From contig NZ_JARUMJ010000001.1 of NCBI RefSeq assembly GCF_036898465.1, positions 1,116,001-1,180,000 on the forward strand: 64,000 nucleotides of DNA. Direction: 5' to 3'. The notes beneath the pieces were generated by a model, which was not told where the DNA came from, made no database searches, and saw nothing but the letters and a program-made list of their open reading frames with translations. Position numbers and translations under genes: made by a program. Position 1 is the stretch's first letter. Each line of letters starts with the position of its first letter. The stretch comes from Streptomyces sp. B21-105 (lineage in GTDB: Bacteria > Actinomycetota > Actinomycetes > Streptomycetales > Streptomycetaceae). Of the stretch, positions 1 through 64,000 are shown one piece after another.

Positions 1-3000
1 TTGCTGCCCCAGAGCCGCCTCTTCGCCATGGGATACGGCATCAGCGACGAACTCGACCTCCTCGACGCCCGCGAGAAGGAGGAAGGCGAACAGGCCCTCG
101 ACGCCACGTTTCTGACCTGGCACCGGCTCCTGGCCACCTCCCAGGCCCTGTACCGGGGCGCGAGCTTCGAGGACCTGCGCCTGCCCGAGTACGGCGGCTC
201 CCTCTTCGACCCGGCCCGCTTCCCCTTCCTCACCGCCTGCGACTCCCAGGACACCCTGGCCATCACGGTCAGCGACCGCGTCATGCTCGAAGTCCTGCGC
301 GCCGTCCAGATCGCCCAGCTGCCCGGCGGAGCACGACGGATCTCCTTCCGCGACATCGACGTCGAACAGATCGGCTACATCTACGAGGGCCTGCTCGGTT
401 ACTCCTGCGAACCCGCCGAAGAGATCATCGTCGGCCTCACTGGCAGCGCGGGATCCGAACCCGAGATCCCCCTCGCCACCCTGGAAGAACTCAGCCAGGC
501 CAAGCGCACCGAGACCGCGCTGGCCGACGCGATCCTCGTCTGGATCAAGCAGCATCAGCCGGCTGCGAAGCCGTCCAGCAAGGCCGCCCTCACCAAGGCG
601 CTGAAGGCGGGCGAGACGCTTGATGACGCCGAGATCGCCCTGCGCGACGTCACCGACGACCCGGACCTGCGCGACCGGCTGCGCCCGTTCATTGGCATCA
701 TCCGCCGCGACCTGCGCAGTCGCCCACTGGTGGTCGAGCCCGGCGGCGTTCTGCTGGTGGAGACCCCCTCGCGCGCCTCAGCTGGCGCGCACTACACGCC
801 CCGCTCACTGGCCGAGGAAGTCGTCCGGTACGCACTGGAACCTCTGGTCTACTCTCCCGGACCGCACCAGACCGCGGACCAGAACACGTGGCGGCTGATC
901 GAAGCCGACCAGATCCTCGATCTCCGCATCGCTGACATCGCCTGTGGCTCGGGGGCCTTCCTCGTGGCTGCTGCGCGATACCTCGCCGACCGGCTCGTCG
1001 AGGCGTGGCAGCGCGATGACGTGGCATATGGGCGAACGCCCCACGACCTGCACGTCCACGCCATAAGGACCGTCGTCGCGACCTGCCTGCACGGCGCCGA
1101 CATCAACGGCATGGCCGTGGAGATGTGCAAGCTGTCGCTTTGGCTGGTCTCCCTGGACCCGAAACTCCCGTTCTCCTTCGTCGACGACAAGGTCCTGCAC
1201 GGCAACGCGCTGCTCGGCCTGACCGGCGCCGACCAACTGCGCCGCCTCCACATCGACCCCGCCGCGGCCGGTAACCAGCTCAGCGTTTTCGCCCTGGACG
1301 TGGACGACATCCTGGACCAAGCAGCCCGCCTCCGCCGCCAGCTCGCCACCGAGGTCGACGACAACGACCCGCAACGCTCGGCTGCCACGAAGCGACGGCA
1401 GTGGCGCCGGTACCAGGAGCTAACCGAGCAACTCGCCGACGTCGCGGACGGGGTGATCGCGGCCGGGCTGCAGTGGGGCGGCAAGCCTGGAAAGCAGCTC
1501 AAGGCGGCGTACGAGAACCTGCGCATCGCCGTGGAGAGCGCGTACCCCGCTGGCGGCGACGAGACGGACCGTGAACGGACGATGCTCAACGGCATCCAGG
1601 AGACCGGGCTTACTCCGACGGTGACGACGGACTACGCGCGATGGAAGCCGCTGCACTGGATTCTGGCGGTGCCGGATGTGATGGAACGAGGTGGGTTCGA
1701 CGCGGTGATCGGGAACCCACCATTCCTGGGCGGGACCAAGATTTCCGGAGCCTTGGGCGGAAACGTTCGGGATTGGTTCAGCCACGTACTTGCAGTTGGT
1801 CAAGGTGGTGGCCGCGCAGATATCGTGGCGTATTTTTTCCTTCGCGCCACGGAACTCTTGACACCGAAGGGCAATCTCGGCCTCATTGCAACCAATACTA
1901 TTGCTCAGGGTGACACCCGAGAGACGGGTCTCGACTTCATCGTTAGCAACGGGTTCACTATTACCCGGGCGACGCAGAGTCGTCCTTGGCCTGCCGTAAG
2001 CGCCAACTTGGAATATGCAGCAGTATGGGGAAGCCTGGGCGAGGTTTCACCAGAAGTGCCGCGAATGGCGGATGACGTCCCGGTCAGGCGGATCTCGACC
2101 CTCCTGGAGGCAAGCGGTCGAATCGAGGGACATCCAGTCAAACTGATCGAGAATCGAGGCGTAACATTTGAAGGATGTAAACCTTATGGTAGCGGTTTCG
2201 TAATCACGCAGGAGGAGGCTGCAGACTGGATCAAGGCGGACCCAAAGAACGCCGAGGTCTTGTTCCCCTACCTTAACGGCGAAGACTTGAATTCTCGCCC
2301 AGATTCGTCACCTTCTCGTTGGATCATCGATTTCAACGACCGAGCGGAATCTTCTGCTCGGGAGTACACACTACCGTTTGCTCGAATCCTGGAAGAAGTT
2401 AAAGGGGAGCGGGCACGGAAATCTAAGGCAGTCAGAGACGCGCCATGGTGGTTGTTTTTTAGGGCACGTCCGGCCATGAGGGCGGCAATTTCAGAGTTGA
2501 GTGAGATGCTCGTCCTGACAAGACACTCCGTGACCGTGATGCCTTGCAGGGTCAAAAAGGGTCCCATCCCTAGCGAGGCTACCGTCATCTTTGCCACAGA
2601 TTCCTTCTCTGATCAGGCAGTGCTGTCTTCAAGTCTGCATCAGTTGTGGGCAATCACGTACGGGTCGACCATGCGGGCCGATATTCGCTACACCCCGTCA
2701 GACGTATTCGAAACGTTCCCGCGCCCCGCGCATAGCGATAGACTTTCCGAAGTCGGGAGCATACTCAATGCGGAGCGGCGAAGTATTATGGTCCGCCGCG
2801 GCCTGGGGCTGACTAAGCTTTACCATTTGGTGAACGACTCAAACATAAATGACTCTCTGGACGCTGACGTCGCTCGCCTCCGCGAGATCCACGTCGAGCT
2901 CGACCGAGCCGTCATGGTCGCCTACGGCTGGGACGACGTCCCCTTGGAACACGACTTCCACACCTACCGCCAGGTGCAACGCTGGACAGTGAGCCCTGCC

Positions 3001-3120
3001 GCCCGGGTAGAGATCCTCGACCGCCTCCTCGCAGAGAACCATCGCCGTGCTGCATCGCAAGGCGTTGTCAGCCCCACCGGCAACAATGAAGCCATCGCGG
3101 AAGAGGAGGGCGACGAGTGA
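1..3120 (+). CDS. drmMI: DISARM class 1 adenine-specific DNA methyltransferase DrmMI (5' end cut by window)
   Basis: Large N6-adenine methyltransferase that in class 1 DISARM marks host DNA. The reading frame is open from the first base, so the true start probably lies upstream. Visible motifs are a SAM-binding loop DIACGSGAF (about residues 311-319) and the catalytic NPPF motif (VIGNPPFLGG, about residue 570). The C-terminal half, about 1,750-2,850, should hold the target-recognition region and is clearly AT-richer than the rest: 2161-2220 has 27 G/C of 60, against 40 of 60 in 241-300. The stop overlaps the GTG start of drmA (GTGA). The assignment rests on the MTase motifs plus the drmA-drmB-drmC order downstream. 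Class 1 normally has drmD upstream, which is not visible here. Confidence 0.88.
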   Translation: MLPQSRLFAMGYGISDELDLLDAREKEEGEQALDATFLTWHRLLATSQALYRGASFEDLRLPEYGGSLFDPARFPFLTACDSQDTLAITVSDRVMLEVLRAVQIAQLPGGARRISFRDIDVEQIGYIYEGLLGYSCEPAEEIIVGLTGSAGSEPEIPLATLEELSQAKRTETALADAILVWIKQHQPAAKPSSKAALTKALKAGETLDDAEIALRDVTDDPDLRDRLRPFIGIIRRDLRSRPLVVEPGGVLLVETPSRASAGAHYTPRSLAEEVVRYALEPLVYSPGPHQTADQNTWRLIEADQILDLRIADIACGSGAFLVAAARYLADRLVEAWQRDDVAYGRTPHDLHVHAIRTVVATCLHGADINGMAVEMCKLSLWLVSLDPKLPFSFVDDKVLHGNALLGLTGADQLRRLHIDPAAAGNQLSVFALDVDDILDQAARLRRQLATEVDDNDPQRSAATKRRQWRRYQELTEQLADVADGVIAAGLQWGGKPGKQLKAAYENLRIAVESAYPAGGDETDRERTMLNGIQETGLTPTVTTDYARWKPLHWILAVPDVMERGGFDAVIGNPPFLGGTKISGALGGNVRDWFSHVLAVGQGGGRADIVAYFFLRATELLTPKGNLGLIATNTIAQGDTRETGLDFIVSNGFTITRATQSRPWPAVSANLEYAAVWGSLGEVSPEVPRMADDVPVRRISTLLEASGRIEGHPVKLIENRGVTFEGCKPYGSGFVITQEEAADWIKADPKNAEVLFPYLNGEDLNSRPDSSPSRWIIDFNDRAESSAREYTLPFARILEEVKGERARKSKAVRDAPWWLFFRARPAMRAAISELSEMLVLTRHSVTVMPCRVKKGPIPSEATVIFATDSFSDQAVLSSSLHQLWAITYGSTMRADIRYTPSDVFETFPRPAHSDRLSEVGSILNAERRSIMVRRGLGLTKLYHLVNDSNINDSLDADVARLREIHVELDRAVMVAYGWDDVPLEHDFHTYRQVQRWTVSPAARVEILDRLLAENHRRAASQGVVSPTGNNEAIAEEEGDE

Positions 3121-6100
3121 CCACCCCCCAGCGGAAGAGCGACCAGCCGGCAGCCGCCGCCCAGGCCCCGCCCTACCGTCTAGCCCGCGACCCGGACGAC
3201 CGTTCCTGGACGGTGCGCGAGAACCTGGTCGACATCCTGGAGCGTGAGCTCCTTGGCCCGGCCAATGGCCCCGATGAGATCCTCGAAGGCGTCCCCGACT
3301 CGGCGTACCTGATCGGTCGGATTGCGCCCGTGCGGCTAACCGCCGGCCGCGACGACCCCGGCGAGGCGGGCTCGGACGAGGCCGCGAGCGACGTAGGCGA
3401 TGCAGTGGACGCCGCCGAGAGCCGGGGCGTGCCACTGACCGCCGTCGACGACAGCAGTGCCAGCTCGGATGAGGACGAGGTCGAGGACCAGCCGCAGAAG
3501 CGCGGGCTGATGATCCCGGCGTCGATGGGGCTGCGGTGCCAGATCCCCGACGATCTGGACGAGTTCACGGTGACCGCCTCGTGGGGAACGTACGAGCCGG
3601 TGAAGGAGAAGCGCGGGGAGGGTGCGGACGGGTCCGAGGGCGATGCGCCCCCTCCTGCCTTCCGTCGTTTCCAGCGCACCCCGCACGCCATCGCCAAGAC
3701 GATCAAGATCGCCGATCTAAAGCCGTCCCGTACTTCCGAGATCCCGCTCAAGGACAAGGTCGTACTGCGCGTGGATCGTTACGACGATGCCGAGCGAGGT
3801 TGTCGGCTGATCGAGGTGGCGCTCTGCAACGACCGAGAGACCCCCCGCAAGATCCCCGTCGAGGCGTGGCTGTACCAGACCAAGCTATCGGTGTCGGCCA
3901 GTGGCGCTGAGGTGTTCTTGCCGGTCAATGACGTACTCCTCGACACCCGCCAGGAGCCGGACGACGAACTGCGGCGGCTGCGGCTTCAGTACCGCAACCG
4001 TCTGGAGTTCGCCCATGGCCGGACCTGCTCGGTGGACTGGAAGGTAGCCGAGGGAGCGCGCAGGGCCAGCGAGGTCTGGACGACGTGGCTGCCGGTGAGT
4101 GAGACGCCTCAGACGGCCGCCGAGGAGATCGGCGCGGCCCTGCTGGACATGCGCAAGCTCCAGGAGGCGTCGACCGACGAACTGCGTACGGGTCTTGAGC
4201 CGATCGTCGCGGGTTACACGGCCTGGCTGGATGGCGAGGAGCAGCGGGCCGAGGTGCTTCCGGAGCATCTGCGGTCCGAGGGTTTGGACGCGGTCACCGA
4301 GGCGCGTCGGGTGCAGCGCCAGCTTGAGGAGGGTCTGAAGCATCTCCTCAGGGATGAGGAGGCGCTGCGCTGCTTCCGGTTCATGAACCGGGTGATGGCC
4401 GATCAGCGTGTGCAGTCCCAAGTCGCGGAGCGGCGAGCGAGTCGCCCGGAGGAGAGCATCGACGAGGCTCGCGAGGCGATCCTCGCGGAGAAGGGAGCCC
4501 TGGCGCATTCGTGGCGTACCTTCCAGCTCGCCTTCGTGCTCATGCAGTTGCCATTGCTGTCCGACCCGGCGGCCGAGAAGCGGTCGGGGGATCTGGCCAA
4601 GGCGCAGCTGCTGTTCTTCCCGACCGGTGGTGGCAAGACGGAGGCGTATCTGGGTCTGGCCGCGTACACGTTCGCGATCCGGCGCCGCCAAGGCGTCGTG
4701 GATGCCTTTGAGGGGCCATTGGACGGACGGTCCGGGGTGGCCGTTCTCATGCGGTACACGTTGCGTCTGCTCACCGCCCAGCAGTTCCAGCGCGCCACCG
4801 CCCTGGTGTGCGCAGCGGAGATGGCGCGGCGCGATGATGTGGCGACCTGGGGAGACGAGCCGTTCCGGATCGGGCTGTGGGTCGGTACCGATGTGAGCCC
4901 GAAGCGGTATGACGAGGCTGCCGAGCAGTTGCAGAAGGCCCACGGGGGCCGCGGGTATCGGCTGACGGTGCTGCAGATCCAGCGCTGCCCGTGGTGCGGG
5001 ACGCGGGTCGAGGCGCGGGATGTGCGCACGGAGCCCGCGCTGCGTCGGGTGTACGTGTACTGCGGTGACGAGCTGGCCGAGTGCCCGTTCTCTGACGGCG
5101 GTGAGGTCCCCGACGGGCTGCCGGTCCTCACGGTCGACGAGGAGATCTACCGGCTCGCGCCGGCGTTCGTCATCGCCACAGTGGACAAGTTCGCCCGTCT
5201 GGCGCGGGAGGGCGAGGCGGCCTCGCTCTTCGGGCATGTCTCGCGACGTTGCGAGCGGCACGGCTTCGTGCACCCCGACTATCAGCAGTGCGATATCAAG
5301 AACGGCAGCAAGCACCCCAAGAAGGACGGCCATCCGGCCGCTCCCGTGCACCCGGCCACCCGGCTCCGGCCCCCGGATCTGGTCATCCAGGACGAGCTTC
5401 ACCTGATCACGGGAGCCCTTGGCACCACGGTGGGCCTGTTTGAGGTGGCCATCGACGTGATGTCCGACTGGCGTACGAAGGACGGGCGCCCGGTTCGTCC
5501 GCTCCTTGTCGCCTCCACCGCCACCGCACGCAACGCGTCCGACCAGGTACATGCGTTGTACGGGCGGGACGTCACTATCTTCCCGCCGCAGGTCCTGGAT
5601 GCCGGGAACACCTTCTTTTCCAAGGAGATCCCGGTCTCCGAGGACAAGCCGGGTCGCCGGTACGTCGGGATCAGTACGACCGGGGTGCGCTTGACCACGG
5701 CGGAGATCCGGGTTGCCGAGGTTCTCATGGCCGGCGGGCAACTGCTTCTTGACCGCTCCGGCAGCGTGGCCGATCCGTACATGAGCCTGGTCGGCTACTT
5801 CAGCGCTACCCGTGAATTGGCCGGCATGGCACGGTATATGAGCGACGACATCCAGACCGCGCTCGCCAAGGGCCGCCCCTGGTCGAAGCTTCCCCGCCGC
5901 ACGGGTACCAATTACGGGTCGCTGCACGTCGCCGAGCTGACGTCACGTGTGGCCAGCGCCGACATCACCGCGACCCTCGACCAGATGGCGGTGTCATTCG
6001 ATCCAGGTTTCGACTCCACCGCGGGCAAGCGGAACCGGCGCGCGTTGCGGGAGGCGAAGAACCCTGAGCCCACGCGCGAGGTGAACCCGTACGACGTGGT

Positions 6101-6866
6101 ACTGGCCACCTCCATGCTGCAGGTGGGGGTCGACGTGACCCGGCTCGGTCTGATGCTCGTTGTAGGCCAGCCGAAAAACACCGCCGAGTACATCCAGGCG
6201 TCTTCCCGCGTCGGCCGGGCAGCAGACCGGCCGGGCCTGGTCCTCGCGCTGGGGAACTGGGCGCGCCCCAGGGACCTCGCCCACTTCGAGCAGTTCCGCC
6301 ACTACCACGAGACGTTCTACGCGCAGGTCGAGGCACTGTCCGTGACTCCCTTCTCGGTGACCTCGCTGGAACGCGGTCTGGACGGTGTGCTGGTCAGCGC
6401 GGCCAGGGTTTTGCAGGCCCCAAAGGCCGGCCCCGGCCAAGGGCTGTCCCCGGAGGACGGCGCGGCCCGTATCGAGGCCGAGCAGCACTTCGCCGGTGAG
6501 CTCATCGACGCCCTAGTGCGCCGGATTGCGCGGGCCGGCGACGAGGACGCGTCCAACCGCGCCCGCCTGCGCTTGGAAAACCGCCTTGATCAGTGGGGCA
6601 AGCGTCGCAAGCACCTCGTAGAGCTGCGTAAGTCACTGGTGTACGAGAGGGTTCTGGACGACAGCCGGCACGATGCCCTGATGATGAGCGCGGAGAACGC
6701 GAAGGCGGGCCTTGACACACGGGACGCGCCGCCGTTCATCGTGGCGAACTCGATGCGTGAGGTTCAGCCAGAGATCAACTTGTTGGTGAGCCCAATCAAG
6801 GAACGACTGGTGTACCGAGCACCTGACTATGCCCCGAAGTGGCAGATGCCGGAGGACAATTCATGA
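3117..6866 (+). CDS. drmA: DISARM helicase-like protein DrmA
   Basis: 1249-residue superfamily 2 helicase-like protein, part of the core DrmAB complex that acts on incoming phage DNA. It has a Walker A motif FFPTGGGKTEAY near residue 504, a DExH-type box in VIQDELHLITGALG near residue 758, an STATARN motif III, and motifs V/VI in LQVGVDVTR and YIQASSRVGR (about 1000-1035). A cysteine pair set (CPWCG, then C-x4-C) between motifs I and II suggests a zinc-binding insert. The GTG start overlaps the drmMI stop by four bases, and its own stop overlaps the ATG of drmB, so the operon is translationally coupled. Confidence 0.92.
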   Translation: MTTPQRKSDQPAAAAQAPPYRLARDPDDRSWTVRENLVDILERELLGPANGPDEILEGVPDSAYLIGRIAPVRLTAGRDDPGEAGSDEAASDVGDAVDAAESRGVPLTAVDDSSASSDEDEVEDQPQKRGLMIPASMGLRCQIPDDLDEFTVTASWGTYEPVKEKRGEGADGSEGDAPPPAFRRFQRTPHAIAKTIKIADLKPSRTSEIPLKDKVVLRVDRYDDAERGCRLIEVALCNDRETPRKIPVEAWLYQTKLSVSASGAEVFLPVNDVLLDTRQEPDDELRRLRLQYRNRLEFAHGRTCSVDWKVAEGARRASEVWTTWLPVSETPQTAAEEIGAALLDMRKLQEASTDELRTGLEPIVAGYTAWLDGEEQRAEVLPEHLRSEGLDAVTEARRVQRQLEEGLKHLLRDEEALRCFRFMNRVMADQRVQSQVAERRASRPEESIDEAREAILAEKGALAHSWRTFQLAFVLMQLPLLSDPAAEKRSGDLAKAQLLFFPTGGGKTEAYLGLAAYTFAIRRRQGVVDAFEGPLDGRSGVAVLMRYTLRLLTAQQFQRATALVCAAEMARRDDVATWGDEPFRIGLWVGTDVSPKRYDEAAEQLQKAHGGRGYRLTVLQIQRCPWCGTRVEARDVRTEPALRRVYVYCGDELAECPFSDGGEVPDGLPVLTVDEEIYRLAPAFVIATVDKFARLAREGEAASLFGHVSRRCERHGFVHPDYQQCDIKNGSKHPKKDGHPAAPVHPATRLRPPDLVIQDELHLITGALGTTVGLFEVAIDVMSDWRTKDGRPVRPLLVASTATARNASDQVHALYGRDVTIFPPQVLDAGNTFFSKEIPVSEDKPGRRYVGISTTGVRLTTAEIRVAEVLMAGGQLLLDRSGSVADPYMSLVGYFSATRELAGMARYMSDDIQTALAKGRPWSKLPRRTGTNYGSLHVAELTSRVASADITATLDQMAVSFDPGFDSTAGKRNRRALREAKNPEPTREVNPYDVVLATSMLQVGVDVTRLGLMLVVGQPKNTAEYIQASSRVGRAADRPGLVLALGNWARPRDLAHFEQFRHYHETFYAQVEALSVTPFSVTSLERGLDGVLVSAARVLQAPKAGPGQGLSPEDGAARIEAEQHFAGELIDALVRRIARAGDEDASNRARLRLENRLDQWGKRRKHLVELRKSLVYERVLDDSRHDALMMSAENAKAGLDTRDAPPFIVANSMREVQPEINLLVSPIKERLVYRAPDYAPKWQMPEDNS

Positions 6867-8896
6867 GTGACGAGACGCGGTTCGTCTACGACGTCACTCA
6901 CGCCGTCGACCCACTGGGCGATCTGGAGCAGGAGGCGGAGAAGGCCACCAAGCACAACCGCGCCAAGGTCGGCTCAGCCCGCCCCTCCTCCCTGCTTTAC
7001 ACCTACGGTCCCGGCGCGATCATGGACCTGCCACAGTTCACGATCATGCCCACTGGCTTGGACGAGTGGGACCGCATCTGGCAGCGGCGTGACTCCGCGC
7101 CTCCTCAGATCCACGCTCCACGGCTGCGTGACGTGGTCCGGATGATGCTGCGCTCCCCCGACGTGCAGCTGCGGCCGTATCCCTGGCAGCCGAAGAAGCA
7201 CAGCCGGTCCGCCGAGGGCAACGACCTCGGCGTCCCGTCCCGGGTCTTCCCGCAGTGGCTACGGTGCACTGGCTGCGACATGCTCGGGTTGCTCGCCCAG
7301 TTCGACTACCGCCATACGCATCCCTTCCGCACCGACCTGGCTGTCTTCGAGCATGCCAAGTGCACGGGGCGCGCGGGTGGCCGCACCCGCAAGCCGATGC
7401 GGCGCACCGCCATCCCGGCCCGTTATCTGCTGGCCTGCGTCGACGGGCACCTGGACGAGTTCCCGTACGACCTGTGGGTGCATCGCGGGCAGCCATGCAG
7501 CAAGGCAGAACTGCCCGCCCTGAAGATGGTCGACCGGACGGCCGGGAAGGGTGCCTCGGCCGTCATCCAGTGCGCATCCTGCGACTTGCGGCGCCCGATG
7601 AACGAGGCACAGGGCGAGGCCGGCAAGGCGAAACTGCCGAAGTGTCGCGGACGTCACCCGCACCTGGACGCCTTCGAGCCCAGGGGGTGCGGCAACGACA
7701 CCCGGCTGATGCTCGTCGGGGCCTCCAACCTGTGGTTCCCGGCCACCCAGTCGATCATCGTCATGCCGGAGTCCCAGGAAGAAAAAGCCAGTGACCTGGC
7801 CGACCGGGTCCGCACCGCGCTCGGCGACAAGCTCGCCAAGTACCGCGCCAGCCTCGACCTGATCAGGGACCTGCTGGGGATGGACGGCGGCGTAGACGTA
7901 ACCGGCCTGTCTGACCACGACCTGGAACAAATCCTTCAGGCCGCCTCCGCACCCACCGACACTCCGGAGGAGCAGGAAGAGAAGCTCCGCGACTGGGATC
8001 CGGTCGACCTTCTCGTACCTGAATGGCGTTACTTGCTGCGCGACATCGTCGGCACCCGCGTCGAGGACCCCAAGAGCGGCCTCACCCTCGCCACCCGCGA
8101 GCGAGGCGAGACCCTGCAGCCGGAGATCACCCGCGTCCTCGCGGTCGAACGTCTCCGCAAGGTGAATGCCTTGGTCGGCTTCACCCGCATTGATGACATG
8201 GACCGCGTCGGCGACCTCCCGCGCCGCCTGGCCCCACTGACCCGTACACCACGACCGGCCTGGACCGTAGCAACCGAGGACCGGGGCGAAGGCATCTTCC
8301 TCCAGCTCGACGAGAACGCAGTCGCCGCATGGGAAAAACGCGTCCTTGACACCGACATGTGGAAGTTCCACCGCGAGGCACACGTCAGAAACTTCCGACG
8401 CCGCTTCTCCGACACCGCCGACCAGGTCGACCCCGATACCCGCCTGAAGCCCCCGCGCTACTGGCTCATCCACACATTCGCCCACATCTTGATCCGCGAA
8501 CTCGCCCTCACCTGCGGCTACTCGGCGGCAAGTCTCAGCGAACGCCTCTACGCCTGGCCCGCCGCGGAGGGCCGAGACCCGTCGGCCGGCCTTCTGATCT
8601 GCACAACGGCGTCCGACAGCGACGGCACCCTCGGCGGCCTCGTCCAACTCAGCGAGCCTTCCCGCCTCCAAAGGGTCGTCGACAGCGCGCTACGCAAGGC
8701 CGCCCGATGCTCCTCCGACCCCATCTGCTCGAAGCGCACCCCGCAGGACCCTGAGGACTTCCTCCACGGTGCCGCCTGCCATTGCTGTGTCATGGCCTCG
8801 GAGACCTCCTGCGAACGCGCCAACCGTTTCCTCGACCGCCGCTTCCTCCTCGACCTGCCCGGCAGCAACCTCGGGTTCTTCCAGATCCATGAGTGA
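6863..8896 (+). CDS. drmB: DISARM protein DrmB (DUF1998)
   Basis: 677-residue DUF1998 protein, partner of DrmA in the DISARM core. The ATG at 6863 overlaps the drmA stop and has GGAGG about 12 bases upstream; an in-frame upstream ATG at 6839 lies inside drmA and is less likely. The C-terminal DUF1998 region is clear: HTFAHILIRELALTCGYS, then GLLICTTASDSDGTLGG, then a cysteine cluster (DPICSK, CHCC, SCERANRFLDR) that probably binds zinc. The N-terminal half carries further CxxC pairs (CTGCD, CASCD). Gene order and overlaps are as in DISARM loci. Confidence 0.92.
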   Translation: MSDETRFVYDVTHAVDPLGDLEQEAEKATKHNRAKVGSARPSSLLYTYGPGAIMDLPQFTIMPTGLDEWDRIWQRRDSAPPQIHAPRLRDVVRMMLRSPDVQLRPYPWQPKKHSRSAEGNDLGVPSRVFPQWLRCTGCDMLGLLAQFDYRHTHPFRTDLAVFEHAKCTGRAGGRTRKPMRRTAIPARYLLACVDGHLDEFPYDLWVHRGQPCSKAELPALKMVDRTAGKGASAVIQCASCDLRRPMNEAQGEAGKAKLPKCRGRHPHLDAFEPRGCGNDTRLMLVGASNLWFPATQSIIVMPESQEEKASDLADRVRTALGDKLAKYRASLDLIRDLLGMDGGVDVTGLSDHDLEQILQAASAPTDTPEEQEEKLRDWDPVDLLVPEWRYLLRDIVGTRVEDPKSGLTLATRERGETLQPEITRVLAVERLRKVNALVGFTRIDDMDRVGDLPRRLAPLTRTPRPAWTVATEDRGEGIFLQLDENAVAAWEKRVLDTDMWKFHREAHVRNFRRRFSDTADQVDPDTRLKPPRYWLIHTFAHILIRELALTCGYSAASLSERLYAWPAAEGRDPSAGLLICTTASDSDGTLGGLVQLSEPSRLQRVVDSALRKAARCSSDPICSKRTPQDPEDFLHGAACHCCVMASETSCERANRFLDRRFLLDLPGSNLGFFQIHE

Positions 8897-9623
8897 GGCG
8901 GACGCGCCACGACGCCTTGGCCAACTCCTCACCGGGACCGAGGCCAAAGGCATCGCGGACCGGCTCGCCGACGGTGACACCCTCACCGCAGCGCTCAAGG
9001 TCGTCGCGGTCGGCCAGCGGGCAGAGGTCCGACGCCTTCTGGAGGCGGTTGCCAGCGGCACCGGGCCAAGGCGCCAACAGGTCCTGGCCCTGCGCGCAAT
9101 CGAGGGGGCACGGGCTCTGCCGACTACTTTGTCACCGCTCTGGACCATGCCCGGACACCTCGTCCAGAGCGGGCCGCTCACCACCTCGGTGACCCGCCTC
9201 GTGGACAGCGCACGCCACGCAATCACGTGCTCGACCTTCAACTTCCAACGGAGTTCAGCGCTTTGGAAGTCGTTACGAGAAGCCGCACAGCGTGACGACA
9301 TCGCCGTCCGCGTCTATATGGACGCCCGGGCCGCGGACGGCGTCGGACAGCAACGGTCCCCGACGACTGCAGAAGTCGCTGCGCACCTAGCGCCGGCCGA
9401 GGTCTGGCGAACCAAGCAGTTCGACGGCACATACGTCCGCAACCACGCCAAGTTCCTCGCCATCGATCACCACCTTCTCCTGGTGACCAGCGCGAACTTC
9501 TCCTGGAGCGCGGAGAACAACAACGTCGAGTTCGGCGTCCTCATCGACAACCCGAACCTTGCCGAAGCCGTCGAGCGCGAGCTGCGCGAGGCGGAGGGCG
9601 CCCTGTACGAACGGATTTCCTGA
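8889..9623 (+). CDS. drmC: DISARM phospholipase D-like protein DrmC
   Basis: 244-residue PLD-superfamily protein, the last gene of the DISARM operon. The ATG at 8889 overlaps the end of drmB in another frame. A single HKD-type motif is visible: NHAKFLAIDHH near residue 185, followed by TSANFSWSAENNN, the usual continuation of the PLD active site. An earlier block, HAITCSTFNFQRS, would be the first half-site without a canonical HKD. In characterised DISARM, DrmC is dispensable for some phages. No other gene follows on this strand; hairpins lie downstream. Confidence 0.87.
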   Translation: MSEADAPRRLGQLLTGTEAKGIADRLADGDTLTAALKVVAVGQRAEVRRLLEAVASGTGPRRQQVLALRAIEGARALPTTLSPLWTMPGHLVQSGPLTTSVTRLVDSARHAITCSTFNFQRSSALWKSLREAAQRDDIAVRVYMDARAADGVGQQRSPTTAEVAAHLAPAEVWRTKQFDGTYVRNHAKFLAIDHHLLLVTSANFSWSAENNNVEFGVLIDNPNLAEAVERELREAEGALYERIS

Positions 9624-9725
9624 CGTCTCGCAGAGCGGCCTTCCGGAGCCTCTCTGTGAGAACCAGGCGTCGCCTACCCACCCGAGCTGCATCGCCAACA
9701 AACAACGGTGCCCTCGCCGGACACT

Positions 9726-9838
9726 GCACGCCGTCGTAGCCCGGCGTGCGCAGACGCCCTGCCGGAGTTTTCCGGCGGGCTTCGTCGTCCCACAGGGGGT
9801 AGCAGTGCGCCCGGCCGGCAGATGAGCTGGCCGGGCGC
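9726..9838. terminator. Three consecutive hairpins between convergent genes
   Basis: Three inverted repeats sit between drmC (+) and the convergent gene at 9878: GCACGCC/GGCGTGC (9726-9732 with 9743-9749); a stem with one bulged T around GCCGG/CCGGC (9757-9780); and a perfect 10-base stem GCGCCCGGCC/GGCCGGGCGC (9807-9816 with 9829-9838). There is no strong T-run. Most simply they form a bidirectional terminator block. Confidence 0.55.
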
Positions 9839-9877
9839 TTCGCTTCTACCATGAACGGCGGGGGCCGCCGCGCCGTC

Positions 9878-10495
9878 TCACTCAGAGGCGAGACACGCAG
9901 CCGGTACCCCGCGTTCACCAAGCAGTGTTCTGAGCGACGAGACCGGATCCGGTGCGGCGGTGATGGCGGTGACCTCCCTATCACTGATCCGGATGGTCGG
10001 GAGCCAGTCGTGCACGGGCGGCAGCAGATCCGCCAGTGCGTCCCTGAAGGCGCGTTGCCGATGGCGCCCGCCCTCGCCAGGGAATAACGGCGGCTTTGAC
10101 TTGCCGAAGCCGCCGCCGGGTTCACGCCCAGTCAGAGCCTGCGAGCGGGCCAACCATCGAGAAGCATCGAAGCCGAGCTTCACGCCTGCCGGGTAGTGCT
10201 CCAGCGTCAGAGCGCGGGCTGCGGTGAAGTGCTGCTTCTCGTCAACCTCCAGGATCTGCTGCTGCCCGTTCTCGTAGGTCAGCAGGACGTCCAGGCTCCG
10301 CCGTTCGCGAGAAGGGGCCTGCTCCGGCAGGACCAGCCCAGTGAGTGCGCCGTAGATGGCCGCGACCGTCTCCCACATGCCGACGCACTCGGTCCGCCCT
10401 GGCCGCCGCAACCAGGTCGGACAGCTCTCTGGTTCAATCTCCGCCTTGACCACGTCAGGCAGTAGGCGGGTTATGCCGTCCTGTAGCTCCTTCAC
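9878..10495 (-). CDS. Unknown protein with Vsr-like / PD-(D/E)XK nuclease signature
   Basis: 205 residues, convergent with the DISARM operon. The GTG at 10495 has GAGAGGG just upstream. The block SLDVLLTYENG (D69) followed by ILEVDEKQHF (residues 81-90) fits the D...ExD/QH pattern of Vsr-like restriction-endonuclease folds, where a beta-hairpin aspartate is followed by E-x-D-x-x-Q-H. The rest (a tryptophan-rich N-terminus and a C-terminal helical region) is not recognised. By position it could be a DISARM accessory gene or an independent nuclease. The fold call is inferred from the motif alone. Confidence 0.55.
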   Translation of the reverse strand: MKELQDGITRLLPDVVKAEIEPESCPTWLRRPGRTECVGMWETVAAIYGALTGLVLPEQAPSRERRSLDVLLTYENGQQQILEVDEKQHFTAARALTLEHYPAGVKLGFDASRWLARSQALTGREPGGGFGKSKPPLFPGEGGRHRQRAFRDALADLLPPVHDWLPTIRISDREVTAITAAPDPVSSLRTLLGERGVPAACLASE

Positions 10496-10686
10496 GCCGA
10501 CACCCTCTCACCCTGATTAACCATCCGAGTATCGGCGACGCCTCTGACACCAACTCACTCTCGTTGGTCCTGCCTCCGGCCTTCCAGCACGGCCGGGCAG
10601 CGCCGCCCACATACGTCCACCAGCTTCCGCGCGCGTGGTCGATTGTCGATCGCGGGTCCAGCCCAGCCAGCGGGCTGGTGAGTTCT

Positions 10687-10926
10687 GCACGTCATCGAGC
10701 AGGGCAGCATCGTCATCTCCACTATGGAAGGGCAGGCGATTTTCGGGATGTTGTCCGTGCTCGCCAGACCCCAGCGCGAGCTGATCGTGGCGAACACCAA
10801 CGACGGGCTCGCCTCCGCGAGGGCCCGCGGCCGGTGCGGGAGCCCGAGCCCAAGCTCACTCCCCACCAGGCCAAGCTCGCCCAGCAGCTCTACGACGCCC
10901 GGGAGGAGACCGTCCAGGGGAGTTCG
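10687..10926 (+). pseudogene. Serine recombinase (resolvase) remnant interrupted by an ISAs1 element
   Basis: The plus strand reads HVIEQGSIVISTMEGQAI, then FGMLSVLA, QRELIVANTNDGLASARARG and, after a frameshift near 10833, KLTPHQAKLAQQLYDAREE. These are the resolvase catalytic-domain end and the start of its C-terminal HTH. The first ~70 residues, including the catalytic serine, are absent, and the HTH does not resume after the IS. It was therefore already truncated on at least one side. Probably a leftover of a Tn3-like or conjugative element. Confidence 0.75.
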
Positions 10927-12262
10927 CAGGGCGATTGCAAAGTCCGTTGATCGTGTGTTGGCGCAGGTCAGTTGAGTCCGAGGAGTGCCAGTGGCCGCTC
11001 GTAGGGGCGGAGGGCTGTCGTGCGGAGTCCGGCGGCGATGTTGGTGTGGCCGGCGTTGCGGAGCTGGTTGATGGCGAAACTGCGCAGGGTGGCCATGTTC
11101 TCCGGGCCGTGCCCGGTGCGGATCTTCGAGGCGTCCTCGCGAAAGGCGGTGTCCCGGACGAAGTGGAGCCTGTTCTCGATCACCCAGTGCGCCCTCAGGA
11201 TCTTCGCGATGCGTTCCGGGGATGCCTGGCGGCTGGTCAGGTCGGTGATGACGTAGACGGTCTCGCGGCTCTGCTTACCGGTCTTGGCGTCGGTGCGGTG
11301 GCGTACGACCTTGGCGACCTGGGCGGCGTGGGGGAAGTCGACGCCGAGGTCGGTGACGGTCAGGGCCTGCACGACCCGGGTTTCCTTGCGGCCGTGGCCG
11401 GTGGTTCGGTCGTAGAACTTCGCCGTCGCCTCGCCCCAGGGCAGCGTTCGCAACTGCTCGTAGAGGTTCTTCTGGTTCCGCTTCACCGTGAAGACGTAGT
11501 GCGCTTTCTTCGCCTCGACGAGGAAGCGGGCGTGGTCGCGCTGGGTGTGGAGAGCATCGCCGGTCACGGTGACTCCTTGCAGGTCATAGGGGTCCAGGAG
11601 AGCGGCGAAGCACGTGATCTCGTTCGTCTTCTCCGGGACTCGGAGCTGGGTGACGGTCATTCCGGTGCCGGTCATCGCGGCCAGCAGGTGGGCGGCCTGG
11701 GTGGCGCCGAGGCGCGAGCCGCGGGCGCTCTTGCCGTCCACGGCGAGGGTGTCCGCGCCGGCCGGGTCGTGGCCGAGGAGGTCGGCCAGACCGCCGGGGC
11801 AGGTGTCCTTGATGACCCGGCGGATCGTCGCGCCACTGGGTGGGACCCGGACGGCCAGAGCGGTCGCGGTGCGGGCGCCGAGCCGGGCCAGAACGTCCTG
11901 CGGGGCGTCGGTGGCCCACTCATCGATCGCCGCGAAGCTACTCGCCCCGGTCACCACAGCGGAGCAGACGATCAGCAGTACTGCCACGAAGGGGTGACGC
12001 TTCCCGCGCCGGCACCGCGGATCGGCCAGCGTGGCCAGCCGCTCGGCCAGCGGACCCGTCGCACAGTGCTGACGGGTGGGCGACTTGACCAGACAGACGG
12101 TGGCAGACTGACGGCACATCGAAGCTCCGTTGGGCGCAGGCGACTTGGCAAGGTCACCTCCGCAACGGAGCTTCGTTGCGTCCGGTCGCGCACCCTCCCG
12201 GCATCGTCACACCGCCGTGACCTGCACACTCACGAGATCACCGCGACTTTGCAATCGCCCTG
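10927..12262 (-). mobile_element. Complete ISAs1-family insertion sequence
   Basis: 1336-base element bounded by an 18-base perfect inverted repeat, CAGGGCGATTGCAAAGTC at 10927-10944 and its complement at 12245-12262. It is flanked by a perfect 10-base direct repeat, GGGGAGTTCG, at 10917-10926 and 12263-12272. Intact ends, intact duplication and an uninterrupted transposase suggest a recent, possibly active insertion. Its left flank is the resolvase remnant. Confidence 0.93.
10968..12119 (-). CDS. ISAs1-family DDE transposase
   Basis: 383-residue transposase filling the element. It has the ISAs1 N-terminal region (RHPFVAVLLIVCSAVVTGA-like core), the catalytic segment DTLAVDGKSARGS (first D), VTGDALHTQRDHARFLVEA (second D) and HWVIENRLHFVRDTAFREDA (E). 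The frame is open throughout with no frameshift. The ATG at 12119 leaves about 140 bases to the right terminal repeat. Confidence 0.93.
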   Translation of the reverse strand: MCRQSATVCLVKSPTRQHCATGPLAERLATLADPRCRRGKRHPFVAVLLIVCSAVVTGASSFAAIDEWATDAPQDVLARLGARTATALAVRVPPSGATIRRVIKDTCPGGLADLLGHDPAGADTLAVDGKSARGSRLGATQAAHLLAAMTGTGMTVTQLRVPEKTNEITCFAALLDPYDLQGVTVTGDALHTQRDHARFLVEAKKAHYVFTVKRNQKNLYEQLRTLPWGEATAKFYDRTTGHGRKETRVVQALTVTDLGVDFPHAAQVAKVVRHRTDAKTGKQSRETVYVITDLTSRQASPERIAKILRAHWVIENRLHFVRDTAFREDASKIRTGHGPENMATLRSFAINQLRNAGHTNIAAGLRTTALRPYERPLALLGLN

Positions 12263-12297
12263 GGGGAGTTCGGGGCCTGTTTTTCTGGTCGCCCCTG

Positions 12298-13308
12298 TTA
12301 GTTGGTGCTGGCGTTGTGCAGGTGTTCACCGAAGAATCCCACGACGATCAGGCCGCTTTGATCCGTGTCATCGAGGTAGTGCAAGCGGGGCGCAGGTGGC
12401 GCTCCGTCGCCGATGCGAATGTGTTCCAGCATTGCCGCGTATCCCGACGGGTCAATACCCTCGGGGACCGGGAGTCTCCTGTCAGCCTTGCCGCGAGGGC
12501 TGCTGCTGGCGAACTTCCCCTCGTTCAGAATCACCTTGACTGGCGAGAGCAACGGCGATGGGCGGCTGCCGCAGTACGCCCTCAGATTGGCGAAGTCAGG
12601 GGCCGCCCCGCGGCCGCGCGCCCTGGTCAGATTCTTATCTTCGGCGTACGCCTGGATCATCGCGAGGGCGTCTGCAAGGCGATCCCTCCAGAGCGACGCC
12701 TTTTGATGGTGCTCCAGCCGCTCGGCCTCGTCAGGGTCAGCGGTGATCACGAGCAGCGTGCAGTAGCGCTTCGCTTGTTCGAGGACGCCGCAAAGGGTGG
12801 GTGCATCCAACCTCAGCTGGAGGGCCTCCGCGTCTCCCACCACAATGCCGTCCGCCTGCCGGGGTCGCAGGCGTGCGATGGCAGTGTCACGGGCGCGTAG
12901 GGCTGCGTCTCGCTCCTCCTCTGCAGCTCTGAGCAGCTCAGTGAGGCCGTCCCGCTCCTTCTCCGCCGCCCTGAGCTGAGCTTCCAACTCAGCGACCTCG
13001 GGTTCTTTCGGCAGGTACTGCACTTCCTGCACCAAGTCAGGGATCATCGATTCGAGTTTCGCTTTGAGGTCATCATGCTGGTCGATCACTTTGGCGTAGG
13101 ACCTTGCCCTAATCTCGGCCTCGCGGCGCGCGTCCCTTTCTATTTCAGCAAGGTGCTGGTACTTCGCGGTCTCCTTCCTGCATTCCTCCACGAGTGCCTT
13201 GGACAAATTCTTAACGTTCTCGTCGAGCAACACCAGCTCAGCATGGGCCTTGATGTTGCAGCGCTGCTCCGCTGCAGGGCCAAACGGGCTCCGCGCTATC
13301 GGGTTCAT
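12298..13308 (-). CDS. Coiled-coil protein of unknown function with a distinct C-terminal module
   Basis: 336 residues. The ATG at 13308 follows GAGGGGG. Residues about 30-150 are a long charged coiled coil (repeated AEKERDGL / AAEEERDAALRARD). The middle contains LRAYCGSRPSPLLSPVKVIL. The last ~55 residues (VPEGIDPSGYAAMLEHIRIG ... APRLHYLDDTDQSG ... VGFFGEHLHN) form a compact module. From memory, not checked, similar tails occur at the C-termini of several actinobacterial proteins of unknown function. It ends only 36 bases from the right edge of the ISAs1 element. Its setting between DISARM and the Argonaute operon suggests defence, but nothing in the sequence proves it. Confidence 0.6.
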   Translation of the reverse strand: MNPIARSPFGPAAEQRCNIKAHAELVLLDENVKNLSKALVEECRKETAKYQHLAEIERDARREAEIRARSYAKVIDQHDDLKAKLESMIPDLVQEVQYLPKEPEVAELEAQLRAAEKERDGLTELLRAAEEERDAALRARDTAIARLRPRQADGIVVGDAEALQLRLDAPTLCGVLEQAKRYCTLLVITADPDEAERLEHHQKASLWRDRLADALAMIQAYAEDKNLTRARGRGAAPDFANLRAYCGSRPSPLLSPVKVILNEGKFASSSPRGKADRRLPVPEGIDPSGYAAMLEHIRIGDGAPPAPRLHYLDDTDQSGLIVVGFFGEHLHNASTN

Positions 13309-13403
13309 GCATCCCCCTCAATGTCCGTGTGGGGTCGATCGTATGGGCGGAGCGTGACGGCCCTGACCAGTACCAGCGAGTTACTTGTCCCCTGGTGCCT
13401 GAG

Positions 13404-13900
13404 TCACTGAACTCTTTGGAGTGTTGTCGGCTGATGCGTGAGCTTGAGTCCAGTGCCGGCAAGGCACCCGCCGCTCAGGTCTGGGCGGAGCTGAATATGA
13501 CGCACACCCCAGCGGAGGGTGCGTTCGGGATGGTCGTCGTCGGTGAAGGCGGTGTTGGCCAGCAGACCGCGCCGTAACAGCGGCCAAACACCTCCACCGG
13601 TTTCAGATCCGGTACGCAAGAGGGTAATTGGGCGATAGCGAACCAGTCGAGCTTGTTCGCGTACTCGCGCATCCCGGCGGACCAGTGGGTGTTGAGCTCG
13701 TCCCAGATTAGGACGATAGGGGCTTTGAGCTGGATGTGGGGCGCAGGACCAAGTCGCGACAGTCGGTCCAAGCGAGGCTGTTGCGTACTGCACCCCGGTG
13801 CTTGCAGTGCTTGCGGTGCTTGCGCGGCCGGTAGACCAACCGGGAGGAGTCGCCCGCCCGGTAGTAGCACATAGCGGCGATCGACCAGCCCGCCAGGACC
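13404..13900 (-). pseudogene. IS630-family transposase remnant (frameshifted)
   Basis: Three reading frames on the minus strand join into a typical IS630 C-terminal half: AGWSIAAMCYYRAGDSSRLV, then APIVLIWDELNTHWSAGMRE (second catalytic D) with QLPSCVPDLKPVE (third acidic residue), then LLANTAFTDDDHPERTLRW and the C-terminus ending at 13404. At least two frameshifts separate them. The N-terminal half is missing. Confidence 0.8.
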
Positions 13901-13991
13901 GGCCGCGCACCCGCACCACGGGCGTGCGACGCGCCGGAACGGATCAGCGTGTGAGCCCGGCCAGCGGAAAGCGAATCGCCCGGTCGGCTGA

Positions 13992-15446
13992 CTACATGTA
14001 GTGGGCGTAGCGGGTGGCGACAGCCTGGTCGGGCGGGCAGAAGCGCAGGACGGATTTGACCTGGTTGGCCGTGCGCAGGGTGACGGGCAGGCGGCCGTCG
14101 AGGCGGGTCTGGTTCCAGTTCATCTTGGTCAGGGCGAGGACTTCGGCTGCCAGTTCGCGGGGGTTGCGGGTGGGGGTCACGGGCCTGATGCCGATCGGGC
14201 GCGGAATGTACATGCCGGGGTAGGTTCGGTAGAACTCGATGCTGCCGGTGGCGTACAGCGCGAGTTCGCGTTCGCCGAGGGTGACGAGGGTGCCGCGCAG
14301 GGGCGGTGCGTCTCCGGGACGGAAGGCTGCGGCTCCTTCGCTGCTGGTGATCCAGCTCATCTCCAGCGTGTCGATGAACCGTTCGTCCGCGGCGTCTTGG
14401 AAGCCGCCTGCCTCGTCGTCGGTGAAGGCCGAGGTCTTGTGCAGCACGATGCGCGCGGGTGCGGTGTGGTGCTCGCGCCGGTAGGCGCCCAGGGCGTGGA
14501 CCAGGAGGGCGTGCGCGTCGGCGCGGACCAGGTGGGGCTGGCGGTCGGTGCGGCTGATCCTCGCCGGCCCTCCGCGCACGATCACGCCGTCCCCGCGTTC
14601 GTTGAATACCTGCGCGACGGAGGTGCTCAGAGAGCTCCCGTCGTCGCTGCGGTAGAAGGCGACACCGACGTAGCAGGTCGTGAGGTCAGCGGGACTGCGC
14701 AGGAGGCGCCACGGGACTCCACCGGCCTTGTAGTAAAGGGCGACGTGCAGGTTCCAGGCCCGGCTGGCCTCGTCCTGGCGACTGTGGCCCTCGGGAGGCC
14801 GGGTGGCTTCCTCCCAGGTGCTGCGTCGGATGATCTGGATGGGCTGGCGCAGGTGCAGCAGCCGGGCTTTGAGCAGGTCGTGGAAGTTGGCGAACGGAGC
14901 CGGGGGCGGCTCGTCGAGCGTGTCCCGGGCTGGAAGCTTGTCGGCCTCCTTCGGGCCGCGGGCTGATCGGCTGGCGGTGTCGATGAGCTGCTCGGGTCTG
15001 GCGACCAGGAGGACGTCGACACGGTTCTCGTCAGCCAGGGTCCTGATCTCTTCCGCGTAAATGCTCACGGCCTTGGTCAGGGCTGCCGGCTGGCCGGCGG
15101 TCTCGATGGCGCGCAGGTCGCGGCTGCTGATCGCCCGCGTGTTGCGGTCGCTGAAGACAAGGGTGGTGTGCAGACCGCGGTCGGTGTCGCAGCCGGGGAA
15201 TTCCGGGAAGAGATGCGGGTACTTCTCGTCCTTGGCCGCTATGGGTTCCCGGCAGCGCTCTAGCCATTGGCGCAGCCCGTCGAGTTGGTCCGCAGGACCG
15301 ACAAGGCCGACGCGGATCGCCCTGGGCGCGTCGGCCACGCCGAGATCAGCGGGACCGTAGTTCGTGATCCCGAACCGTGGATCGATGTGCCGGGCCGCTC
15401 CCCCGAATTCCAGTTCTGGTTCGTCAAGGATCACCGAGCTGATCAC
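13992..15446 (-). CDS. Short prokaryotic Argonaute (MID-PIWI), SPARDA-type
   Basis: 484 residues, the usual size of short pAgos, with MID and PIWI domains only. The GTG at 15446 overlaps the stop of the upstream DREN-APAZ gene (GTGA); the frame is open further upstream to 16118, but that part lies inside the partner gene. Visible features are a MID-like segment LLKARLLHLRQPIQIIRRST that should hold the guide 5' end, and PIWI blocks WNLHVALYYKAGGVPWRL, CYVGVAFYRSDDG and LHKTSAFTDDEAGG. Short pAgos normally lack the DEDX catalytic residues and act as guide-dependent sensors for the partner nuclease. I see no convincing DEDX set here. Forms an obligate pair with the next gene. Confidence 0.87.
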   Translation of the reverse strand: MISSVILDEPELEFGGAARHIDPRFGITNYGPADLGVADAPRAIRVGLVGPADQLDGLRQWLERCREPIAAKDEKYPHLFPEFPGCDTDRGLHTTLVFSDRNTRAISSRDLRAIETAGQPAALTKAVSIYAEEIRTLADENRVDVLLVARPEQLIDTASRSARGPKEADKLPARDTLDEPPPAPFANFHDLLKARLLHLRQPIQIIRRSTWEEATRPPEGHSRQDEASRAWNLHVALYYKAGGVPWRLLRSPADLTTCYVGVAFYRSDDGSSLSTSVAQVFNERGDGVIVRGGPARISRTDRQPHLVRADAHALLVHALGAYRREHHTAPARIVLHKTSAFTDDEAGGFQDAADERFIDTLEMSWITSSEGAAAFRPGDAPPLRGTLVTLGERELALYATGSIEFYRTYPGMYIPRPIGIRPVTPTRNPRELAAEVLALTKMNWNQTRLDGRLPVTLRTANQVKSVLRFCPPDQAVATRYAHYM

Positions 15447-16933
15447 CGGCCTCGCCTCGCACCGCTCGCCCGTCCCTGACGGGGCGTCCGCAGTCCTGCA
15501 GACCTGGCTTTGCTTCCAGGGCTTCTTCGCCGAGGAGCACCCTCGTCGCTCTCGCCGTCCTGGAGCAGGCTGAGGAGATCCTGGGTGTCCGCATCCGCGG
15601 CAGCCAGTACAGCGTCCAGACTTTCCTGCCCTCCGGCGGACGGGTCCTGGTCGTCCTCGGGTGTGGCCCCGGACGGCGCCGGCCCCCACAACAGGTCGTC
15701 GATACCGCGCTCGACCGTCATGGTGGCCAGCTCGCCGAACTGGACGGGCCGTGCTTCCGTGAACAAGTCGGCCTCCTGGCGCAGGTAGTTGGCCCACATG
15801 CGGGTCCAGCCTCGGACCGCCGGATGCCGGTCGAGACGTTTGATCCCCGCCAGGAGCCGGTCGGCGAAAGGGTATTCGGTGTACCCGTCGGTGGTGAAGC
15901 AGTAGTCCGGTTCCAGCTGGCAGTACCAGACACCGTCCAGGCGCCGGAATCTCATGCGCAGTGCAGCGTGGTGGTAGTAGCCGACGCGCTGTGGGTCGGA
16001 CTTCGAGGTGTGCGGACCGAACACGGTCCGGCCGCGTGATCCGGGTCCCTTGCCCGCCTTGCGAGGCCCCAGGTGCGAGGTCGCGCGAAAGTGCATGTGC
16101 TTGCGGTCCTTGTGCCACCGCAGTTCCGGATAGGAGCCCTGAACGGTCCGGGAGAGCAGGTCAGCGAAGCGGTGCTGGGTGTCGAGGTCGTCGCTGTCCG
16201 CCCACTCTCTGGTCTCGTGCCGCTCGGGATCTCCGTCGCAGAGCACCCGCAAAGGCGAGTCCCGCAGGTCGTGGAACGACAGGACCAGGTTGTCCCGCAG
16301 GATCCAGCCGGACTCACGCCGGCCCTGCGTCTCCAGTGCGCCACCGGCCGCGCGGTAGTCAGTGAAGGTCGTCGGGGCCAGATGCACGGTCGGCGGCATC
16401 TCGATGACGGGCAGCAGGTTCGTGGTCAGCACTTCGGTGATCGACGCGGGCCGCAGGTACAGGCCCGTCGTCCGCGGCATCGCCAAGCGCAGCAGTGCCT
16501 GGGCGGCGTCCCGGTCGAAGCGCTGGGTGTGCTTGTCGATGTCCACGCGGCGGGCAGCACGGCTGACCGCGTCCGGGAACGCCGCCTTGACCTCCACCCA
16601 CCACGCCTCATGACTCTCGGGGTGGGAAAAGACCAGGATGACCGGCGAGTTACCGGACAGCCAGTGATCAAGATCGCGCTGGTCGCAGAGATAGTGGAAG
16701 CCGTCGTCCGTCTCGCCAGAGAAACGCCGGTCCTGCGCCTTGCTCTGGACCAGCAGGGTCAGGTTCAGCACGGCGCGGCTGTCGGGGTCGACCAGATCGA
16801 TGTGTCCGTCGATGCCGTGATCGACGCGCCGGGGATGGAAGAGGTGGCCCATCTCCAGGCAGCGTCGCTCGATCAGGGCGATGCCCTTCTCACCGATGAA
16901 CGTCTGGCGCGTCACCGTCTTGCGATCAGCCAT
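15443..16933 (-). CDS. DREN-APAZ effector of short Argonaute (DUF4365 nuclease domain)
   Basis: 496 residues. The ATG at 16933 is preceded by AAGGAGG at ideal distance; the longer frame from GTG 16957 would bury that site. The N-terminal ~170 residues look like DUF4365/DREN, a PD-(D/E)XK-type nuclease: E22, HGIDGHIDLVD (D42, D46) and LVQSKAQ (Q63-x-K65). The remainder (about 180-450) matches the place and size of the APAZ domain that contacts the pAgo. The C-terminal tail is acidic, then basic and low-complexity. In SPARDA, guide/target recognition by the complex unleashes indiscriminate DNA/RNA cleavage and stops phage or plasmid spread. The family assignment is by motif and pairing, with no alignment run. 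Confidence 0.85.
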   Translation of the reverse strand: MADRKTVTRQTFIGEKGIALIERRCLEMGHLFHPRRVDHGIDGHIDLVDPDSRAVLNLTLLVQSKAQDRRFSGETDDGFHYLCDQRDLDHWLSGNSPVILVFSHPESHEAWWVEVKAAFPDAVSRAARRVDIDKHTQRFDRDAAQALLRLAMPRTTGLYLRPASITEVLTTNLLPVIEMPPTVHLAPTTFTDYRAAGGALETQGRRESGWILRDNLVLSFHDLRDSPLRVLCDGDPERHETREWADSDDLDTQHRFADLLSRTVQGSYPELRWHKDRKHMHFRATSHLGPRKAGKGPGSRGRTVFGPHTSKSDPQRVGYYHHAALRMRFRRLDGVWYCQLEPDYCFTTDGYTEYPFADRLLAGIKRLDRHPAVRGWTRMWANYLRQEADLFTEARPVQFGELATMTVERGIDDLLWGPAPSGATPEDDQDPSAGGQESLDAVLAAADADTQDLLSLLQDGESDEGAPRRRSPGSKARSAGLRTPRQGRASGARRGR

Positions 16934-17574
16934 CGCCTCATCCTCCTTGCTGGACACGACCCGTCGGCAAGTAGCCGGCCGAGGTGCTCATTCAGGGTAT
17001 GCGGCACCACTGACAGTCAGGCCCGACCGCATCCAGCGCTCCGCTGACGATCAGGCGTGGCGATGCCTGTGCCAAGACGACTTTCGAGATCGTCACCAAC
17101 GACGAAAGCGAATGAGCGGCACCGGGCTGCACCAACTCGGCGTATCGGCTACTCGAACTTTGGGATGCGATTTCGCAGGTCAGCGACATGGTGAAATTCA
17201 TACACTGAACCCGATTCGACCATCCGCCCACGGGCCTGCCGCCGGAGGCACTCGAACCTCTCTCCACGGCTTACTGCACCCGACTCAGACTCGAAGAGCC
17301 CCCTGGCGCGCGTCGACGCTGGCCAACTCAGCGAGGCGGTGTCGCCCGGGCTGTGCACGGGGAACGCGCTGGTGGTGACGCTGCTGGTGCAGCTCGGGGT
17401 GGTGGCGGTGACGAGGCTGCTGAATCTGCGGCTGCCCCGGTTGGCCAGCTGAGACGCGGATGCTCGGCCGGAACCTGAGCGGGGCAGGTCGCGCTCGGTA
17501 CGGCAGCAGGGCCCGGGCCACGTGTCGCGGTCCGGACCCTGCCCCGTGCGGTGCCGCCCTGCGGTGGCGGTGCG
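16934..17574. other. Intergenic region with no convincing gene
   Basis: No frame shows both a good start site and sustained coding character. A plus-strand stretch ending at 17452 reads GNALVVTLLVQLGVVAVTRL and could be the last segment of a lost membrane protein. The minus strand near 17230-17260 resembles a tRNA T-arm sequence, but no tRNA can be folded around it. The promoter for the DREN-APAZ/pAgo operon must lie in its left part. Confidence 0.4.
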
Positions 17575-17784
17575 TCAGCTCTGTGCGGTGTTGTCGCCGG
17601 TCTGCCCGGCACCCTCGGCTGTGCCGGCCTTTTCGCGCATCTTGCGCACCAGCTCCGCCTTCTGGTCGGCGGCACCCTGGCGGTCGAGGTTGCGGTGCGG
17701 ACCGTTGTTCTGCCGTTCGGCGCGGGACAGCTTCTTGCGCTGGCCGCCGCCCATGCCCACGGGGTTGTTGATGTTCTTGCTCAC
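17575..17784 (-). CDS. DUF6243 family small protein
   Basis: 69 residues. GTG start at 17784 with GGGAGA upstream. Basic N-terminus MSKNINNPVGMGGGQRKK followed by LSRAERQNNGPHRNLDR and AELVRKMREKAGTAEG, a pattern I recognise from the small, hydrophilic DUF6243 proteins common in Streptomyces. Function unknown. It has no obvious link to the defence genes on either side and may mark background chromosome within the island. Confidence 0.75.
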   Translation of the reverse strand: MSKNINNPVGMGGGQRKKLSRAERQNNGPHRNLDRQGAADQKAELVRKMREKAGTAEGAGQTGDNTAQS

Positions 17785-18202
17785 GGGTTCTCCCGGAATG
17801 TTGTGAAGTGATCTACGGATTCATCGGTGGGGAACGGCACAGCGACGTCGAAGGACGTCAGCAGGGGCCCATCACGCACTCACTCGTAAATCGGCGTCTG
17901 GAAGAACATGAGCAAGACGTTACCTGGTCCCGTCGGCTCCGCATACCAAGTTTTTCGCCGTCCCGGCGTCGGCCGGGCCTTCGGTGAGCCAGGGGCAGCC
18001 GTTTCCTGAAAGAGCCAGCGGGGGCTCTGCAGCGCCATTCCTGTCACGCCCTTGCCAGCCTGAAGCGGAGCGAAGAACGTGGCCCGGCTCGCGTTACGGG
18101 CTCACGAATACGGCTGCTTGGCCTGTGCTTCCGCAGGCCCATCGGTGACTTGCTCAATGAGCCGTCGCCGATCCTTCGGCCCGGAGGCGTAGGCATCCAT
18201 GC
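17785..18202. other. Intergenic region, nothing recognised
   Basis: About 420 bases upstream of the DUF6243 gene. It contains short GC-rich inverted repeats and an AT-richer patch near 17,880-17,960, but I see no gene, terminator with a T-run or repeat array. Confidence 0.35.
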
Positions 18203-18655
18203 CTACGGCGGCCAAGGGAAAAGGGGATCGGTCTCGAGATCGCCGTGCAGGCGCAGCAGTACATGGTCGTCACCGACCTGGCAGTCGGTGTACGGAAGGG
18301 TGTGCAGCAGGCGGGCGAAATCGTCGCAAGCCGCCCGGACGTCCACCCTGTCGAGGCCGAGCCAGAGGTGCAGCGTGCCGTCCTGAACCGTCAGCTCGAC
18401 GTCGATGCGGGCATCGGTCGCCTCGACGGCTTCGCCGCCCCACTTCAGGGTCTCGTCCAGCGCGCCGAGGTGGATGGGGAGCGGGCGGAAGACCTCCTGA
18501 CGCATGTCGTCGCGGACCGTGACGCCGGTGGCCGGGACCCGAGTGCTGTCCGTCGCGGTGGTGACGATCAGCCCGGAAGGCGAACGGTCCGGAGAGTTCT
18601 CGACCCTGCTCAACCCTGGATGCGGCCCGGGGCCGGTCGAGATACACGGGCTCAC
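18203..18655 (-). CDS. Hypothetical protein
   Basis: Up to 150 residues; the start is uncertain and a GTG inside the first 45 residues is possible. The C-terminal ~105 residues (from VTVRDDMRQEVF) have normal high-GC third positions and look coding: an acidic domain with ELTVQDGTLHLWLGLDRVDV and YTDCQVGDDHVLLRLHGDLE. No family is recognised. It lies downstream of gajB on the same strand with about 170 bases between, so it could be read from the Gabija transcript. Confidence 0.45.
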   Translation of the reverse strand: MSPCISTGPGPHPGLSRVENSPDRSPSGLIVTTATDSTRVPATGVTVRDDMRQEVFRPLPIHLGALDETLKWGGEAVEATDARIDVELTVQDGTLHLWLGLDRVDVRAACDDFARLLHTLPYTDCQVGDDHVLLRLHGDLETDPLFPWPP

Positions 18656-18821
18656 GGCTGAGCGACTGCGGGGCGCTCCGACCTTCGCCCACTTCCTCCC
18701 TGATCTTTGGCGGCTGGGAGCTGCCCGAGGTCGTCATGAGGCGATCGCATCCGGGCGACCAGCAACCCAGGGCATCCCTTGTTGGGGTTGGCCCGGGGAT
18801 CCGTCCGGCCTGCATCGTCCC

Positions 18822-20636
18822 TCATTCGCCACCCACCACCGTATCCCCGTCGAACCGCAGCAACGTGATCCGCGACTCGCCGACCCACTCCCGAAGGGTG
18901 TCCAGTGCAGCGGGCTCAAGTTTCGTGGTGAAGAGGATGGCCAGATGCTCTCTGGCCCGTGAGCATGCCACGTAGAAGAGGTTGCGTGCCCTGATAAACG
19001 CCTCCAGTTCCTTGTCCATCAGTTCGTCGCGCCGGGAGAAGTTAGCCAGCATCTCGGGGATCTGGAAGCGGGAGTGTCCCTTGCTGACCACGGCGAGAAC
19101 CCGGTTGAACTCCAGTCCCTTGACTCCGTGTTGTGTGGCGAAGGGCGTGCCGCCGCCGAGGTGCTCGCTCAACGCCAGCAACTCCGCGTACGGCACCTGG
19201 CGCAGTTGTTGGTACTCCTTCGACCGCGCCGCCGCCCGGGCTTCGGCCTTATCGTCACTCACAGCCTGCGGGTCGGTGCCGGATAGTGACACGGCCTTCC
19301 GGTGACGCTCGCGCACCTTCCCCAGGCCGTCGAAGAGCTGCTGCTCAAGACAGAGGTCGAGGACGTCGCCGACCGTGCCCGTCTTGCGGGCCTCCCCCAG
19401 TTTCGTCAGGAACGCCATCCATTCCTGCTTGTCGGCCGACGAGTTGATGGGTGGGCGGCCACGGGGGTCGAGTGCGTCGAACATCGCGCCGTAGCGCTTG
19501 TTCCGGTGGTGGAGCAGGGCCGGTTCCAGCGTGTCCATGAAGAAGGCCATGGCGTGGTCCTCCTTCCTCACGTAGGAATCGTTACGCCGAAAGGCCCCGT
19601 GGAGCTTCTGATATCCCAGTTCGCCGGCGATCGTCTCGTGCGTGAGCATGAGGATCTTCGTGCTGGGCTCCTCCGCCCGCCCCTGGGCATCGTGACCGGA
19701 TGCCCCGGTGCTCCATAACCGGTCGCGGACGTCGTCCAGTACCCATTTCCGAGCCGCGTGGGCCGCGTCCCAGCCGAGCTGACCCTTCCGGTGGTGGGTG
19801 AGCCTCGTCCCGGCCCATTCGTTGGTGTGATAGACGGCGACGGTGCCCTCGCCAACTCCTGACGCCATGGTCTGCGTCAATTCGGGACGCATCGTGTTCA
19901 GGAGGTTCACGACGGCGCGCTGCGAGCGCCGATTGCGCCGTCTGAAGACCGGTGTCGGGCGGGCGTCCTCAAGTGCCCCGCACGCGTTGTCGTAGATCTG
20001 CTGCCAATGGTCCCCGAAGAAGCCGCAGAGGGGGCCGCGCGCAGTGGCCTCATCGCCCGGCGTGCCCAGCATGGCCTCCGCCAGACCGGCGGGGGTGTCC
20101 TGGTACTCGTCCACGAAGACGATCGGGAACCGGTCGGCAGCCAGAGCCCGGAACTTGGGAAGGGCGAAAAACGCCCTCGCGAGGACGGGCAGATCGTTGT
20201 GACCCAACTGCACCCGACGGCTGTCGTGGTCCACCTTCTGGAAGCCGGTGCTGTACTCGACGGTGTAGCCGTCCAGTGAGGTGTGGCCCTCCATCTTCGA
20301 CAGCATGAGGTCCAGCTCGACGATGTGGCGCAACAGGTGCTTGCCGAAAGGGGAGAGCAGCTGCCACAGGAAACCATGGATGGTTTCGGCGAACACGTAC
20401 GGGCTGCGGTCGGTACGGCTGATGATCTCGTCGCGGGCGACATTGGTGTAGGTGACGCAGGCGATGCGCTGGTGGGGCCGCGGGAGGTAGCGGGGGCGGT
20501 CAGCCAGGATGCTCTGGAGCGCCTCGATCAGTGAGCTGGTCTTGCCCGCACCGGCACCGGCCTCCACCTTGAAGTGACGGCCCGCTTGGAGAGCCGTCAG
20601 GATCGCGTGCGTGACATCTTCCGCCTCCGTCGTCAC
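18822..20636 (-). CDS. gajB: Gabija helicase GajB (UvrD-like)
   Basis: 604-residue superfamily 1 UvrD/PcrA-type helicase. The GTG at 20636 overlaps the gajA stop (GTGA); upstream in-frame codons lie inside gajA. Motif I is GAGAGKTS (residues 27-34), motif II is FVDEYQDT (about 195), CGFFGDHWQQIYD is motif III, and GVKGLEFNRVLAVVSKGHS with NLFYVACSRAREHLAI are motifs V-VI. In Gabija, GajB works with GajA: it responds to DNA ends or single strands and depletes nucleotides. Directly downstream of gajA. Confidence 0.9.
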   Translation of the reverse strand: MTTEAEDVTHAILTALQAGRHFKVEAGAGAGKTSSLIEALQSILADRPRYLPRPHQRIACVTYTNVARDEIISRTDRSPYVFAETIHGFLWQLLSPFGKHLLRHIVELDLMLSKMEGHTSLDGYTVEYSTGFQKVDHDSRRVQLGHNDLPVLARAFFALPKFRALAADRFPIVFVDEYQDTPAGLAEAMLGTPGDEATARGPLCGFFGDHWQQIYDNACGALEDARPTPVFRRRNRRSQRAVVNLLNTMRPELTQTMASGVGEGTVAVYHTNEWAGTRLTHHRKGQLGWDAAHAARKWVLDDVRDRLWSTGASGHDAQGRAEEPSTKILMLTHETIAGELGYQKLHGAFRRNDSYVRKEDHAMAFFMDTLEPALLHHRNKRYGAMFDALDPRGRPPINSSADKQEWMAFLTKLGEARKTGTVGDVLDLCLEQQLFDGLGKVRERHRKAVSLSGTDPQAVSDDKAEARAAARSKEYQQLRQVPYAELLALSEHLGGGTPFATQHGVKGLEFNRVLAVVSKGHSRFQIPEMLANFSRRDELMDKELEAFIRARNLFYVACSRAREHLAILFTTKLEPAALDTLREWVGESRITLLRFDGDTVVGGE

Positions 20637-22795
20637 TGGACGTCCGCCTTCGTCGCCGTCCCGTCCTGTGCCATGAGCCACTCGAGGCCGCGCCTGATGT
20701 ACTTCGGGACCTGCCAGTCGTGGTCTCCGAGGACATGGTCGAGGGCGAAGTCGACCTTGCTGTGCCTGGTCTCTACGCTGCTACGGGCCTGTTGTTCCAG
20801 TTCCTCGGCGGGAGCGGCACCCGTGGAAATACCGAACAGGGCCCGGTTGGCCAGCGCGAAGGCGTCCTCGAAAGTGCGGCCGCACGGACCGCCGGGCTCC
20901 TCCGGCACCTGGTAGGCGAGGCACATGCTGCCGCCGGCGATCGGCGGGTCCGTCTCGGCCCGCTGCAGCAGCTCGGCCACCGTGATGTCGGACATCTCGG
21001 GGGACCACGCCCTGATGGACTGGTTGGACGTGCGTCCGGATTCGGACACCAGACATTTGCGAATCTTGGGCTCACTGTCGTCGACGGGATCAAGATCCGT
21101 GATGATCAGGGCTGGGATCCCGAGGACCTTCAGCAGCGGATAGAACCTGTGGGCATGCGCCCCGCCGACCTCCATCAAGGTCACGTACTGGTGCTGGGGC
21201 GTCTCTTCGGGCCTCCTCGCCGCCAGCTTCTCCTCCGCAGCCGGGACGAAGATACGCTCGCTGGCGCCCTCGACGAGGATGGCCTTGTCCGCGAAGTAGA
21301 GGTCGGCCCGGGTGAGGGTCAGGTACTTGCGGAGGAACCTCTCGTCGCCGGTCACCTGGGACAGGTCCTTGATGACGGTGCGAGCCGGCCCCGGCTCGCT
21401 TCCGCTCTCCACGGTGTCCTCCTCCTTCCGGAAGTACCGGATGTCGGAGAAGTGTCCCCGGTTGGCCACGTGTGCCGAGTGGGTGGTCACCACGAACTGA
21501 GCGTTCCACCGGGGGCTGCTGTCGATTGCGGTGCTGCTCTCCTCGACCGCTCCCTTTTGCCCGGGCATCGTCGCTCTCATCTGCGCGTCGATCCGAGGGA
21601 ACAGATTGACGGAGTACGTGAGTCGCTGGATGAACGCCTCCTGCATCTGCGGATGCAGATGGGCCTCCGGTTCCTCCAGGAAGACGAGATGGATCCCCGA
21701 CTCCGGAGAGGTCGCCGTGTGATCGCGGTAGCAGGTGAAGAGCCTGAGCAGAATCATCACCAAGTTCCGCGTACCGAGGCCGTTGTACGACTCCGGGAAC
21801 CGCACACCGGCCACTCCCGGATAGTGAATGCGCGCGAAGTTCCTGAGCAGCCTCTTGGAGTCCAGCCGGGCGGCCGTGACGAACTCCTGGTTGGCCAGAC
21901 CTGGATAGCCGAATGCCTTCAACGTCGGCGCCACCCGTTCGCGGACCTTCTGGAGGCTGCAGTCGAGACTGCCGGAGGTGTCCACGAGTGTCCTGTCGAT
22001 GTTCGCGGCGAGCTCCTCCAGCCACGTCGCGTTCTGACTCTTCTCCGCCGCGGTCAGCAGTTGCTCGAAGACCGCTCCGATTGGTGCGGCATGCCCGTCG
22101 CTCTCGTCGTCCAGCCCTCGCTGCGCCTCGACGAAGTCCACCCTCACCAGGGTGCGCACATCCGCGAGGTCGACCGGTCGGACGTTCGCCTCATCGGTCG
22201 GGTCGACCGCCATCACCGACATCTCGAAGTGCTTCGGGATACCTCTGCCCAGCTGCTCAAGCGTGGCCGTGGCATCCGGCCCCGCCGGCACGCCGCCGAA
22301 GAACTCCTTCAGGGCACCGTCCCCCAACGCGAAGGCGAACCTGATCACCACCTCGGAGCAGTCGGGGTCAAGGTCCACCACGAAGGGGGCCAGGGGTCCG
22401 TACTGGCCGCAGTCCTTGTCGTAGGAGATGTGGAGGGTGAGGGTGATTGCCGGAACCGTGTCGCGCGCCTGCTCCGCCTCACCCGAGGCGAAGAGGCGAT
22501 GGGCGGCGAGGAACTCCTCGTAGCAGTCGGCGGAGAAGTCCTCGATGCGCAGCGCGGCCTTCTTCCTCGCCACGAAGAATTCGAACAGTTTTGCCAGCGA
22601 GGTCTTTCCCGTGTTGTTGCGGCCGACGCACAGTGTCACCTTGTCCGTGAAGGAAAGCTCGGTTCTGCGGAGCAGCCGGAAGTTGCGGATGACCGCCTTG
22701 GTGAGCCGGGGCGGCACCGGGACTACGGTCCCGTGTGGTTCGGCGGAGCCGTCTCGCGGGCCTGGGATGGCACGCGGATCACTGGGCTGGGTCAT
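20633..22795 (-). CDS. gajA: Gabija OLD-family nuclease GajA (ATPase-TOPRIM)
   Basis: 720 residues, longer than the ~580 of the Bacillus prototype. The ATG at 22795 has AAGGAG seven bases upstream; the frame extends to 22885 without a better site. Order: ABC-type ATPase with Walker A VGRNNTGKTSLAK (about 57-70), Walker B LVFLEEPEAHLHP, H-loop TTHSAH, then TOPRIM with AILVEGASERIF (metal-binding E) and ALIITDLDPVDD (DxD). GajA is a sequence-specific nicking endonuclease held off by nucleotides. The extra length seems to be insertions in the ATPase part and a ~130-residue C-terminal tail. Confidence 0.9.
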   Translation of the reverse strand: MTQPSDPRAIPGPRDGSAEPHGTVVPVPPRLTKAVIRNFRLLRRTELSFTDKVTLCVGRNNTGKTSLAKLFEFFVARKKAALRIEDFSADCYEEFLAAHRLFASGEAEQARDTVPAITLTLHISYDKDCGQYGPLAPFVVDLDPDCSEVVIRFAFALGDGALKEFFGGVPAGPDATATLEQLGRGIPKHFEMSVMAVDPTDEANVRPVDLADVRTLVRVDFVEAQRGLDDESDGHAAPIGAVFEQLLTAAEKSQNATWLEELAANIDRTLVDTSGSLDCSLQKVRERVAPTLKAFGYPGLANQEFVTAARLDSKRLLRNFARIHYPGVAGVRFPESYNGLGTRNLVMILLRLFTCYRDHTATSPESGIHLVFLEEPEAHLHPQMQEAFIQRLTYSVNLFPRIDAQMRATMPGQKGAVEESSTAIDSSPRWNAQFVVTTHSAHVANRGHFSDIRYFRKEEDTVESGSEPGPARTVIKDLSQVTGDERFLRKYLTLTRADLYFADKAILVEGASERIFVPAAEEKLAARRPEETPQHQYVTLMEVGGAHAHRFYPLLKVLGIPALIITDLDPVDDSEPKIRKCLVSESGRTSNQSIRAWSPEMSDITVAELLQRAETDPPIAGGSMCLAYQVPEEPGGPCGRTFEDAFALANRALFGISTGAAPAEELEQQARSSVETRHSKVDFALDHVLGDHDWQVPKYIRRGLEWLMAQDGTATKADVQ

Positions 22796-23125
22796 CGCGG
22801 CTCCTTGCTGCGCTCGTACACACCCTGGGACGCCCGGCGGGAACACACAGCAGGGGAAGCCACAAGCCCCATGAGATGCCGTCACCCCCTCAGGATCTGG
22901 AGCCGCATCTTGTCACCATAATTCTCTAAATGCACAGCGGTCGCATTTGATTCAGTTTCGGTCGCCTATCGATCTGAATTCACTCCCGAATGTTCGACAT
23001 ACGGCACCCGTGCGGCCACCACCTCATATGCCGACGGACCGGGTGAGGGATGGCCATGTACGAGGCGCACAGCCTGACCGGTGCTCAGCGAAGGCGTTGC
23101 GCCAGGAGCGGTGAATGGGTCCGCA
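22796..23125. promoter_or_regulatory. AT-rich intergenic region upstream of gajA
   Basis: 330 bases between gajA and the HExxH gene, both on the minus strand. The part 22,910-23,000 is distinctly AT-rich for this genome (for example ATAATTCTCTAAATGC) and is the likely gajA promoter. No defined -10/-35 pair or operator is clear enough to call. Confidence 0.4.
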
Positions 23126-24577
23126 TCAGGTCCGATGCCAGCCCATGTCCAGTCCCGTCGAGTCCTTGAGGACCTGGTTCAGCGCTTCGACCTGTCCGAC
23201 GTCGTCGAAGAGGCTGCGGGGAAGGTGGTCGTGAGCGAGAGGGCCGACGCCGTGCAGGATGTCGTCGTACGCCGACGCCACGGCGGCACCTATCAGTAGG
23301 TCCGTCGCCTCATCGAGGCCCACGTGCTCCGCCGGCCACCGGTACTCACCCTGACTCACCTGGAACACCGGGAACAGCCACTGCATGTCCCGGTCGGGCT
23401 TGATGAGCCGGGTCGCTCTCTCGCCCAGGAAATTGACGCCGTAGTGCGAGATTGAACAGACGTCTCTTTCCCGCAGGGCAAGCAGACGTGAAGCGCACAT
23501 GAGGGACACGGCAGGCGTACGCGCGGACAGGTGCATGGGGGTCGTGGCGGCTTCCCGGAGGGTCGAGAGGTCGGACAGACGGGAAGCCACGCTTCCCATC
23601 CGGAGCCCACTGCGCTTGGCCAGCATGTGCTGGAAGTGGACCGTCGCCTCGTGGCTCGGATACTGGAACTCCAGGTCCGTCTCCCAGCTCGTCATCGCCT
23701 TGGCTGCCGTCACGAACCGGTAGGGAGGGTAGAGCTCTTTCCAGTCGACGGACGGGTCGTCGGAGTTCAAGCCCGGCACCACAGGGTTCAGTGCGAAGTC
23801 GATGAGGGCCAGGACGGTACTTCCGCCGAGGGTGCGCCCTGCGAGAGCACGTGCCAGGCGACACGGCATCCCATACTCGCCGTTCAGCACCTCGAGCAAG
23901 AACTCGCGCAGCGCCGGGTCAGATTTCCGTATGAAGGCGCCCTCGAACTGGAAGAGTTCGTCGAGCACCGCCGCGCACTCGAAGAGGACGCGAGTGGTGA
24001 GCGGGCCCTCGGAGGTGTGCACGAGCTTCAGAGGCCCGTCGATGCCGACGCGTACGTCATCGGGACACTCGACCATCTCCGTGCCCGCACCCTGGCGCCA
24101 CATGTCTTCGAGGGAGTGCTCCATTGCCGCCCGCATGTCCCAGGTGGCGGTGTCGAACTCCGTCAGACCCTCCGGGTCCAAGAGGAGATAGTAGGCGAAG
24201 TAGAGGTTGAGCCAATCCAATTCGCTGTATTTCAGTTCCCCTTGGGCGTGCTTGGGGTAGCGCTCGAAGGAGAAAAAGGGGAGTCCGCTGCTCCGGTCCT
24301 CGTGGAGATGCTCAACGTCTTGCCGGGGCAGGTGAGAGATCGTATACGCGGCCAACTGGTCCCTCGTGCGCCGCAGCAGGCTCAGAAGAATGCCGACAGT
24401 GGATCCGTGATATCGCGCCCAGTGGCTGCTCTCGTGGACGTAGGTCTTGTGCCAGGAGCCGACCGCCGTCACAAGATCGCTGGTGCGCGTGCGGGTCTGA
24501 TCCTGGAAGAGGATCTGGCTGCGCAGATTCAACTCGGCGCCGCTCGAGTTCCGTAGACGTGGAGAGTGGACGGTCAC
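23126..24577 (-). CDS. Unknown protein with HExxH metallopeptidase-like motif
   Basis: 483 residues. GTG start at 24577 overlapping the stop of the upstream small gene (GTGA). An HExxH motif is visible in YVHESSHWARYHG (H48-E49-S-S-H52), the zinc site of zincin peptidases. The third ligand cannot be placed with confidence. The rest is alpha-helical in character with no signal peptide, so a cytoplasmic enzyme or domesticated zincin fold is suggested. It lies upstream of gajA in the same direction, but 330 bases away, so it may be an independent two-gene unit with the 24574 gene. I do not recognise a family. Confidence 0.6.
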   Translation of the reverse strand: MTVHSPRLRNSSGAELNLRSQILFQDQTRTRTSDLVTAVGSWHKTYVHESSHWARYHGSTVGILLSLLRRTRDQLAAYTISHLPRQDVEHLHEDRSSGLPFFSFERYPKHAQGELKYSELDWLNLYFAYYLLLDPEGLTEFDTATWDMRAAMEHSLEDMWRQGAGTEMVECPDDVRVGIDGPLKLVHTSEGPLTTRVLFECAAVLDELFQFEGAFIRKSDPALREFLLEVLNGEYGMPCRLARALAGRTLGGSTVLALIDFALNPVVPGLNSDDPSVDWKELYPPYRFVTAAKAMTSWETDLEFQYPSHEATVHFQHMLAKRSGLRMGSVASRLSDLSTLREAATTPMHLSARTPAVSLMCASRLLALRERDVCSISHYGVNFLGERATRLIKPDRDMQWLFPVFQVSQGEYRWPAEHVGLDEATDLLIGAAVASAYDDILHGVGPLAHDHLPRSLFDDVGQVEALNQVLKDSTGLDMGWHRT

Positions 24578-24891
24578 CGGTTCACCCCTTCCGAGCCGTC
24601 CGCACCCTGGTCGTCGTCTTCCGGTCGAGGAGGCGCCTCCTCCACGGGCCCCCGGTCACGCGCCCGCTCGACCAGTGCCTTCAAGGCGTCATACAGGGTG
24701 TTCGTGGCCAGTCCGGCGGCGACGGAGATGGAGATCTCCGCCCAGTGGGCGTGGCGTAAGGAGTCGCGCCTGTTCTGCTGCAGGGGCGTGAGGGCGAGGG
24801 AGCACTTTCCGGCGAGGTGCTGATCCGCCTCTATTTCCCGTGCCAGCACCTTCAAGTTGGCGGCTTCGCCCCGGTATTCAAAGATCGGCAT
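24574..24891 (-). CDS. Small unknown protein, first gene of HExxH pair
   Basis: 105 residues, ATG at 24891. The sequence runs from a charged N-terminus (FEYRGEAANLKVLAREIEAD) through HAHWAEISISVAAGLATNTL, a mildly hydrophobic segment that may be a membrane-associating helix or packed core, to an acidic Pro/Glu-rich tail. The stop overlaps the next gene's GTG, so the two products are probably made together and may interact. No family recognised. Confidence 0.55.
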   Translation of the reverse strand: MPIFEYRGEAANLKVLAREIEADQHLAGKCSLALTPLQQNRRDSLRHAHWAEISISVAAGLATNTLYDALKALVERARDRGPVEEAPPRPEDDDQGADGSEGVNR

Positions 24892-24954
24892 GGCGGGAGC
24901 CTACAACTGGCCTCCGGTTCCCGGATCGGGACTCGGACACCGCTGTCTTCGCTG

Positions 24955-25115
24955 GAGGACCGCGGTAGCGCAACGTCGGGTGAGTTCGCCCCCGGGTGGT
25001 CGTTTGAGGCCGGCGGCGACGTGGGGGGCCGGCGCCGGTATAGGCGCGGTCGGCGAGGACAGGGACGCCTTGTCGCTCACAGATCCGGATGATGTGGTGG
25101 CCCACGCCGACGCTC
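24955..25115 (-). pseudogene. IS5-family transposase remnant (middle part)
   Basis: The minus strand reads HHIIRICERQGVPVLADRAY followed by TGAGP and, after a frameshift, LKRPPGGEL. This is the block preceding the last catalytic residue in actinobacterial IS5-type transposases. Only ~50 codons remain. It separates the 24574-24891 gene from the plus-strand gene at 25378. The remaining ~260 bases up to 25377 show no gene. Confidence 0.7.
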
Positions 25116-25377
25116 ACTTTCCAGCAACATGCGGCTGTCGTGGGTCGCTTCGGTGACTGATGGCCGGCGCGGTCCGACGCGCCCGTCGCCATCAGGGCGG
25201 CACGCGGACACAGGCGCCTGGCGTGGCCGGAGCCATGCGGCGAGCCAGAGTTCCCGGGGGATCACTTCCGTCTCCGCTGATGCCGGGGCGGACTGCGGAC
25301 CGGGGTGATAGAGAGATGCCGGTACGACGATCCTCACGGTCTGTGTATGACGGCCCTGAACCCGGAAAGCGGCGACG

Positions 25378-26529
25378 ATGTTCTTCAATGGCCCCGCGCA
25401 CGTGCGCACCGATGCCACGCTCTTCCCGGCCAGTACCGGAGTCCCCGTCGAGCAGGATCTGCCAGTCCTGCCGCAAGACTTGGCGCGCGCGTTGTTCATC
25501 ACGGGCAGAGCCCCGTACGACCAAACCAAGCACGGGAGGTCATCGGCGTACGAGTGGTGCCACAGGGTGGCGGTACTGCCCGCCTATCTCAGCTGGAGCG
25601 ATGATCCGATCCGTCGCATCACACGTACCGACCTCGCCCGCGAACTCGACCCCTCCGAGAAGGGCATGCTGTCCTACACCCTGGGGCAGGCCATGTGCCA
25701 GATCTTCGCCGAGAGGCAGCTATCCGTCCGGTTCTTCATGCACGTCGCCCGCTACGCCTCCGCCTACAACCTCACCTTCGCCCCCGGCCCGAGCCGGGCG
25801 GACTTCTTCGGAGAGCGGACCGTCGGCGGTTATGTCGTCGCGGAAGCCAAGGGCCGTTCAGGCCCGCTGACGAAGAAGCTGCGCGAAGCCATGGAGGAAC
25901 AGAAGAGGACAGTCAAGACCATCAAGGGCGTAGTGCCGAAGATCGCATACGCGAGCGCGGTGCACTTCTCCTCCCCTCATAGCCCCATGCGTCTGACGGC
26001 GATCGACCCGGACACAGCCGACCCTCGCGCCGTAGACCTTCCCGTCGACCCGGACCTACATGTGCTGGCCTACTACACGCCGTTCCTGGACGCCTTCGCC
26101 CATCAGGAACCACTCATTCTGGGCGACTACGTCGTGGCTGGCTTCGCGGCGCTCGGCGTGACGCTCGGGGTCTTGGCGCCGGTGCTGCAGCGTGTGGAGC
26201 GGGCGGCTCGACGCAACGAAATCTCGGGCCTTCGCGACGACATCCTGGGCCTGCTCGCCCGCCACCGGCCTCGCGAGAAGCGCACGCTCTACATCGACGG
26301 CACTCTTTTCGCGGCAGACTGGACGGTTCCTGAGGACCGGCGCCGCCCGGGCCGTCGGGACAGCGAGGTGCTCCCCGACTTCCTGCACGAGGCATTCCGT
26401 AGCATGAACGAGGAGGACGACTGGCGAGTGGCGTCTGTGGAGGAGGGGGACCTCGACTGGCGGGATCTGTCCCCTGCCAGGGGCTACATGCCGGGAATCC
26501 TCCCCCAGGGTGATCTCCTCGAGGGCTGA
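25378..26529 (+). CDS. Unknown protein with PD-(D/E)XK-like motif and a hydrophobic helix
   Basis: 383 residues, ATG at 25378 with GGAAAG upstream. A nuclease-like signature is visible: SRADFFGERTVGG (D142), then YVVAEAKGRSG (E156-A-K158), with helix QAMCQIFAER before it, as in PD-(D/E)XK folds. Residues ~240-260 (VVAGFAALGVTLGVLAPVLQ) form one hydrophobic helix, membrane-spanning or buried. The C-terminal region is acidic. It stands alone between transposase remnants and is probably an orphan defence or conflict gene. Confidence 0.6.
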   Translation: MFFNGPAHVRTDATLFPASTGVPVEQDLPVLPQDLARALFITGRAPYDQTKHGRSSAYEWCHRVAVLPAYLSWSDDPIRRITRTDLARELDPSEKGMLSYTLGQAMCQIFAERQLSVRFFMHVARYASAYNLTFAPGPSRADFFGERTVGGYVVAEAKGRSGPLTKKLREAMEEQKRTVKTIKGVVPKIAYASAVHFSSPHSPMRLTAIDPDTADPRAVDLPVDPDLHVLAYYTPFLDAFAHQEPLILGDYVVAGFAALGVTLGVLAPVLQRVERAARRNEISGLRDDILGLLARHRPREKRTLYIDGTLFAADWTVPEDRRRPGRRDSEVLPDFLHEAFRSMNEEDDWRVASVEEGDLDWRDLSPARGYMPGILPQGDLLEG

Positions 26530-26859
26530 GGCATGGACGGCCGCCGGGCACCCTACGGCCGCTGCAGATTCACCGCCGCGGTGTGGACGCCGCCGAGGGC
26601 CTGTCAGGCGCTGTCCCGATCCACGCGCTGTGTAGATCGGCTTGTCCCCGTCGGTCCGGCGACACGAGTTTCGCCGGACAGCCCAACGTGGTGACTCCAC
26701 CAGGTCGATGCGAATGTCGACGATGGTGGTGTGGCCTGTCCGGGGCGACGATAGAGCCTCCCCGGTTGCACCGAGGGCGCCGAGAGTGGTGCGGATTTCC
26801 CAGAGGATCCCCGACCGACGTCACCGCTCACCAGCGAGGTCGAGATCGCCCTTGCTCGT

Positions 26860-27048
26860 CTCGGCCGCACAAGGTGCGGGGCTTGCGCCGGGGCGTCGTT
26901 CATGCTTCGGCAGCAACGGCTCGATCACCGCCCACAGCTCGTCACTGACTCCCACGGCTTCCGCCGTGCCACGGTCACCCCCAAGCAGCACGGAATCACA
27001 TACCTCTAAAAGAGCCCGCCGCAGCAGGCCGCTCTCCAGCGCACGCAA
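26860..27048 (-). pseudogene. IS5-family transposase remnant (N-terminus)
   Basis: The minus strand encodes VSDELWAVIEPLLPKHERRP, the standard N-terminus of IS5-type transposases in Streptomyces, followed within ~20 codons by unrelated sequence. The adjoining 26530-26860 shows no recognised gene. A possible open frame there reads as low-complexity Arg/Ser/Pro and is treated as non-coding. Confidence 0.7.
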
Positions 27049-27064
27049 TCGACCTGCGGCTCAC

Positions 27065-27406
27065 TCACTTCGGCGCCTCCGGCAGCGCCGGCACCGTCGA
27101 GATGGACTGGATGGTGGACTCCCACTCCCCGGTCCGCGTGTTCTTGAACCGAAGATGCAGCACCTCGAACTCGTCCGGCACCCAGTCGAACTCGCCGACC
27201 TCATCCTGGTCGAAGACCTGGTGTTCCGCGAACAGCTTGGCCAGCTCGATGTCCGTGGACGCCTGCATGATGAACTTGCCGACCTTAACGACGTGCATCA
27301 CCGGACGCCCCTGCGCCTCCGCCTCCCGGACGCTCTCCCAGAACGGCTCGTATCTCCTGGCCGACTTGGTCATCCCAACCCACTCGTCGCGCCTGATCTC
27401 GCTCAC
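27065..27406 (-). CDS. Hypothetical protein (second gene of an overlapping small pair)
   Basis: 113 residues. GTG at 27406 overlaps the stop of the preceding 55-residue gene (GTGA). The sequence shows EWVGMTKSARRYEPFWESVR, VMHVVKVGKFIMQASTDIEL and VLHLRFKNTRTGEWES, a small alpha/beta protein with no signal peptide or membrane helix. No family recognised. Coupling to the upstream gene implies joint function. Confidence 0.55.
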   Translation of the reverse strand: MSEIRRDEWVGMTKSARRYEPFWESVREAEAQGRPVMHVVKVGKFIMQASTDIELAKLFAEHQVFDQDEVGEFDWVPDEFEVLHLRFKNTRTGEWESTIQSISTVPALPEAPK

Positions 27407-27570
27407 TTCGGCCCCTCCAGCCTGCTCGTCGTCACCGGCGTCCGGCTCTGCACATACTTCACCTTCGGCGCCTTCGCGACCGCCAGGCGGTTGGCCTCCT
27501 GCACGGACTCCGCTTCCGCCTCGACGCGCAGCGCCGCGTGACCGTGCAGAGCCACCGTATATCTCGCCAT
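27403..27570 (-). CDS. Small hypothetical protein, 55 residues
   Basis: Encodes MARYTVALHGHAALRVEAEA, then ESVQEANRLAVAKAPKVKY, ending EGPK. It looks like one beta-alpha-beta unit. ATG at 27570; its stop overlaps the GTG of the 113-residue gene. Codon use is normal for the genome and the four-base overlap supports it as a real gene. Function unknown. Confidence 0.5.
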   Translation of the reverse strand: MARYTVALHGHAALRVEAEAESVQEANRLAVAKAPKVKYVQSRTPVTTSRLEGPK

Positions 27571-27650
27571 TACCTCAACCCCTCCGCCTCAGGACCATGA
27601 CCACGCTGTAGAGAACGCACAGCCCCAGACTCATCCTGAACGCCGTTTCG

Positions 27651-27802
27651 GGGGCCATCCCCGCGGGCGCGAGGAGCAGCCGAGCCTGGCAGTCCGGCGG
27701 GCCTTCTGCGCGGGAGCATCCCCGCACCCGCGGGAATGCTCCCATCTCGGCCTGCATGCCAGGCAGGCGCAGCCATCTGCTCCCCACACCCGATGTACAG
27801 CA
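27651..27802 (-). CRISPR. Possible degenerate type I-E CRISPR fragment (2-3 repeats)
   Basis: Two 29-base units, 27651-27679 and 27712-27740, are separated by exactly 32 bases and match each other at 18 of 29 positions, sharing CATCCCCGC and GCG cores. Read on the minus strand they resemble actinobacterial type I-E repeats (GCGCCCGCGGGGATGG-like). A third, poorer unit fits at 27774-27802 after 33 bases (CGGGTGTGGGGA). The unit/spacer lengths are those of type I-E. No cas gene is in the window. GC-rich palindromes arise by chance in such genomes, hence the low confidence. Confidence 0.35.
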
Positions 27803-28506
27803 GCCTCGTCCTCGAAGGCGAAGAGCATCGTTCCCTGTACGTCGCCCTTACCCAGGCACGACGCCACACTGCCGTTCGACTCACCCACACTCGCGCGGAA
27901 CCCGCACGGATCACTGCCCGCGCCCAAGGACGGCGATTGCGATCCCCTCGCCCCCAGGCGACCGCCACGCCGCCAATCCGGGCTCGCCACAACCGCGAGC
28001 TGGCCTTCGCTCTCCCATGAGCGCCTGAAGTGCAGCACTTCTCCGCGAGTTACGCCCGCCCAACCCATCAAGACCAAGATCCGGACCATACACGGGCCAA
28101 GACCCCCGTCAGAGTGAGTACGATCTTCATTCCCCCTGGTCACAACGCCATGAATGCTGTACCACCAGCAGACGAAGAACATTCTTTGTTCTTACAGCCC
28201 TCAGAAGCTTGGCTTCTTCTAGACCTTCAAGTGGGTGGTCTGAAGGCACTGTTGCTCTCCAGACCACCCAGCACGACAAGCACGCTCAGCAACAAGTTCA
28301 ACACCTTGCGCCACCACACGACCCTTAGGTGACATCATCCCGGCCCAGCCGTGGACCAGTAGTCGAATCTCAAAGATCCAGTCGCCCCCGCCTCCGCCGC
28401 CCGAGTGCGACCTTCGACTCCGTGGCACAGCTGGGAACTGATCACCGGGCTACGGAGTCCGTCATAGTGGGAACGGCCGGGATGCCAGTGAAGTGGTGGG
28501 GAAGTT
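27803..28506. other. Intergenic region with one dispersed repeat copy
   Basis: No gene recognised. It contains one copy (28159-28220) of a 62-base sequence found again at 40458-40519, with 49 of 62 positions identical and no gaps. The shared core begins GTACCACCAGCAGACGAAGA and ends in a small hairpin (AGAAGC/GCTTCT). The part 28,100-28,330 is AT-richer than its surroundings. Confidence 0.5.
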
Positions 28507-29169
28507 GTGACGAACAGCAGCGGCAGCAATCCGTCGGCAGCGGATCCGGGCACGTCTGCGCCGGGTCAGCCGCGCTGGGCCTGGTGGGTTGTAGGCATCG
28601 TCGTGCCCGTCGTTGGCATCGCAGCCACGGTGTTCGTCAACAACCGACACAGCTCTGCTGACGACTCGAAGCCACCCAACGTCGCGGGGGCACCGTCTGC
28701 CACACATGATCAAGCCAAGCCAGCCGCATCAGCAGATCCGGCCAGCCCGGAGAACACGGCTTCCCGCGCCATGTTCGGTCCACACGACATTCAGTTCCGG
28801 ACCAGCGCCTACGGGGTTGATATCGACTTCGACACGCGCAAGCCGCTTGTTGCGAATGACCTCAAGGGCGCTGACTTGTCGGCCGTCACTGACGGAAGCG
28901 GAACGGCTGGTTCTACCAACTTTCATGGTGGCCCCCGGCTCGCGGCGCTCATTGCGCCGATTTCGGGAAGTGATGCTGATCCAACCGAGGCGCAGTGCGC
29001 GAAGGCGTTGCGGAGCAACGGCGACCCCATGCTGCAGGACCCGCCTCAGGATGCGCAGTTCTGTGTTCAGACCACCGAGGGGCGTATTGCGTTCGTGCGT
29101 GTCGTGTCGGCCGCACCGGGTGGGCACACCATGAGGCTCACAGCGACGGTTTGGGACCTCACCACCTAG
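28507..29169 (+). CDS. Membrane-anchored hypothetical protein
   Basis: 220 residues, GTG at 28507 with GGGGAAG upstream. A short Ser/Pro/Gly-rich cytoplasmic N-terminus is followed by one membrane helix (WAWWVVGIVVPVVGIAATVF, about 24-43), a low-complexity linker, and an outside domain of ~130 residues. The domain begins with FGPHDIQFRTSAYGVDIDFD and contains two cysteines (EAQCAKAL, DAQFCVQTTEG) that could pair. Actinobacterial anchored proteins of this layout are common and functionally unassigned. No neighbour shares its strand closely. Confidence 0.6.
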   Translation: MTNSSGSNPSAADPGTSAPGQPRWAWWVVGIVVPVVGIAATVFVNNRHSSADDSKPPNVAGAPSATHDQAKPAASADPASPENTASRAMFGPHDIQFRTSAYGVDIDFDTRKPLVANDLKGADLSAVTDGSGTAGSTNFHGGPRLAALIAPISGSDADPTEAQCAKALRSNGDPMLQDPPQDAQFCVQTTEGRIAFVRVVSAAPGGHTMRLTATVWDLTT

Positions 29170-29180
29170 TGCTGGATTCC

Positions 29181-29520
29181 TCAAACGGTGTACACATATC
29201 GTCGTCGTAGGACGCGGGTTGGTGGTGTGGGTCGTTCCCATACCCAGGGCCAGGCTCGGGTGTTGAGCTGCGATGTTGCCAGGCGGGTGGCGTGCTCGAT
29301 CTCGGGTGGCCCGGCGAAGGATTGCCCGGCGAGGGCGGCTTTACGGAAGATGCGCCATCAGCTCTCGTGAAGGTTGAGCCAGCAGGCGCCGACGGGGATG
29401 AAGACGTGCCGGATTCGGGGGTAGTCCTCTAGCCAGGTGCGGGTGAACACGCTGTTGTGCGAGGACAGGTTACCCGTGATCACACAGACGTTCCCGATGG
29501 GATTGGCTGTCCCGTTTTTC
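29181..29520 (-). pseudogene. IS630-family transposase remnant with internal stop
   Basis: The minus strand reads NLSSHNSVFTRTWLEDYPRI, RHVFIPVGACWLNLHES, stop, WRIFRKAALAGQSFAGPPEI and ends RRRYVYTV at 29181, a typical C-terminal half of a Streptomyces IS630-type transposase. The in-frame TGA near 29360 and loss of the N-terminus make it inactive. 29521-29800 carries no recognised gene. Confidence 0.78.
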
Positions 29521-29802
29521 TTGCTACGTCCATGGCAACCTGCCAGCTGACCTCACGTTCTGCCCTGTGCGCCGGTGGATGACGTGGAACTGTCCGGCCG
29601 GTGGGCAGTGGGGCGAAGGGTCATGGCCGCGGGCCACCGCACCGGGTGGACGGAAGGCGGCCAGGTCATACGGGAGGGGGTGGGCCAGCGCGTACGCCGA
29701 CGCAACGTCAGCCCAGATGTTCCCGAACTGCCCCACCCGCCGGGGACGTTTCTGCGACCATCGGCCTGTCCCTAGAACGAGCGACACATAGCGAGGCAGA
29801 GC

Positions 29803-30132
29803 ATGACCAGCGTTTACACGGAACTCACGAAGGAAGCCGGACGCCGTGGTGGCCCCGCCGCTCTACGCGCCTTCTACCGGTTGCAGGGCGTAGCACAGGG
29901 CGTCGCCCGCGGCCGGCTGGAGGGCTTTGCGGAGGGCGTCGCTCTCGGCCGATGGAAGGGCCGAACGGAGGGCGTCATCATCGGCGCCGCCGCCACCGGC
30001 TTCGGCGTCATCGGAGCCGTGGTCCACGAGAAGAGGCGCGTCCGCCGCGCCAGTGCCGAGACCGCGCCGACGACCATGCCGGAGGAGGACACCACCGGTG
30101 TGCCGGCGCCGGAGCAGAGGACCGACGCGTGA
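29803..30132 (+). CDS. Small hypothetical protein with Gly-rich repeats
   Basis: 109 residues, ATG at 29803 with GAGG upstream. The middle has three imperfect ~8-residue repeats (GVARGRLEG, GVALGRWKG, GVIIGAAAT) leading into a hydrophobic stretch GVIIGAAATGFGVIGAVV that may be a membrane helix. The C-terminus is charged then Pro/Thr-rich. The layout resembles small phage- or plasmid-borne membrane proteins. No family recognised. Confidence 0.5.
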   Translation: MTSVYTELTKEAGRRGGPAALRAFYRLQGVAQGVARGRLEGFAEGVALGRWKGRTEGVIIGAAATGFGVIGAVVHEKRRVRRASAETAPTTMPEEDTTGVPAPEQRTDA

Positions 30133-30339
30133 ACGACTACGCCCCGGTGGCCTGATCCTTCCGGGGCTCACGATGGTGGAGCTCACCGCCCGCCTGATGT
30201 TCATCCCTCTCGGGTACGGCCTGAACGTGGCCGCATGTGGCCGGCCTGGGCGTTGAGGGCCGAGCGGGTGTGGGGAGTACACACTCCGCACGGGATTGCG
30301 TCTTCCGGCACCAACCGCTATCTAAGGGCGCGCAGAGAA

Positions 30340-30640
30340 TTAACATGCTGGTTTGATCTTCCTTGGCTGCTGATTGCCGTACCTGTCGAGGCGGGCAGCG
30401 ACGTCTGCGGGTGTGCGGAATCTGGCTGTTGACGGCGGGACCGCGGGGCCAGACTCGGCGAGGAGGGGCTGCACTTCCTGGATAGCGCGGGTGAGGGTGC
30501 TTCCGGTGACGCCGAAGAGCTGGGCGAGCAGGCCGTGGGTACCGATTTTGCGCAGGTAGAGCACGGTGGCCAGGATCCGATCGGCTTCGGAGAGCTTGTC
30601 CTTGGCGCCCGCGCCGCGTGCCGGCGGCGTTCGCCGCCCC
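30340..30640 (-). pseudogene. ISAzo13-like transposase N-terminal remnant
   Basis: The minus strand encodes LYLRKIGTHGLLAQLFGVTG, STLTRAIQEVQPLL, PPSTARFRTPADVAARL. This is the helix-turn-helix that opens transposases of the ISAzo13-like group. The frame is not linked to any DDE domain here. It abuts a truncated unknown gene, so the transposon remnant and that gene were probably joined by deletion. Confidence 0.6.
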
Positions 30641-30649
30641 GTCGCTCGT

Positions 30650-31153
30650 GGCGGAATCGCTCGCGCTGTTCGGCCAGTGCAGGGATCGAGTTGCGGTAGC
30701 CCAGTTGAGCGCGGCCCGCAGTGTTTCGGAGGGGGCGACCATCGCCTCCACCGGCATGCTCAGAAGGACCTCTGGCGCCGCCAGTTCCTGGTCGGTCAAC
30801 CTTGCGGGACCTTCCGTCGGCACGTCTCCATCGGGCCACGATGAGGCCAATGCCCGAATGGCAAGATCGGCGTACCGCAATCCCACCTCGACGTATTCGG
30901 AGATCCCGAACCCCAGCTCGGGCACCAGTACCGAATCCGTCGCCTGAGCCACCGTCTTCCACCGCGTGACGTCGGCCAGTCGCCTCTCCACCTGGCCGGG
31001 AGCCAGCCGCAGTACCTCATCACCGAGCCGTGTGAGCACGACCTGACGGGGATCGGACGGAACGAAATCCTCCAGTCCAGCCAGCCAGGGCGCTTCCCGG
31101 CGGCATGCGTCCTGTAGCCGGCCCAAGAAACTATGCGCACGGCCGGACTCCAA
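30650..31153 (-). pseudogene. Truncated gene of unknown function
   Basis: A minus-strand frame reads WLAGLEDFVPSDPRQVVLTR, LGDEVLRLAPGQVERRLADV, DSVLVPELGFGISEYVEVGL and APEVLLSMPVEAMVAPSE with normal coding bias, then breaks at about 30650 where transposase sequence begins. The apparent start near 31153 lies at the junction with the zinc-finger fragment on the other strand, so the 5' end is probably also lost. No family recognised. Confidence 0.45.
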
Positions 31154-31659
31154 CCGCTGGAACCCTACCCGGGCAGCCGGACGCCGTGGCGGTGCCGCTG
31201 CACCACGTGCGGTTGGGAAACCAGCCCCACCTACTCCAACGACAACAGCGGGTCGAAGGGCTGCCGGTTCTGTGCCCTCAACTCGGCAACCGACGAGCGT
31301 GCGTCTGCCGAAATGCGAGCGGCCGGGTTCGAGCCGCTGGAGCCGTACCCCGGCCGTACCACGGACCGTTGGCGCAGCCGCTGTTCCTGCGGAAACGAGG
31401 TCATGGCGCGCCTGTCATCCGTCCGGCCGGAACCACCGGCTGCAAGAAGTGCCCCCGATCCGGTGGCCGAACCGATCCCGCGGCAGCCGCCGCGGAGGCA
31501 CGCGCCGCCGGGTTCGAGCCGTTGGAGCCCTATCCGGGGAAGACCACCGACCGGTGGCGCTGCCGCTGCAGGTGCAGCACGGCCATCCCCCTCACCCTGA
31601 CCAGCATCAGAGGAGGCCGTACCGCGTACGGAACGTGCTCCCGAGACACGGCACGATAA
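31133..31659 (+). pseudogene. Broken gene with three treble-clef-like zinc-binding repeats
   Basis: Three copies of a ~55-residue repeat are visible: AGLQPLEPYPGSRTPWRCRC, AAGFEPLEPYPGRTTDRWRS and AAGFEPLEPYPGKTTDRWRC. Each is followed by a Cys pair (CTTCGW, CSCGN, CRCST) and a second Cys pair (CRFCA, CKKCP). A frameshift near 31,410-31,440 separates repeat two from repeat three. Such Cys-x2-Cys repeats bind zinc and probably nucleic acid. The 5' end is at the junction with the truncated minus-strand gene. Confidence 0.55.
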
Positions 31660-31826
31660 CCGTCAGTCACGATGCACGCCGCCGCTGACACGGAGTAGTC
31701 GAGCAAGCCGGGGTCCCGTCGCACGAACCTTCTTTAGGAGATCGCTGCCGCCTGACGGCATCCTGTGTATCGCCCCCCCTTTAAAGATGCGTTCGGCGGA
31801 CCACGAGCGCCTCGGCGTCCAACGAT

Positions 31827-32606
31827 GTGGCCGACTTCCTGTCGACTGTGATCCACCACCAGCTGACAAGGACAGGCCGCACAGTCTTGAATGGCGTCGT
31901 GGCCACACCGATACCCATGCCCCCGCGCCCGCCCGCCACCCCGGAGACGATCGCGGGTAGCGCTGCGCTGGACGAAGTCCTGGCGTGTCTACGCGCACGG
32001 CGGCCGGTGTTCCACTCCGAGGCCGATCTCCAGCACAGTTTCGCCCTCGCGGTAGGCGAGGTCGCACCGGAGGTCAGGTGCCGTCTCGAAGTCCCGGTAC
32101 GCGGGAACGATGCCTCGGAGTACCTGGACCTACTGTGCCTTGGACCCGCGGGCCGTACGGCAATAGAGTTCAAGTATGTGACCCGACAGTGGTCGGGTAC
32201 AGCAGGGATCCCTCCCGAGGAGTACGACTTGCGCGGACACAACGCGCCGGACGTCGCGCGTAGGGAATTCCTGCGGGATGTAGGAAGGCTGGAACGCTTT
32301 TGCGACCGCGAGGACCAGAACGGGCTGGCCCTGCTCATCACAAACGAGGCGGCCCTGTGGCGCCCCAGGCAACGCAGGATGCCCACCAGGGACGAGGAGT
32401 TCCGCCTCCACCACGGCCGCGAACTGAGCGGCACCTTGCTGTGGGCCGACGGTTCCTTCCCGGACAACACCCGAGTGCTGCGGGGTGCCTACATGCTCGC
32501 CTGGCGTCCATACACCCAGCTGGAGGGCCCAAGTAGCGAGTTCCGCTGCCTCGCAGTGTTCATCACTCCGAACCCAGCGAGGCCCCAGCCGTCAGACGAC
32601 GCGTAA
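31827..32606 (+). CDS. PD-(D/E)XK-type nuclease-like protein
   Basis: Up to 259 residues; the GTG at 31827 lacks a good ribosome site, so the start may be a little later. The fold signature is clear: helix FHSEADLQHSFALAVGE (E65), strand YLDLLCLGPAG (D101), then TAIEFKYVTR (E114-F-K116). A downstream helix-rich region (LRDVGRLERFCDREDQNGLA) and a beta strand LALLITNEAALW complete a restriction-endonuclease-like core. It stands alone. It may be a stand-alone effector nuclease whose partner was lost to the neighbouring deletions. Confidence 0.65.
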   Translation: MADFLSTVIHHQLTRTGRTVLNGVVATPIPMPPRPPATPETIAGSAALDEVLACLRARRPVFHSEADLQHSFALAVGEVAPEVRCRLEVPVRGNDASEYLDLLCLGPAGRTAIEFKYVTRQWSGTAGIPPEEYDLRGHNAPDVARREFLRDVGRLERFCDREDQNGLALLITNEAALWRPRQRRMPTRDEEFRLHHGRELSGTLLWADGSFPDNTRVLRGAYMLAWRPYTQLEGPSSEFRCLAVFITPNPARPQPSDDA

Positions 32607-33274
32607 CCAGTAGCCTGCCTCGCATGTCGTTGACCATGGGAACCTGCCATGGGGGAAGCATTAGACCGCCCATTTCAGGGTCCGTCAGAGTTGGATCTCA
32701 AACCTGTTCACGACGGTGAACCTCATGCTCAGGCCGTGGGCGCGGAGATCGCGATTATCCGCACCGACGAGGCGTACGACCGGGTCCAGGCCAACGACGT
32801 CCGCTACCGCTTCGTGATCGACACGGCCACCGTCTGGCCGGCCACCAGAAGTCACGGATAGGTACAGCGGGCCTTGGCTAGCGGCGGAAACAGTCAGTTG
32901 GTTCTTTGCCTCCCGTGCCTCGGTTCGTGTGCGCGGCCACTGAGAAGCGCCGTTCGTGGGGTCCATCCCTGCGCGTAGATGGATGGACCCCCGCCTCTCG
33001 TCAAGGACGGCTAGTGCCCGAAGCTGCTCCGCGTGAGTGGGAGGTGAAACCGGGGATCGGAACAGGACGGCCAATGCACCAAGCCCCGCCGAACCAGCCA
33101 CGCGTGCGGGCCAGTTCCGGGGCCCACCGTGGATCTCCGCCCGCCGGTCGGCCAGCACCCGCGGCGCGCCACCCTGCTGCGCCCACAGGGCCTCCAGGCG
33201 GGCCACCTCTCCCGCCCTCCCGGCCCAAGGGCCGAGGAGCCGGCTCGAAGCAGGCAGGACTCAACGGTGCTGGC
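32607..33274. other. Intergenic region, no supported gene
   Basis: About 670 bases with overlapping open frames on both strands but no good start site or recognisable motif. A plus-strand run near 32,690-32,860 (EIAIIRTDEAYDRVQANDVR) has coding-like composition and might be a gene fragment; it has no homologue that I recognise. Confidence 0.3.
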
Positions 33275-34675
33275 CTATCGGCGGTTGTCGCCAATGAGTT
33301 CGAGGTAGCGGGCATAGTAGACGTCAGATTTTTCCCGATTCCGGATCAGGGTGCCCTCCTCCACCCGGTAGGTGCGGTCCGGATCACCTTTGAAGGAGAG
33401 CCAGTTGAAGGAGGTGGTCACCCAGGCATCGTCGAAGAGGAGGATCTTGGCATGGTTGCTCTTGAGGCGCGCCACGTGCAGCTTCTCGGGGTATCGCGCA
33501 GCGAGGTTGTTCAGCCTTCTGATGGCATTCGGGTCGGTCCTATTCTCGCTGTCGTCATAGCCGTAAGCGATGTCCACCTTCACGCCACGCTGCAGCCGGC
33601 GTTCCAGTTTGCCGACGAACGCCGTGGTGACGATCGCGCCGGTGATCCACGGCGAGATGATCAGGATGCGTTTCCGGGCGCTGGTGAGGGCTTCGTCGAG
33701 GAGCTCCGGGTGCTCGAAGACACCGATTGCGCGGATCTCCTCTGCCTGCGACTCTAGGGCCTTCGGCTTTGCGGGGAGGGGTAGGGGTGCCGGGGAGTTG
33801 AGCTGGACGGCGGCCTGCTCTGCGCGCTTTTGGGTGACCTCCTGCAGGGGGATCCGGGCCTCTTCGATGTCGGGTTCCAGCAGGGGGCGCTCAGGCTCGC
33901 GCTCTACGTTGATGCCGAGGCCCTTGGCGCCGCCGAGGCCGATCAGTTCGATCTCGTGGCGGTCGCTCAGTTCGCCATCGATGACGACACCGAGCTCGAT
34001 GTCCACGCGTTCAGCGTCCGCGTAGACGAGGAGCTTGACCGGCAGGACGTGACGGGTCCGGGTCTGCACGATGCTTTTTACCTGCAGGACTTCGCGGGTG
34101 GTGGTGCCGTTCTCCTGAAGGAGGGTAGTGATCTCCTCGGCGGTCACCTCGCCGTCCTCGACTGGACCGGACCGCGCGGCAGGCAGCATGATCATTCCGG
34201 CTTCGGTGGCCACGTCCCGGGAGATGGTGCTGCGGCGGCTGTAGGGGGAGGCCCGCCATAGCATCTGATCGAAGACGAGGGACTGGCTGACCCGGACCGG
34301 AACGATGGCAGCCGCCTTCGTCGCGGTGAAGCGGCCCTTCTCGGTCAGGCGTAGCCGCGGAACGGGCGCTGTGCCGGGCACGGGAGCGGTCCAGCGCAAG
34401 TCGTCTGAGCCGAAGAGGACCGCTACGGTCTGGTTGACCATGGCGACGTCCAGGCCGAGGAACCCGGCGATGGATTCCGGTGCCCTCTCCCCTTGGTCGA
34501 CCAGCCGCAGGACGTACTCCTCCAGCAGGGGGATGTCCTTGCTGTCCTGGGCGAGGACCTCGGCGGTGATGCGGGCGACGGGCAGGGCCGCGTCGACGAT
34601 GCCGACGAGGTCGAAGCCGGTGCGGGCATTTCCGAAGCGGACGGCCAGCAGGCTGTCCTCACTGAACGTTGGCAT
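33275..34675 (-). CDS. PLD-family (HKD) nuclease partner of kinase-helicase
   Basis: 466 residues from ATG 34675, overlapping the helicase gene by 17 bases; GTG 34687 is an alternative start. The N-terminal ~150 residues look like a winged-helix-type region (EKGRFTATKAAAIVPVRVS). The C-terminal third is a PLD domain: ILIISPWITGAIVTTAFVGK, then HVARLKSNHAKILLFDDAWV (H-x-K-x4-D near residue 405) and TTSFNWLSFKGD. One HKD per chain means an active dimer, as in bacterial PLD nucleases. Tight overlap with a superfamily 1 helicase points to joint DNA or RNA degradation. Confidence 0.75.
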   Translation of the reverse strand: MPTFSEDSLLAVRFGNARTGFDLVGIVDAALPVARITAEVLAQDSKDIPLLEEYVLRLVDQGERAPESIAGFLGLDVAMVNQTVAVLFGSDDLRWTAPVPGTAPVPRLRLTEKGRFTATKAAAIVPVRVSQSLVFDQMLWRASPYSRRSTISRDVATEAGMIMLPAARSGPVEDGEVTAEEITTLLQENGTTTREVLQVKSIVQTRTRHVLPVKLLVYADAERVDIELGVVIDGELSDRHEIELIGLGGAKGLGINVEREPERPLLEPDIEEARIPLQEVTQKRAEQAAVQLNSPAPLPLPAKPKALESQAEEIRAIGVFEHPELLDEALTSARKRILIISPWITGAIVTTAFVGKLERRLQRGVKVDIAYGYDDSENRTDPNAIRRLNNLAARYPEKLHVARLKSNHAKILLFDDAWVTTSFNWLSFKGDPDRTYRVEEGTLIRNREKSDVYYARYLELIGDNRR

Positions 34676-37600
34676 CGCGGATCTCACAGTCTTCCGGGTG
34701 GCTGCTCATGTAGTCGAGGACGTTGCGCAGGGCGCCGGGTTTGCTGCGGCAGAAGCCGGCGTCCCCGACGATGATCAGCCCGAACCGGGCGCGGGAGAGG
34801 GCGACGTTGATGCGCCGCCAGTAGGGCTGCCCCAGGAACCCGAACCGGCCGTCGGAGTTGCTGCGGGTGACGCAGAAGACCGCGAGGTCGCACTCGCGGC
34901 CCTGCACGGCATCGACGGAGAGCACCTCGGGCGTGAAGTGCCTCAGCTTCTTCTTGGCCAGCTGCTTCTTGAGCGTCTCGACCTGACGGCCGTAGGGCGC
35001 GATGACCAGAACCTCCAGGGGCTTGCCGCCGGGCGGCTGGACCGCCCCCTTCCCGATCGCGTAGTCGATGACCTCCAGACGCTTCTCCGCGATCTGGGCC
35101 TCAAGCCGGTTGGAGACGCTGGTCTCGGTGCCGGACCGCTCCGTCTCACGCCGCCCCGGATGAAAGCTGGTGTCCATCCAGAGCACAGGCCGGTTGATGC
35201 CCCCGTACCCCGGCAGCTCGTGCGGATTGGGAGAGAGCAGCTCGTTGTCGTAGAAGCAGCTGCTGATCATGTTGCCGATGGCGGGCGTCATCCGGTACTG
35301 CTCGCGCAGCAGGTGCTTAACCGGCGGCTGTGCATTGTCCACCAGGTGCTGGAACAGCGTCGTCTGCACGATCTCCGGGGTCAGCTGGTGATCTTCCATG
35401 GCCTTGCCGTTGCGCAGCAGGTCCTCGTCGATCGGCGGAAGCTGCCTGGTGTCCCCCACCAGCACCCACCGCTTCGCGCGCGCCAGCGGGACCAGTGCCT
35501 CGGTCGCGGTCGCTTTCGACGCCTCGTCGAAGATGCACAGGTCGAAGTCCAGGGCACGTGCCGCCGGATGCCCCAGGAAGCCCAGGGCTGTGCCGCCCAC
35601 CACGTTCCGGGTCCGCAGGAAACTGGCGATCAGGTGCGGGTCGCTGCCGATCCGCTTGAGCCATTCGCCCTGCAAGCGCAGCAGCCGCATGAGGTCCTGT
35701 CCGGGACCAGCTGCCGGAAACAGGGCCTCGACGGCGTCCCGGCACTCCCGCGCGGTCATGGCCTCGCGCAGGGTGAGGTCACCGTCCAGGGCACTCTGGA
35801 TCTCGGCGACCAGGGCCGTTCGCTGTTCGAGGAGCGTCTCCCGGCGGGCGCCGACGGTGACCGCTTCCTCTCCCAGTTCCCGCGCGGAGGTGGTGCGGTC
35901 GGGCAAAGGCTGAGCGGTCAGTTCCACGAGCCGGCCCTCGACGTGCGCGAGGTCGGTGGCGACGGCGGCCGCCTCCTCCAGCAAGAGGGCCGCCTTCAGG
36001 TGCCGTGTCTCCAGCTTCTGTCGGATCGCGACCGCTTCTAGATGCCTCTCCGCCCGGGCCCGAACACTCTGCGTCCACCTCTTGACCTGCCGGTCCAACA
36101 GCAGCGATTGCGCGGCGGGATCGATGCGCGGATCGTCCGGGCGCCCCAGACGCACCAGACCGTCGATACCCGCCTCCTCCAGACGGCGCAGCGCGTTGTC
36201 GATGGCGATGTGGGTCTGGCTGACGATGAGAATTCGTGCGTCCGGCTTGCGGCTGAGGGTCTGCTCGACGATCTCCGCGATCACCGTGGTCTTACCGGTG
36301 CCAGGCGGGCCCTCGACCAGCACTAGGTCCTGCGTCCCCAGCGCGCTCACGACGACATCCCGTTTGCTCTGGTCGAGGTCGGCGCGGACCCAGGAGGTGA
36401 CCTCGACCGGAGGCAGGACCGGCATCTCCTGCGGATTCTCGATGATCTTGCCCAAATGGGGGTTACTGCTCTGCTCGGCGGCGACCGTGGATAGCGCGTC
36501 GCGCTGCCGGTTGATGGCGCTCTGGCTGGGGCCGAGGAAGGGCAGCAAGTAACCGCAGCGCGGCAGCGCCGTCTTGGCACGAGTCATCCGGAGCTGGACG
36601 GTGTCCTCGGTCCGACTGGTGACGACCCCCCGGTCGATGGGCCGACTGTAGGGGTACTCCACGACCGACCACTCGTCGCCGATCTCCATCACCGTTTCGG
36701 TGGCGCCCAGGCTGAAGGACCGCGTGTACGAGGTGCCCTCCGTTCTGTCGTAGGCGACGGGCTGCCGCCCGTTCGCCGCGATCTCCTCGCGGGCTTCCAG
36801 GACGTGCCGCCAGCCATCGAAGAGGTCCCCGAGATTCTGCCGCCGGTCTTCGCGGCCCTTCTCCTCGCGGGCCTCGACATGCGTGTTGAGGGCCGCCAGC
36901 AGCACGTTCAGGCCGCGGTTGGCCGGGTCCTCGCCCGGATCGTAGAAGCTCCAGCTCAGAATCGGATCAAGCTTGAGTGCAGAATCCCGGCGCTTCGCCA
37001 ACCATTCCTCCGGCCGCTCTTCTGCGGACACGATGACGCACCGGTCGGAGTTATTGTCGTCGCCGACCATGCGCAGGAACAGCTTCCGACCGAAGACCCG
37101 CACCGTCCCGGTGTCGACCTCCTTCGTGGCCGGGTTCCAGCCGTAGTCGACATGCACCGTGCCCGATATATCGGACATCACCTCTGACTTGGCGCGCGCC
37201 ATGACCTGGTCGAGGCTCAGTTCCTCCCCCTCCGGCACGGTGACGAGTTTCTCTGCGGCGCTCTTGGTCATCTTCAGCCACACCGAGTTGCGCTGCCGCG
37301 CGTCACGGTTGCCGCAACGTCGCTCCGCCTCCAGCAGTTGGTGCTCCAGCACGATGGCGTTGGCTGGCCTCTTCTGCGGTTCGAGGTCGATGCAGGACTT
37401 CAGAATCGCGCGGACATCGGTGTCCATCTCTAGCTCGTCCAGCGCGGACAGCAGTCCGGGGTAGTCGCGGGCCTTGCTGTTGGACAGGACCTGGATGGCC
37501 AGGACGGCGTACGCGTAGACGTCCCTGACCCAGCCGACGCTGCTCTTCTCCAACGGCTTGTACAGGCTGGAACCGTAGTCAGCGACCGTGTGGTCCGTCG

Positions 37601-38126
37601 CGGGCGCCGCCGCCGTCTCCACGACCTTGGCGATCCCGAAGTCGGCGAGCTTGACCGTGCCATCACTGGTCAAGAGGACGTTTCCGGGCTTGATGTCCCT
37701 GTGCTCCACCCGCTGCTCGTGAGCGTAGGCGAGAGCAGATGCCAACGGCCGCCCGATCCGAGCGAAGTAGGCCGGCCAGTCCAGCGGACGGCCCCCGCTC
37801 ATCTCGTCCTTCAGACTCCTGTCGACCCACTCCAGGACGATGAAGTACTGCTCGAGTCCTTCGTCCCAGCCCGAATCCAGCATCCGCACGATGTTCGGAT
37901 GGGTCAGCGCCCGCAACGAGGCGGTCTCACGGTCGAGGAAGATCCGCGTGCTCTCCTCGTCGTCGCGCCGCTTGAGCAGCTTCACCGCCGCGTACGCGCC
38001 CTCCGGGCTCAAGACATCCACTGCCTTGCGCACCTCGGACATACCGCCCTGGCGCTTCTCCGCCTGCGGCAGCAGATGAAACCGGCCGTTGATCATGCCA
38101 GTCACACGCGGCTCCTCATCCATCAA
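34659..38126 (-). CDS. Ser/Thr protein kinase fused to UPF1-like superfamily 1 helicase
   Basis: 1155 residues, start at 38126 (a second ATG follows immediately). The N-terminal kinase is complete: AAVKLLKRR (K49), EHRDIKPGNVLL (HRD 142-144) and LADFGIAKVVE (DFG 162-164). A linker of ~300 residues follows. Helicase core: VEGPPGTGKTTVIAEIVEQT (about 600), SQTHIAIDNALRRL, LCIFDEASKATATEAL (DEAS, about 862), LVGDTRQLPPID, EQYRMTPAIGNMIS, SVDAVQGRECDLAVF and INVALSRARFGLIIVGD (motifs II-VI of UPF1/AAA_12). There is no kinase-side membrane segment, so the protein is cytoplasmic. The kinase could gate the helicase or its PLD partner by phosphorylation (inference). Confidence 0.85.
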   Translation of the reverse strand: MMDEEPRVTGMINGRFHLLPQAEKRQGGMSEVRKAVDVLSPEGAYAAVKLLKRRDDEESTRIFLDRETASLRALTHPNIVRMLDSGWDEGLEQYFIVLEWVDRSLKDEMSGGRPLDWPAYFARIGRPLASALAYAHEQRVEHRDIKPGNVLLTSDGTVKLADFGIAKVVETAAAPATDHTVADYGSSLYKPLEKSSVGWVRDVYAYAVLAIQVLSNSKARDYPGLLSALDELEMDTDVRAILKSCIDLEPQKRPANAIVLEHQLLEAERRCGNRDARQRNSVWLKMTKSAAEKLVTVPEGEELSLDQVMARAKSEVMSDISGTVHVDYGWNPATKEVDTGTVRVFGRKLFLRMVGDDNNSDRCVIVSAEERPEEWLAKRRDSALKLDPILSWSFYDPGEDPANRGLNVLLAALNTHVEAREEKGREDRRQNLGDLFDGWRHVLEAREEIAANGRQPVAYDRTEGTSYTRSFSLGATETVMEIGDEWSVVEYPYSRPIDRGVVTSRTEDTVQLRMTRAKTALPRCGYLLPFLGPSQSAINRQRDALSTVAAEQSSNPHLGKIIENPQEMPVLPPVEVTSWVRADLDQSKRDVVVSALGTQDLVLVEGPPGTGKTTVIAEIVEQTLSRKPDARILIVSQTHIAIDNALRRLEEAGIDGLVRLGRPDDPRIDPAAQSLLLDRQVKRWTQSVRARAERHLEAVAIRQKLETRHLKAALLLEEAAAVATDLAHVEGRLVELTAQPLPDRTTSARELGEEAVTVGARRETLLEQRTALVAEIQSALDGDLTLREAMTARECRDAVEALFPAAGPGQDLMRLLRLQGEWLKRIGSDPHLIASFLRTRNVVGGTALGFLGHPAARALDFDLCIFDEASKATATEALVPLARAKRWVLVGDTRQLPPIDEDLLRNGKAMEDHQLTPEIVQTTLFQHLVDNAQPPVKHLLREQYRMTPAIGNMISSCFYDNELLSPNPHELPGYGGINRPVLWMDTSFHPGRRETERSGTETSVSNRLEAQIAEKRLEVIDYAIGKGAVQPPGGKPLEVLVIAPYGRQVETLKKQLAKKKLRHFTPEVLSVDAVQGRECDLAVFCVTRSNSDGRFGFLGQPYWRRINVALSRARFGLIIVGDAGFCRSKPGALRNVLDYMSSHPEDCEIRDANVQ

Positions 38127-38497
38127 CTATTTTTCGCCTTCGCGTCCTTGAGCATCCTTTCAGGAGATCATCACCCCCGGTTTGACTTCGTCCATCCCGG
38201 AGCACGCGCGAGCCGCGCCCACTGGTTCCTCCCGAACGAGCGAAATCCCAGAAAGGACCACGTCGCACGACATGCGACGACCGAGCTCAGAAGCAGACTG
38301 ATGTGCGGCTGCGGGGTACTCACCAACCGCTCGCCTACCTGGCAGACTTACGCTTCGACATCGCCCTCTTCGACTGCTGTGGATTGGGTGCGGCCGACGC
38401 GTAACTGCCTTCAGGTAGCCTGCCGGAGAGGGCGCCAGAGGCCGACGCCCTTCCAAAGCTCATCCATGTCATGGGGGCTCGGCGGGCAGGTCTCCGG
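38127..38497. other. Intergenic region upstream of the kinase-helicase gene
   Basis: About 370 bases between the kinase-helicase gene and the IS701 element. The stretch 38,125-38,170 contains an AT-rich patch (AACTATTTTTCGCC) that may belong to the promoter. No gene, hairpin or repeat is convincing. Confidence 0.35.
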
Positions 38498-38501
38498 TTA
38501 G

Positions 38502-39921
38502 TACTCCAGCTGTAGATCGTGATCTTCATGTCTGGGATGCGGCTTGTCGCCGGTAGTGACTGGTGCGTGATCGTGCCTGGTGACGGCGGCGCCAGTCGGA
38601 CCAGGCGAGCCGGTGGGCCGTGTCGCGGACGGGCCGGACGGCGAGCGCGATGAACAGGCGGCAGATCTCGTTGCAGGACAGCGGGATCAGGTCCTCCGGC
38701 GTGGGTCGGTGTGCGTGTTCGTCGGCGCGGACGACGGCGAGGAAGGCGTGGGCCAGCATCGCGAGGGTGACCCAGCGGGCCCACGAGGGGTAGCGGCGGA
38801 CCTGGTGCTCGTCCAGCCCTGCCAGTCCCTTTTCGGTTTGGAAGGTCTCCTCCACCCGCCATCTGGAACCTGCGACCTTGACCAGGGTGGCCAGGGAGGC
38901 CGGCGTGGTGGAGTGACAGCGGTAATAGGCGAGTTCACCGGTGCTGCGGTTGCGGCGGATCAGCAGCTGGTGGCGGCCCGGGGCTGCCTCGGCGAGGTCG
39001 ATGACGGCCCAGTCATACAACCGCTGCCCCTTCGCGCCGCGCCCGGCCGAGAGCTTCTGCCAGGCCCGCTTCGGCACCTTCCTCGCCAGGGCATCAGCGC
39101 GGAACCTGCCTGCTCCGGTGGGCACTTCGGCCGAGCAGGCCACCGCGAGGACATAGCCGATGCCGCGTTCCTCCAGAGCCGCACGGAGTCTTGGGTTGCC
39201 GCCGTAGACCTCGTCCCCGGTGACCCAGCCCACGTGGTGTCCGGCGTTAAGGAACCGTTCGATCATCATGCGGGCCAGTTCCGGCTTGGTCGCGAAGACG
39301 GTGTCCTCGCCGAGCCCCGCCGTCCGGCAGCGGTCCGGGTCGCACGTCCAGGAGCGCGGGATGTACAGCTCCCGGTCCACCGCCGCGTGCCCACGCATCC
39401 CGGCGTAGACGAGGTAGACCGCGACCTGGGAGTTCTCGATCCGCCCGGCCGTTCCGGTGTACTGGCGCTGGACCCCGACCGTGCGGGTGCCCTTCTTCAC
39501 ATCGCCGGTCTCGTCGACCACCAGCACCGCGGCCTCGTCATAGAGGTGCTCGACGACGTATTCGCGCACGTCATCACGGACGGCGTCGGCATCCCAGGAG
39601 GCCCGGCACAGCAGATGCTGCATGCCGTGCGGGCTGGCCTCCCCGGCCCACTCCGCGATCGTCCAGCAGTTCTTCCTCGGCAGGTCCGACAACAGGCCCA
39701 GCACCAACCGCCCGGCCCGCAGCCGTGGTTCGACCCGTGTGAACCGGCCCGCGATCCGGCCCATGGCCACCTCGAACGCCTCCCGCCAACGGACGGGATC
39801 TATGCTGTGACCTGCGGCCACCGTCTCATCGTTACTCCACACAAGTCACGATGATCAACGGTGGCCGCACCCGTCTCCGCACCGGCCTCCACCAGCAAGA
39901 TCACGATCTACAGCTGGAGTA
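38502..39921 (-). mobile_element. Complete IS701-family insertion sequence
   Basis: 1420 bases with a 25-base perfect terminal inverted repeat (38502-38526 and 39897-39921; outer end TACTCCAGCTGTAGATCG). It is flanked by a 4-base direct repeat TTAG at 38498-38501 and 39922-39925, the YTAR-type target typical of IS701. Intact transposase and ends suggest recent insertion, between the kinase-helicase locus and a TnpB remnant. Confidence 0.93.
38526..39842 (-). CDS. IS701-family transposase
   Basis: 438 residues. It has the IS701 hallmarks: GRFTRVEPRLRAGRLVLGLL at the N-terminus, catalytic AAVLVVDETGDVKKGTRTVG, GHHVGWVTGDEVYGGNPRLR and RWRVEETFQTEKGLAGLDEH, the D-D-E residues in order. Start ATG 39842, close to the right inverted repeat. 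No frameshift. Confidence 0.93.
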   Translation of the reverse strand: MWSNDETVAAGHSIDPVRWREAFEVAMGRIAGRFTRVEPRLRAGRLVLGLLSDLPRKNCWTIAEWAGEASPHGMQHLLCRASWDADAVRDDVREYVVEHLYDEAAVLVVDETGDVKKGTRTVGVQRQYTGTAGRIENSQVAVYLVYAGMRGHAAVDRELYIPRSWTCDPDRCRTAGLGEDTVFATKPELARMMIERFLNAGHHVGWVTGDEVYGGNPRLRAALEERGIGYVLAVACSAEVPTGAGRFRADALARKVPKRAWQKLSAGRGAKGQRLYDWAVIDLAEAAPGRHQLLIRRNRSTGELAYYRCHSTTPASLATLVKVAGSRWRVEETFQTEKGLAGLDEHQVRRYPSWARWVTLAMLAHAFLAVVRADEHAHRPTPEDLIPLSCNEICRLFIALAVRPVRDTAHRLAWSDWRRRHQARSRTSHYRRQAASQT

Positions 39922-39986
39922 TTAGGCAGCCTCAGCGCGTTAACAAGCATCTTGGACGGTGTCGCGTACAGAGCGGCCAAGTCAGG

Positions 39987-40180
39987 TCAGCAGGGCAAGC
40001 CCAGCTCATGGGTGATGAGGTCAACGACGTGCCGCCATTGCCGATACGCGGCCGCCTTCATCCCCCCAGCGCACGGTTGAACGCCCCCCAAGTGGCATCC
40101 GCGTGCCGCGACAGCACCTCCACCTGAGCCGGGGCCGGGTCCAGCTCGAACTGAAACGCCCGCAGAACTTCTTGCTGCGC
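39987..40180 (-). pseudogene. TnpB (IS200/IS605-type OrfB) N-terminal remnant
   Basis: The minus strand reads VLRAFQFELDPAPAQVEVLS, RHADATWGAFNRALGG and, after a frameshift, MKAAAYRQWRHVVDLITHEL. This is the start of actinobacterial TnpB (OrfB HTH domain). A stop follows at 39987 and nothing of the RuvC part remains. The rest may have been lost before or with the neighbouring IS701 insertion. Confidence 0.75.
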
Positions 40181-40457
40181 CACACACCCCCGCTCCGGCT
40201 CGGTGCCAGTCACGGCGGACGGTAGGGACCCGCCCGGACCGATGCACCATCCCGGAAGCGGACAGATCCGGGGCACCAGCCCCGGTCCTCCAAGCGCTCC
40301 ATTAGCCGGGCCACCATCTCCGCCGCCCGGCTCCACAGAACACCTTCGCGCGATGGGAGGTGTTCCGTCGATCACCGTCCGGGCCATTCCCGGACCAAGC
40401 TGGCGGCTTCCACCGACAGCATTATCGTTTCCGCAGATCAAAGCAGGCGCCGTGCGT

Positions 40458-40519
40458 GTACCACCAGCAGACGAAGAACCTTCTGGTGTCGTATTCGCCG
40501 AAGAAGCTGGGCTTCTTCT
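40458..40519. repeat. Second copy of 62-base dispersed repeat
   Basis: Ungapped match to 28159-28220 at 49 of 62 positions; the first 22 bases are identical. It ends in a hairpin GAAGAAGC/GCTTCTTC. Translated in one plus frame, both copies give VPPADEE, then E-A and LLL, so the repeat may be a fragment of a short coding sequence or an element end. Confidence 0.55.
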
Positions 40520-40532
40520 AAAGGCACGAAGA

Positions 40533-40570
40533 AAGGCGCCTGACCTGGACTTTTGCCCGTCAGGCGCCTT
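40533..40570. terminator. 12-base perfect stem hairpin
   Basis: AAGGCGCCTGAC at 40533-40544 pairs perfectly with GTCAGGCGCCTT at 40559-40570 around a 14-base loop. No T-run beyond the TT of the stem. It could be a terminator or the end of a decayed element; it lies 14 bases after the dispersed repeat. Confidence 0.5.
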
Positions 40571-40663
40571 CCTCTCGGCCCGCCAAGAGTAGAGACCGAC
40601 TTACGTTACAACTCCCAGATCCCCCCACCGCTGTCCCGCTCCTGACCAGTACTTCCGGACCAG

Positions 40664-41160
40664 TCACGGACCAAACCCCGACCCACCCTTCAGACTCCGC
40701 GCCCCGGCCGACGCGGTCCCACTCCTGCATGGACTGATCGATGAGGCGGTTGGCCTGCTCTCTGACGCCGTCCAAGATGAGTCGCCATGCACCCGCCGCT
40801 CCTGCGAGAGGTGATCGAAGCCCCCTCCGATGCACATCCCGGCGGCGTCATGATGGGCCCGTGCGGTGATGGAGCCCGCGCCGACCGGGGACAAGTCCGT
40901 CTTCCTCTGGCGGGCGACCCCGGCGAACACCCCTTTCAACAGTGCGGTGCAGACGCCGATGTCCCTCCAGGCCCAAAAGCGGCCGTAGACCGTGGACCAC
41001 AGTCCGAATTCGCCCGGCATGTCCCGCCACTGACTACTGCTACGAAACCGCCAGATCACCCCCACAAACTGCTCCCACAACCGTCCGGGGTACGGACTGG
41101 ACTCGCCGATCGACAGAGACGGCTCGATCAACTTCCACTGGCTGTCAGTGAGTTGCCTGC
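40664..41160 (-). pseudogene. IS5-family transposase remnant
   Basis: The minus strand encodes LTDSQWKLIEPSLSIGESSP, LWEQFVGVIWRFRSSSQWRD, MPGEFGLWSTVYGRFWAWRD and TARAHHDAAGMCIGG, the N-terminal half of an IS5-type transposase. It then degenerates near 40780 and has no start codon. It borders the metabolic region starting at 41.2 kb, so it marks the end of the mobile zone. Confidence 0.8.
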
Positions 41161-41216
41161 TTCACGCGAACCCTTGACGCTGAACCGTTTCATTGCTTCT
41201 CTCGAAAGGCTGCCTC

Positions 41217-41230
41217 TGGGAGCGCTCCCA
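41217..41230. promoter_or_regulatory. CebR-type operator
   Basis: The perfect 14-base palindrome TGGGAGCGCTCCCA lies 22 bases before the GTG of the tandem esterase gene. It is identical to the known consensus of CebR, the cellobiose-responsive LacI-family repressor of Streptomyces. It places the esterase in the cellulose/cello-oligosaccharide regulon. Confidence 0.85.
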
Positions 41231-41252
41231 CTCCACGCCGAAAGGGACCCCT

Positions 41253-43265
41253 GTGCAGACCACCCCCCACGCCATCCCCCATGTCACCTCCATACGCCAC
41301 CACGCCCGTACCCTCACTGCGCTCGTCACGGCCGTTCTCGTCGCCTGCCTGCTGTCCTGGACGGGGAGCTCCCCCGCCCAGGCCTCGCCGGGTGACGGCT
41401 CGGTCTCCGACCCCAACATCGTCTACGTCGGGCGCTGGGACACCGGCGCCGGCACCGCGGCGGTGCCCTCCTGGACCGGCGCCTACCTGCAGACGGCCTT
41501 CACCGGCACCACGGTGAAGGTCAAGGCGAGAGACGCGGTCAACCTGTACGCCAGCATCGACGGCGGCCCCGACGTCTTCCACGCGGGCGTACGCGGCACG
41601 GTGAACCTCGCTCCCCGACCGTTGTCCGCAGGCACCCACACCCTGCGCATTTCGTACCGCTCCGGCGACACCGTCTTCCAGGGCCTGGTGCTGGACCCCG
41701 GTGCGCGCACGGTCGAGCCGAACACCCCGTCCCGGCTCGTCGAGTTCGTCGGCGACTCCATCACCGCCGGCGCACTCACGGACCGACTCGCGCTGGACTC
41801 GTACGCCTGGAAGACGGGCGAGCAACTGGGAGCGCGCCACACCCAGATCGCCCGCTCCGGCTACTGCCTCGTCGCCCAGTCCGGGTGCACGGGCCTGAGC
41901 ACGCAGTTCTTCAGGACGGCGAGCACGGGCGGCCAGAACTGGGACTTCTCCCGCTACCGCGCGGACGCCGTCGTCATCAACCTGGGTACCAACGACATCG
42001 GTCACGGAGTGACCGGCGCTGCCTTCCAGTCGGCGTACACGAGGTTCCTCGCCGACCTGCGCGCCGTCTACCCGAACGCGCAGCTCTTCGCCGTGCAGAC
42101 GCTCAAGAAGCGCTACGTCAACGAGACCAGGGCGGCCGTCACCGCCCGCACCAACGCCGGTGACAGCGGGGTGTACTACGTCGACACCGCGGGCTGGCTG
42201 ACCGACGGCACTGACTACGAGGACGGCAACGGGCATCCCAACGAGGCGGGCCACACCAAGTTCGCGAACCGCCTCGCTCCCGTCATCGCCGCCCGACTCG
42301 GCAACCCCGCGTCCACCCTGGCGGCCGCTCCCGGCCAACCCGGCGACCCGAACATCAAGTTCGTGGGACGCTGGGACACCAAGACCTCCGCCACCGCCTA
42401 CACCCCGTACTGGGCGGGCGCCTACTACAGGGTCGGCTTCACCGGCCGGACCGTCCAGCTCAAGCAGCGCGGGACGATCGACTTCTGGGCGAGGATCGAC
42501 AACGGCCCGGTGAAGTTCTACGACAACGTCAAGGGAACCGTGAACCTGACCCCCTCCCCGCTGTCCGCCGGCAACCACACCCTCCAGGTCAACTACCAGG
42601 TGATCGCCGGTTCCTACCGGGGTGACGCCGTCTTTCAGGGCCTGGTCCTCGGCAGCGGCGCCACGACGTTCGCACCGCCGGCGCCCGGCAAGCTGATCGA
42701 GTTCGTCGGCGACTCGATCACGGTGGGGACGACGTCGTCGCAGAACGCCCGCACCGCGTACGGCTGGCTGATCGGGGAACGACTCGGCACCGAGCACACC
42801 CAGATCGCCCAGGGCGGCGCCTGTCTGGTCGCCGCGGTGGACGGATGCGTCGGCCTGGAGCGGCAGTTCACCAAGCTCAACCCGAACGCGGCCACTCCCG
42901 ACTGGGACTTCTCCCGCTACCAGGCGAACGCGGTCGTCATCAACCTCGGCACCAACGACGTGGGCCACGGAGTCAGCTCCGCGCAGTTCCAGACGGCGTA
43001 CACCAGCCTGCTGCGCAAGGTCCGCGCCGCCTACCCACAGGCGTGGATCTTCGCGTTGGAGACCTTCCGCGGCCGCTACGTGCCGCAGACCCAGGCGGCG
43101 ATCAAGGCCGCCGTCGACGGCGGCGACTCACGGGTCTCCTTCGTCGACACCACCGGCTGGCTGGGTTCGGGCGACCTGACGGACTCGGTCCACCCCAACG
43201 ACCAGGGGCACCGCGTCATCGCGGACCGGCTGGCACCGGTCATCGCGGCGCGGATCGGCATGTGA
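41253..43265 (+). CDS. Secreted tandem CE2-type carbohydrate esterase (two SGNH modules)
   Basis: 670 residues from GTG 41253 (AAAGGG upstream). The frame extends to 41193, but that would place the operator inside the gene. A signal peptide is visible (TALVTAVLVACLLSWTGSSP, cleavage near AQA). Two nearly equal halves follow, each with a jelly-roll CE2 N-domain (YVGRWDTGAG / FVGRWDTKTS) and an SGNH hydrolase domain: FVGDSIT (nucleophile Ser), VVINLGTND, and GHPNEAGH or VHPNDQGH (His). CE2 enzymes remove acetyl groups from xylan and related glycans. Duplication in one chain is unusual. Both active sites look intact. Confidence 0.85.
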   Translation: MQTTPHAIPHVTSIRHHARTLTALVTAVLVACLLSWTGSSPAQASPGDGSVSDPNIVYVGRWDTGAGTAAVPSWTGAYLQTAFTGTTVKVKARDAVNLYASIDGGPDVFHAGVRGTVNLAPRPLSAGTHTLRISYRSGDTVFQGLVLDPGARTVEPNTPSRLVEFVGDSITAGALTDRLALDSYAWKTGEQLGARHTQIARSGYCLVAQSGCTGLSTQFFRTASTGGQNWDFSRYRADAVVINLGTNDIGHGVTGAAFQSAYTRFLADLRAVYPNAQLFAVQTLKKRYVNETRAAVTARTNAGDSGVYYVDTAGWLTDGTDYEDGNGHPNEAGHTKFANRLAPVIAARLGNPASTLAAAPGQPGDPNIKFVGRWDTKTSATAYTPYWAGAYYRVGFTGRTVQLKQRGTIDFWARIDNGPVKFYDNVKGTVNLTPSPLSAGNHTLQVNYQVIAGSYRGDAVFQGLVLGSGATTFAPPAPGKLIEFVGDSITVGTTSSQNARTAYGWLIGERLGTEHTQIAQGGACLVAAVDGCVGLERQFTKLNPNAATPDWDFSRYQANAVVINLGTNDVGHGVSSAQFQTAYTSLLRKVRAAYPQAWIFALETFRGRYVPQTQAAIKAAVDGGDSRVSFVDTTGWLGSGDLTDSVHPNDQGHRVIADRLAPVIAARIGM

Positions 43266-43361
43266 AGGAGGGCCGGGGCCGCCGGACTGCGACGCGCAGG
43301 CGGGCGCCTCCGCTGCCCTGCGCGGGCGCCGGCCCCGGCCCCGGCTCGAGCCGCAGCCCTT

Positions 43362-43379
43362 TGAAGAGTCGACTCTTCA
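43362..43379. repeat. 18-base perfect palindrome
   Basis: TGAAGAGTCGACTCTTCA is perfectly self-complementary. It lies between the convergent esterase and oxidoreductase genes, so it may be part of a terminator, though a loop-less palindrome can also be a protein-binding site. Confidence 0.5.
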
Positions 43380-43408
43380 GGCGGGAACCCCCGCCCGGCG
43401 GGAAATGC

Positions 43409-45082
43409 TCAGGCAACCGTGACCTTGATCGTGTGCCGGCCGGTCGCTCCGTCCGGCAACGGCTCGTGCACCTGTCCTGTCTGCACCTGGCCGGTGTTGT
43501 CGGTGGCGCGTACCTGCAGCCGATGCTCGCCGGGCGTCGCCTGCCACGGCCAGCTCCACTGCCGCCAGGTGTCCACCGACGGCACCGCCGCGAGCTGTGC
43601 CTGCTGCCACGGGCCGTCATCCACGCGGACCTCCACCGCGGCCACCCCACGATGTTGCGCCCACGCCACCCCGGCCACCATCACCAGACCCGGTTTCAGA
43701 CGCTTGCCCGCGGCCGGTGTGTCGATCCGCGACTGTGTCTTCACCGGAGCCAGCGCCGCGTAATCCCGCCGTACCCAATAGGCGCTGAAGTCCGAGAAAC
43801 GGCTCAGCTCCAGCTCCGTCAACCACTTCGTCGCCGATACGTACCCGTACAGCCCGGGCACCACCATCCGGACCGGAAATCCGTGCTCGACCGGCAGTGG
43901 CTCCCCGTTCATCCCGACCGCCAGCAACGCGTCCCGCCCGTCACGCAACGCCGCCGTCGGTGTTCCGGCCGTGTAGCCGTCCACGGAACGGCTCACCACC
44001 TGATCCGCCCTGTCATCCGGCTCGACTTCATCCAGCAGATCCTTGATCGGTACCCCCAACCACCGCGCGTTGCCGACCAACTCGCCACCGACCTCATTGG
44101 ACACACACGCCAGCGTGACGTAGCGCTCCACCATCGGCCGTGCCAGCAATTGCTCGTATGTCAGCGTCAGCGGCCGTTTCACCCGGCCATGAATCCTCAG
44201 CCGCCAGTCCTTGGGTTCCATCTGTGGCACCGTCAAAGCGGTGTCGATCCGGTAGAAGTCCGCGGTCCTGGTCACGAACGGCTCCACCTCGGGCACGCCG
44301 ACGGAGACCTTGGCGGGCAATGGCGCTGCCGGGCTCGACGGCGGCGGAAGAACCACCGCGGCCCGGGCCGCGGCCACACGCTGTGCCCAGAGTCGGCGTC
44401 CGCCCGGTACGGCCACCGCGGCCGCGCCGATCGCCCCGACCGCCAGCGCGAGAAACCGTCGTCGACCCGGTGGCTGTCCCGCGCCGTCCAGCACCGAGTT
44501 GCCGGCTTCCGACGACGGTGAACCGGCTCCCTGCACGGGGGTGTGGGTTCCCTGTGCCGCCACGTAAGTATCCGGGCCGGTGTCGTCCCCGCGGTCCTGC
44601 GCCGATACCGCGGCACGGCGCGGCAGGGTGCGGCGCAACAGCACCAAGAGGCCGGCAGCGGCCAGTGCACCGGCCACTGTCGGCAGCGGGTACGCCCACG
44701 TGGCGCTGGGCCGGGTGGCTGACGCGAGTACGCCGATCATCCCGAACACAGCGACGCCTGCCAGCCCGTACCAGAGCCGGCGCATGGCCAGTACACCGAT
44801 GAACGCGGCGAACACCGCCAACACCAGCACGATTCCTGCCTGCAGCGCCAGCTTGTCGTACGTGTAGAACACCGCTACGGCGAACTCCTTGACCGGGGTC
44901 GGCGCGGCGTCCACGGCGACGCCACCCACCGCCACGAGGGGTGCTGAGGACCCGCCCGTCGCGGCTGCCACCAGCTCACCGAGGCCCAGGGCGAGTGCGG
45001 TGGCCGCGACGCCGGCAAGCTCGCCGTACCACTGCTTGGGCGGTCTTCCCGGTGCCGGCCGATCTGTCCTCTGAGTCTCCAT
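43409..45082 (-). CDS. Membrane-bound molybdopterin-dependent oxidoreductase (sulfite oxidase fold)
   Basis: 557 residues from ATG 45082; ATG 45097 is an alternative, and both have weak ribosome sites. The N-terminal ~170 residues contain four hydrophobic helices (for example LVLAVFAAFIGVLAM and LPTVAGALAAAGLLVLL). A Tat-like RRRFLALAVGAIGAAAVAV follows, then the catalytic domain: DWRLRIHGRVKRPLTLTYEQL, RYVTLACVSNEVGGELVGNA (Cys ligand of molybdenum) and KWLTELELSRFSDF. A C-terminal Ig-like dimerisation domain is present (VEVRVDDGPWQQAQL). The active domain should face outside. Substrate unknown; likely a sulfoxide or sulfite-type reaction. Confidence 0.85.
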   Translation of the reverse strand: METQRTDRPAPGRPPKQWYGELAGVAATALALGLGELVAAATGGSSAPLVAVGGVAVDAAPTPVKEFAVAVFYTYDKLALQAGIVLVLAVFAAFIGVLAMRRLWYGLAGVAVFGMIGVLASATRPSATWAYPLPTVAGALAAAGLLVLLRRTLPRRAAVSAQDRGDDTGPDTYVAAQGTHTPVQGAGSPSSEAGNSVLDGAGQPPGRRRFLALAVGAIGAAAVAVPGGRRLWAQRVAAARAAVVLPPPSSPAAPLPAKVSVGVPEVEPFVTRTADFYRIDTALTVPQMEPKDWRLRIHGRVKRPLTLTYEQLLARPMVERYVTLACVSNEVGGELVGNARWLGVPIKDLLDEVEPDDRADQVVSRSVDGYTAGTPTAALRDGRDALLAVGMNGEPLPVEHGFPVRMVVPGLYGYVSATKWLTELELSRFSDFSAYWVRRDYAALAPVKTQSRIDTPAAGKRLKPGLVMVAGVAWAQHRGVAAVEVRVDDGPWQQAQLAAVPSVDTWRQWSWPWQATPGEHRLQVRATDNTGQVQTGQVHEPLPDGATGRHTIKVTVA

Positions 45083-45108
45083 GTCGATACCGGACATCTG
45101 ATCGGCGC

Positions 45109-45312
45109 TTATCGGCTCACCCGGCGCAGCCGGGCGAAGCCGACACCCAGCACGACCAGGCCGACGATGGCCACGATCGGCCCGACGACCGCCCACAGCG
45201 TCACGCCGCTCATCGCCGAGCCCTTCATGACGTCGAGTCCCTGCAACGTCCAGCCCACGCCGATAAAGGTCAGCAGTGCGCCCAGGCCGAGGACGAACCA
45301 GTTCTTCTTCAT
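45109..45312 (-). CDS. Small two-helix membrane protein
   Basis: 67 residues, ATG 45312 with GGAGGT upstream. Two hydrophobic segments: NWFVLGLGALLTFIGVGWTL and LWAVVGPIVAIVGLVVLGVG, ending in a basic tail RLRRVSR. The first gene of a likely operon with the molybdopterin oxidoreductase, divergent from the two-component system. It may help assembly or electron transfer; no cofactor site is visible. Confidence 0.7.
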   Translation of the reverse strand: MKKNWFVLGLGALLTFIGVGWTLQGLDVMKGSAMSGVTLWAVVGPIVAIVGLVVLGVGFARLRRVSR

Positions 45313-45527
45313 GGGGTACCTCCAGGTGTGGAGCCGAAGTTCTCGACAACGAGCGTGACGGTTCTGAGGCGCGGCGGCGACAACGCTTGGTTGGACCCCG
45401 TTGTCAACCGATCGACGTACGCACGGCCCCACCGGTGCGTGGACGCTCCTCGGCACCGAGTCGGGCACTGTGGATCTGGCCGCCCGTAAACTGGCGGCCA
45501 GTCTCCGTGGGCGAAAGTGGGCAGGGC

Positions 45528-46775
45528 GTGGCAGTGCGCAGCACCGTCGACTTCGGACACCGCTACCGCGTCGGATGGCATGTCCTCGTCGGCGCCGTCG
45601 CGATACCTCTTGCCGTCGCCATAGCGGCCGACGTATCCGTAGCGCTCGGACAACGCCTGTTGGCCCTCGGTACGCTCGCTGTCATCGTCGCCTGCTACGC
45701 CTTGGTCGCTCCGCGGGCCATGGAAAACCGCGACGAGCGTTGGGGTGCGGCCTATTTCGCCGTCCTGGCGGTCGCGTTCCCGCTCCTGCTCGCCATCGCC
45801 CCGATCGCTGGCGCACTGCTGTTCGCGCTCTGCCCACAGCTGTTCGTGATGGTCGCGAGGTGGCGGGTACGCCTACCGTTGTTGTTGGTCCTCTACGCCG
45901 AGCTCGCCTGGGCCATGGTGGCGCGGGCCGGAGTCAGCCGCTACACGCTGGCGATGGTCGGCGTGACCGTTCTGGTACCCATGACCGTGACGATCCTCGT
46001 GGGCGCCTATCTGACCGGCATCCGCGAGCAGAACCGCAAGCGGGCCGCGCTGATCGAGGAACTGACCCGGACGCGGGCCGCATTGGAACGCGCGGGCCAC
46101 GAGGCAGGCGTCCATGCCGAACGTGAACGCCTGACTGCCGAGATCCACGACACCCTGGCACAGGGCTTCACCAGCATCCTCATGCTCGCTCAGGTCGCAC
46201 GGACGACCCTGCCCCGTGATCCGACGGCCGCCGACGGCCAGCTCGACATCCTGGAGAAGACCGCCCGCGAGAACCTCGCGGAGGCACGCTCGCTGATCGC
46301 CGCTTCGGCCCCGGTCGACCTGACCGGCCGCGGTCTCGCGGATGCGCTGGACCGGCTCGCCGCCCGGCATACTCGCGACACGGGTACGCGCGTCGAGGTC
46401 TCGATCGTCGGCGAGCGGTCCGGCACATCCACCGGCACCGACATCGCCCTGCTGCGCACCGCGCAGGAGGCCCTGGCCAACGTCGGCAAGCACGCCGCCG
46501 CCACGACGGTGCGGATCGAGCTACGCCACGATTCCGGCCTCGTGGCGCTGGCCGTGACCGATGACGGCCAGGGCTTCGACCCGGCCACCGTCCGGGGTGG
46601 ATACGGCCTGCTGGGCATGCGCACCCGCGCCTCCAGCTTCGGCGGAACCTGCACGGTGCGATCGGCTCCCGGCCAGGGCACCACGGTGCGGGTCGAGCTG
46701 CCGCCGGCCCCGGCCGAGCAGGCGGCGCGTAGCCTGCAGCCTGTACGTGATTTCAGCTCCACACCCGACCACTGA
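45528..46775 (+). CDS. NarL-type sensor histidine kinase
   Basis: 415 residues from GTG 45528 (GTG 45534 also possible; GGGCAGGG lies just upstream). The frame is open further back to 45276 but without a ribosome site. Five or so membrane helices (about 15-165) are followed by a coiled linker, the HisKA_3 dimerisation box ERERLTAEIHDTLAQGFTSI with phospho-accepting His near 207, and a HATPase domain (AQEALANVGKHA, VTDDGQGFDP, GYGLLGMRTRA). Pairs with the response regulator 18 bases downstream. Being divergent from the oxidoreductase operon, it may control it. Confidence 0.88.
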   Translation: MAVRSTVDFGHRYRVGWHVLVGAVAIPLAVAIAADVSVALGQRLLALGTLAVIVACYALVAPRAMENRDERWGAAYFAVLAVAFPLLLAIAPIAGALLFALCPQLFVMVARWRVRLPLLLVLYAELAWAMVARAGVSRYTLAMVGVTVLVPMTVTILVGAYLTGIREQNRKRAALIEELTRTRAALERAGHEAGVHAERERLTAEIHDTLAQGFTSILMLAQVARTTLPRDPTAADGQLDILEKTARENLAEARSLIAASAPVDLTGRGLADALDRLAARHTRDTGTRVEVSIVGERSGTSTGTDIALLRTAQEALANVGKHAAATTVRIELRHDSGLVALAVTDDGQGFDPATVRGGYGLLGMRTRASSFGGTCTVRSAPGQGTTVRVELPPAPAEQAARSLQPVRDFSSTPDH

Positions 46776-46793
46776 GCGGGCGGAACCGACCCG

Positions 46794-47429
46794 ATGACCG
46801 TCCACGTCCTGATTGTCGATGACCACCCCGTCGTACGCTTCGGCCTCCGCGGCATGCTCGAGGCCTACGACGACCTGCGGGTCGTCGGCGAGGCCGGCTC
46901 CGGCGACGAGGCGATCGTCCTTGCCGCCACGACGCGCCCGGACGTCGTCCTGATGGACCTGCGGATGCCGGGTACCGATGGCGCCACCGCAACGGCGCGC
47001 ATCCGTCAGGAGCACTCCGGCATTCGCGTGCTCGTGCTCACCACCTACGAAGGTGACGCCGACATCCTGCCGGCGATCGAGGCCGGCGCCACCGGTTACC
47101 TGCTCAAGGACACCCCGATCGGTACCCTGACCGACGCGATCCGGGCGGCGGCCCGCGGTGAAACCGTCCTCGCCCCGCCGGTGGCAGCCCGGCTGGTGAC
47201 TCACCTTCAGGCGCCGGCCGGGGAGCAACTGACCCCACGCGAGGTACAGGTACTCGGCCTCGTCGCGCGGGGTCTGTCCAACAGCGAGATCGGTCGGCAG
47301 CTGTACATCGGCGAAGCCACGGTGAAGACGCACCTGCTGCGAACCTTCGTCAAACTGGGTGTCAACGACCGCACCGCAGCCGTCACCGTCGCTCTCTCGC
47401 GCGGCGTCCTCACCTCACCACACCGGTGA
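46794..47429 (+). CDS. NarL/LuxR-type response regulator
   Basis: 211 residues, ATG 46794. Receiver domain: HVLIVDDHPVVRFGL (acidic pair D9-D10), VVLMDLRMPG (phospho-acceptor D55) and TGYLLKDTPIGTL (Lys near 103). The C-terminal LuxR HTH runs LTPREVQVLGLVARGLSNSE, IGRQLYIGEATVKTHLLRTF. Cognate partner of the kinase just upstream; the DNA target is probably the 45312-45528 intergenic region, by position only. Confidence 0.92.
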   Translation: MTVHVLIVDDHPVVRFGLRGMLEAYDDLRVVGEAGSGDEAIVLAATTRPDVVLMDLRMPGTDGATATARIRQEHSGIRVLVLTTYEGDADILPAIEAGATGYLLKDTPIGTLTDAIRAAARGETVLAPPVAARLVTHLQAPAGEQLTPREVQVLGLVARGLSNSEIGRQLYIGEATVKTHLLRTFVKLGVNDRTAAVTVALSRGVLTSPHR

Positions 47430-47829
47430 TCTTCGCGTGCGGGACTGTATACGAACGGCGCTCCTCACCGGGCAGCCCACCGACATCAGCGCCGCCACCA
47501 CCATCATCCGCAGACTCCTGCGCTGACCGGCCGCGGCCTGACGCTCGACCACGTGTGCGCTGTCGAGGCCAGGCCGGATACGGACGGACCGAAGTGCCCT
47601 CCATCTGCGGGCTCGGTGGCAGGTCCACGAAGCCATGGACCGTCCACTCCTCCCGTACCCGATACACGCAGCTCAAGCAGCGATGGTCACCGCTGGTACG
47701 GGACGGGCCGGCGAACCTTTCCAGCCAGAGCGGCAGCAACTACTCAAACCGGATCCACGCGGCGGCCGCCATTCGGCGTCGGCCGTGGCTCGGCGGTGTG
47801 TCGTGCCGATGCAGCACAAAGCCCCACCC
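47430..47829. other. Intergenic region, nothing recognised
   Basis: 400 bases between the response regulator and the convergent LysR gene. Open frames exist on both strands but none has a ribosome site or a recognised motif. It may hold decayed coding sequence. Confidence 0.35.
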
Positions 47830-48765
47830 TCATTTGGGCGGACAAAAAATCGTAGGCCGACCGGCCTCCATCATCTCGGCGACCCGGGCCGTCGTCTCCC
47901 GCAGCCACATGTGCGCCGCGTCGTGCATGTGGACCGGATGCCACCAAAGGGCCTGCTGGATCGGCACGGCGTCATAGGGCGGTTCCATGATGCGGACGTG
48001 GGCGAGTCCGTCCAGCTCGTCGGCAAGACGCCTCTGAAGGAGAGCTACCCGGCGGGTGCCCGCGACCAGGAGCGGCATCAGCTGGAAACTGTCGACGGAA
48101 ACCGCCACGCGCGGCTCGATGCCGAGCATGGCGATCTGGCGGGCGGCGGGGGCGTCGTAGGCCCGTTGGTACGTCACCCACGGCAGTCGGGCCAGGTCGT
48201 CCAGGGTGAGCTGCTCGCCGACCTCCGGGTTGTCGTCCGCGACGAGGAAGACCCAGCTGTCCTGGTAGAGCTCGACCACGGGGAACCCGCGAATGATGCC
48301 GTGGGGCAGCAGTAGCCCGTCCACCGTGCTGAGCAGCGACCCGGTGTCGTCGATGATTTCGTTCGGTACCTGTTTGAACCTGAGCCGGATGCCCGGCGCC
48401 TCGGCTTGGATGGTGCGGGCGAGTTCGGTGCCGAAGACGGCGACCGCGTAGTCCGAGGCGATCAGCGTGAACTCGTGTTCCTCACGGGAGGGGTCGAATT
48501 CGGCCTGACTGGCGAAGACGCGCTCCAGCAGGTCGCACGCGGTGGTGGTCCGGTCGAGGAGGGCCCGCCCGAGGGCGGTCAGTTCGTACCCTCCGCCCAC
48601 CCGCGCGAGCAGGTCGTCGTCGAAGTGGCGGCGCAGCCGGGCCAGGGCCGCGCTCATCGCGGGTTGACTGAGCCCGATGCGCTGGCCGGCCCTGGTGACG
48701 TTGCGCTCCTGCAGGAGGGCGCGCAGGGCAACGACGAGGTTGAGGTCCAGGCTGGCCAAGTTCAC
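47830..48765 (-). CDS. LysR-family regulator of the aromatic-degradation operon
   Basis: 311 residues from GTG 48765; the frame opens 10 codons earlier. N-terminal HTH: LNLVVALRALLQERNVTRAG, then GLSQPAMSAALARLRRHFDD. The effector-binding domain follows (FTLIASDYAVAVFGTELART, then IIRGFPVVELYQDSWVFLV), most like the NodD/LinR branch. It is transcribed divergently from the FAH-cyclase-monooxygenase operon with a 130-base gap containing two palindromes, the standard layout for a LysR activator of a catabolic operon. The inducer is probably an aromatic substrate or intermediate. Confidence 0.88.
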   Translation of the reverse strand: MNLASLDLNLVVALRALLQERNVTRAGQRIGLSQPAMSAALARLRRHFDDDLLARVGGGYELTALGRALLDRTTTACDLLERVFASQAEFDPSREEHEFTLIASDYAVAVFGTELARTIQAEAPGIRLRFKQVPNEIIDDTGSLLSTVDGLLLPHGIIRGFPVVELYQDSWVFLVADDNPEVGEQLTLDDLARLPWVTYQRAYDAPAARQIAMLGIEPRVAVSVDSFQLMPLLVAGTRRVALLQRRLADELDGLAHVRIMEPPYDAVPIQQALWWHPVHMHDAAHMWLRETTARVAEMMEAGRPTIFCPPK

Positions 48766-48823
48766 GGAGCATCCCAATTCCGGAGCCGGCACCATCGGTA
48801 TTCACCGGCTGGATTCTCATATA

Positions 48824-48853
48824 CAGGAAATCGATTTCCCTGATTGCAATCTA
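48824..48853. promoter_or_regulatory. Candidate LysR binding region: two adjacent palindromes
   Basis: GGAAATCGATTTCC (48826-48839) is a perfect 14-base palindrome, immediately followed by GATTGCAATC (48842-48851), a perfect 10-base palindrome within a T-N11-A arrangement (T48841, A48853). The site lies between the divergent LysR and catabolic genes, 42-71 bases before the first catabolic start. Confidence 0.6.
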
Positions 48854-48894
48854 CTGGGCCAGATTAGTGGCACCGCAATCGGGAGGAAATCTCC

Positions 48895-49899
48895 GTGACA
48901 TCCGCAGCCATGCCGGCACCCTTCACCCCTTTCTCCGGACCGTTCGCCATCGGCACCCTTTCGGCGACGGGCGGGACCAGGTTCCCTAGCCTCGTGACGC
49001 CGGAGGGCCGAGCGCTCGACCTGCGCACGGCACTGAACGAATCCGCGTTGACCACGCTCACGCTCCTGGAGCGCTGGGACGAGGAGCTGCCGCGGCTGCA
49101 CACCCTCGCCGGGGACCCGACGCGCGACTGGCAGCCGCTGGCGGAGATGACGGTGCACGCGCCCGTCGAGCCCCGGCAGATCTTCCAGTCCGGCGCCAAC
49201 TACCGGCAGCACGTGATCGACCTGGCGGTCGCACACCGCGCCCCGGACGCCCCGGGCACCGTCGAGGAGGCCCGCGCCGAGGTCGCGGCGGTCATGGACA
49301 AGCGGGCCGCCGAGGACCTGCCGTACGTCTTCATCGGCCTGCCGACCGCGATCAGCGGCCCCTACGACGACGTGGTGCTGCCCGCTTGGGCCGAGAAGCC
49401 CGACTGGGAGCTGGAGGTGGCCGCGGTGATCTCCCGCCCCGCATACCGGGTCACCGTGGAGGAGGCGCTGGAGCACGTCGCGGGCTACACCATCGCCAAC
49501 GACCTGACCGACCGCGCGAGCGTCTTCCGCCGGGACATGCCGCCGATCGGCACCGACTGGCTGCGCAGCAAAAACGCCCCCGGCTTCACCCCGCTCGGTC
49601 CGTGGATCGTCCCGGCCGCCTCCCTCGCCGACCCGTCCGACCTGCAGGTCACCCTGAAACTCAACGGCGAGACCATGCAGGACGAGTCCACCAAGGACAT
49701 GGTCTTCGGCGTCGCACGGTTGGTCTCGTACATCTCCCAGACCGCCCGACTCCTCCCCGGCGACCTGGTTCTGACCGGCAGCCCGGCCGGCAACGGCATC
49801 CACTGGGGCCGGCTGCTGCGCGACGGCGACGTGATGGACGGCTCGGTCACCGGGCTCGGCGCCCAGCGCACCCGCTGTGTCGCGGAGAAGGCCCGATGA
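48895..49899 (+). CDS. Fumarylacetoacetate hydrolase (FAH) family protein
   Basis: 334 residues; GTG 48895 with GGGAGG upstream. The FAH fold is visible: PRQIFQSGANYRQHVIDLAV, KPDWELEVAAVISRPAYRV (metal-binding E-x-E), YTIANDLTDRASVFR, TPLGPWIVPAA, and LLPGDLVLTGSPAGNG. These enzymes cut C-C bonds in ring-cleavage products or decarboxylate/hydrate them. First gene of the operon; the stop overlaps the cyclase ATG. Confidence 0.87.
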   Translation: MTSAAMPAPFTPFSGPFAIGTLSATGGTRFPSLVTPEGRALDLRTALNESALTTLTLLERWDEELPRLHTLAGDPTRDWQPLAEMTVHAPVEPRQIFQSGANYRQHVIDLAVAHRAPDAPGTVEEARAEVAAVMDKRAAEDLPYVFIGLPTAISGPYDDVVLPAWAEKPDWELEVAAVISRPAYRVTVEEALEHVAGYTIANDLTDRASVFRRDMPPIGTDWLRSKNAPGFTPLGPWIVPAASLADPSDLQVTLKLNGETMQDESTKDMVFGVARLVSYISQTARLLPGDLVLTGSPAGNGIHWGRLLRDGDVMDGSVTGLGAQRTRCVAEKAR

Positions 49900-50867
49900 G
49901 CGCCGATCGTATCGACCGTACGGATCCCGAGGCGGCGATCGCCGAGGCCGCGAGGGCGTACTCGAACTGGGGCCGCTGGGGCGAGGACGACGTGCTCGGC
50001 ACGCTCAACTTCCTCGACGAGGCCAAGCGCCGCGAGGGCGCGGCCCTGATCCGCGACGGCGTCAGCTTCTCCTTGTCACAGGCCTTCGACATGGACGGCC
50101 CGCAGAAGGGCTGGCGGCGGCGTACCAACCCGGTGCACACGATGCTCGCCACCGGCACCGACGCTGCTCTGGGCGGCCAGGGCTTTCCGCACGGTTTCGG
50201 GGGCGCCGACGACGTGATCGCCATGCCCTTGCAGTGCTCCACCCAATGGGACGGGCTCGGGCACATCTTCGATCACGGCACGGCGTGGAACGGCCGCCCG
50301 GCGGAGAAGGTCGTCACCTCCGAAGGCGACCTGGTCACCGGCATCGAGCACATGGCTCCGCACGTCGCCGGGCGGGGTGTACTCCTCGACGTGGGCCTGG
50401 TCATCGGCCAGGGCGGCGAACTGCCTGACGGCTTTGCCATCACCGAGGAGCACCTGACCGCAACCGCCGAGGCGCACGGCGTGACCGTCGGTCGTGGTGA
50501 CCTGGTCCTCGTGCGCACCGGGCGGCTGGCCCGCGCCCGTCACGAAGGCTGGGGCGACTACGCGGGCGGACCGGCGCCGGGGCTGAGCTTCAGTACGGCC
50601 GACTGGCTGCACCGGAGCGAGATCGCCGGGATCGCCACCGACACCTGGGGCTTCGAGGTGCGGCCCAACGAGTTCGACCACGCCTTCCAGCCGCTGCACC
50701 AGGTCGCCATCCCTCACATCGGTCTGCTCATCGGTGAGATGTGGGACCTCGACGCCCTCGCCGCACACTGCGCCGGCGACGGCCGGTACTCGTTCTGGCT
50801 CACCGCAGCGCCGCTGCCCATCACCGGGTCCGTCGGCTCACCGGTGAATCCCATCGCCGTCAAGTAA
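49896..50867 (+). CDS. Cyclase-family metal-dependent hydrolase
   Basis: 323 residues. ATG 49896 overlaps the FAH stop (ATGA). The protein belongs to the long cyclase/kynurenine-formamidase-like family: TLNFLDEAKRREGAALIRDG, MPLQCSTQWDGLGHIFDHG with the Q-W-D-G-L-G-H metal site, HVAGRGVLLDVGLVIGQGG, VGRGDLVLVRTGRL and GIATDTWGFEVRPNE. Members hydrolyse amides or lactones of aromatic degradation products. Its exact substrate is not visible. Fits a ring-degradation operon. Confidence 0.83.
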   Translation: MSADRIDRTDPEAAIAEAARAYSNWGRWGEDDVLGTLNFLDEAKRREGAALIRDGVSFSLSQAFDMDGPQKGWRRRTNPVHTMLATGTDAALGGQGFPHGFGGADDVIAMPLQCSTQWDGLGHIFDHGTAWNGRPAEKVVTSEGDLVTGIEHMAPHVAGRGVLLDVGLVIGQGGELPDGFAITEEHLTATAEAHGVTVGRGDLVLVRTGRLARARHEGWGDYAGGPAPGLSFSTADWLHRSEIAGIATDTWGFEVRPNEFDHAFQPLHQVAIPHIGLLIGEMWDLDALAAHCAGDGRYSFWLTAAPLPITGSVGSPVNPIAVK

Positions 50868-50980
50868 CGCCCTGGACGGCCGGGCGGGCCGCGCCCGGAC
50901 GGTTACGCCACCCTCGACCGCCCGGCCAGAACACCCCCCTCGCCGTTCGACGTCGCGCGGCACCATCTCAGGGAGAACCC

Positions 50981-52120
50981 ATGAACGACCCCTGTTCCCG
51001 CACCGTCCTGGTCATAGGCGGCGGCGCGTCCGGCAACGCTGTGACCGTGCTGCTGCAGCGGGCGGGCATCGCTGTGGAACTGACCGAAGCCAAGCCCGAC
51101 TGGAACGTGCTCGGCTCCGGCATCACCCTCCAGGGCAACGCGCTGCGCGTGCTGCGTGAAGTCGGCGTATGGGACGAGGTCCGGGAGAGCGGTTACGCCG
51201 TCGACGCCGTCGGCATGGCCGCGCCCGACGGGACCGTGTTCCATGTCCAGCAGGACTTCCGCACCGGTGGGGAAGACCTGCCCTCGATCTTCGGCATGCA
51301 GCGGGCCCGGCTGCAGGAGATTCTGTGTGAGGCCGTTCGCAAGAGCGGCGCGGCGGTACACCTCGGCACCACCGCCGAGGAACTGGTCCAGGACGCGTCC
51401 GGCGTCACCGCCCGGTTCAGCGACGGCACCGAGGGCCGCTACGACCTTGTCATCGCCGCCGACGGCGTCGGCTCCCGCACACGCGCGATGGTCGGAATCA
51501 GCGACAAGCCCGAACCGACCGGCATGGCCATCTGGCGCGTCCCCGTGCCCCGCCCCGAGAGCGTGGAGCGCATGACCCTGGCCTACGGCGGACCGTGCTA
51601 CATCGCCGGCTACTGCCCCACCAGCAAGAACACCATCTACGCCTACCTCGTCGAGGCCAACCGCGACCGCGCCTCCATCGACCCGGCCTCGTACGCGGAC
51701 GAGATGCGGCGACTGGCCGCGCCCTACGGGGGTGCGTGGCCGGAGATCGCCGCGAGCATCACCGACCCCGCCAAGGTCAACTACACCTGGTTCGACCGAC
51801 TGCTCGTCGAGGGCTCCTGGCACCGCGGCCGGGTCGTCCTGATCGGTGACGCGGCCCATGTCTGTCCGCCCACGCTCGCCCAGGGCGCGGCCATGTCGCT
51901 GGAGGACGCCTCCGTACTGACCGAGATGCTCACCGCGGAACAGGACTGGAGTTCCCTGGACTCCCTCCTGACCGGCTTCTACGAACGCCGGATCGGCCGC
52001 GTCCGCATGGTGGTCGAGGCATCCGTGCAACTCGGTCAGTGGCAGATGGACGGCGCCCGTGACGTCGACGCACCCGGCCTGATGGCCCGCACGATGTCCG
52101 TCCTGAAGGAGACCCCGTGA
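50981..52120 (+). CDS. FAD-dependent aromatic monooxygenase
   Basis: 379 residues; ATG 50981 with GGGAGA upstream. The frame opens earlier at 50741, inside the cyclase gene. FAD-binding signatures: VLVIGGGASGNAVTVLLQRA (GxGxxG), YDLVIAADGVGSRTR (the DG motif) and GRVVLIGDAAHVCPPTLAQG (GD motif), in the usual order of group A flavin hydroxylases such as 4-hydroxybenzoate or salicylate hydroxylase. It probably performs ring hydroxylation, giving a diol for the extradiol dioxygenase. The stop overlaps the next gene's GTG. Confidence 0.9.
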   Translation: MNDPCSRTVLVIGGGASGNAVTVLLQRAGIAVELTEAKPDWNVLGSGITLQGNALRVLREVGVWDEVRESGYAVDAVGMAAPDGTVFHVQQDFRTGGEDLPSIFGMQRARLQEILCEAVRKSGAAVHLGTTAEELVQDASGVTARFSDGTEGRYDLVIAADGVGSRTRAMVGISDKPEPTGMAIWRVPVPRPESVERMTLAYGGPCYIAGYCPTSKNTIYAYLVEANRDRASIDPASYADEMRRLAAPYGGAWPEIAASITDPAKVNYTWFDRLLVEGSWHRGRVVLIGDAAHVCPPTLAQGAAMSLEDASVLTEMLTAEQDWSSLDSLLTGFYERRIGRVRMVVEASVQLGQWQMDGARDVDAPGLMARTMSVLKETP

Positions 52121-53163
52121 GCCCCGAAAGCCCCGTGAGCCCCGAGAGCCCCGAGAACAGCGCACCCACGATCGACGTCCACGCGCACGTCCTGCTCCCT
52201 CAGGTCGAGGACGCCGTCGCCGGACACCCCGGGCTGGCCGCGGCCCGCGATCTCGACGCCCGCCGTAACGGCCCCGAGGCCATCGCCGTCAGCGGCCCGA
52301 TGTTCCGCGACCGGTTCCCGAAACTGACTGACGTCAAGGCCCGGCTCGCCGCGATGGACGCCTCCGGGGTCGATGTCCAGCTGGTCTCGCCGTCACCGTC
52401 GCACTACCACTACTGGGCCGGCGAGGACTTGGCCCGTACGGTGTGGGAACTGGCCAACGAGGGCACCGCCGCGCACGTCGCCCAGGTCCCGCAGCGGCTG
52501 CACGGCCTCGGCCTCGTCCCGCTCCAGCACCCGGGGCTCGCCGTCGAAGCCCTTGAGCACGCCCTCGGTCTGGGCCTGCGCGGTGTCGAGATCTCGAGCC
52601 ACGCGCCGGGACGCGAACTGTCGGACCCCGCGTACGAACCGTTCTGGACACGGGCCGAGGAAACCGGCGCGATCCTCTTCCTGCACCCCTTCGGCTGCAC
52701 GCTCGACGAGCGCCTCAACCGGTGGTACCTGTCCAACACCGTCGGCCAGCCGACCGAGAACGCCGTCGCCCTGTCCCACCTGATCTTCTCCGGAGTCCTG
52801 GACCGGCACCCGGGGCTGCGCATCGTCGCCGCCCACGGCGGCGGCTATCTGCCCACCCACATCGGCCGCTCCGACCACGCCTGGCTCGCCCGCACCGACA
52901 CCCGCGGCTGCGCGCACCCACCCAGCAGCTACCTCAAGCAGCTGTACTTCGACTCCCTTGTCCATGACCCGGACGTCCTGCGCGAACTGATCCGGGTGGC
53001 CGGCCCCGACCGGGTGCTGCTCGGCTCCGACTTCCCCTTCGACATGGGCACCGACGACCCGCTCGGCGCGCTGCGCGACGTCACGGACCTGTCCGCCCCC
53101 CACTTCCACGCCGTACGCGGCGGCAACGCGGCAGCGCTGCTCCGCCTTGTCGGAACCGTCTGA
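52117..53163 (+). CDS. Amidohydrolase-family decarboxylase (ACMSD-like)
   Basis: 348 residues; GTG 52117 overlaps the monooxygenase stop (GTGA). The first dozen codons repeat Ser-Pro-Glu. ACMSD/gamma-resorcylate decarboxylase features: TIDVHAHVLLPQ (H-x-H metal ligands), GAILFLHPFGCTLDE (His), LRIVAAHGGGYLPTHIGR (His) and VLLGSDFPFDMG (Asp). Such enzymes remove carboxylate from aromatic or muconate-type acids without oxygen. In this operon it would decarboxylate the ring substrate or the cleavage product. Confidence 0.87.
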   Translation: MSPESPVSPESPENSAPTIDVHAHVLLPQVEDAVAGHPGLAAARDLDARRNGPEAIAVSGPMFRDRFPKLTDVKARLAAMDASGVDVQLVSPSPSHYHYWAGEDLARTVWELANEGTAAHVAQVPQRLHGLGLVPLQHPGLAVEALEHALGLGLRGVEISSHAPGRELSDPAYEPFWTRAEETGAILFLHPFGCTLDERLNRWYLSNTVGQPTENAVALSHLIFSGVLDRHPGLRIVAAHGGGYLPTHIGRSDHAWLARTDTRGCAHPPSSYLKQLYFDSLVHDPDVLRELIRVAGPDRVLLGSDFPFDMGTDDPLGALRDVTDLSAPHFHAVRGGNAAALLRLVGTV

Positions 53164-53187
53164 ACCTCACAGAGGAGAACCCCCACC

Positions 53188-54126
53188 ATGAGCACACGTC
53201 TGCTCACCCACCTGCGGCACGTCGACCTGGCCGTGCCGGACTACGACAAGCAGCTCGACTTCTACGCCGGCGTCTGGGGCCTGACCAAGGTCGCCGAGGA
53301 CTCCGGCATCTCCTTCCTGGCCGCCGAGGGCTCCCCCGAGCAGTACATCGTCCGGCTGCGCAAGGCCGAGGAGAAGCGCCTCGACCTCATCTCCTACGGC
53401 GCGGCGAACCCCGCCGACGTGGACACGCTCGCCGAGCAACTCCTCGCAGGTGGAGTGCAGTTGATCGCCCAGCCGGGCAAGGTCGACACCCCCGGCGGCG
53501 GTTACGGCTTCCGCTTCTTCGACCTCGACGGCCGCACCATCGAGGTCTCGGCCGACGTCGAGGCGCGCCGGCACCGTCGTATCGAGGAGAAGGAGTCCAT
53601 CCCCGTCCGTCTCTCGCACGTCGTCCTGAACTCCCCCGACATCAACGCCACCCGCGCCTGGTACGAGCAGCACCTCGACTTCCGGCTGTCCGACACGATG
53701 ACCTTGCCGCACATGGGCGACGTCATGCACTTCATGCGGATCAGCAACCAGCACCACTCCATGGCCATTGCCAGCGGTCCGTACGCCTCCCTGCAGCACC
53801 TCTCCTTCGAGATGCGCGGCATCGACGAGTACATGCGCGGCTCCGGCCGCGTGATGCGCTCCGGCGCCCGCAAGATCTGGGGCCCCGGGCGGCACATGGC
53901 GGGCGACAACACCTTCACGTACTTCCTCGACCCGCACGGCAACACCGTGGAATACACCACCGAGCTCGAAAAGCTGGACGAGGACACCTGGCACCCCCAC
54001 ATCTACGACCTGACGAAGCCCGAGAACGCCGACCAGTGGGGCACGTCCAATCCGATGAACGAGATGGTCGCCAAGGAGATGCTCAACGACGTCGACCGCG
54101 GCGTCTTCGTCGCTCCGCCGGTCTGA
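53188..54126 (+). CDS. Type I extradiol ring-cleavage dioxygenase (VOC fold)
   Basis: 312 residues; ATG 53188 with GAGGAG upstream. Two VOC repeats: an inactive N-terminal one (HLRHVDLAVPDYDKQLDFY) and a C-terminal one carrying the Fe(II) ligands in LSHVVLNSPDINATRAWY (His), LQHLSFEMRG (His) and TVEYTTELE (Glu). The family cleaves catechols next to the diol (meta cleavage). It sits directly between the hydroxylase/decarboxylase and a second FAH hydrolase, so the order matches hydroxylation, ring opening and hydrolysis. Confidence 0.9.
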   Translation: MSTRLLTHLRHVDLAVPDYDKQLDFYAGVWGLTKVAEDSGISFLAAEGSPEQYIVRLRKAEEKRLDLISYGAANPADVDTLAEQLLAGGVQLIAQPGKVDTPGGGYGFRFFDLDGRTIEVSADVEARRHRRIEEKESIPVRLSHVVLNSPDINATRAWYEQHLDFRLSDTMTLPHMGDVMHFMRISNQHHSMAIASGPYASLQHLSFEMRGIDEYMRGSGRVMRSGARKIWGPGRHMAGDNTFTYFLDPHGNTVEYTTELEKLDEDTWHPHIYDLTKPENADQWGTSNPMNEMVAKEMLNDVDRGVFVAPPV

Positions 54127-54218
54127 CCCCCTGACTCCGGGGGCTCGGCGTACTCCCCCGCCTGCCATGCCGCCGGGCCCCCGGCCTGTGTCAACCCACC
54201 CCGCTCCCTAGGAATGCC

Positions 54219-55184
54219 ATGCGTTTCGCCACGTACGAACAGCACGGCCGCAGCCGTCTCGCCACCGTCGAGGACGACGGCGTCCTCTACCCCTGCCCCG
54301 GCCGAGCCTCGCTTCTCGATCTGATCCAGGCCGGTCCCGAGGCACTGCGCGAGGCGGGCAACACAAGCCTGGACGTGCCGCGCGGGCCGCACGTCGCCGA
54401 GGTGCGACTGCTGCCACCGCTCCAACCGCCGTCCGTACGCGACTTCGTCACGTTCGAGGAGCACGTCGAGGGGGTACGGCGAAGCATCGACGGAGTCCCG
54501 GGCGCCCCGGATGCCTGGTACGACGCGCCCACCTTCTACTTCACCAACCCCTACGCGGTCATCGGCGCTCACGACGACGTCCCCGTGCCGCCCGGCAGCC
54601 AGGTGCTGGACTTCGAGCTCGAAGTCGCCGCGGTCATCGGCCTCGAGGGTCGCGACCTCACCCCCGAGCAGGCCCGCGACCACGTCATCGGCTACACGAT
54701 CTTCAACGACTGGTCCGCCCGTGACCTCCAGTCCCGCGAGATGCAGGTCAGCCTCGGCCCCTGCAAGGGCAAGGACACCGCCACCACCCTCGGCCCCTAC
54801 CTCGTCACCGCGGACGAGCTGGAGCCCTACCGCGACAGCGACGGATTCCTGCGGCTGTCGCTGACGGCCGAGATCAATGGCGAGGTCGTCGGCAAGGACC
54901 TGCTGTCCAATATGAGCTGGACCTTCGAGGAGATGACCGCATACGCCTCCAGGGGCACTTACGTACGCCCCGGCGACGTACTCGGCTCCGGCACCTGCGG
55001 CAACGGCGGCTGCCTCGCCGAACTCTGGGGGGTTCGCGGCCGCCAGGACCCGCCGCCGCTCAAGCCCGGCGACACCGTCACCCTCACCGTCGAGGGCATC
55101 GGCACCGTCTCCAACACCGTGGTACCGGGTGCCGAGCCGGTGGCCGTCCCTCGCGCCCGTACGCGCCCGCGAACGCGTCCGTGA
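54219..55184 (+). CDS. Second FAH-family hydrolase
   Basis: 321 residues; ATG 54219. Features: LQPPSVRDFVTFEEHVEGVR, FYFTNPYAVIGAHDDVPVPP, LDFELEVAAVIGLEGRDLT (E-x-E metal site), YTIFNDWSARDLQSREMQV, YVRPGDVLGSGTCGNGGCLA. It is closer to true fumarylacetoacetase-like hydrolases than the operon's first FAH gene. It ends in an Arg/Pro tail (RARTRPRTRP), which looks like an unselected extension. Probably hydrolyses the meta-cleavage product. Confidence 0.87.
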   Translation: MRFATYEQHGRSRLATVEDDGVLYPCPGRASLLDLIQAGPEALREAGNTSLDVPRGPHVAEVRLLPPLQPPSVRDFVTFEEHVEGVRRSIDGVPGAPDAWYDAPTFYFTNPYAVIGAHDDVPVPPGSQVLDFELEVAAVIGLEGRDLTPEQARDHVIGYTIFNDWSARDLQSREMQVSLGPCKGKDTATTLGPYLVTADELEPYRDSDGFLRLSLTAEINGEVVGKDLLSNMSWTFEEMTAYASRGTYVRPGDVLGSGTCGNGGCLAELWGVRGRQDPPPLKPGDTVTLTVEGIGTVSNTVVPGAEPVAVPRARTRPRTRP

Positions 55185-55199
55185 ACCACGTGGCGGAGA

Positions 55200-55640
55200 G
55201 CAGGCCGGCCGACGAGGTCGTCGTCAGCGGGGCCGGGCGGGCAGGGCACGGTCGAGGCTCCGGCCCGGGCCGGAGCGACCGTGACCGCCGGCGACGTCCA
55301 TCAAGCCGGCCGCGACGTCGTACTGTTCGAGCGCTACCCGCAGGCCGGACCCGCCGGTAACATCCTCAACCTGTGGCCGCCCCCCATCAAGGCACTCGGG
55401 CTGCTCGGAGTGAACATCGAGGACCTGGGTGCGCCCTGTACGCCCGAGTTCCGCAACGCCCGCGGCCGCCGCCGGTCCGCGCGGCCCTTCCGAAGCAGGT
55501 TGTCCGCGACTACGACGGCGGCTTCGTCGGCCTGCTGCGCCCCGAGTTGCACGAACGGCTGCTCGACGCACTGCCCAAGGGAGTCCCGCAGGTCAACCAC
55601 AGTGGAGCGCGTCGCAGTGGCTCCAGGAGGCCGGGGGCCT
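55200..55640 (+). pseudogene. Decayed FAD-dependent monooxygenase
   Basis: Fragments in two plus-strand frames read GRDVVLFERYPQAGPAGNIL, NLWPPPIKALGLLG, IEDLGAPCTPEFRNARG, then after a frameshift near 55460 RAALPKQVVRDYDGGFVGLL and RPELHERLLDALPKGVPQVN. These belong to the N-terminal FAD domain of a flavin monooxygenase. The GxGxxG start is disrupted and the C-terminal two thirds are missing. It was probably the last gene of the aromatic operon. Confidence 0.75.
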
Positions 55641-55648
55641 TGGTGAGA

Positions 55649-56272
55649 CTACTCCGTCAGCGTGTCCATCGCACGGTCGAGCAGTACGGCCAGGGGAACG
55701 GCGCCCTCGCAGGCCACCCAGCCCGTCGCGGCCGCATCCAGACAGGCGAGCGCGGCCCCGGAAAGCGAGTTCGGCCCGACCTCCTCCGGCTGGTCGGCGC
55801 TGACGCCCAGCCGCCGGGCGATCTCCGGCTCCAGCATCGCCTGCCAGCTCAGCTGCTTCTCGAAGTGCCGGGCGCGCAGTGACGGAGTCTCCTGGAGCAT
55901 GCGCAGGTAGGCGAGTGTCTGCTCGGGCGCCTGCTCGTTCGCCTGCGTGAGGACGTCGAACGCCCTGCGCAGCGCCTCCCAGGGACGCTCGGCGGCGGGG
56001 CGGGCGGCGAACGCCTCCGCGATCTGAAGGCCGGTCTCCTCCAAACCCTGCAGGACCATGTCTTCTTTGGTACCGAAGTACCGGAACAGACTGGCCCGCG
56101 ACAGCCCGACCTCACCGGCGATCTGGTCGACGGTCGTCCCGTCGAATCCCTGCTCGATGAAGAGCCGGAGCGCGACCTCGACGACTTCCTTCCGGACCGT
56201 CGCACGCATACGCTCCCGCAGGCCGGGCGGTTTGGTCGCGGACTGGGCGGAGGTGCGGGCGGAGTCGGTCAT
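55649..56272 (-). CDS. TetR-family regulator
   Basis: 207 residues from ATG 56272; the frame extends upstream to 56545 through transposase debris. HTH: VVEVALRLFIEQGFDGTTVD, QIAGEVGLSRASLFRYFGTK. The C-terminal ligand domain is helical (ALRRAFDVLTQANEQAPEQT and SLSGAALACLDAAATGWVAC), like TetR regulators with a C-terminal domain of the TetR_C_17 type. It faces the aromatic operon from the far end and may have controlled the decayed monooxygenase; the link is positional only. Confidence 0.85.
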   Translation of the reverse strand: MTDSARTSAQSATKPPGLRERMRATVRKEVVEVALRLFIEQGFDGTTVDQIAGEVGLSRASLFRYFGTKEDMVLQGLEETGLQIAEAFAARPAAERPWEALRRAFDVLTQANEQAPEQTLAYLRMLQETPSLRARHFEKQLSWQAMLEPEIARRLGVSADQPEEVGPNSLSGAALACLDAAATGWVACEGAVPLAVLLDRAMDTLTE

Positions 56273-56299
56273 GAGTAGAGAATACAACAGCGGCTCAAT

Positions 56300-56515
56300 C
56301 TGATACCGAGCATCAAAAGCATGGGATCCCGGCGACTGCACTCCAGTTTGCGCAGGAGACGTCAGCTTCAGGGTGGCCATGGCCTGTTCGCCGACGGCGC
56401 GGATGCGCGCGTGAGCACATCGACGGCCTGCTGACCGCCGGAGAGGTCGCGGTGTTTGCCGCGGAAGGGCACTCGCACGGTGCCGCCGGCGCCCTGGTAG
56501 CCCTGGACAGCTGAC
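56300..56515 (-). pseudogene. IS5-family transposase C-terminal remnant
   Basis: The minus strand reads VQGYQGAGGTVRVPFRGKHR, then in a second frame HARIRAVGEQAMATLK and in a third RLLRKLECSRRDP. This is the C-terminal part of an IS5-type transposase (last catalytic E region) with two frameshifts. It lies between the TetR and LacI genes. Confidence 0.7.
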
Positions 56516-56541
56516 GCTCACCATGCGATCAGCCGGCACGG

Positions 56542-57612
56542 TCATCTAGGGGGTGTGCTTGCCCGCAGAACGACGTTCGTGGCGACCGGTACGATCCGCG
56601 GGGCGTCATCGTCGGAGAGCGCGAGCTCCATCGCACGGATCCCGACCTGTTGCAGAGGAACGGTCACGGACGTCAGCTCCGGGACGACGTCCACCGCCGG
56701 GCCGATGTCGTCGAAGCCGGCGACGGCGATGTCCCGGCCAGGGACAAGCCCGGCGTCGCGGAATGCGGTCATCACACCGATCGCCATGACGTCGCTGACC
56801 GCGAAGACGAGTTCCGTGCCGTCCAGTCCCCGCCGGACGAGCTCCCGGGCCGCCGCACACCCCCCTCGGCGACTGAACTCGGCTTCGACCACCAGCCGCT
56901 CGTCGACGTCGATGCCGAACTCGCGCAGGCCCTCCACGAAACCGCTGCACCGGTCACGGGACGTCCTGAGGCCGGGCCCCGCCCGGACCACCGCGAGCCG
57001 CCGGTAGCCGAGCCCTACCAGCGCGCGGGCAAGCTGCCGCGCTCCACCGTAGTTGTCGATGCTGACGGTGTGGAACGGCAGGTCGTGCTGGCTGATCAGG
57101 ACCACGCTGCCGCCGGCTTCCCGGTAGGCGTGGAGTTCCTCGACGAGTGCGTCGCGGGCATCGGCGCCGTCGACGCGGCTGCCGGTCATGATGATGACGC
57201 GGGGACGCATGCCGCGCAGCGTCCCGACGATCTGGAGTTCCCGCTCCGGGGAGCGGTCCGCGACCGCCATGGTCACGATGAGTCCGGCGGCCTCGGCCGC
57301 CTGCGTCACACCTGCCGCGATGGAGGAGAAGTACGGGTCGTCGACACCGCTGACGACCAGCGCGGCGATGTTCGTCGACCCCCGCGCGATCGCCTGGGCG
57401 GACAGGTGCGGCGCGTAGTCCAGTTCCGCGGCCGCGGCGAGCACACGGTCGACGTTCTCCTGCCGGACGTTGCGGACGCTGCCGTTGAGCACCCGCGACG
57501 CCGTCGCCTGTGAGACGCCGGCTGTCCGCGCCACATCATGCAGGGTCACCTGACGTCCCTCGGATACGGCCTCCCCGCGACGCCGTACAGGCGCTGCCGC
57601 TCCATCTTCCAT
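56542..57612 (-). CDS. LacI-family transcriptional regulator
   Basis: 356 residues from ATG 57612 (an ATG three codons earlier is also possible). HTH: VTLHDVARTAGVSQATASRV, LNGSVRNVRQENVDRVLAAA. The periplasmic-binding-like domain follows (IAALVVSGVDDPYFSSIAAG, VIIMTGSRVDGADARDALVE, VFAVSDVMAIGVMTAFRDAG, GFDDIGPAVDVVPELTSVTV). Divergent from a second LacI gene 254 bases away. It probably senses a sugar released by the nearby secreted enzymes. Confidence 0.9.
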   Translation of the reverse strand: MEDGAAAPVRRRGEAVSEGRQVTLHDVARTAGVSQATASRVLNGSVRNVRQENVDRVLAAAAELDYAPHLSAQAIARGSTNIAALVVSGVDDPYFSSIAAGVTQAAEAAGLIVTMAVADRSPERELQIVGTLRGMRPRVIIMTGSRVDGADARDALVEELHAYREAGGSVVLISQHDLPFHTVSIDNYGGARQLARALVGLGYRRLAVVRAGPGLRTSRDRCSGFVEGLREFGIDVDERLVVEAEFSRRGGCAAARELVRRGLDGTELVFAVSDVMAIGVMTAFRDAGLVPGRDIAVAGFDDIGPAVDVVPELTSVTVPLQQVGIRAMELALSDDDAPRIVPVATNVVLRASTPPR

Positions 57613-57866
57613 GCCGCACATTGTGCACCGAGCCGCCCAGCGCCCGGAAGTCGCGGGATCACTACCGACGGTCACTCCGTAGGCCGGTGCGCTTAGCGCC
57701 GCACATGCCTTGCGGAATCCAACCCGACGCGACCACCTTCCAGCCGGGCGACCGTATCCCGAGTCGGTCACCGGCACTTCCGTCCACACCACCGCGGGCC
57801 TGGCCGGGGATATCCTCGGGTAGCGTCGACGGCGGCTCGTTTTCGTGGTGTGGGAGGGACGGCGCG

Positions 57867-58901
57867 ATGCCCCATTCAGCCAGGCCGACCGTCACCCTGC
57901 GTGACGTGGCGGCGGCCGCCGGTGTGTCGGTTTCGACCGCGTCGCGAGTGCTGGGCGGCAGTTCCCGCACGGTCGCGGAGGAATACAGGCAGCGAGTCGT
58001 CTCCGCCGCGGCGACGCTGCGCTACACCGCGGACGCCGCGGCCCGGGCGATGCGGCGCGCGAACGACTCGATCGCGGTCGTCGGCGACGATCTCACGACC
58101 CCGTCGATGGGAATGGTCGCTGCGGCGATGGAACGACGGGCGCGCGACGCAGGTGCGTTCGTGACCGTCTCGTCGACCCACGGCACCGCCGAGCGGCAGC
58201 TCGAAACCGTCCGGTTGCAGCGTGCCCTGCGGCCGCGTGCGCTCATTCTGACCTCGAGCCGCCTCGACACGGACGCCCTCGGCGGGCGCCTGCTCGACGA
58301 GTTGCTCGGCTACGAACGCGAGGGCGGCCGGGTGGTGATCGTCGGTGACACCGACATGCCGTTCGACTCCATCAGCTTCGACAATCACGGCCCTGCGAAG
58401 GAATTGGCCACCTACGTCGCCGGGTCGGGGCACCGGCACGTGACGATCCTCGCCGGCGCGCGCGGGAAGGGAAACGTCTCGGCCCGTACCGCGGGCTTCA
58501 TCGCGGGTCTCCGCGACGGCGGCGTCGAGGAGCGGCACATCCGGGTCTCGCACTGCGCGGTGAGCCGCCAGGGAGGGTTCGACTCGGCGCGGCGGTTGGT
58601 CGCCGAGGGGCTGGAGCCGCCCCACGCGGTCCTCGCAGCCAACGACACCATCGCCATCGGCGCGATGTCCGCCTTCCGTACTGCCGGGGTGGCGGTGCCG
58701 GATGAGGTCTCGGTGACCGGTTTCGACGACATCGAGCTCGCGACCGACGTGACACCGCGACTGACGACCGTGTCGTTGCCGCTGGCGCAGGCAGGTGCCG
58801 AGGCGGTCCGCCTCGCACTCGCGGATCGTGCGGAACCAGAGCATCTGATGATGCGCGGGCAGGTCGTGGTGCGCGACAGCACGGCGATCCGCATCGTCTG
58901 A
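57867..58901 (+). CDS. LacI-family transcriptional regulator (second)
   Basis: 344 residues; ATG 57867 with GGGAGGG upstream, while the frame extends back to 57510 without a site. HTH: VTLRDVAAAAGVSVSTASRV, LGGSSRTVAEEYRQRVVSAA. Effector domain similar in length and motif order to the divergent LacI protein (VIVGDTDMPFDSISFDNHG, HAVLAANDTIAIGAMSAFRT, GFDDIELATDVTPRLTTVSL), suggesting duplication. It is the nearest regulator to the GH59 gene and the likeliest to bind the shared operator at 59033 and 61921. Confidence 0.9.
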   Translation: MPHSARPTVTLRDVAAAAGVSVSTASRVLGGSSRTVAEEYRQRVVSAAATLRYTADAAARAMRRANDSIAVVGDDLTTPSMGMVAAAMERRARDAGAFVTVSSTHGTAERQLETVRLQRALRPRALILTSSRLDTDALGGRLLDELLGYEREGGRVVIVGDTDMPFDSISFDNHGPAKELATYVAGSGHRHVTILAGARGKGNVSARTAGFIAGLRDGGVEERHIRVSHCAVSRQGGFDSARRLVAEGLEPPHAVLAANDTIAIGAMSAFRTAGVAVPDEVSVTGFDDIELATDVTPRLTTVSLPLAQAGAEAVRLALADRAEPEHLMMRGQVVVRDSTAIRIV

Positions 58902-58998
58902 ACCGCCCTGAGCCGATCACTCCCACCGACGCGCACAGCGCCTTCGGGCGCCGGAACCTAGCGCGTCAAAGCCGCATTTTTTGCCCGCTGACCGACGC

Positions 58999-59048
58999 TT
59001 GACGCCTTCGATCACGGACGGGCACACTGCACGGAATACGATTTCCCA
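58999..59048 (+). promoter_or_regulatory. Promoter and LacI-type operator of the GH59 gene
   Basis: TTGACG (58999-59004), 18 bases, CACACT (59023-59028), then the imperfect palindrome GGAATACGATTTCC (59033-59046) with the central CG usual in LacI operators. The block 59020-59048 matches 61908-61936 at 27 of 29 bases, with identical -35/-10 spacing. Confidence 0.7.
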
Positions 59049-59166
59049 CTGAGAAGAGACGCCTCCACCGGGCGGGCTCCGCCTCTGCGCTCCACGCGAC
59101 AGGCCCCGCACCGAGTCTCAGTGCAAGCCGCACCCACACCCGCACTCCCTCCCAGGAGGATCTTCC

Positions 59167-61644
59167 GTGCACCACGTCATTGGGCTGCCTGACAGGCGCA
59201 TCAGACGGTTGGCGGCCCTGACCGCCCTGCTCATGGGACTGGCCCTGCTGACCGGCCGAGCACTGTCGCCCGCGTACGCCGCCACCAACACGGCGATCAC
59301 CGTCGACGGCGCCAGCGCAGGACGCACCTTCGACGGCGTCGGCGCGATCAGCGGCGGCGGCGGCAACACCCGCCTGCTGGTCGACTATCCGGCCACCCAG
59401 CGCAACCAGATCCTGGACTACCTGTTCAAGCCCGGTTACGGCGCCGCCCTGCAGATCCTCAAGGTCGAGATCGGCGGCGACGTCAATTCCACCGACGGCT
59501 CCGAGATCAGCTTCGAGCACACGAAGGGCGACATCGACTGCAACGCCGGCTACGAGTGGTGGGCGATGGAGCAGGCCAAGGCCCGCAACCCCGGCATCAA
59601 GCTCTTCGCCCTGGCCTGGGGCGCGCCCGGCTGGATCGGAAACGGCAACTTCTACACGCAGGACGGCATCGACTACATGATCGACTGGCTGGGCTGCGCC
59701 AAGCAGCACGGCCTGTCCATCGACTACATCGGCGGCCGGAACGAGAAGACGTACAGCGCCTGGTTCTACCAGACCCTGAAGTCCGCCATGGCGGCGAACG
59801 GCTACGCCTCGACCAAGCTGGTCGGCGGCGACGAGACCGTCTGGAACATCGCCACCGGCATGAAGAACAGCACCGCCCTTCACAACGCCGTGGACGTCGC
59901 CGGCGCGCACTATCCCTGCACGTACCAGTCCGCGATGACCACCTGTTCCTCCTCCGCCGACGCCCAGTCGCTGGGCAAGCCGATCTGGGCCAGCGAGAAC
60001 GGCTCGGAGAACGCCGAGACAGGGGCGGCCCCGGTCGCCCGCGCCATCAACCGCGGTTACCTCGACGCCAAGATGAGCGCGTACATCAACTGGCCCATGG
60101 TGGCCTCCGACTACCAGAACCTCTTCTTCCACGACCAGGGCCTGATCACCGCGAACCAGCCCTGGTCCGGCGCCTACAGCGTGTCCCGCACCGCTTGGTC
60201 CATCGCCCAGACCACGCAGTTCACCTCGCCCGGCTGGAAGTACCTCGACACCGCCTCCGGATACCTCGGCGGCGACCGTGCCAACGGCAGTTACGTCAGC
60301 TACGCCGCGCCCGACAAGAGCGCCTGGAGCACCGTCTTCGAGACCATGGACGCCACCGCGTCCCAGCCGGTCACCCTCGACATCGCCGGCGGCCTGCCCG
60401 GCGGGGCCCTGCACGTGTGGTCCACCGACCTGTCGCAGCCCGGCGGCGCCACCCCGCGCATGCTGCGGGACAGCGACCTGACCGCCTCCGGCGGCACGTA
60501 CACCCTGACCCTGGACCCCGGCCGCGTCTACACCGTGACCACCACCACCGGTCAGGGCGCCGGAACGACCACCACGCCCACCCGCAACCGGCTCTCGATG
60601 CCGTACTCGGACTCCTTCACCGGATACAGCACCGGGCAGGAGGCGAAGTACCTCGCCTCGATGAACGGCGCCTTCCAGGCCGCCCCCTGCACCGGGGGCC
60701 GCAGCGGCCAGTGCCTGCGCCAGACCGCACCGATGAAGCCGATCATCTGGTGGGCGCCGGCCTCGAACGACATCCAGCCCTACACCCTCATGGGCGACGT
60801 GGGCTGGAGCAACTACACGGTCGGCTCCGACGTACTGCTGGAGAAGAGCGGCAGCGCCGCGGAGATTCTCGGCCGCGTGGGCACTCAGTCGAAGTTCAGC
60901 ACCGGGCTGAACGCCTACCACCTGCGCCTGTCCGACACCGGATCCTGGGCGTTGCTGAAGACCGGCACCACCGGCACCAACTCGTGGAACTGGACCACCC
61001 TGGCCAGTGGTTCGGTCACCGCGCCCGGCACGGGCACCTGGCACAAGCTTGCCCTGACCTTCCAGACAAGCACGATCACCGCCAAGATCGACGGGGCCAC
61101 CGTCGGCGCGGTCACCGACACGAGCTACGGCGCGGGCCTGGTCGGCCTGGGCACGGCCGGCTACTACCCCGTCCAGTACTCCAACCTGTCCATCACCCAC
61201 GAAACCGTCCCGGACCTCTCCGGCACCTACAAGATCATCAGCGCCGGCAGCAGCAAGGCGCTCACCGCCTCCAACGGTGGAACCAGCGACGGCACGCCCA
61301 TCGTCCAGAAGACCGACCAGAACAGCGGAAGCCAGCAGTGGAAGCTGGCCTACACCAGCGCCGGCTACCTCACGGTCACAGGTGTCACCAGCGGCAAGGC
61401 CCTGGACATCAACGCGGCCTCCACCTGGCCTGGCGCCGGGTTGCAGCTGGGGACGTCCGACGGGAGCGTCAGTCAGCAATGGCTGATCGCCCCGGCCGGC
61501 GGCGGCACCTACACCATCGAGTCCCGTTCCAACGGGTACAAGGCGGACGTGTACAAGGCACAGACCACCGACGGCACACCGATCGACCAGTGGTTCACCA
61601 ACGGGAGCACCAATCAGCGATGGAAGCTGGTCAAGGTCTCGTGA
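59167..61644 (+). CDS. Secreted GH59 beta-galactosidase (galactocerebrosidase-like) with ricin-type CBM13
   Basis: 825 residues; GTG 59167 with AGGAGG at ideal distance. Signal peptide (ALTALLMGLALLTGRALSPA, cleavage near AYA). GH59 catalytic barrel: TFDGVGAISGGGGNTRLL, LKVEIGGDVNSTDGSE, WAMEQAKARNPGIKLFALAW, acid/base Glu in YIGGRNEKTYSAW and nucleophile Glu in IWASENGSENAE. A central beta/lectin-like domain is followed by a C-terminal ~140-residue ricin-type trefoil (GTYKIISAGSSKALTASNGG, QQWKLAYTSAGYL, NQRWKLVKVS). Likely acts on beta-galactosides of plant galactans outside the cell. LacI-type operator upstream. Confidence 0.87.
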   Translation: MHHVIGLPDRRIRRLAALTALLMGLALLTGRALSPAYAATNTAITVDGASAGRTFDGVGAISGGGGNTRLLVDYPATQRNQILDYLFKPGYGAALQILKVEIGGDVNSTDGSEISFEHTKGDIDCNAGYEWWAMEQAKARNPGIKLFALAWGAPGWIGNGNFYTQDGIDYMIDWLGCAKQHGLSIDYIGGRNEKTYSAWFYQTLKSAMAANGYASTKLVGGDETVWNIATGMKNSTALHNAVDVAGAHYPCTYQSAMTTCSSSADAQSLGKPIWASENGSENAETGAAPVARAINRGYLDAKMSAYINWPMVASDYQNLFFHDQGLITANQPWSGAYSVSRTAWSIAQTTQFTSPGWKYLDTASGYLGGDRANGSYVSYAAPDKSAWSTVFETMDATASQPVTLDIAGGLPGGALHVWSTDLSQPGGATPRMLRDSDLTASGGTYTLTLDPGRVYTVTTTTGQGAGTTTTPTRNRLSMPYSDSFTGYSTGQEAKYLASMNGAFQAAPCTGGRSGQCLRQTAPMKPIIWWAPASNDIQPYTLMGDVGWSNYTVGSDVLLEKSGSAAEILGRVGTQSKFSTGLNAYHLRLSDTGSWALLKTGTTGTNSWNWTTLASGSVTAPGTGTWHKLALTFQTSTITAKIDGATVGAVTDTSYGAGLVGLGTAGYYPVQYSNLSITHETVPDLSGTYKIISAGSSKALTASNGGTSDGTPIVQKTDQNSGSQQWKLAYTSAGYLTVTGVTSGKALDINAASTWPGAGLQLGTSDGSVSQQWLIAPAGGGTYTIESRSNGYKADVYKAQTTDGTPIDQWFTNGSTNQRWKLVKVS

Positions 61645-61886
61645 TCTGCTGAGCACCCGACCGATCCCATGGGCGGGGCAGGTCCCCGTCGCCGGCCTCC
61701 CCGCCCATGCGCCAGAACCTTGAGATCGGCCAGCGCTCCCGCGCCCGGCCGGACGACGGATACCCGAGCGGGCAGTGCGCGGCGCCGTCCGAAGCAGACT
61801 GGCTGCCGCGCGGCCGGCTGTCGAGTGGTGCCGTCGGCTTCCGGCAGGGCCCTCCATAACGCTGCCGCGTTCATCTGCTCGAAACC
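61645..61886. other. Intergenic region after GH59
   Basis: About 240 bases with GC-rich inverted repeats directly after the stop (around 61,668-61,715, GGGCGGGG...CCCCGCCC), probably a terminator. No gene seen. With the promoter block and leader that follow, the full gap to the next gene is 570 bases. Confidence 0.4.
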
Positions 61887-61936
61887 TTGACGCACACGAT
61901 GTCCGCTGGGCACACTGCGCGGAATACGTTTTCCCA
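61887..61936 (+). promoter_or_regulatory. Promoter and LacI-type operator of the beta-helix gene
   Basis: TTGACG (61887-61892), 18 bases, CACACT (61911-61916), then GGAATACGTTTTCC (61921-61934). It is nearly identical in sequence and spacing to the block before GH59. A leader of ~280 bases follows before the start codon; no gene or riboswitch is recognised in it. Confidence 0.7.
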
Positions 61937-62214
61937 GCACGTCCGCCAGGACAAGCACGAGGCTTCCAGACGGTCGGCTTCACATCCGGGAGGGCACCTT
62001 TGACACCGGTAGCAAGGCACCTGGAGCCGCCGCCGATCCCTGCCCCCGACGGGGCATGTCCGGCCGGACCGGTTCCCATGTCGTCGGGCATCCGTCGGTG
62101 CGTCCACCGCACGGTCCCGAACTGTCCGCGCCCTGGGGCGTTAGGCGACGTCTCGACTGAAGGCGCCATGACAGGAGCCAGTACCTCACCACCGAAGACG
62201 ACAAGAAGAGGACC

Positions 62215-64000
62215 ATGACCGTCAACCGAAGACTTGTGTCACAAGCAACAGCCGCCGCACTGTGCGCGCTGGCAGTCGTGCTCGCGTCGATCGTGCTCAT
62301 ACCCGCGCAGCGGGCCTTCGCCGCGGGCACCACGTACTTCGTGAGCGCGAACGGCAGCGACAGCAACGCCGGAACCAGCAGCAGCGCGCCCTGGCGCTCG
62401 CTGAGCAAGGTGAACGCGACGACGTTCCAGCCCGGCGACACCATTCGCTTCGAGACCGGTGACAGCTGGACCGGACAGCTGTGGCCGAAGGGGTCCGGCG
62501 CCGACGGCGCCCCGATCGCCATCGACAGCTACGGAACGGGTGCCAAGCCGAAGATCGCCGGCCAGGGCACCGTCGGCGACGCGGTGCGGCTGAACAACCA
62601 GCAGTACTGGGAGATCCGCAACCTCGACGTGTCGAACGCGGTACCCACCGGGACGACAGACGGTTCGAAGCTCGGCGACTTCCGCGGCATCGGCGTGCAC
62701 GGTGACAACGGCCAGACCCTGCACCACTTCGTGATCGACTCGGTGGACGTGCACGACGTCACCGGCGAGGTCAAGTGGGTCGGCGGCAGTACCGCCGACA
62801 ACAAGCCGGGTATTTCCTTCGTGCAGGGTTGGGACCGCTCGAAGGACACCGGCGGCATCGCCTTCCTCACCGGCGTCCAGGACATCACCGCGCCCGGCGC
62901 CCCCACGGTGCTCGACGGCATCACCGTGGAGAACTCCACCATCAAGAACACCTCGTTCAGCGGGATCGTCACGAAGCAGTACGCCGGTGACGCGCCCGGT
63001 GCCGTCTTCACCGGCTGGGGCAAGCGCGCCACGGCCACCGACCCCGCCTACACCCCGTACACCGACGTCACGTTCCGCGGCAACTACATCACTCAGGCGA
63101 ACACCCCCTACGGCTGCAACGGGATCTACCTCACCGGCGTCCGGGGCGGACTCGTCGAGGGCAACGTGATCGACCGGGTCGGCGTCTCCGGCGTCGAGAC
63201 CAACATGGCCGACAACGTCACCGTCCAGCACAACGAGATCATGGGCACCCACCTCTCCTCGGGCGGTGCCGACCAGAACGCCCTGGACCCCGACATCGGC
63301 ACCACCAACCAGGTGTTCCAGTACAACTACCTCCATGACAACGGCGACGGCATCCTGCTGTGCGCGTGCAACTCCGCGGTCAAGTTCGGCAGCGTGGTGC
63401 TCCGGTACAACGTCATCACCGGCAGCACACGGTGGAACATCCACATGTCGCAGCAGAGCGGCACGGTGGCGAGCATCTACAACAACACCATCGCCAACAC
63501 CAATTCGCAGAACATGGTGACCGGCGGTGTCTCCGGCAAGGCGACGTTCACCAACAACCTGTTCGTCTCCGGGCAGTCCGCGCCCACGTTCGTACAAAAG
63601 TCGACCATCATCTACAACAACAACGGCTACTCGGACAACCTGACGACCGTGCCCACGTCCGACGCGAACGCCGTGGTCGGCGCTCCGCAGTTCGTGAACG
63701 CCGCCGTCACGGGGCCGTACGGCGACGTGAACGGCCCGAGACTCGACACGGCGGCGAACTTCGCGCTCCAGTCGGGATCGGTGTTCGTCGACGCCGGAGC
63801 CACCGTCACCGGCAACGGCGGCCTCGACTACGCCGGGGCGACCGTGCCGATCGGGAACGGTCCGGAGATCGGCGCCTTCGAACGCGGCGCGCCCGACATC
63901 GCGTTCACGGACACGTTCGACGGCCTGGCGACGGGCGCTCTCGCCAACGGGACCAACGGATGGCGGGTCATCTCGACCAACAACGACGTCTCCGTGGTGG
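62215..64000 (+). CDS. Secreted right-handed beta-helix protein (3' end cut by window)
   Basis: At least 595 residues; ATG 62215 with AGAGGA upstream, open to the last base. Signal peptide: AAALCALAVVLASIVLIPAQ, cleavage near AFA. Then a parallel beta-helix of the polysaccharide-lyase/hydrolase type: TYFVSANGSDSNAGTSSSAP, WRSLSKVNATTFQPGDTIRF, YWEIRNLDVSNAVPTG, and repeated strands with N-x-I/V turns (GNVIDRV, NNTIANTNSQNMVTG, TFTNNLFVSG). Near the window end a new domain begins (FTDTFDGLATGALANG), probably a carbohydrate-binding or jelly-roll module. It shares its operator with GH59, so it probably works on the same plant polysaccharide. Confidence 0.8.
   Translation, partial: MTVNRRLVSQATAAALCALAVVLASIVLIPAQRAFAAGTTYFVSANGSDSNAGTSSSAPWRSLSKVNATTFQPGDTIRFETGDSWTGQLWPKGSGADGAPIAIDSYGTGAKPKIAGQGTVGDAVRLNNQQYWEIRNLDVSNAVPTGTTDGSKLGDFRGIGVHGDNGQTLHHFVIDSVDVHDVTGEVKWVGGSTADNKPGISFVQGWDRSKDTGGIAFLTGVQDITAPGAPTVLDGITVENSTIKNTSFSGIVTKQYAGDAPGAVFTGWGKRATATDPAYTPYTDVTFRGNYITQANTPYGCNGIYLTGVRGGLVEGNVIDRVGVSGVETNMADNVTVQHNEIMGTHLSSGGADQNALDPDIGTTNQVFQYNYLHDNGDGILLCACNSAVKFGSVVLRYNVITGSTRWNIHMSQQSGTVASIYNNTIANTNSQNMVTGGVSGKATFTNNLFVSGQSAPTFVQKSTIIYNNNGYSDNLTTVPTSDANAVVGAPQFVNAAVTGPYGDVNGPRLDTAANFALQSGSVFVDAGATVTGNGGLDYAGATVPIGNGPEIGAFERGAPDIAFTDTFDGLATGALANGTNGWRVISTNNDVSVV

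Follow-up and report, generated by a model that had tools for sequence, protein, structure and literature searches.

The founding description of Mokosh type I, made up of MkoA and MkoB, is reportedly that of Millman et al. in 2022. As defined in one article, Mokosh type I features a serine/threonine kinase (STK) and a COG1112/UPF1-like helicase encoded in one gene, with a PLD nuclease encoded in a separate adjacent gene (PMC11672841). A review table also gives a NERD domain for Mokosh type I, a feature that lies outside this definition (PMC10952713). Mokosh is regarded as an antiviral system in two publications (PMC11291487, PMC11672841).

A gene pair of this kind is found in a Streptomyces window, the window being the whole 64-kb stretch of DNA that was analysed. 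The mkoA gene (34659..38126, minus strand; ORF of 1155 aa) encodes a Ser/Thr kinase fused to a UPF1/IGHMBP2-like SF1 helicase, and mkoB (33275..34687, minus strand; ORF of 470 aa) encodes a nuclease of the PLD family that probably has a winged helix, both being recognized by Pfam and PADLOC models. Assigned against the PADLOC models, and judged from sequence, mkoA-mkoB very probably (a probability of about 0.95) represents, in intact form, the anti-phage system Mokosh type I, placed in a defence island of a Streptomyces.

In both ORFs the GC content by codon position follows the pattern expected of real genes, and full-length relatives are found for each. The overlap between them is 29 bases when mkoB is read from its farthest in-frame start, GTG 34687, and 17 bases, as had been noted originally, when it is read from ATG 34675, which is the probable start. 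In many close relatives the overlap is 14 or 17 bases, while it is larger or smaller in others. The start of mkoA is probably GTG 38105 rather than TTG 38126, because GAGGAG precedes the former at 38117-38112. With a 17- to 29-base overlap and conservation of the pair, the two genes are adjacent in one operon-like unit. Two trivial explanations were also considered: a pseudogene is ruled out by the open frames, the intact set of motifs and an identical copy in genome G166, and a fusion artefact or chance ORF is ruled out by relatives that are 72-73% identical along the full length.

The assignment is carried by the PADLOC matches. MkoA matches model PDLC03920 (MkoA; E 1.5e-235, 783 bits) from residue 11 to 1152, on profile positions 6-1109 of 1112, and a second PADLOC MkoA model of 1607 positions has its best stretch beginning only at MkoA residue 417. 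MkoB matches PDLC03922 (MkoB; E 5.9e-76, 255 bits) with a best stretch of residues 28-410 on profile positions 3-394 of 610; because this stretch ends at position 394, the MkoB of the window is shorter than the model. The original prediction presented the pair as an uncharacterised, unnamed defence system. This label fails because the two proteins match the MkoA and MkoB models for Mokosh type I, whose layout is in print, and comparison with defence-system models gave the outcome under which the prediction itself would have been withdrawn, namely a pair equal to an already named system. The pair is already known and named, and nothing about it is new as a system. Generic annotation could still speak for a new, unnamed two-gene system, since NCBIfam offers no Mokosh model among the 25 listed of 29 matches for MkoA nor in either of the two for MkoB, and the three closest plasmid records label the matched features only hypothetical protein and AAA domain-containing protein. 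Against this, the models that carry the names MkoA and MkoB are both matched strongly, and the gene order and domains are also the named ones, which leaves a new system very improbable. A literature search on a kinase, a UPF1-like helicase and a PLD protein in defence found nothing.

The domain content of MkoA agrees with the Mokosh type I assignment. The protein kinase domain (residues 26-263; 37338..38051, minus strand) retains K49, HRD at 142-144 and DFG at 162-164. RecA-like domain 1 of the helicase corresponds to AAA_11 (residues 584-898; 35433..36377, minus strand), with Walker A (GPPGTGKT) at 606-613 and DEAS at 867-870, and RecA-like domain 2 corresponds to AAA_12 (residues 921-1123; 34758..35366, minus strand). 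All three Pfam matches lie above cut-off (Pkinase, whole-protein E 5.7e-26; AAA_11, E 1.9e-34; AAA_12, E 1.9e-38). The complete Ser/Thr kinase joined to a complete UPF1-like helicase that had been read from the sequence is thus confirmed, and together with the PADLOC match these domains and intact motifs identify MkoA as a kinase-bearing helicase of the COG1112/UPF1 kind. In an AlphaFold2 model built from an alignment of 32 sequences (mean pLDDT 86.1), the kinase part resembles PknB-type kinases by Foldseek, and the helicase part has structure matches to IGHMBP2, UPF1 and SETX helicases. The stretch from kinase to helicase is modelled as a small alpha/beta region at about 281-393, a long helix at 399-452 and strands at 457-529, and a large helical insertion occupies 670-838 inside RecA1. 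These inter-domain regions and the RecA1 insertion we take to be the stalk, 1B and 1C of UPF1-type helicases.

MkoB carries its PLD nuclease domain at residues 332-429 (33401..33694, minus strand), where PLDc_2 scores 30.2 bits (cut-off 27; E 4.7e-7) and where Foldseek also places the fold. A motif scan finds within it the single HKD site that had been predicted, HAKILLFD (HxKxxxxD) at residues 412-419 (33431-33454, minus strand). Single-HKD PLD nucleases dimerise to form one active site, as established for Nuc. The AlphaFold2 model of MkoB, from an alignment of 34 sequences, has a mean pLDDT of 90.7, and its best Foldseek match is Nuc (1byr), followed by a phospholipase D, TrmBL2 and NucT (rank 5), with mouse Zucchini at rank 23. 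The PADLOC and PLDc_2 matches, the HKD motif and the Nuc/NucT fold together identify MkoB as a PLD nuclease encoded by a separate gene. The winged helix, with approximate limits of 34334..34540 (minus strand), is probable: profile searches of the PDB give weak hits here to regulators of the MarR type (E 1e-3 to 1e-2), the region is modelled as helices and strands, and TrmBL2 is among the Foldseek matches. As modelled, MkoB would have its PLD domain at the C-terminal end, preceded by an N-terminal region that probably contains the winged helix.

Defence genes are abundant in the left half of the 64-kb window. A DISARM set comprises DrmMI (1-3120; the window starts inside the gene), DrmA (3117-6866), DrmB (6839-8896) and DrmC (8769-9623; E 2.1e-120), and is followed by a protein that matches pAgo-associated REase models (15443-16957) and by the Gabija genes gajB (18822-20681) and gajA (20633-22885). 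The region 31827-32606 has no match in Pfam or PADLOC. The presence of DISARM genes in the same window and a weak DrmC match of MkoB (E 3.1e-6) would be in keeping with a decayed or accessory DISARM fragment, consisting of a DrmC-like PLD protein and a helicase. However, the DrmC at 8769-9623 is a separate gene beside DrmA, DrmB and DrmMI, MkoA has no DISARM match among the 25 listed of 60 matches, and the pair is present in actinobacteria, cyanobacteria and proteobacteria, so that such a fragment is exceedingly improbable. Membership of the pair in the DISARM locus itself is ruled out by the separate set at 1-9623 with its own DrmC.

Upstream of mkoA, about 375 bp from the ORF, lies an IS701-family insertion sequence (38499..39924, minus strand), defined by a transposase match (38526-39842; NF033540, E 2.2e-123) and by 28-nt terminal inverted repeats (38499-38526 and 39897-39924) that are 96% complementary. 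Genome G166 (locus L141) lacks this element; its sequence is 100% identical to the window over 29876-38501 and resumes at 39922 with 98% identity over 602 bases, with a 4-base overlap. The element appears to be a recent insertion and might affect mkoAB expression. On the right side of the element, each scanned ORF that has a Pfam match belongs to an ordinary gene, and these encode a GDSL lipase, a molybdopterin oxidoreductase, a two-component pair, a LysR regulator, an FAA hydrolase, an FAD-binding oxidoreductase, an amidohydrolase, a glyoxalase and a glycosyl hydrolase of family 59.

Comparison with other genomes indicates that mkoA and mkoB are kept as a unit, as the original prediction expected. 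A scan of species genomes with an MkoB profile returned 131 relatives; the top 80, from 76 distinct loci, were kept. Another 34 loci were selected with MkoA, 13 of them as the best matches (E 8.5e-194 or better) and 21 from a Streptomyces sample, with matches of E 7.8e-111 and worse left out. With the window this gives 111 loci, some of which represent the same genome twice. Under a rule of same strand and a gap of -200 to +400, MkoA is directly upstream of MkoB in 67 of the 76 MkoB-selected loci, 31 of the 34 MkoA-selected loci and the window, or 99/111, as counted with profiles built from 14, 9 and 5 of the counted loci. Five of the 12 exceptions (L064, L076, L087, L130 and L134) have both genes and fail the rule because of an over-long ORF start. 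MkoB is near a contig end in three others (L101, L113 and L114), two have no MkoA ORF above the limits used (L090 and L110), L122 has an MkoA ORF of 833 aa about 1 kb off, and the gap in L142 is about 1.2 kb.

The kept MkoB relatives (best 80 of 131) come mostly from Streptomyces and other actinobacteria, then from cyanobacteria, proteobacteria and an acidobacterium, phyla that we presume from the record titles. At E 1e-120 or better, the MkoA model finds 33 loci in 32 of 392 Streptomyces genomes, a count that takes the window type and a sister clade together and may be low because two candidates were scored per genome. MkoB matches occur in 25 plasmid records, extending over at least 80% of MkoB in 10 of them, and no match at E 1e-5 was found among 50,697 phage records.

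The neighbours of the relatives were sampled as 113 proteins of 250-900 aa from 28 loci, with at most five per locus; 31 loci had been entered, of which L118 and L119 are covered in part and L123-L125 were left out. At E 1e-30 these neighbours include, with one member each, GajA, GajB, a CBASS cyclase, effector and TRIP13, as well as SAVED proteins, PycC, RmrA, PDC-S02 and Orf5. The neighbourhoods do not prove a role in defence and no enrichment is claimed from them, because each of the 25 of 93 defence families listed matched only 1/113 and there was no control set. This, along with the UPF1-type fold and the probable winged helix, would suit a host RNA-decay or regulatory module, in which a winged-helix PLD protein and a UPF1-like helicase act on cellular RNA. 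The distribution is nevertheless patchy (the 32/392 Streptomyces genomes at E 1e-120, window type and sister clade together), MkoB matches are carried in the 25 plasmid records, known defence genes lie in the window, and Mokosh is treated as antiviral in the publications cited above (PMC11291487, PMC11672841). A host module is consequently very improbable, and the defence role proposed in the original prediction is supported, with DISARM and Gabija in the same window.

It is on a sister clade, to which the window does not belong, that this MkoA model gives its highest scores. Among the 33 Streptomyces loci found with the model, 14 have intact kinase motifs and all 14 have an HKD motif. The other 19 have no recognisable HRD/DFG, 17 by substitution and two (L145 and L146) with the kinase region unaligned. 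In 18 of these 19 there is no HKD in the best MkoB-like ORF (the partner in L136 is cut by the contig end). Walker A of the helicase is kept in 33/33. The MkoA model should be used with caution, as it picks up in the Streptomyces sample 19 loci in which no kinase active site can be recognised, against 14 in which one can.

Counting motifs across the 99 pairs, which reduce to 89 unique ones, gives a similar division. Of the unique pairs, 72 have an MkoB of the window type; both HRD and HKD are present in 68 of these, HRD without HKD in two, and HKD without HRD in two. L095 and L107 are without HRD because their MkoA ORF is short, L091 is without HKD because its MkoB ORF is only 306 aa, and for L118, also of the window type, no cause was found for the missing HKD. 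HRD is present in none of the 17 unique pairs with a divergent MkoB, of which 16 have neither motif and one has HKD only. For the kinases that diverge most, MAFFT may have set some residues in the wrong columns. This divergent MkoB is homologous to that of the window (hhalign probability 98.7, E 2e-16). L132, from the divergent group, has two HKDs, which suggests that the long form of MkoB once had two active PLD domains.

A helicase tree, rooted at its midpoint and omitting L095 and L107 (no Walker A), places the 19 decayed loci and the 70 other loci on opposite sides of the root, with a support of 1.0 for the 19. The HKD-bearing L132 is nested among the 19. Because the 19 form one side of the tree and L132 lies within it, the kinase may have decayed once, but loss of the HKD seems to have occurred repeatedly.

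Neighbouring genes of the sister clade were inspected in L037, L038, L046 and L049. L037 and L038 carry a WD40 protein beside the pair, called STAND-like here on a weak AAA_16 match below the Pfam cut-off. An LCAT/PGAP1-like hydrolase is also beside the pair in L038, and a GHKL-ATPase protein in L038 and L049.

Catalytically disrupted kinases in other actinobacterial conflict systems are described by Kaur et al. 2020 (PMC7159879), and a dead kinase in this kind of setting is therefore no novelty by itself. For decayed Mokosh, no publication was recognised in one literature collection, covered mostly at title level. A tentative reading, which we hold to be possible but somewhat doubtful, is that the sister clade is a Mokosh-like system that has lost its kinase and PLD sites while keeping the helicase ATPase, has in some cases been joined by a STAND-like WD40 protein and a GHKL-ATPase, and would use the helicase as a sensor or scaffold, not as a nuclease machine. 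If this were true, Mokosh type I calls made with current models would lump together two systems with different ways of working, and the loss of both sites together would show that control of the nuclease is what the kinase is for.

For the intact Mokosh type I pair of the window, it is reasonable to propose, with the original prediction, a helicase-nuclease machine that is regulated by the kinase. As an SF1 helicase resembling UPF1/IGHMBP2, MkoA would load on RNA of the phage or on single-stranded nucleic acid that arises in the course of infection, with MkoB held together with it and perhaps binding nucleic acid through the winged helix. With the helicase engaged on its target, the kinase domain would phosphorylate MkoA or MkoB, and the PLD domain of MkoB would cut the bound nucleic acid, probably with two single-HKD subunits per active site. 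We give this mechanism as a whole roughly even odds. The comparison of loci provides a testable hint as to mechanism, in that the kinase and PLD residues mostly stand or fall together while Walker A persists throughout the 33 Streptomyces loci. A kinase whose job is nuclease control would fit this joint presence and loss of both sites, as a hint and not as proof; since a single branch accounts for the loss of the kinase, the co-decay does not amount to many independent events. Mokosh is said, in a secondary source, to degrade viral transcripts (PMC11291487). The finding matters slightly more because the mechanism is still listed as unknown in a 2026 review (PMC12926258).

Relative to known systems, the likeness of MkoA and MkoB to eukaryotic UPF1/IGHMBP2 and Zucchini/MitoPLD is in fold only, in the helicase and the PLD domain, respectively. 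DISARM shares a PLD-family protein with the window pair, but no DISARM match is listed for the helicase MkoA. In Mokosh type II, the helicase and PLD domains of MkoC are homologous to those of the pair (with the MkoC model, E is 2.5e-28 for MkoA and 2e-16 for MkoB). However, type II is a single helicase-PLD protein, whereas the window has two ORFs and an added kinase, and membership in type II is ruled out by the two separate ORFs. The window pair differs from Mokosh type I in the length of MkoB (470 aa against a 610-position model) and may differ in NERD, which is absent from the 25 listed of 31 Pfam families for MkoA. It shares with type I the gene for an STK and UPF1-like helicase, the adjacent PLD gene, the gene order and matches to both PADLOC models. 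Ultimately, the outcome for the pair is a clean annotation, in which a new-looking cluster is very probably Mokosh type I and shares its window with many defence genes.

The PADLOC model for MkoA, the kinase-helicase of Mokosh type I, also calls a sister clade of 19 Streptomyces loci (L037, L038, L039, L046, L049, L126-L136, L138, L145, and L146). The kinase motifs HRD and DFG are recognisable in none of the 19, being substituted in 17 and lying in an unaligned region in two, and the HKD motif was not found in the PLD-like partner of 18 of the 19 loci (the L136 partner is cut by a contig end). Walker A of the helicase is kept intact in this clade. At L132 (8230-11523, + strand), the decayed kinase adjoins a PLD-like partner that still holds two HKD motifs, HAKLVVAD and HAKAIVWD, which suggests an ancestral MkoB with two PLD domains.

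Several genes adjoin the decayed pairs, namely those for STAND-like WD40 proteins with a weak AAA_16 match (L037:11611-15639 and L038:11742-15890), an LCAT/PGAP1-like hydrolase (L038:15945-17381), and GHKL-ATPase proteins (L038:2402-4792 and L049:2234-4591). None of these five proteins matched a PADLOC model at E 1e-3. Elsewhere, four loci (L142 of genome G438, L122, L090, and L110) show either an MkoA-MkoB gap of >400 bp or no MkoA ORF within limits, and are possibly broken Mokosh copies.

An IS701-family element with 28-nt inverted repeats lies at 38499-39924 of the window; genome G166 lacks this element and is otherwise identical over the mkoA-mkoB pair. The window also holds the DISARM genes DrmMI, DrmA, DrmB, and DrmC at 1-9623, of which DrmMI is truncated at the window edge, and Gabija GajB and GajA at 18822-22885. 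A DUF4365 protein (15443-16957, - strand) matches PADLOC models of pAgo-associated REases (E 8.9e-151); the subset of its neighbouring ORFs that was scanned did not include a short pAgo partner. Finally, a 259-aa ORF (31827-32606, + strand) has no Pfam or PADLOC match and features a putative D...ExK-like motif, LDLLCLGPAGRTAIEFKY, resembling that of PD-(D/E)xK nucleases.
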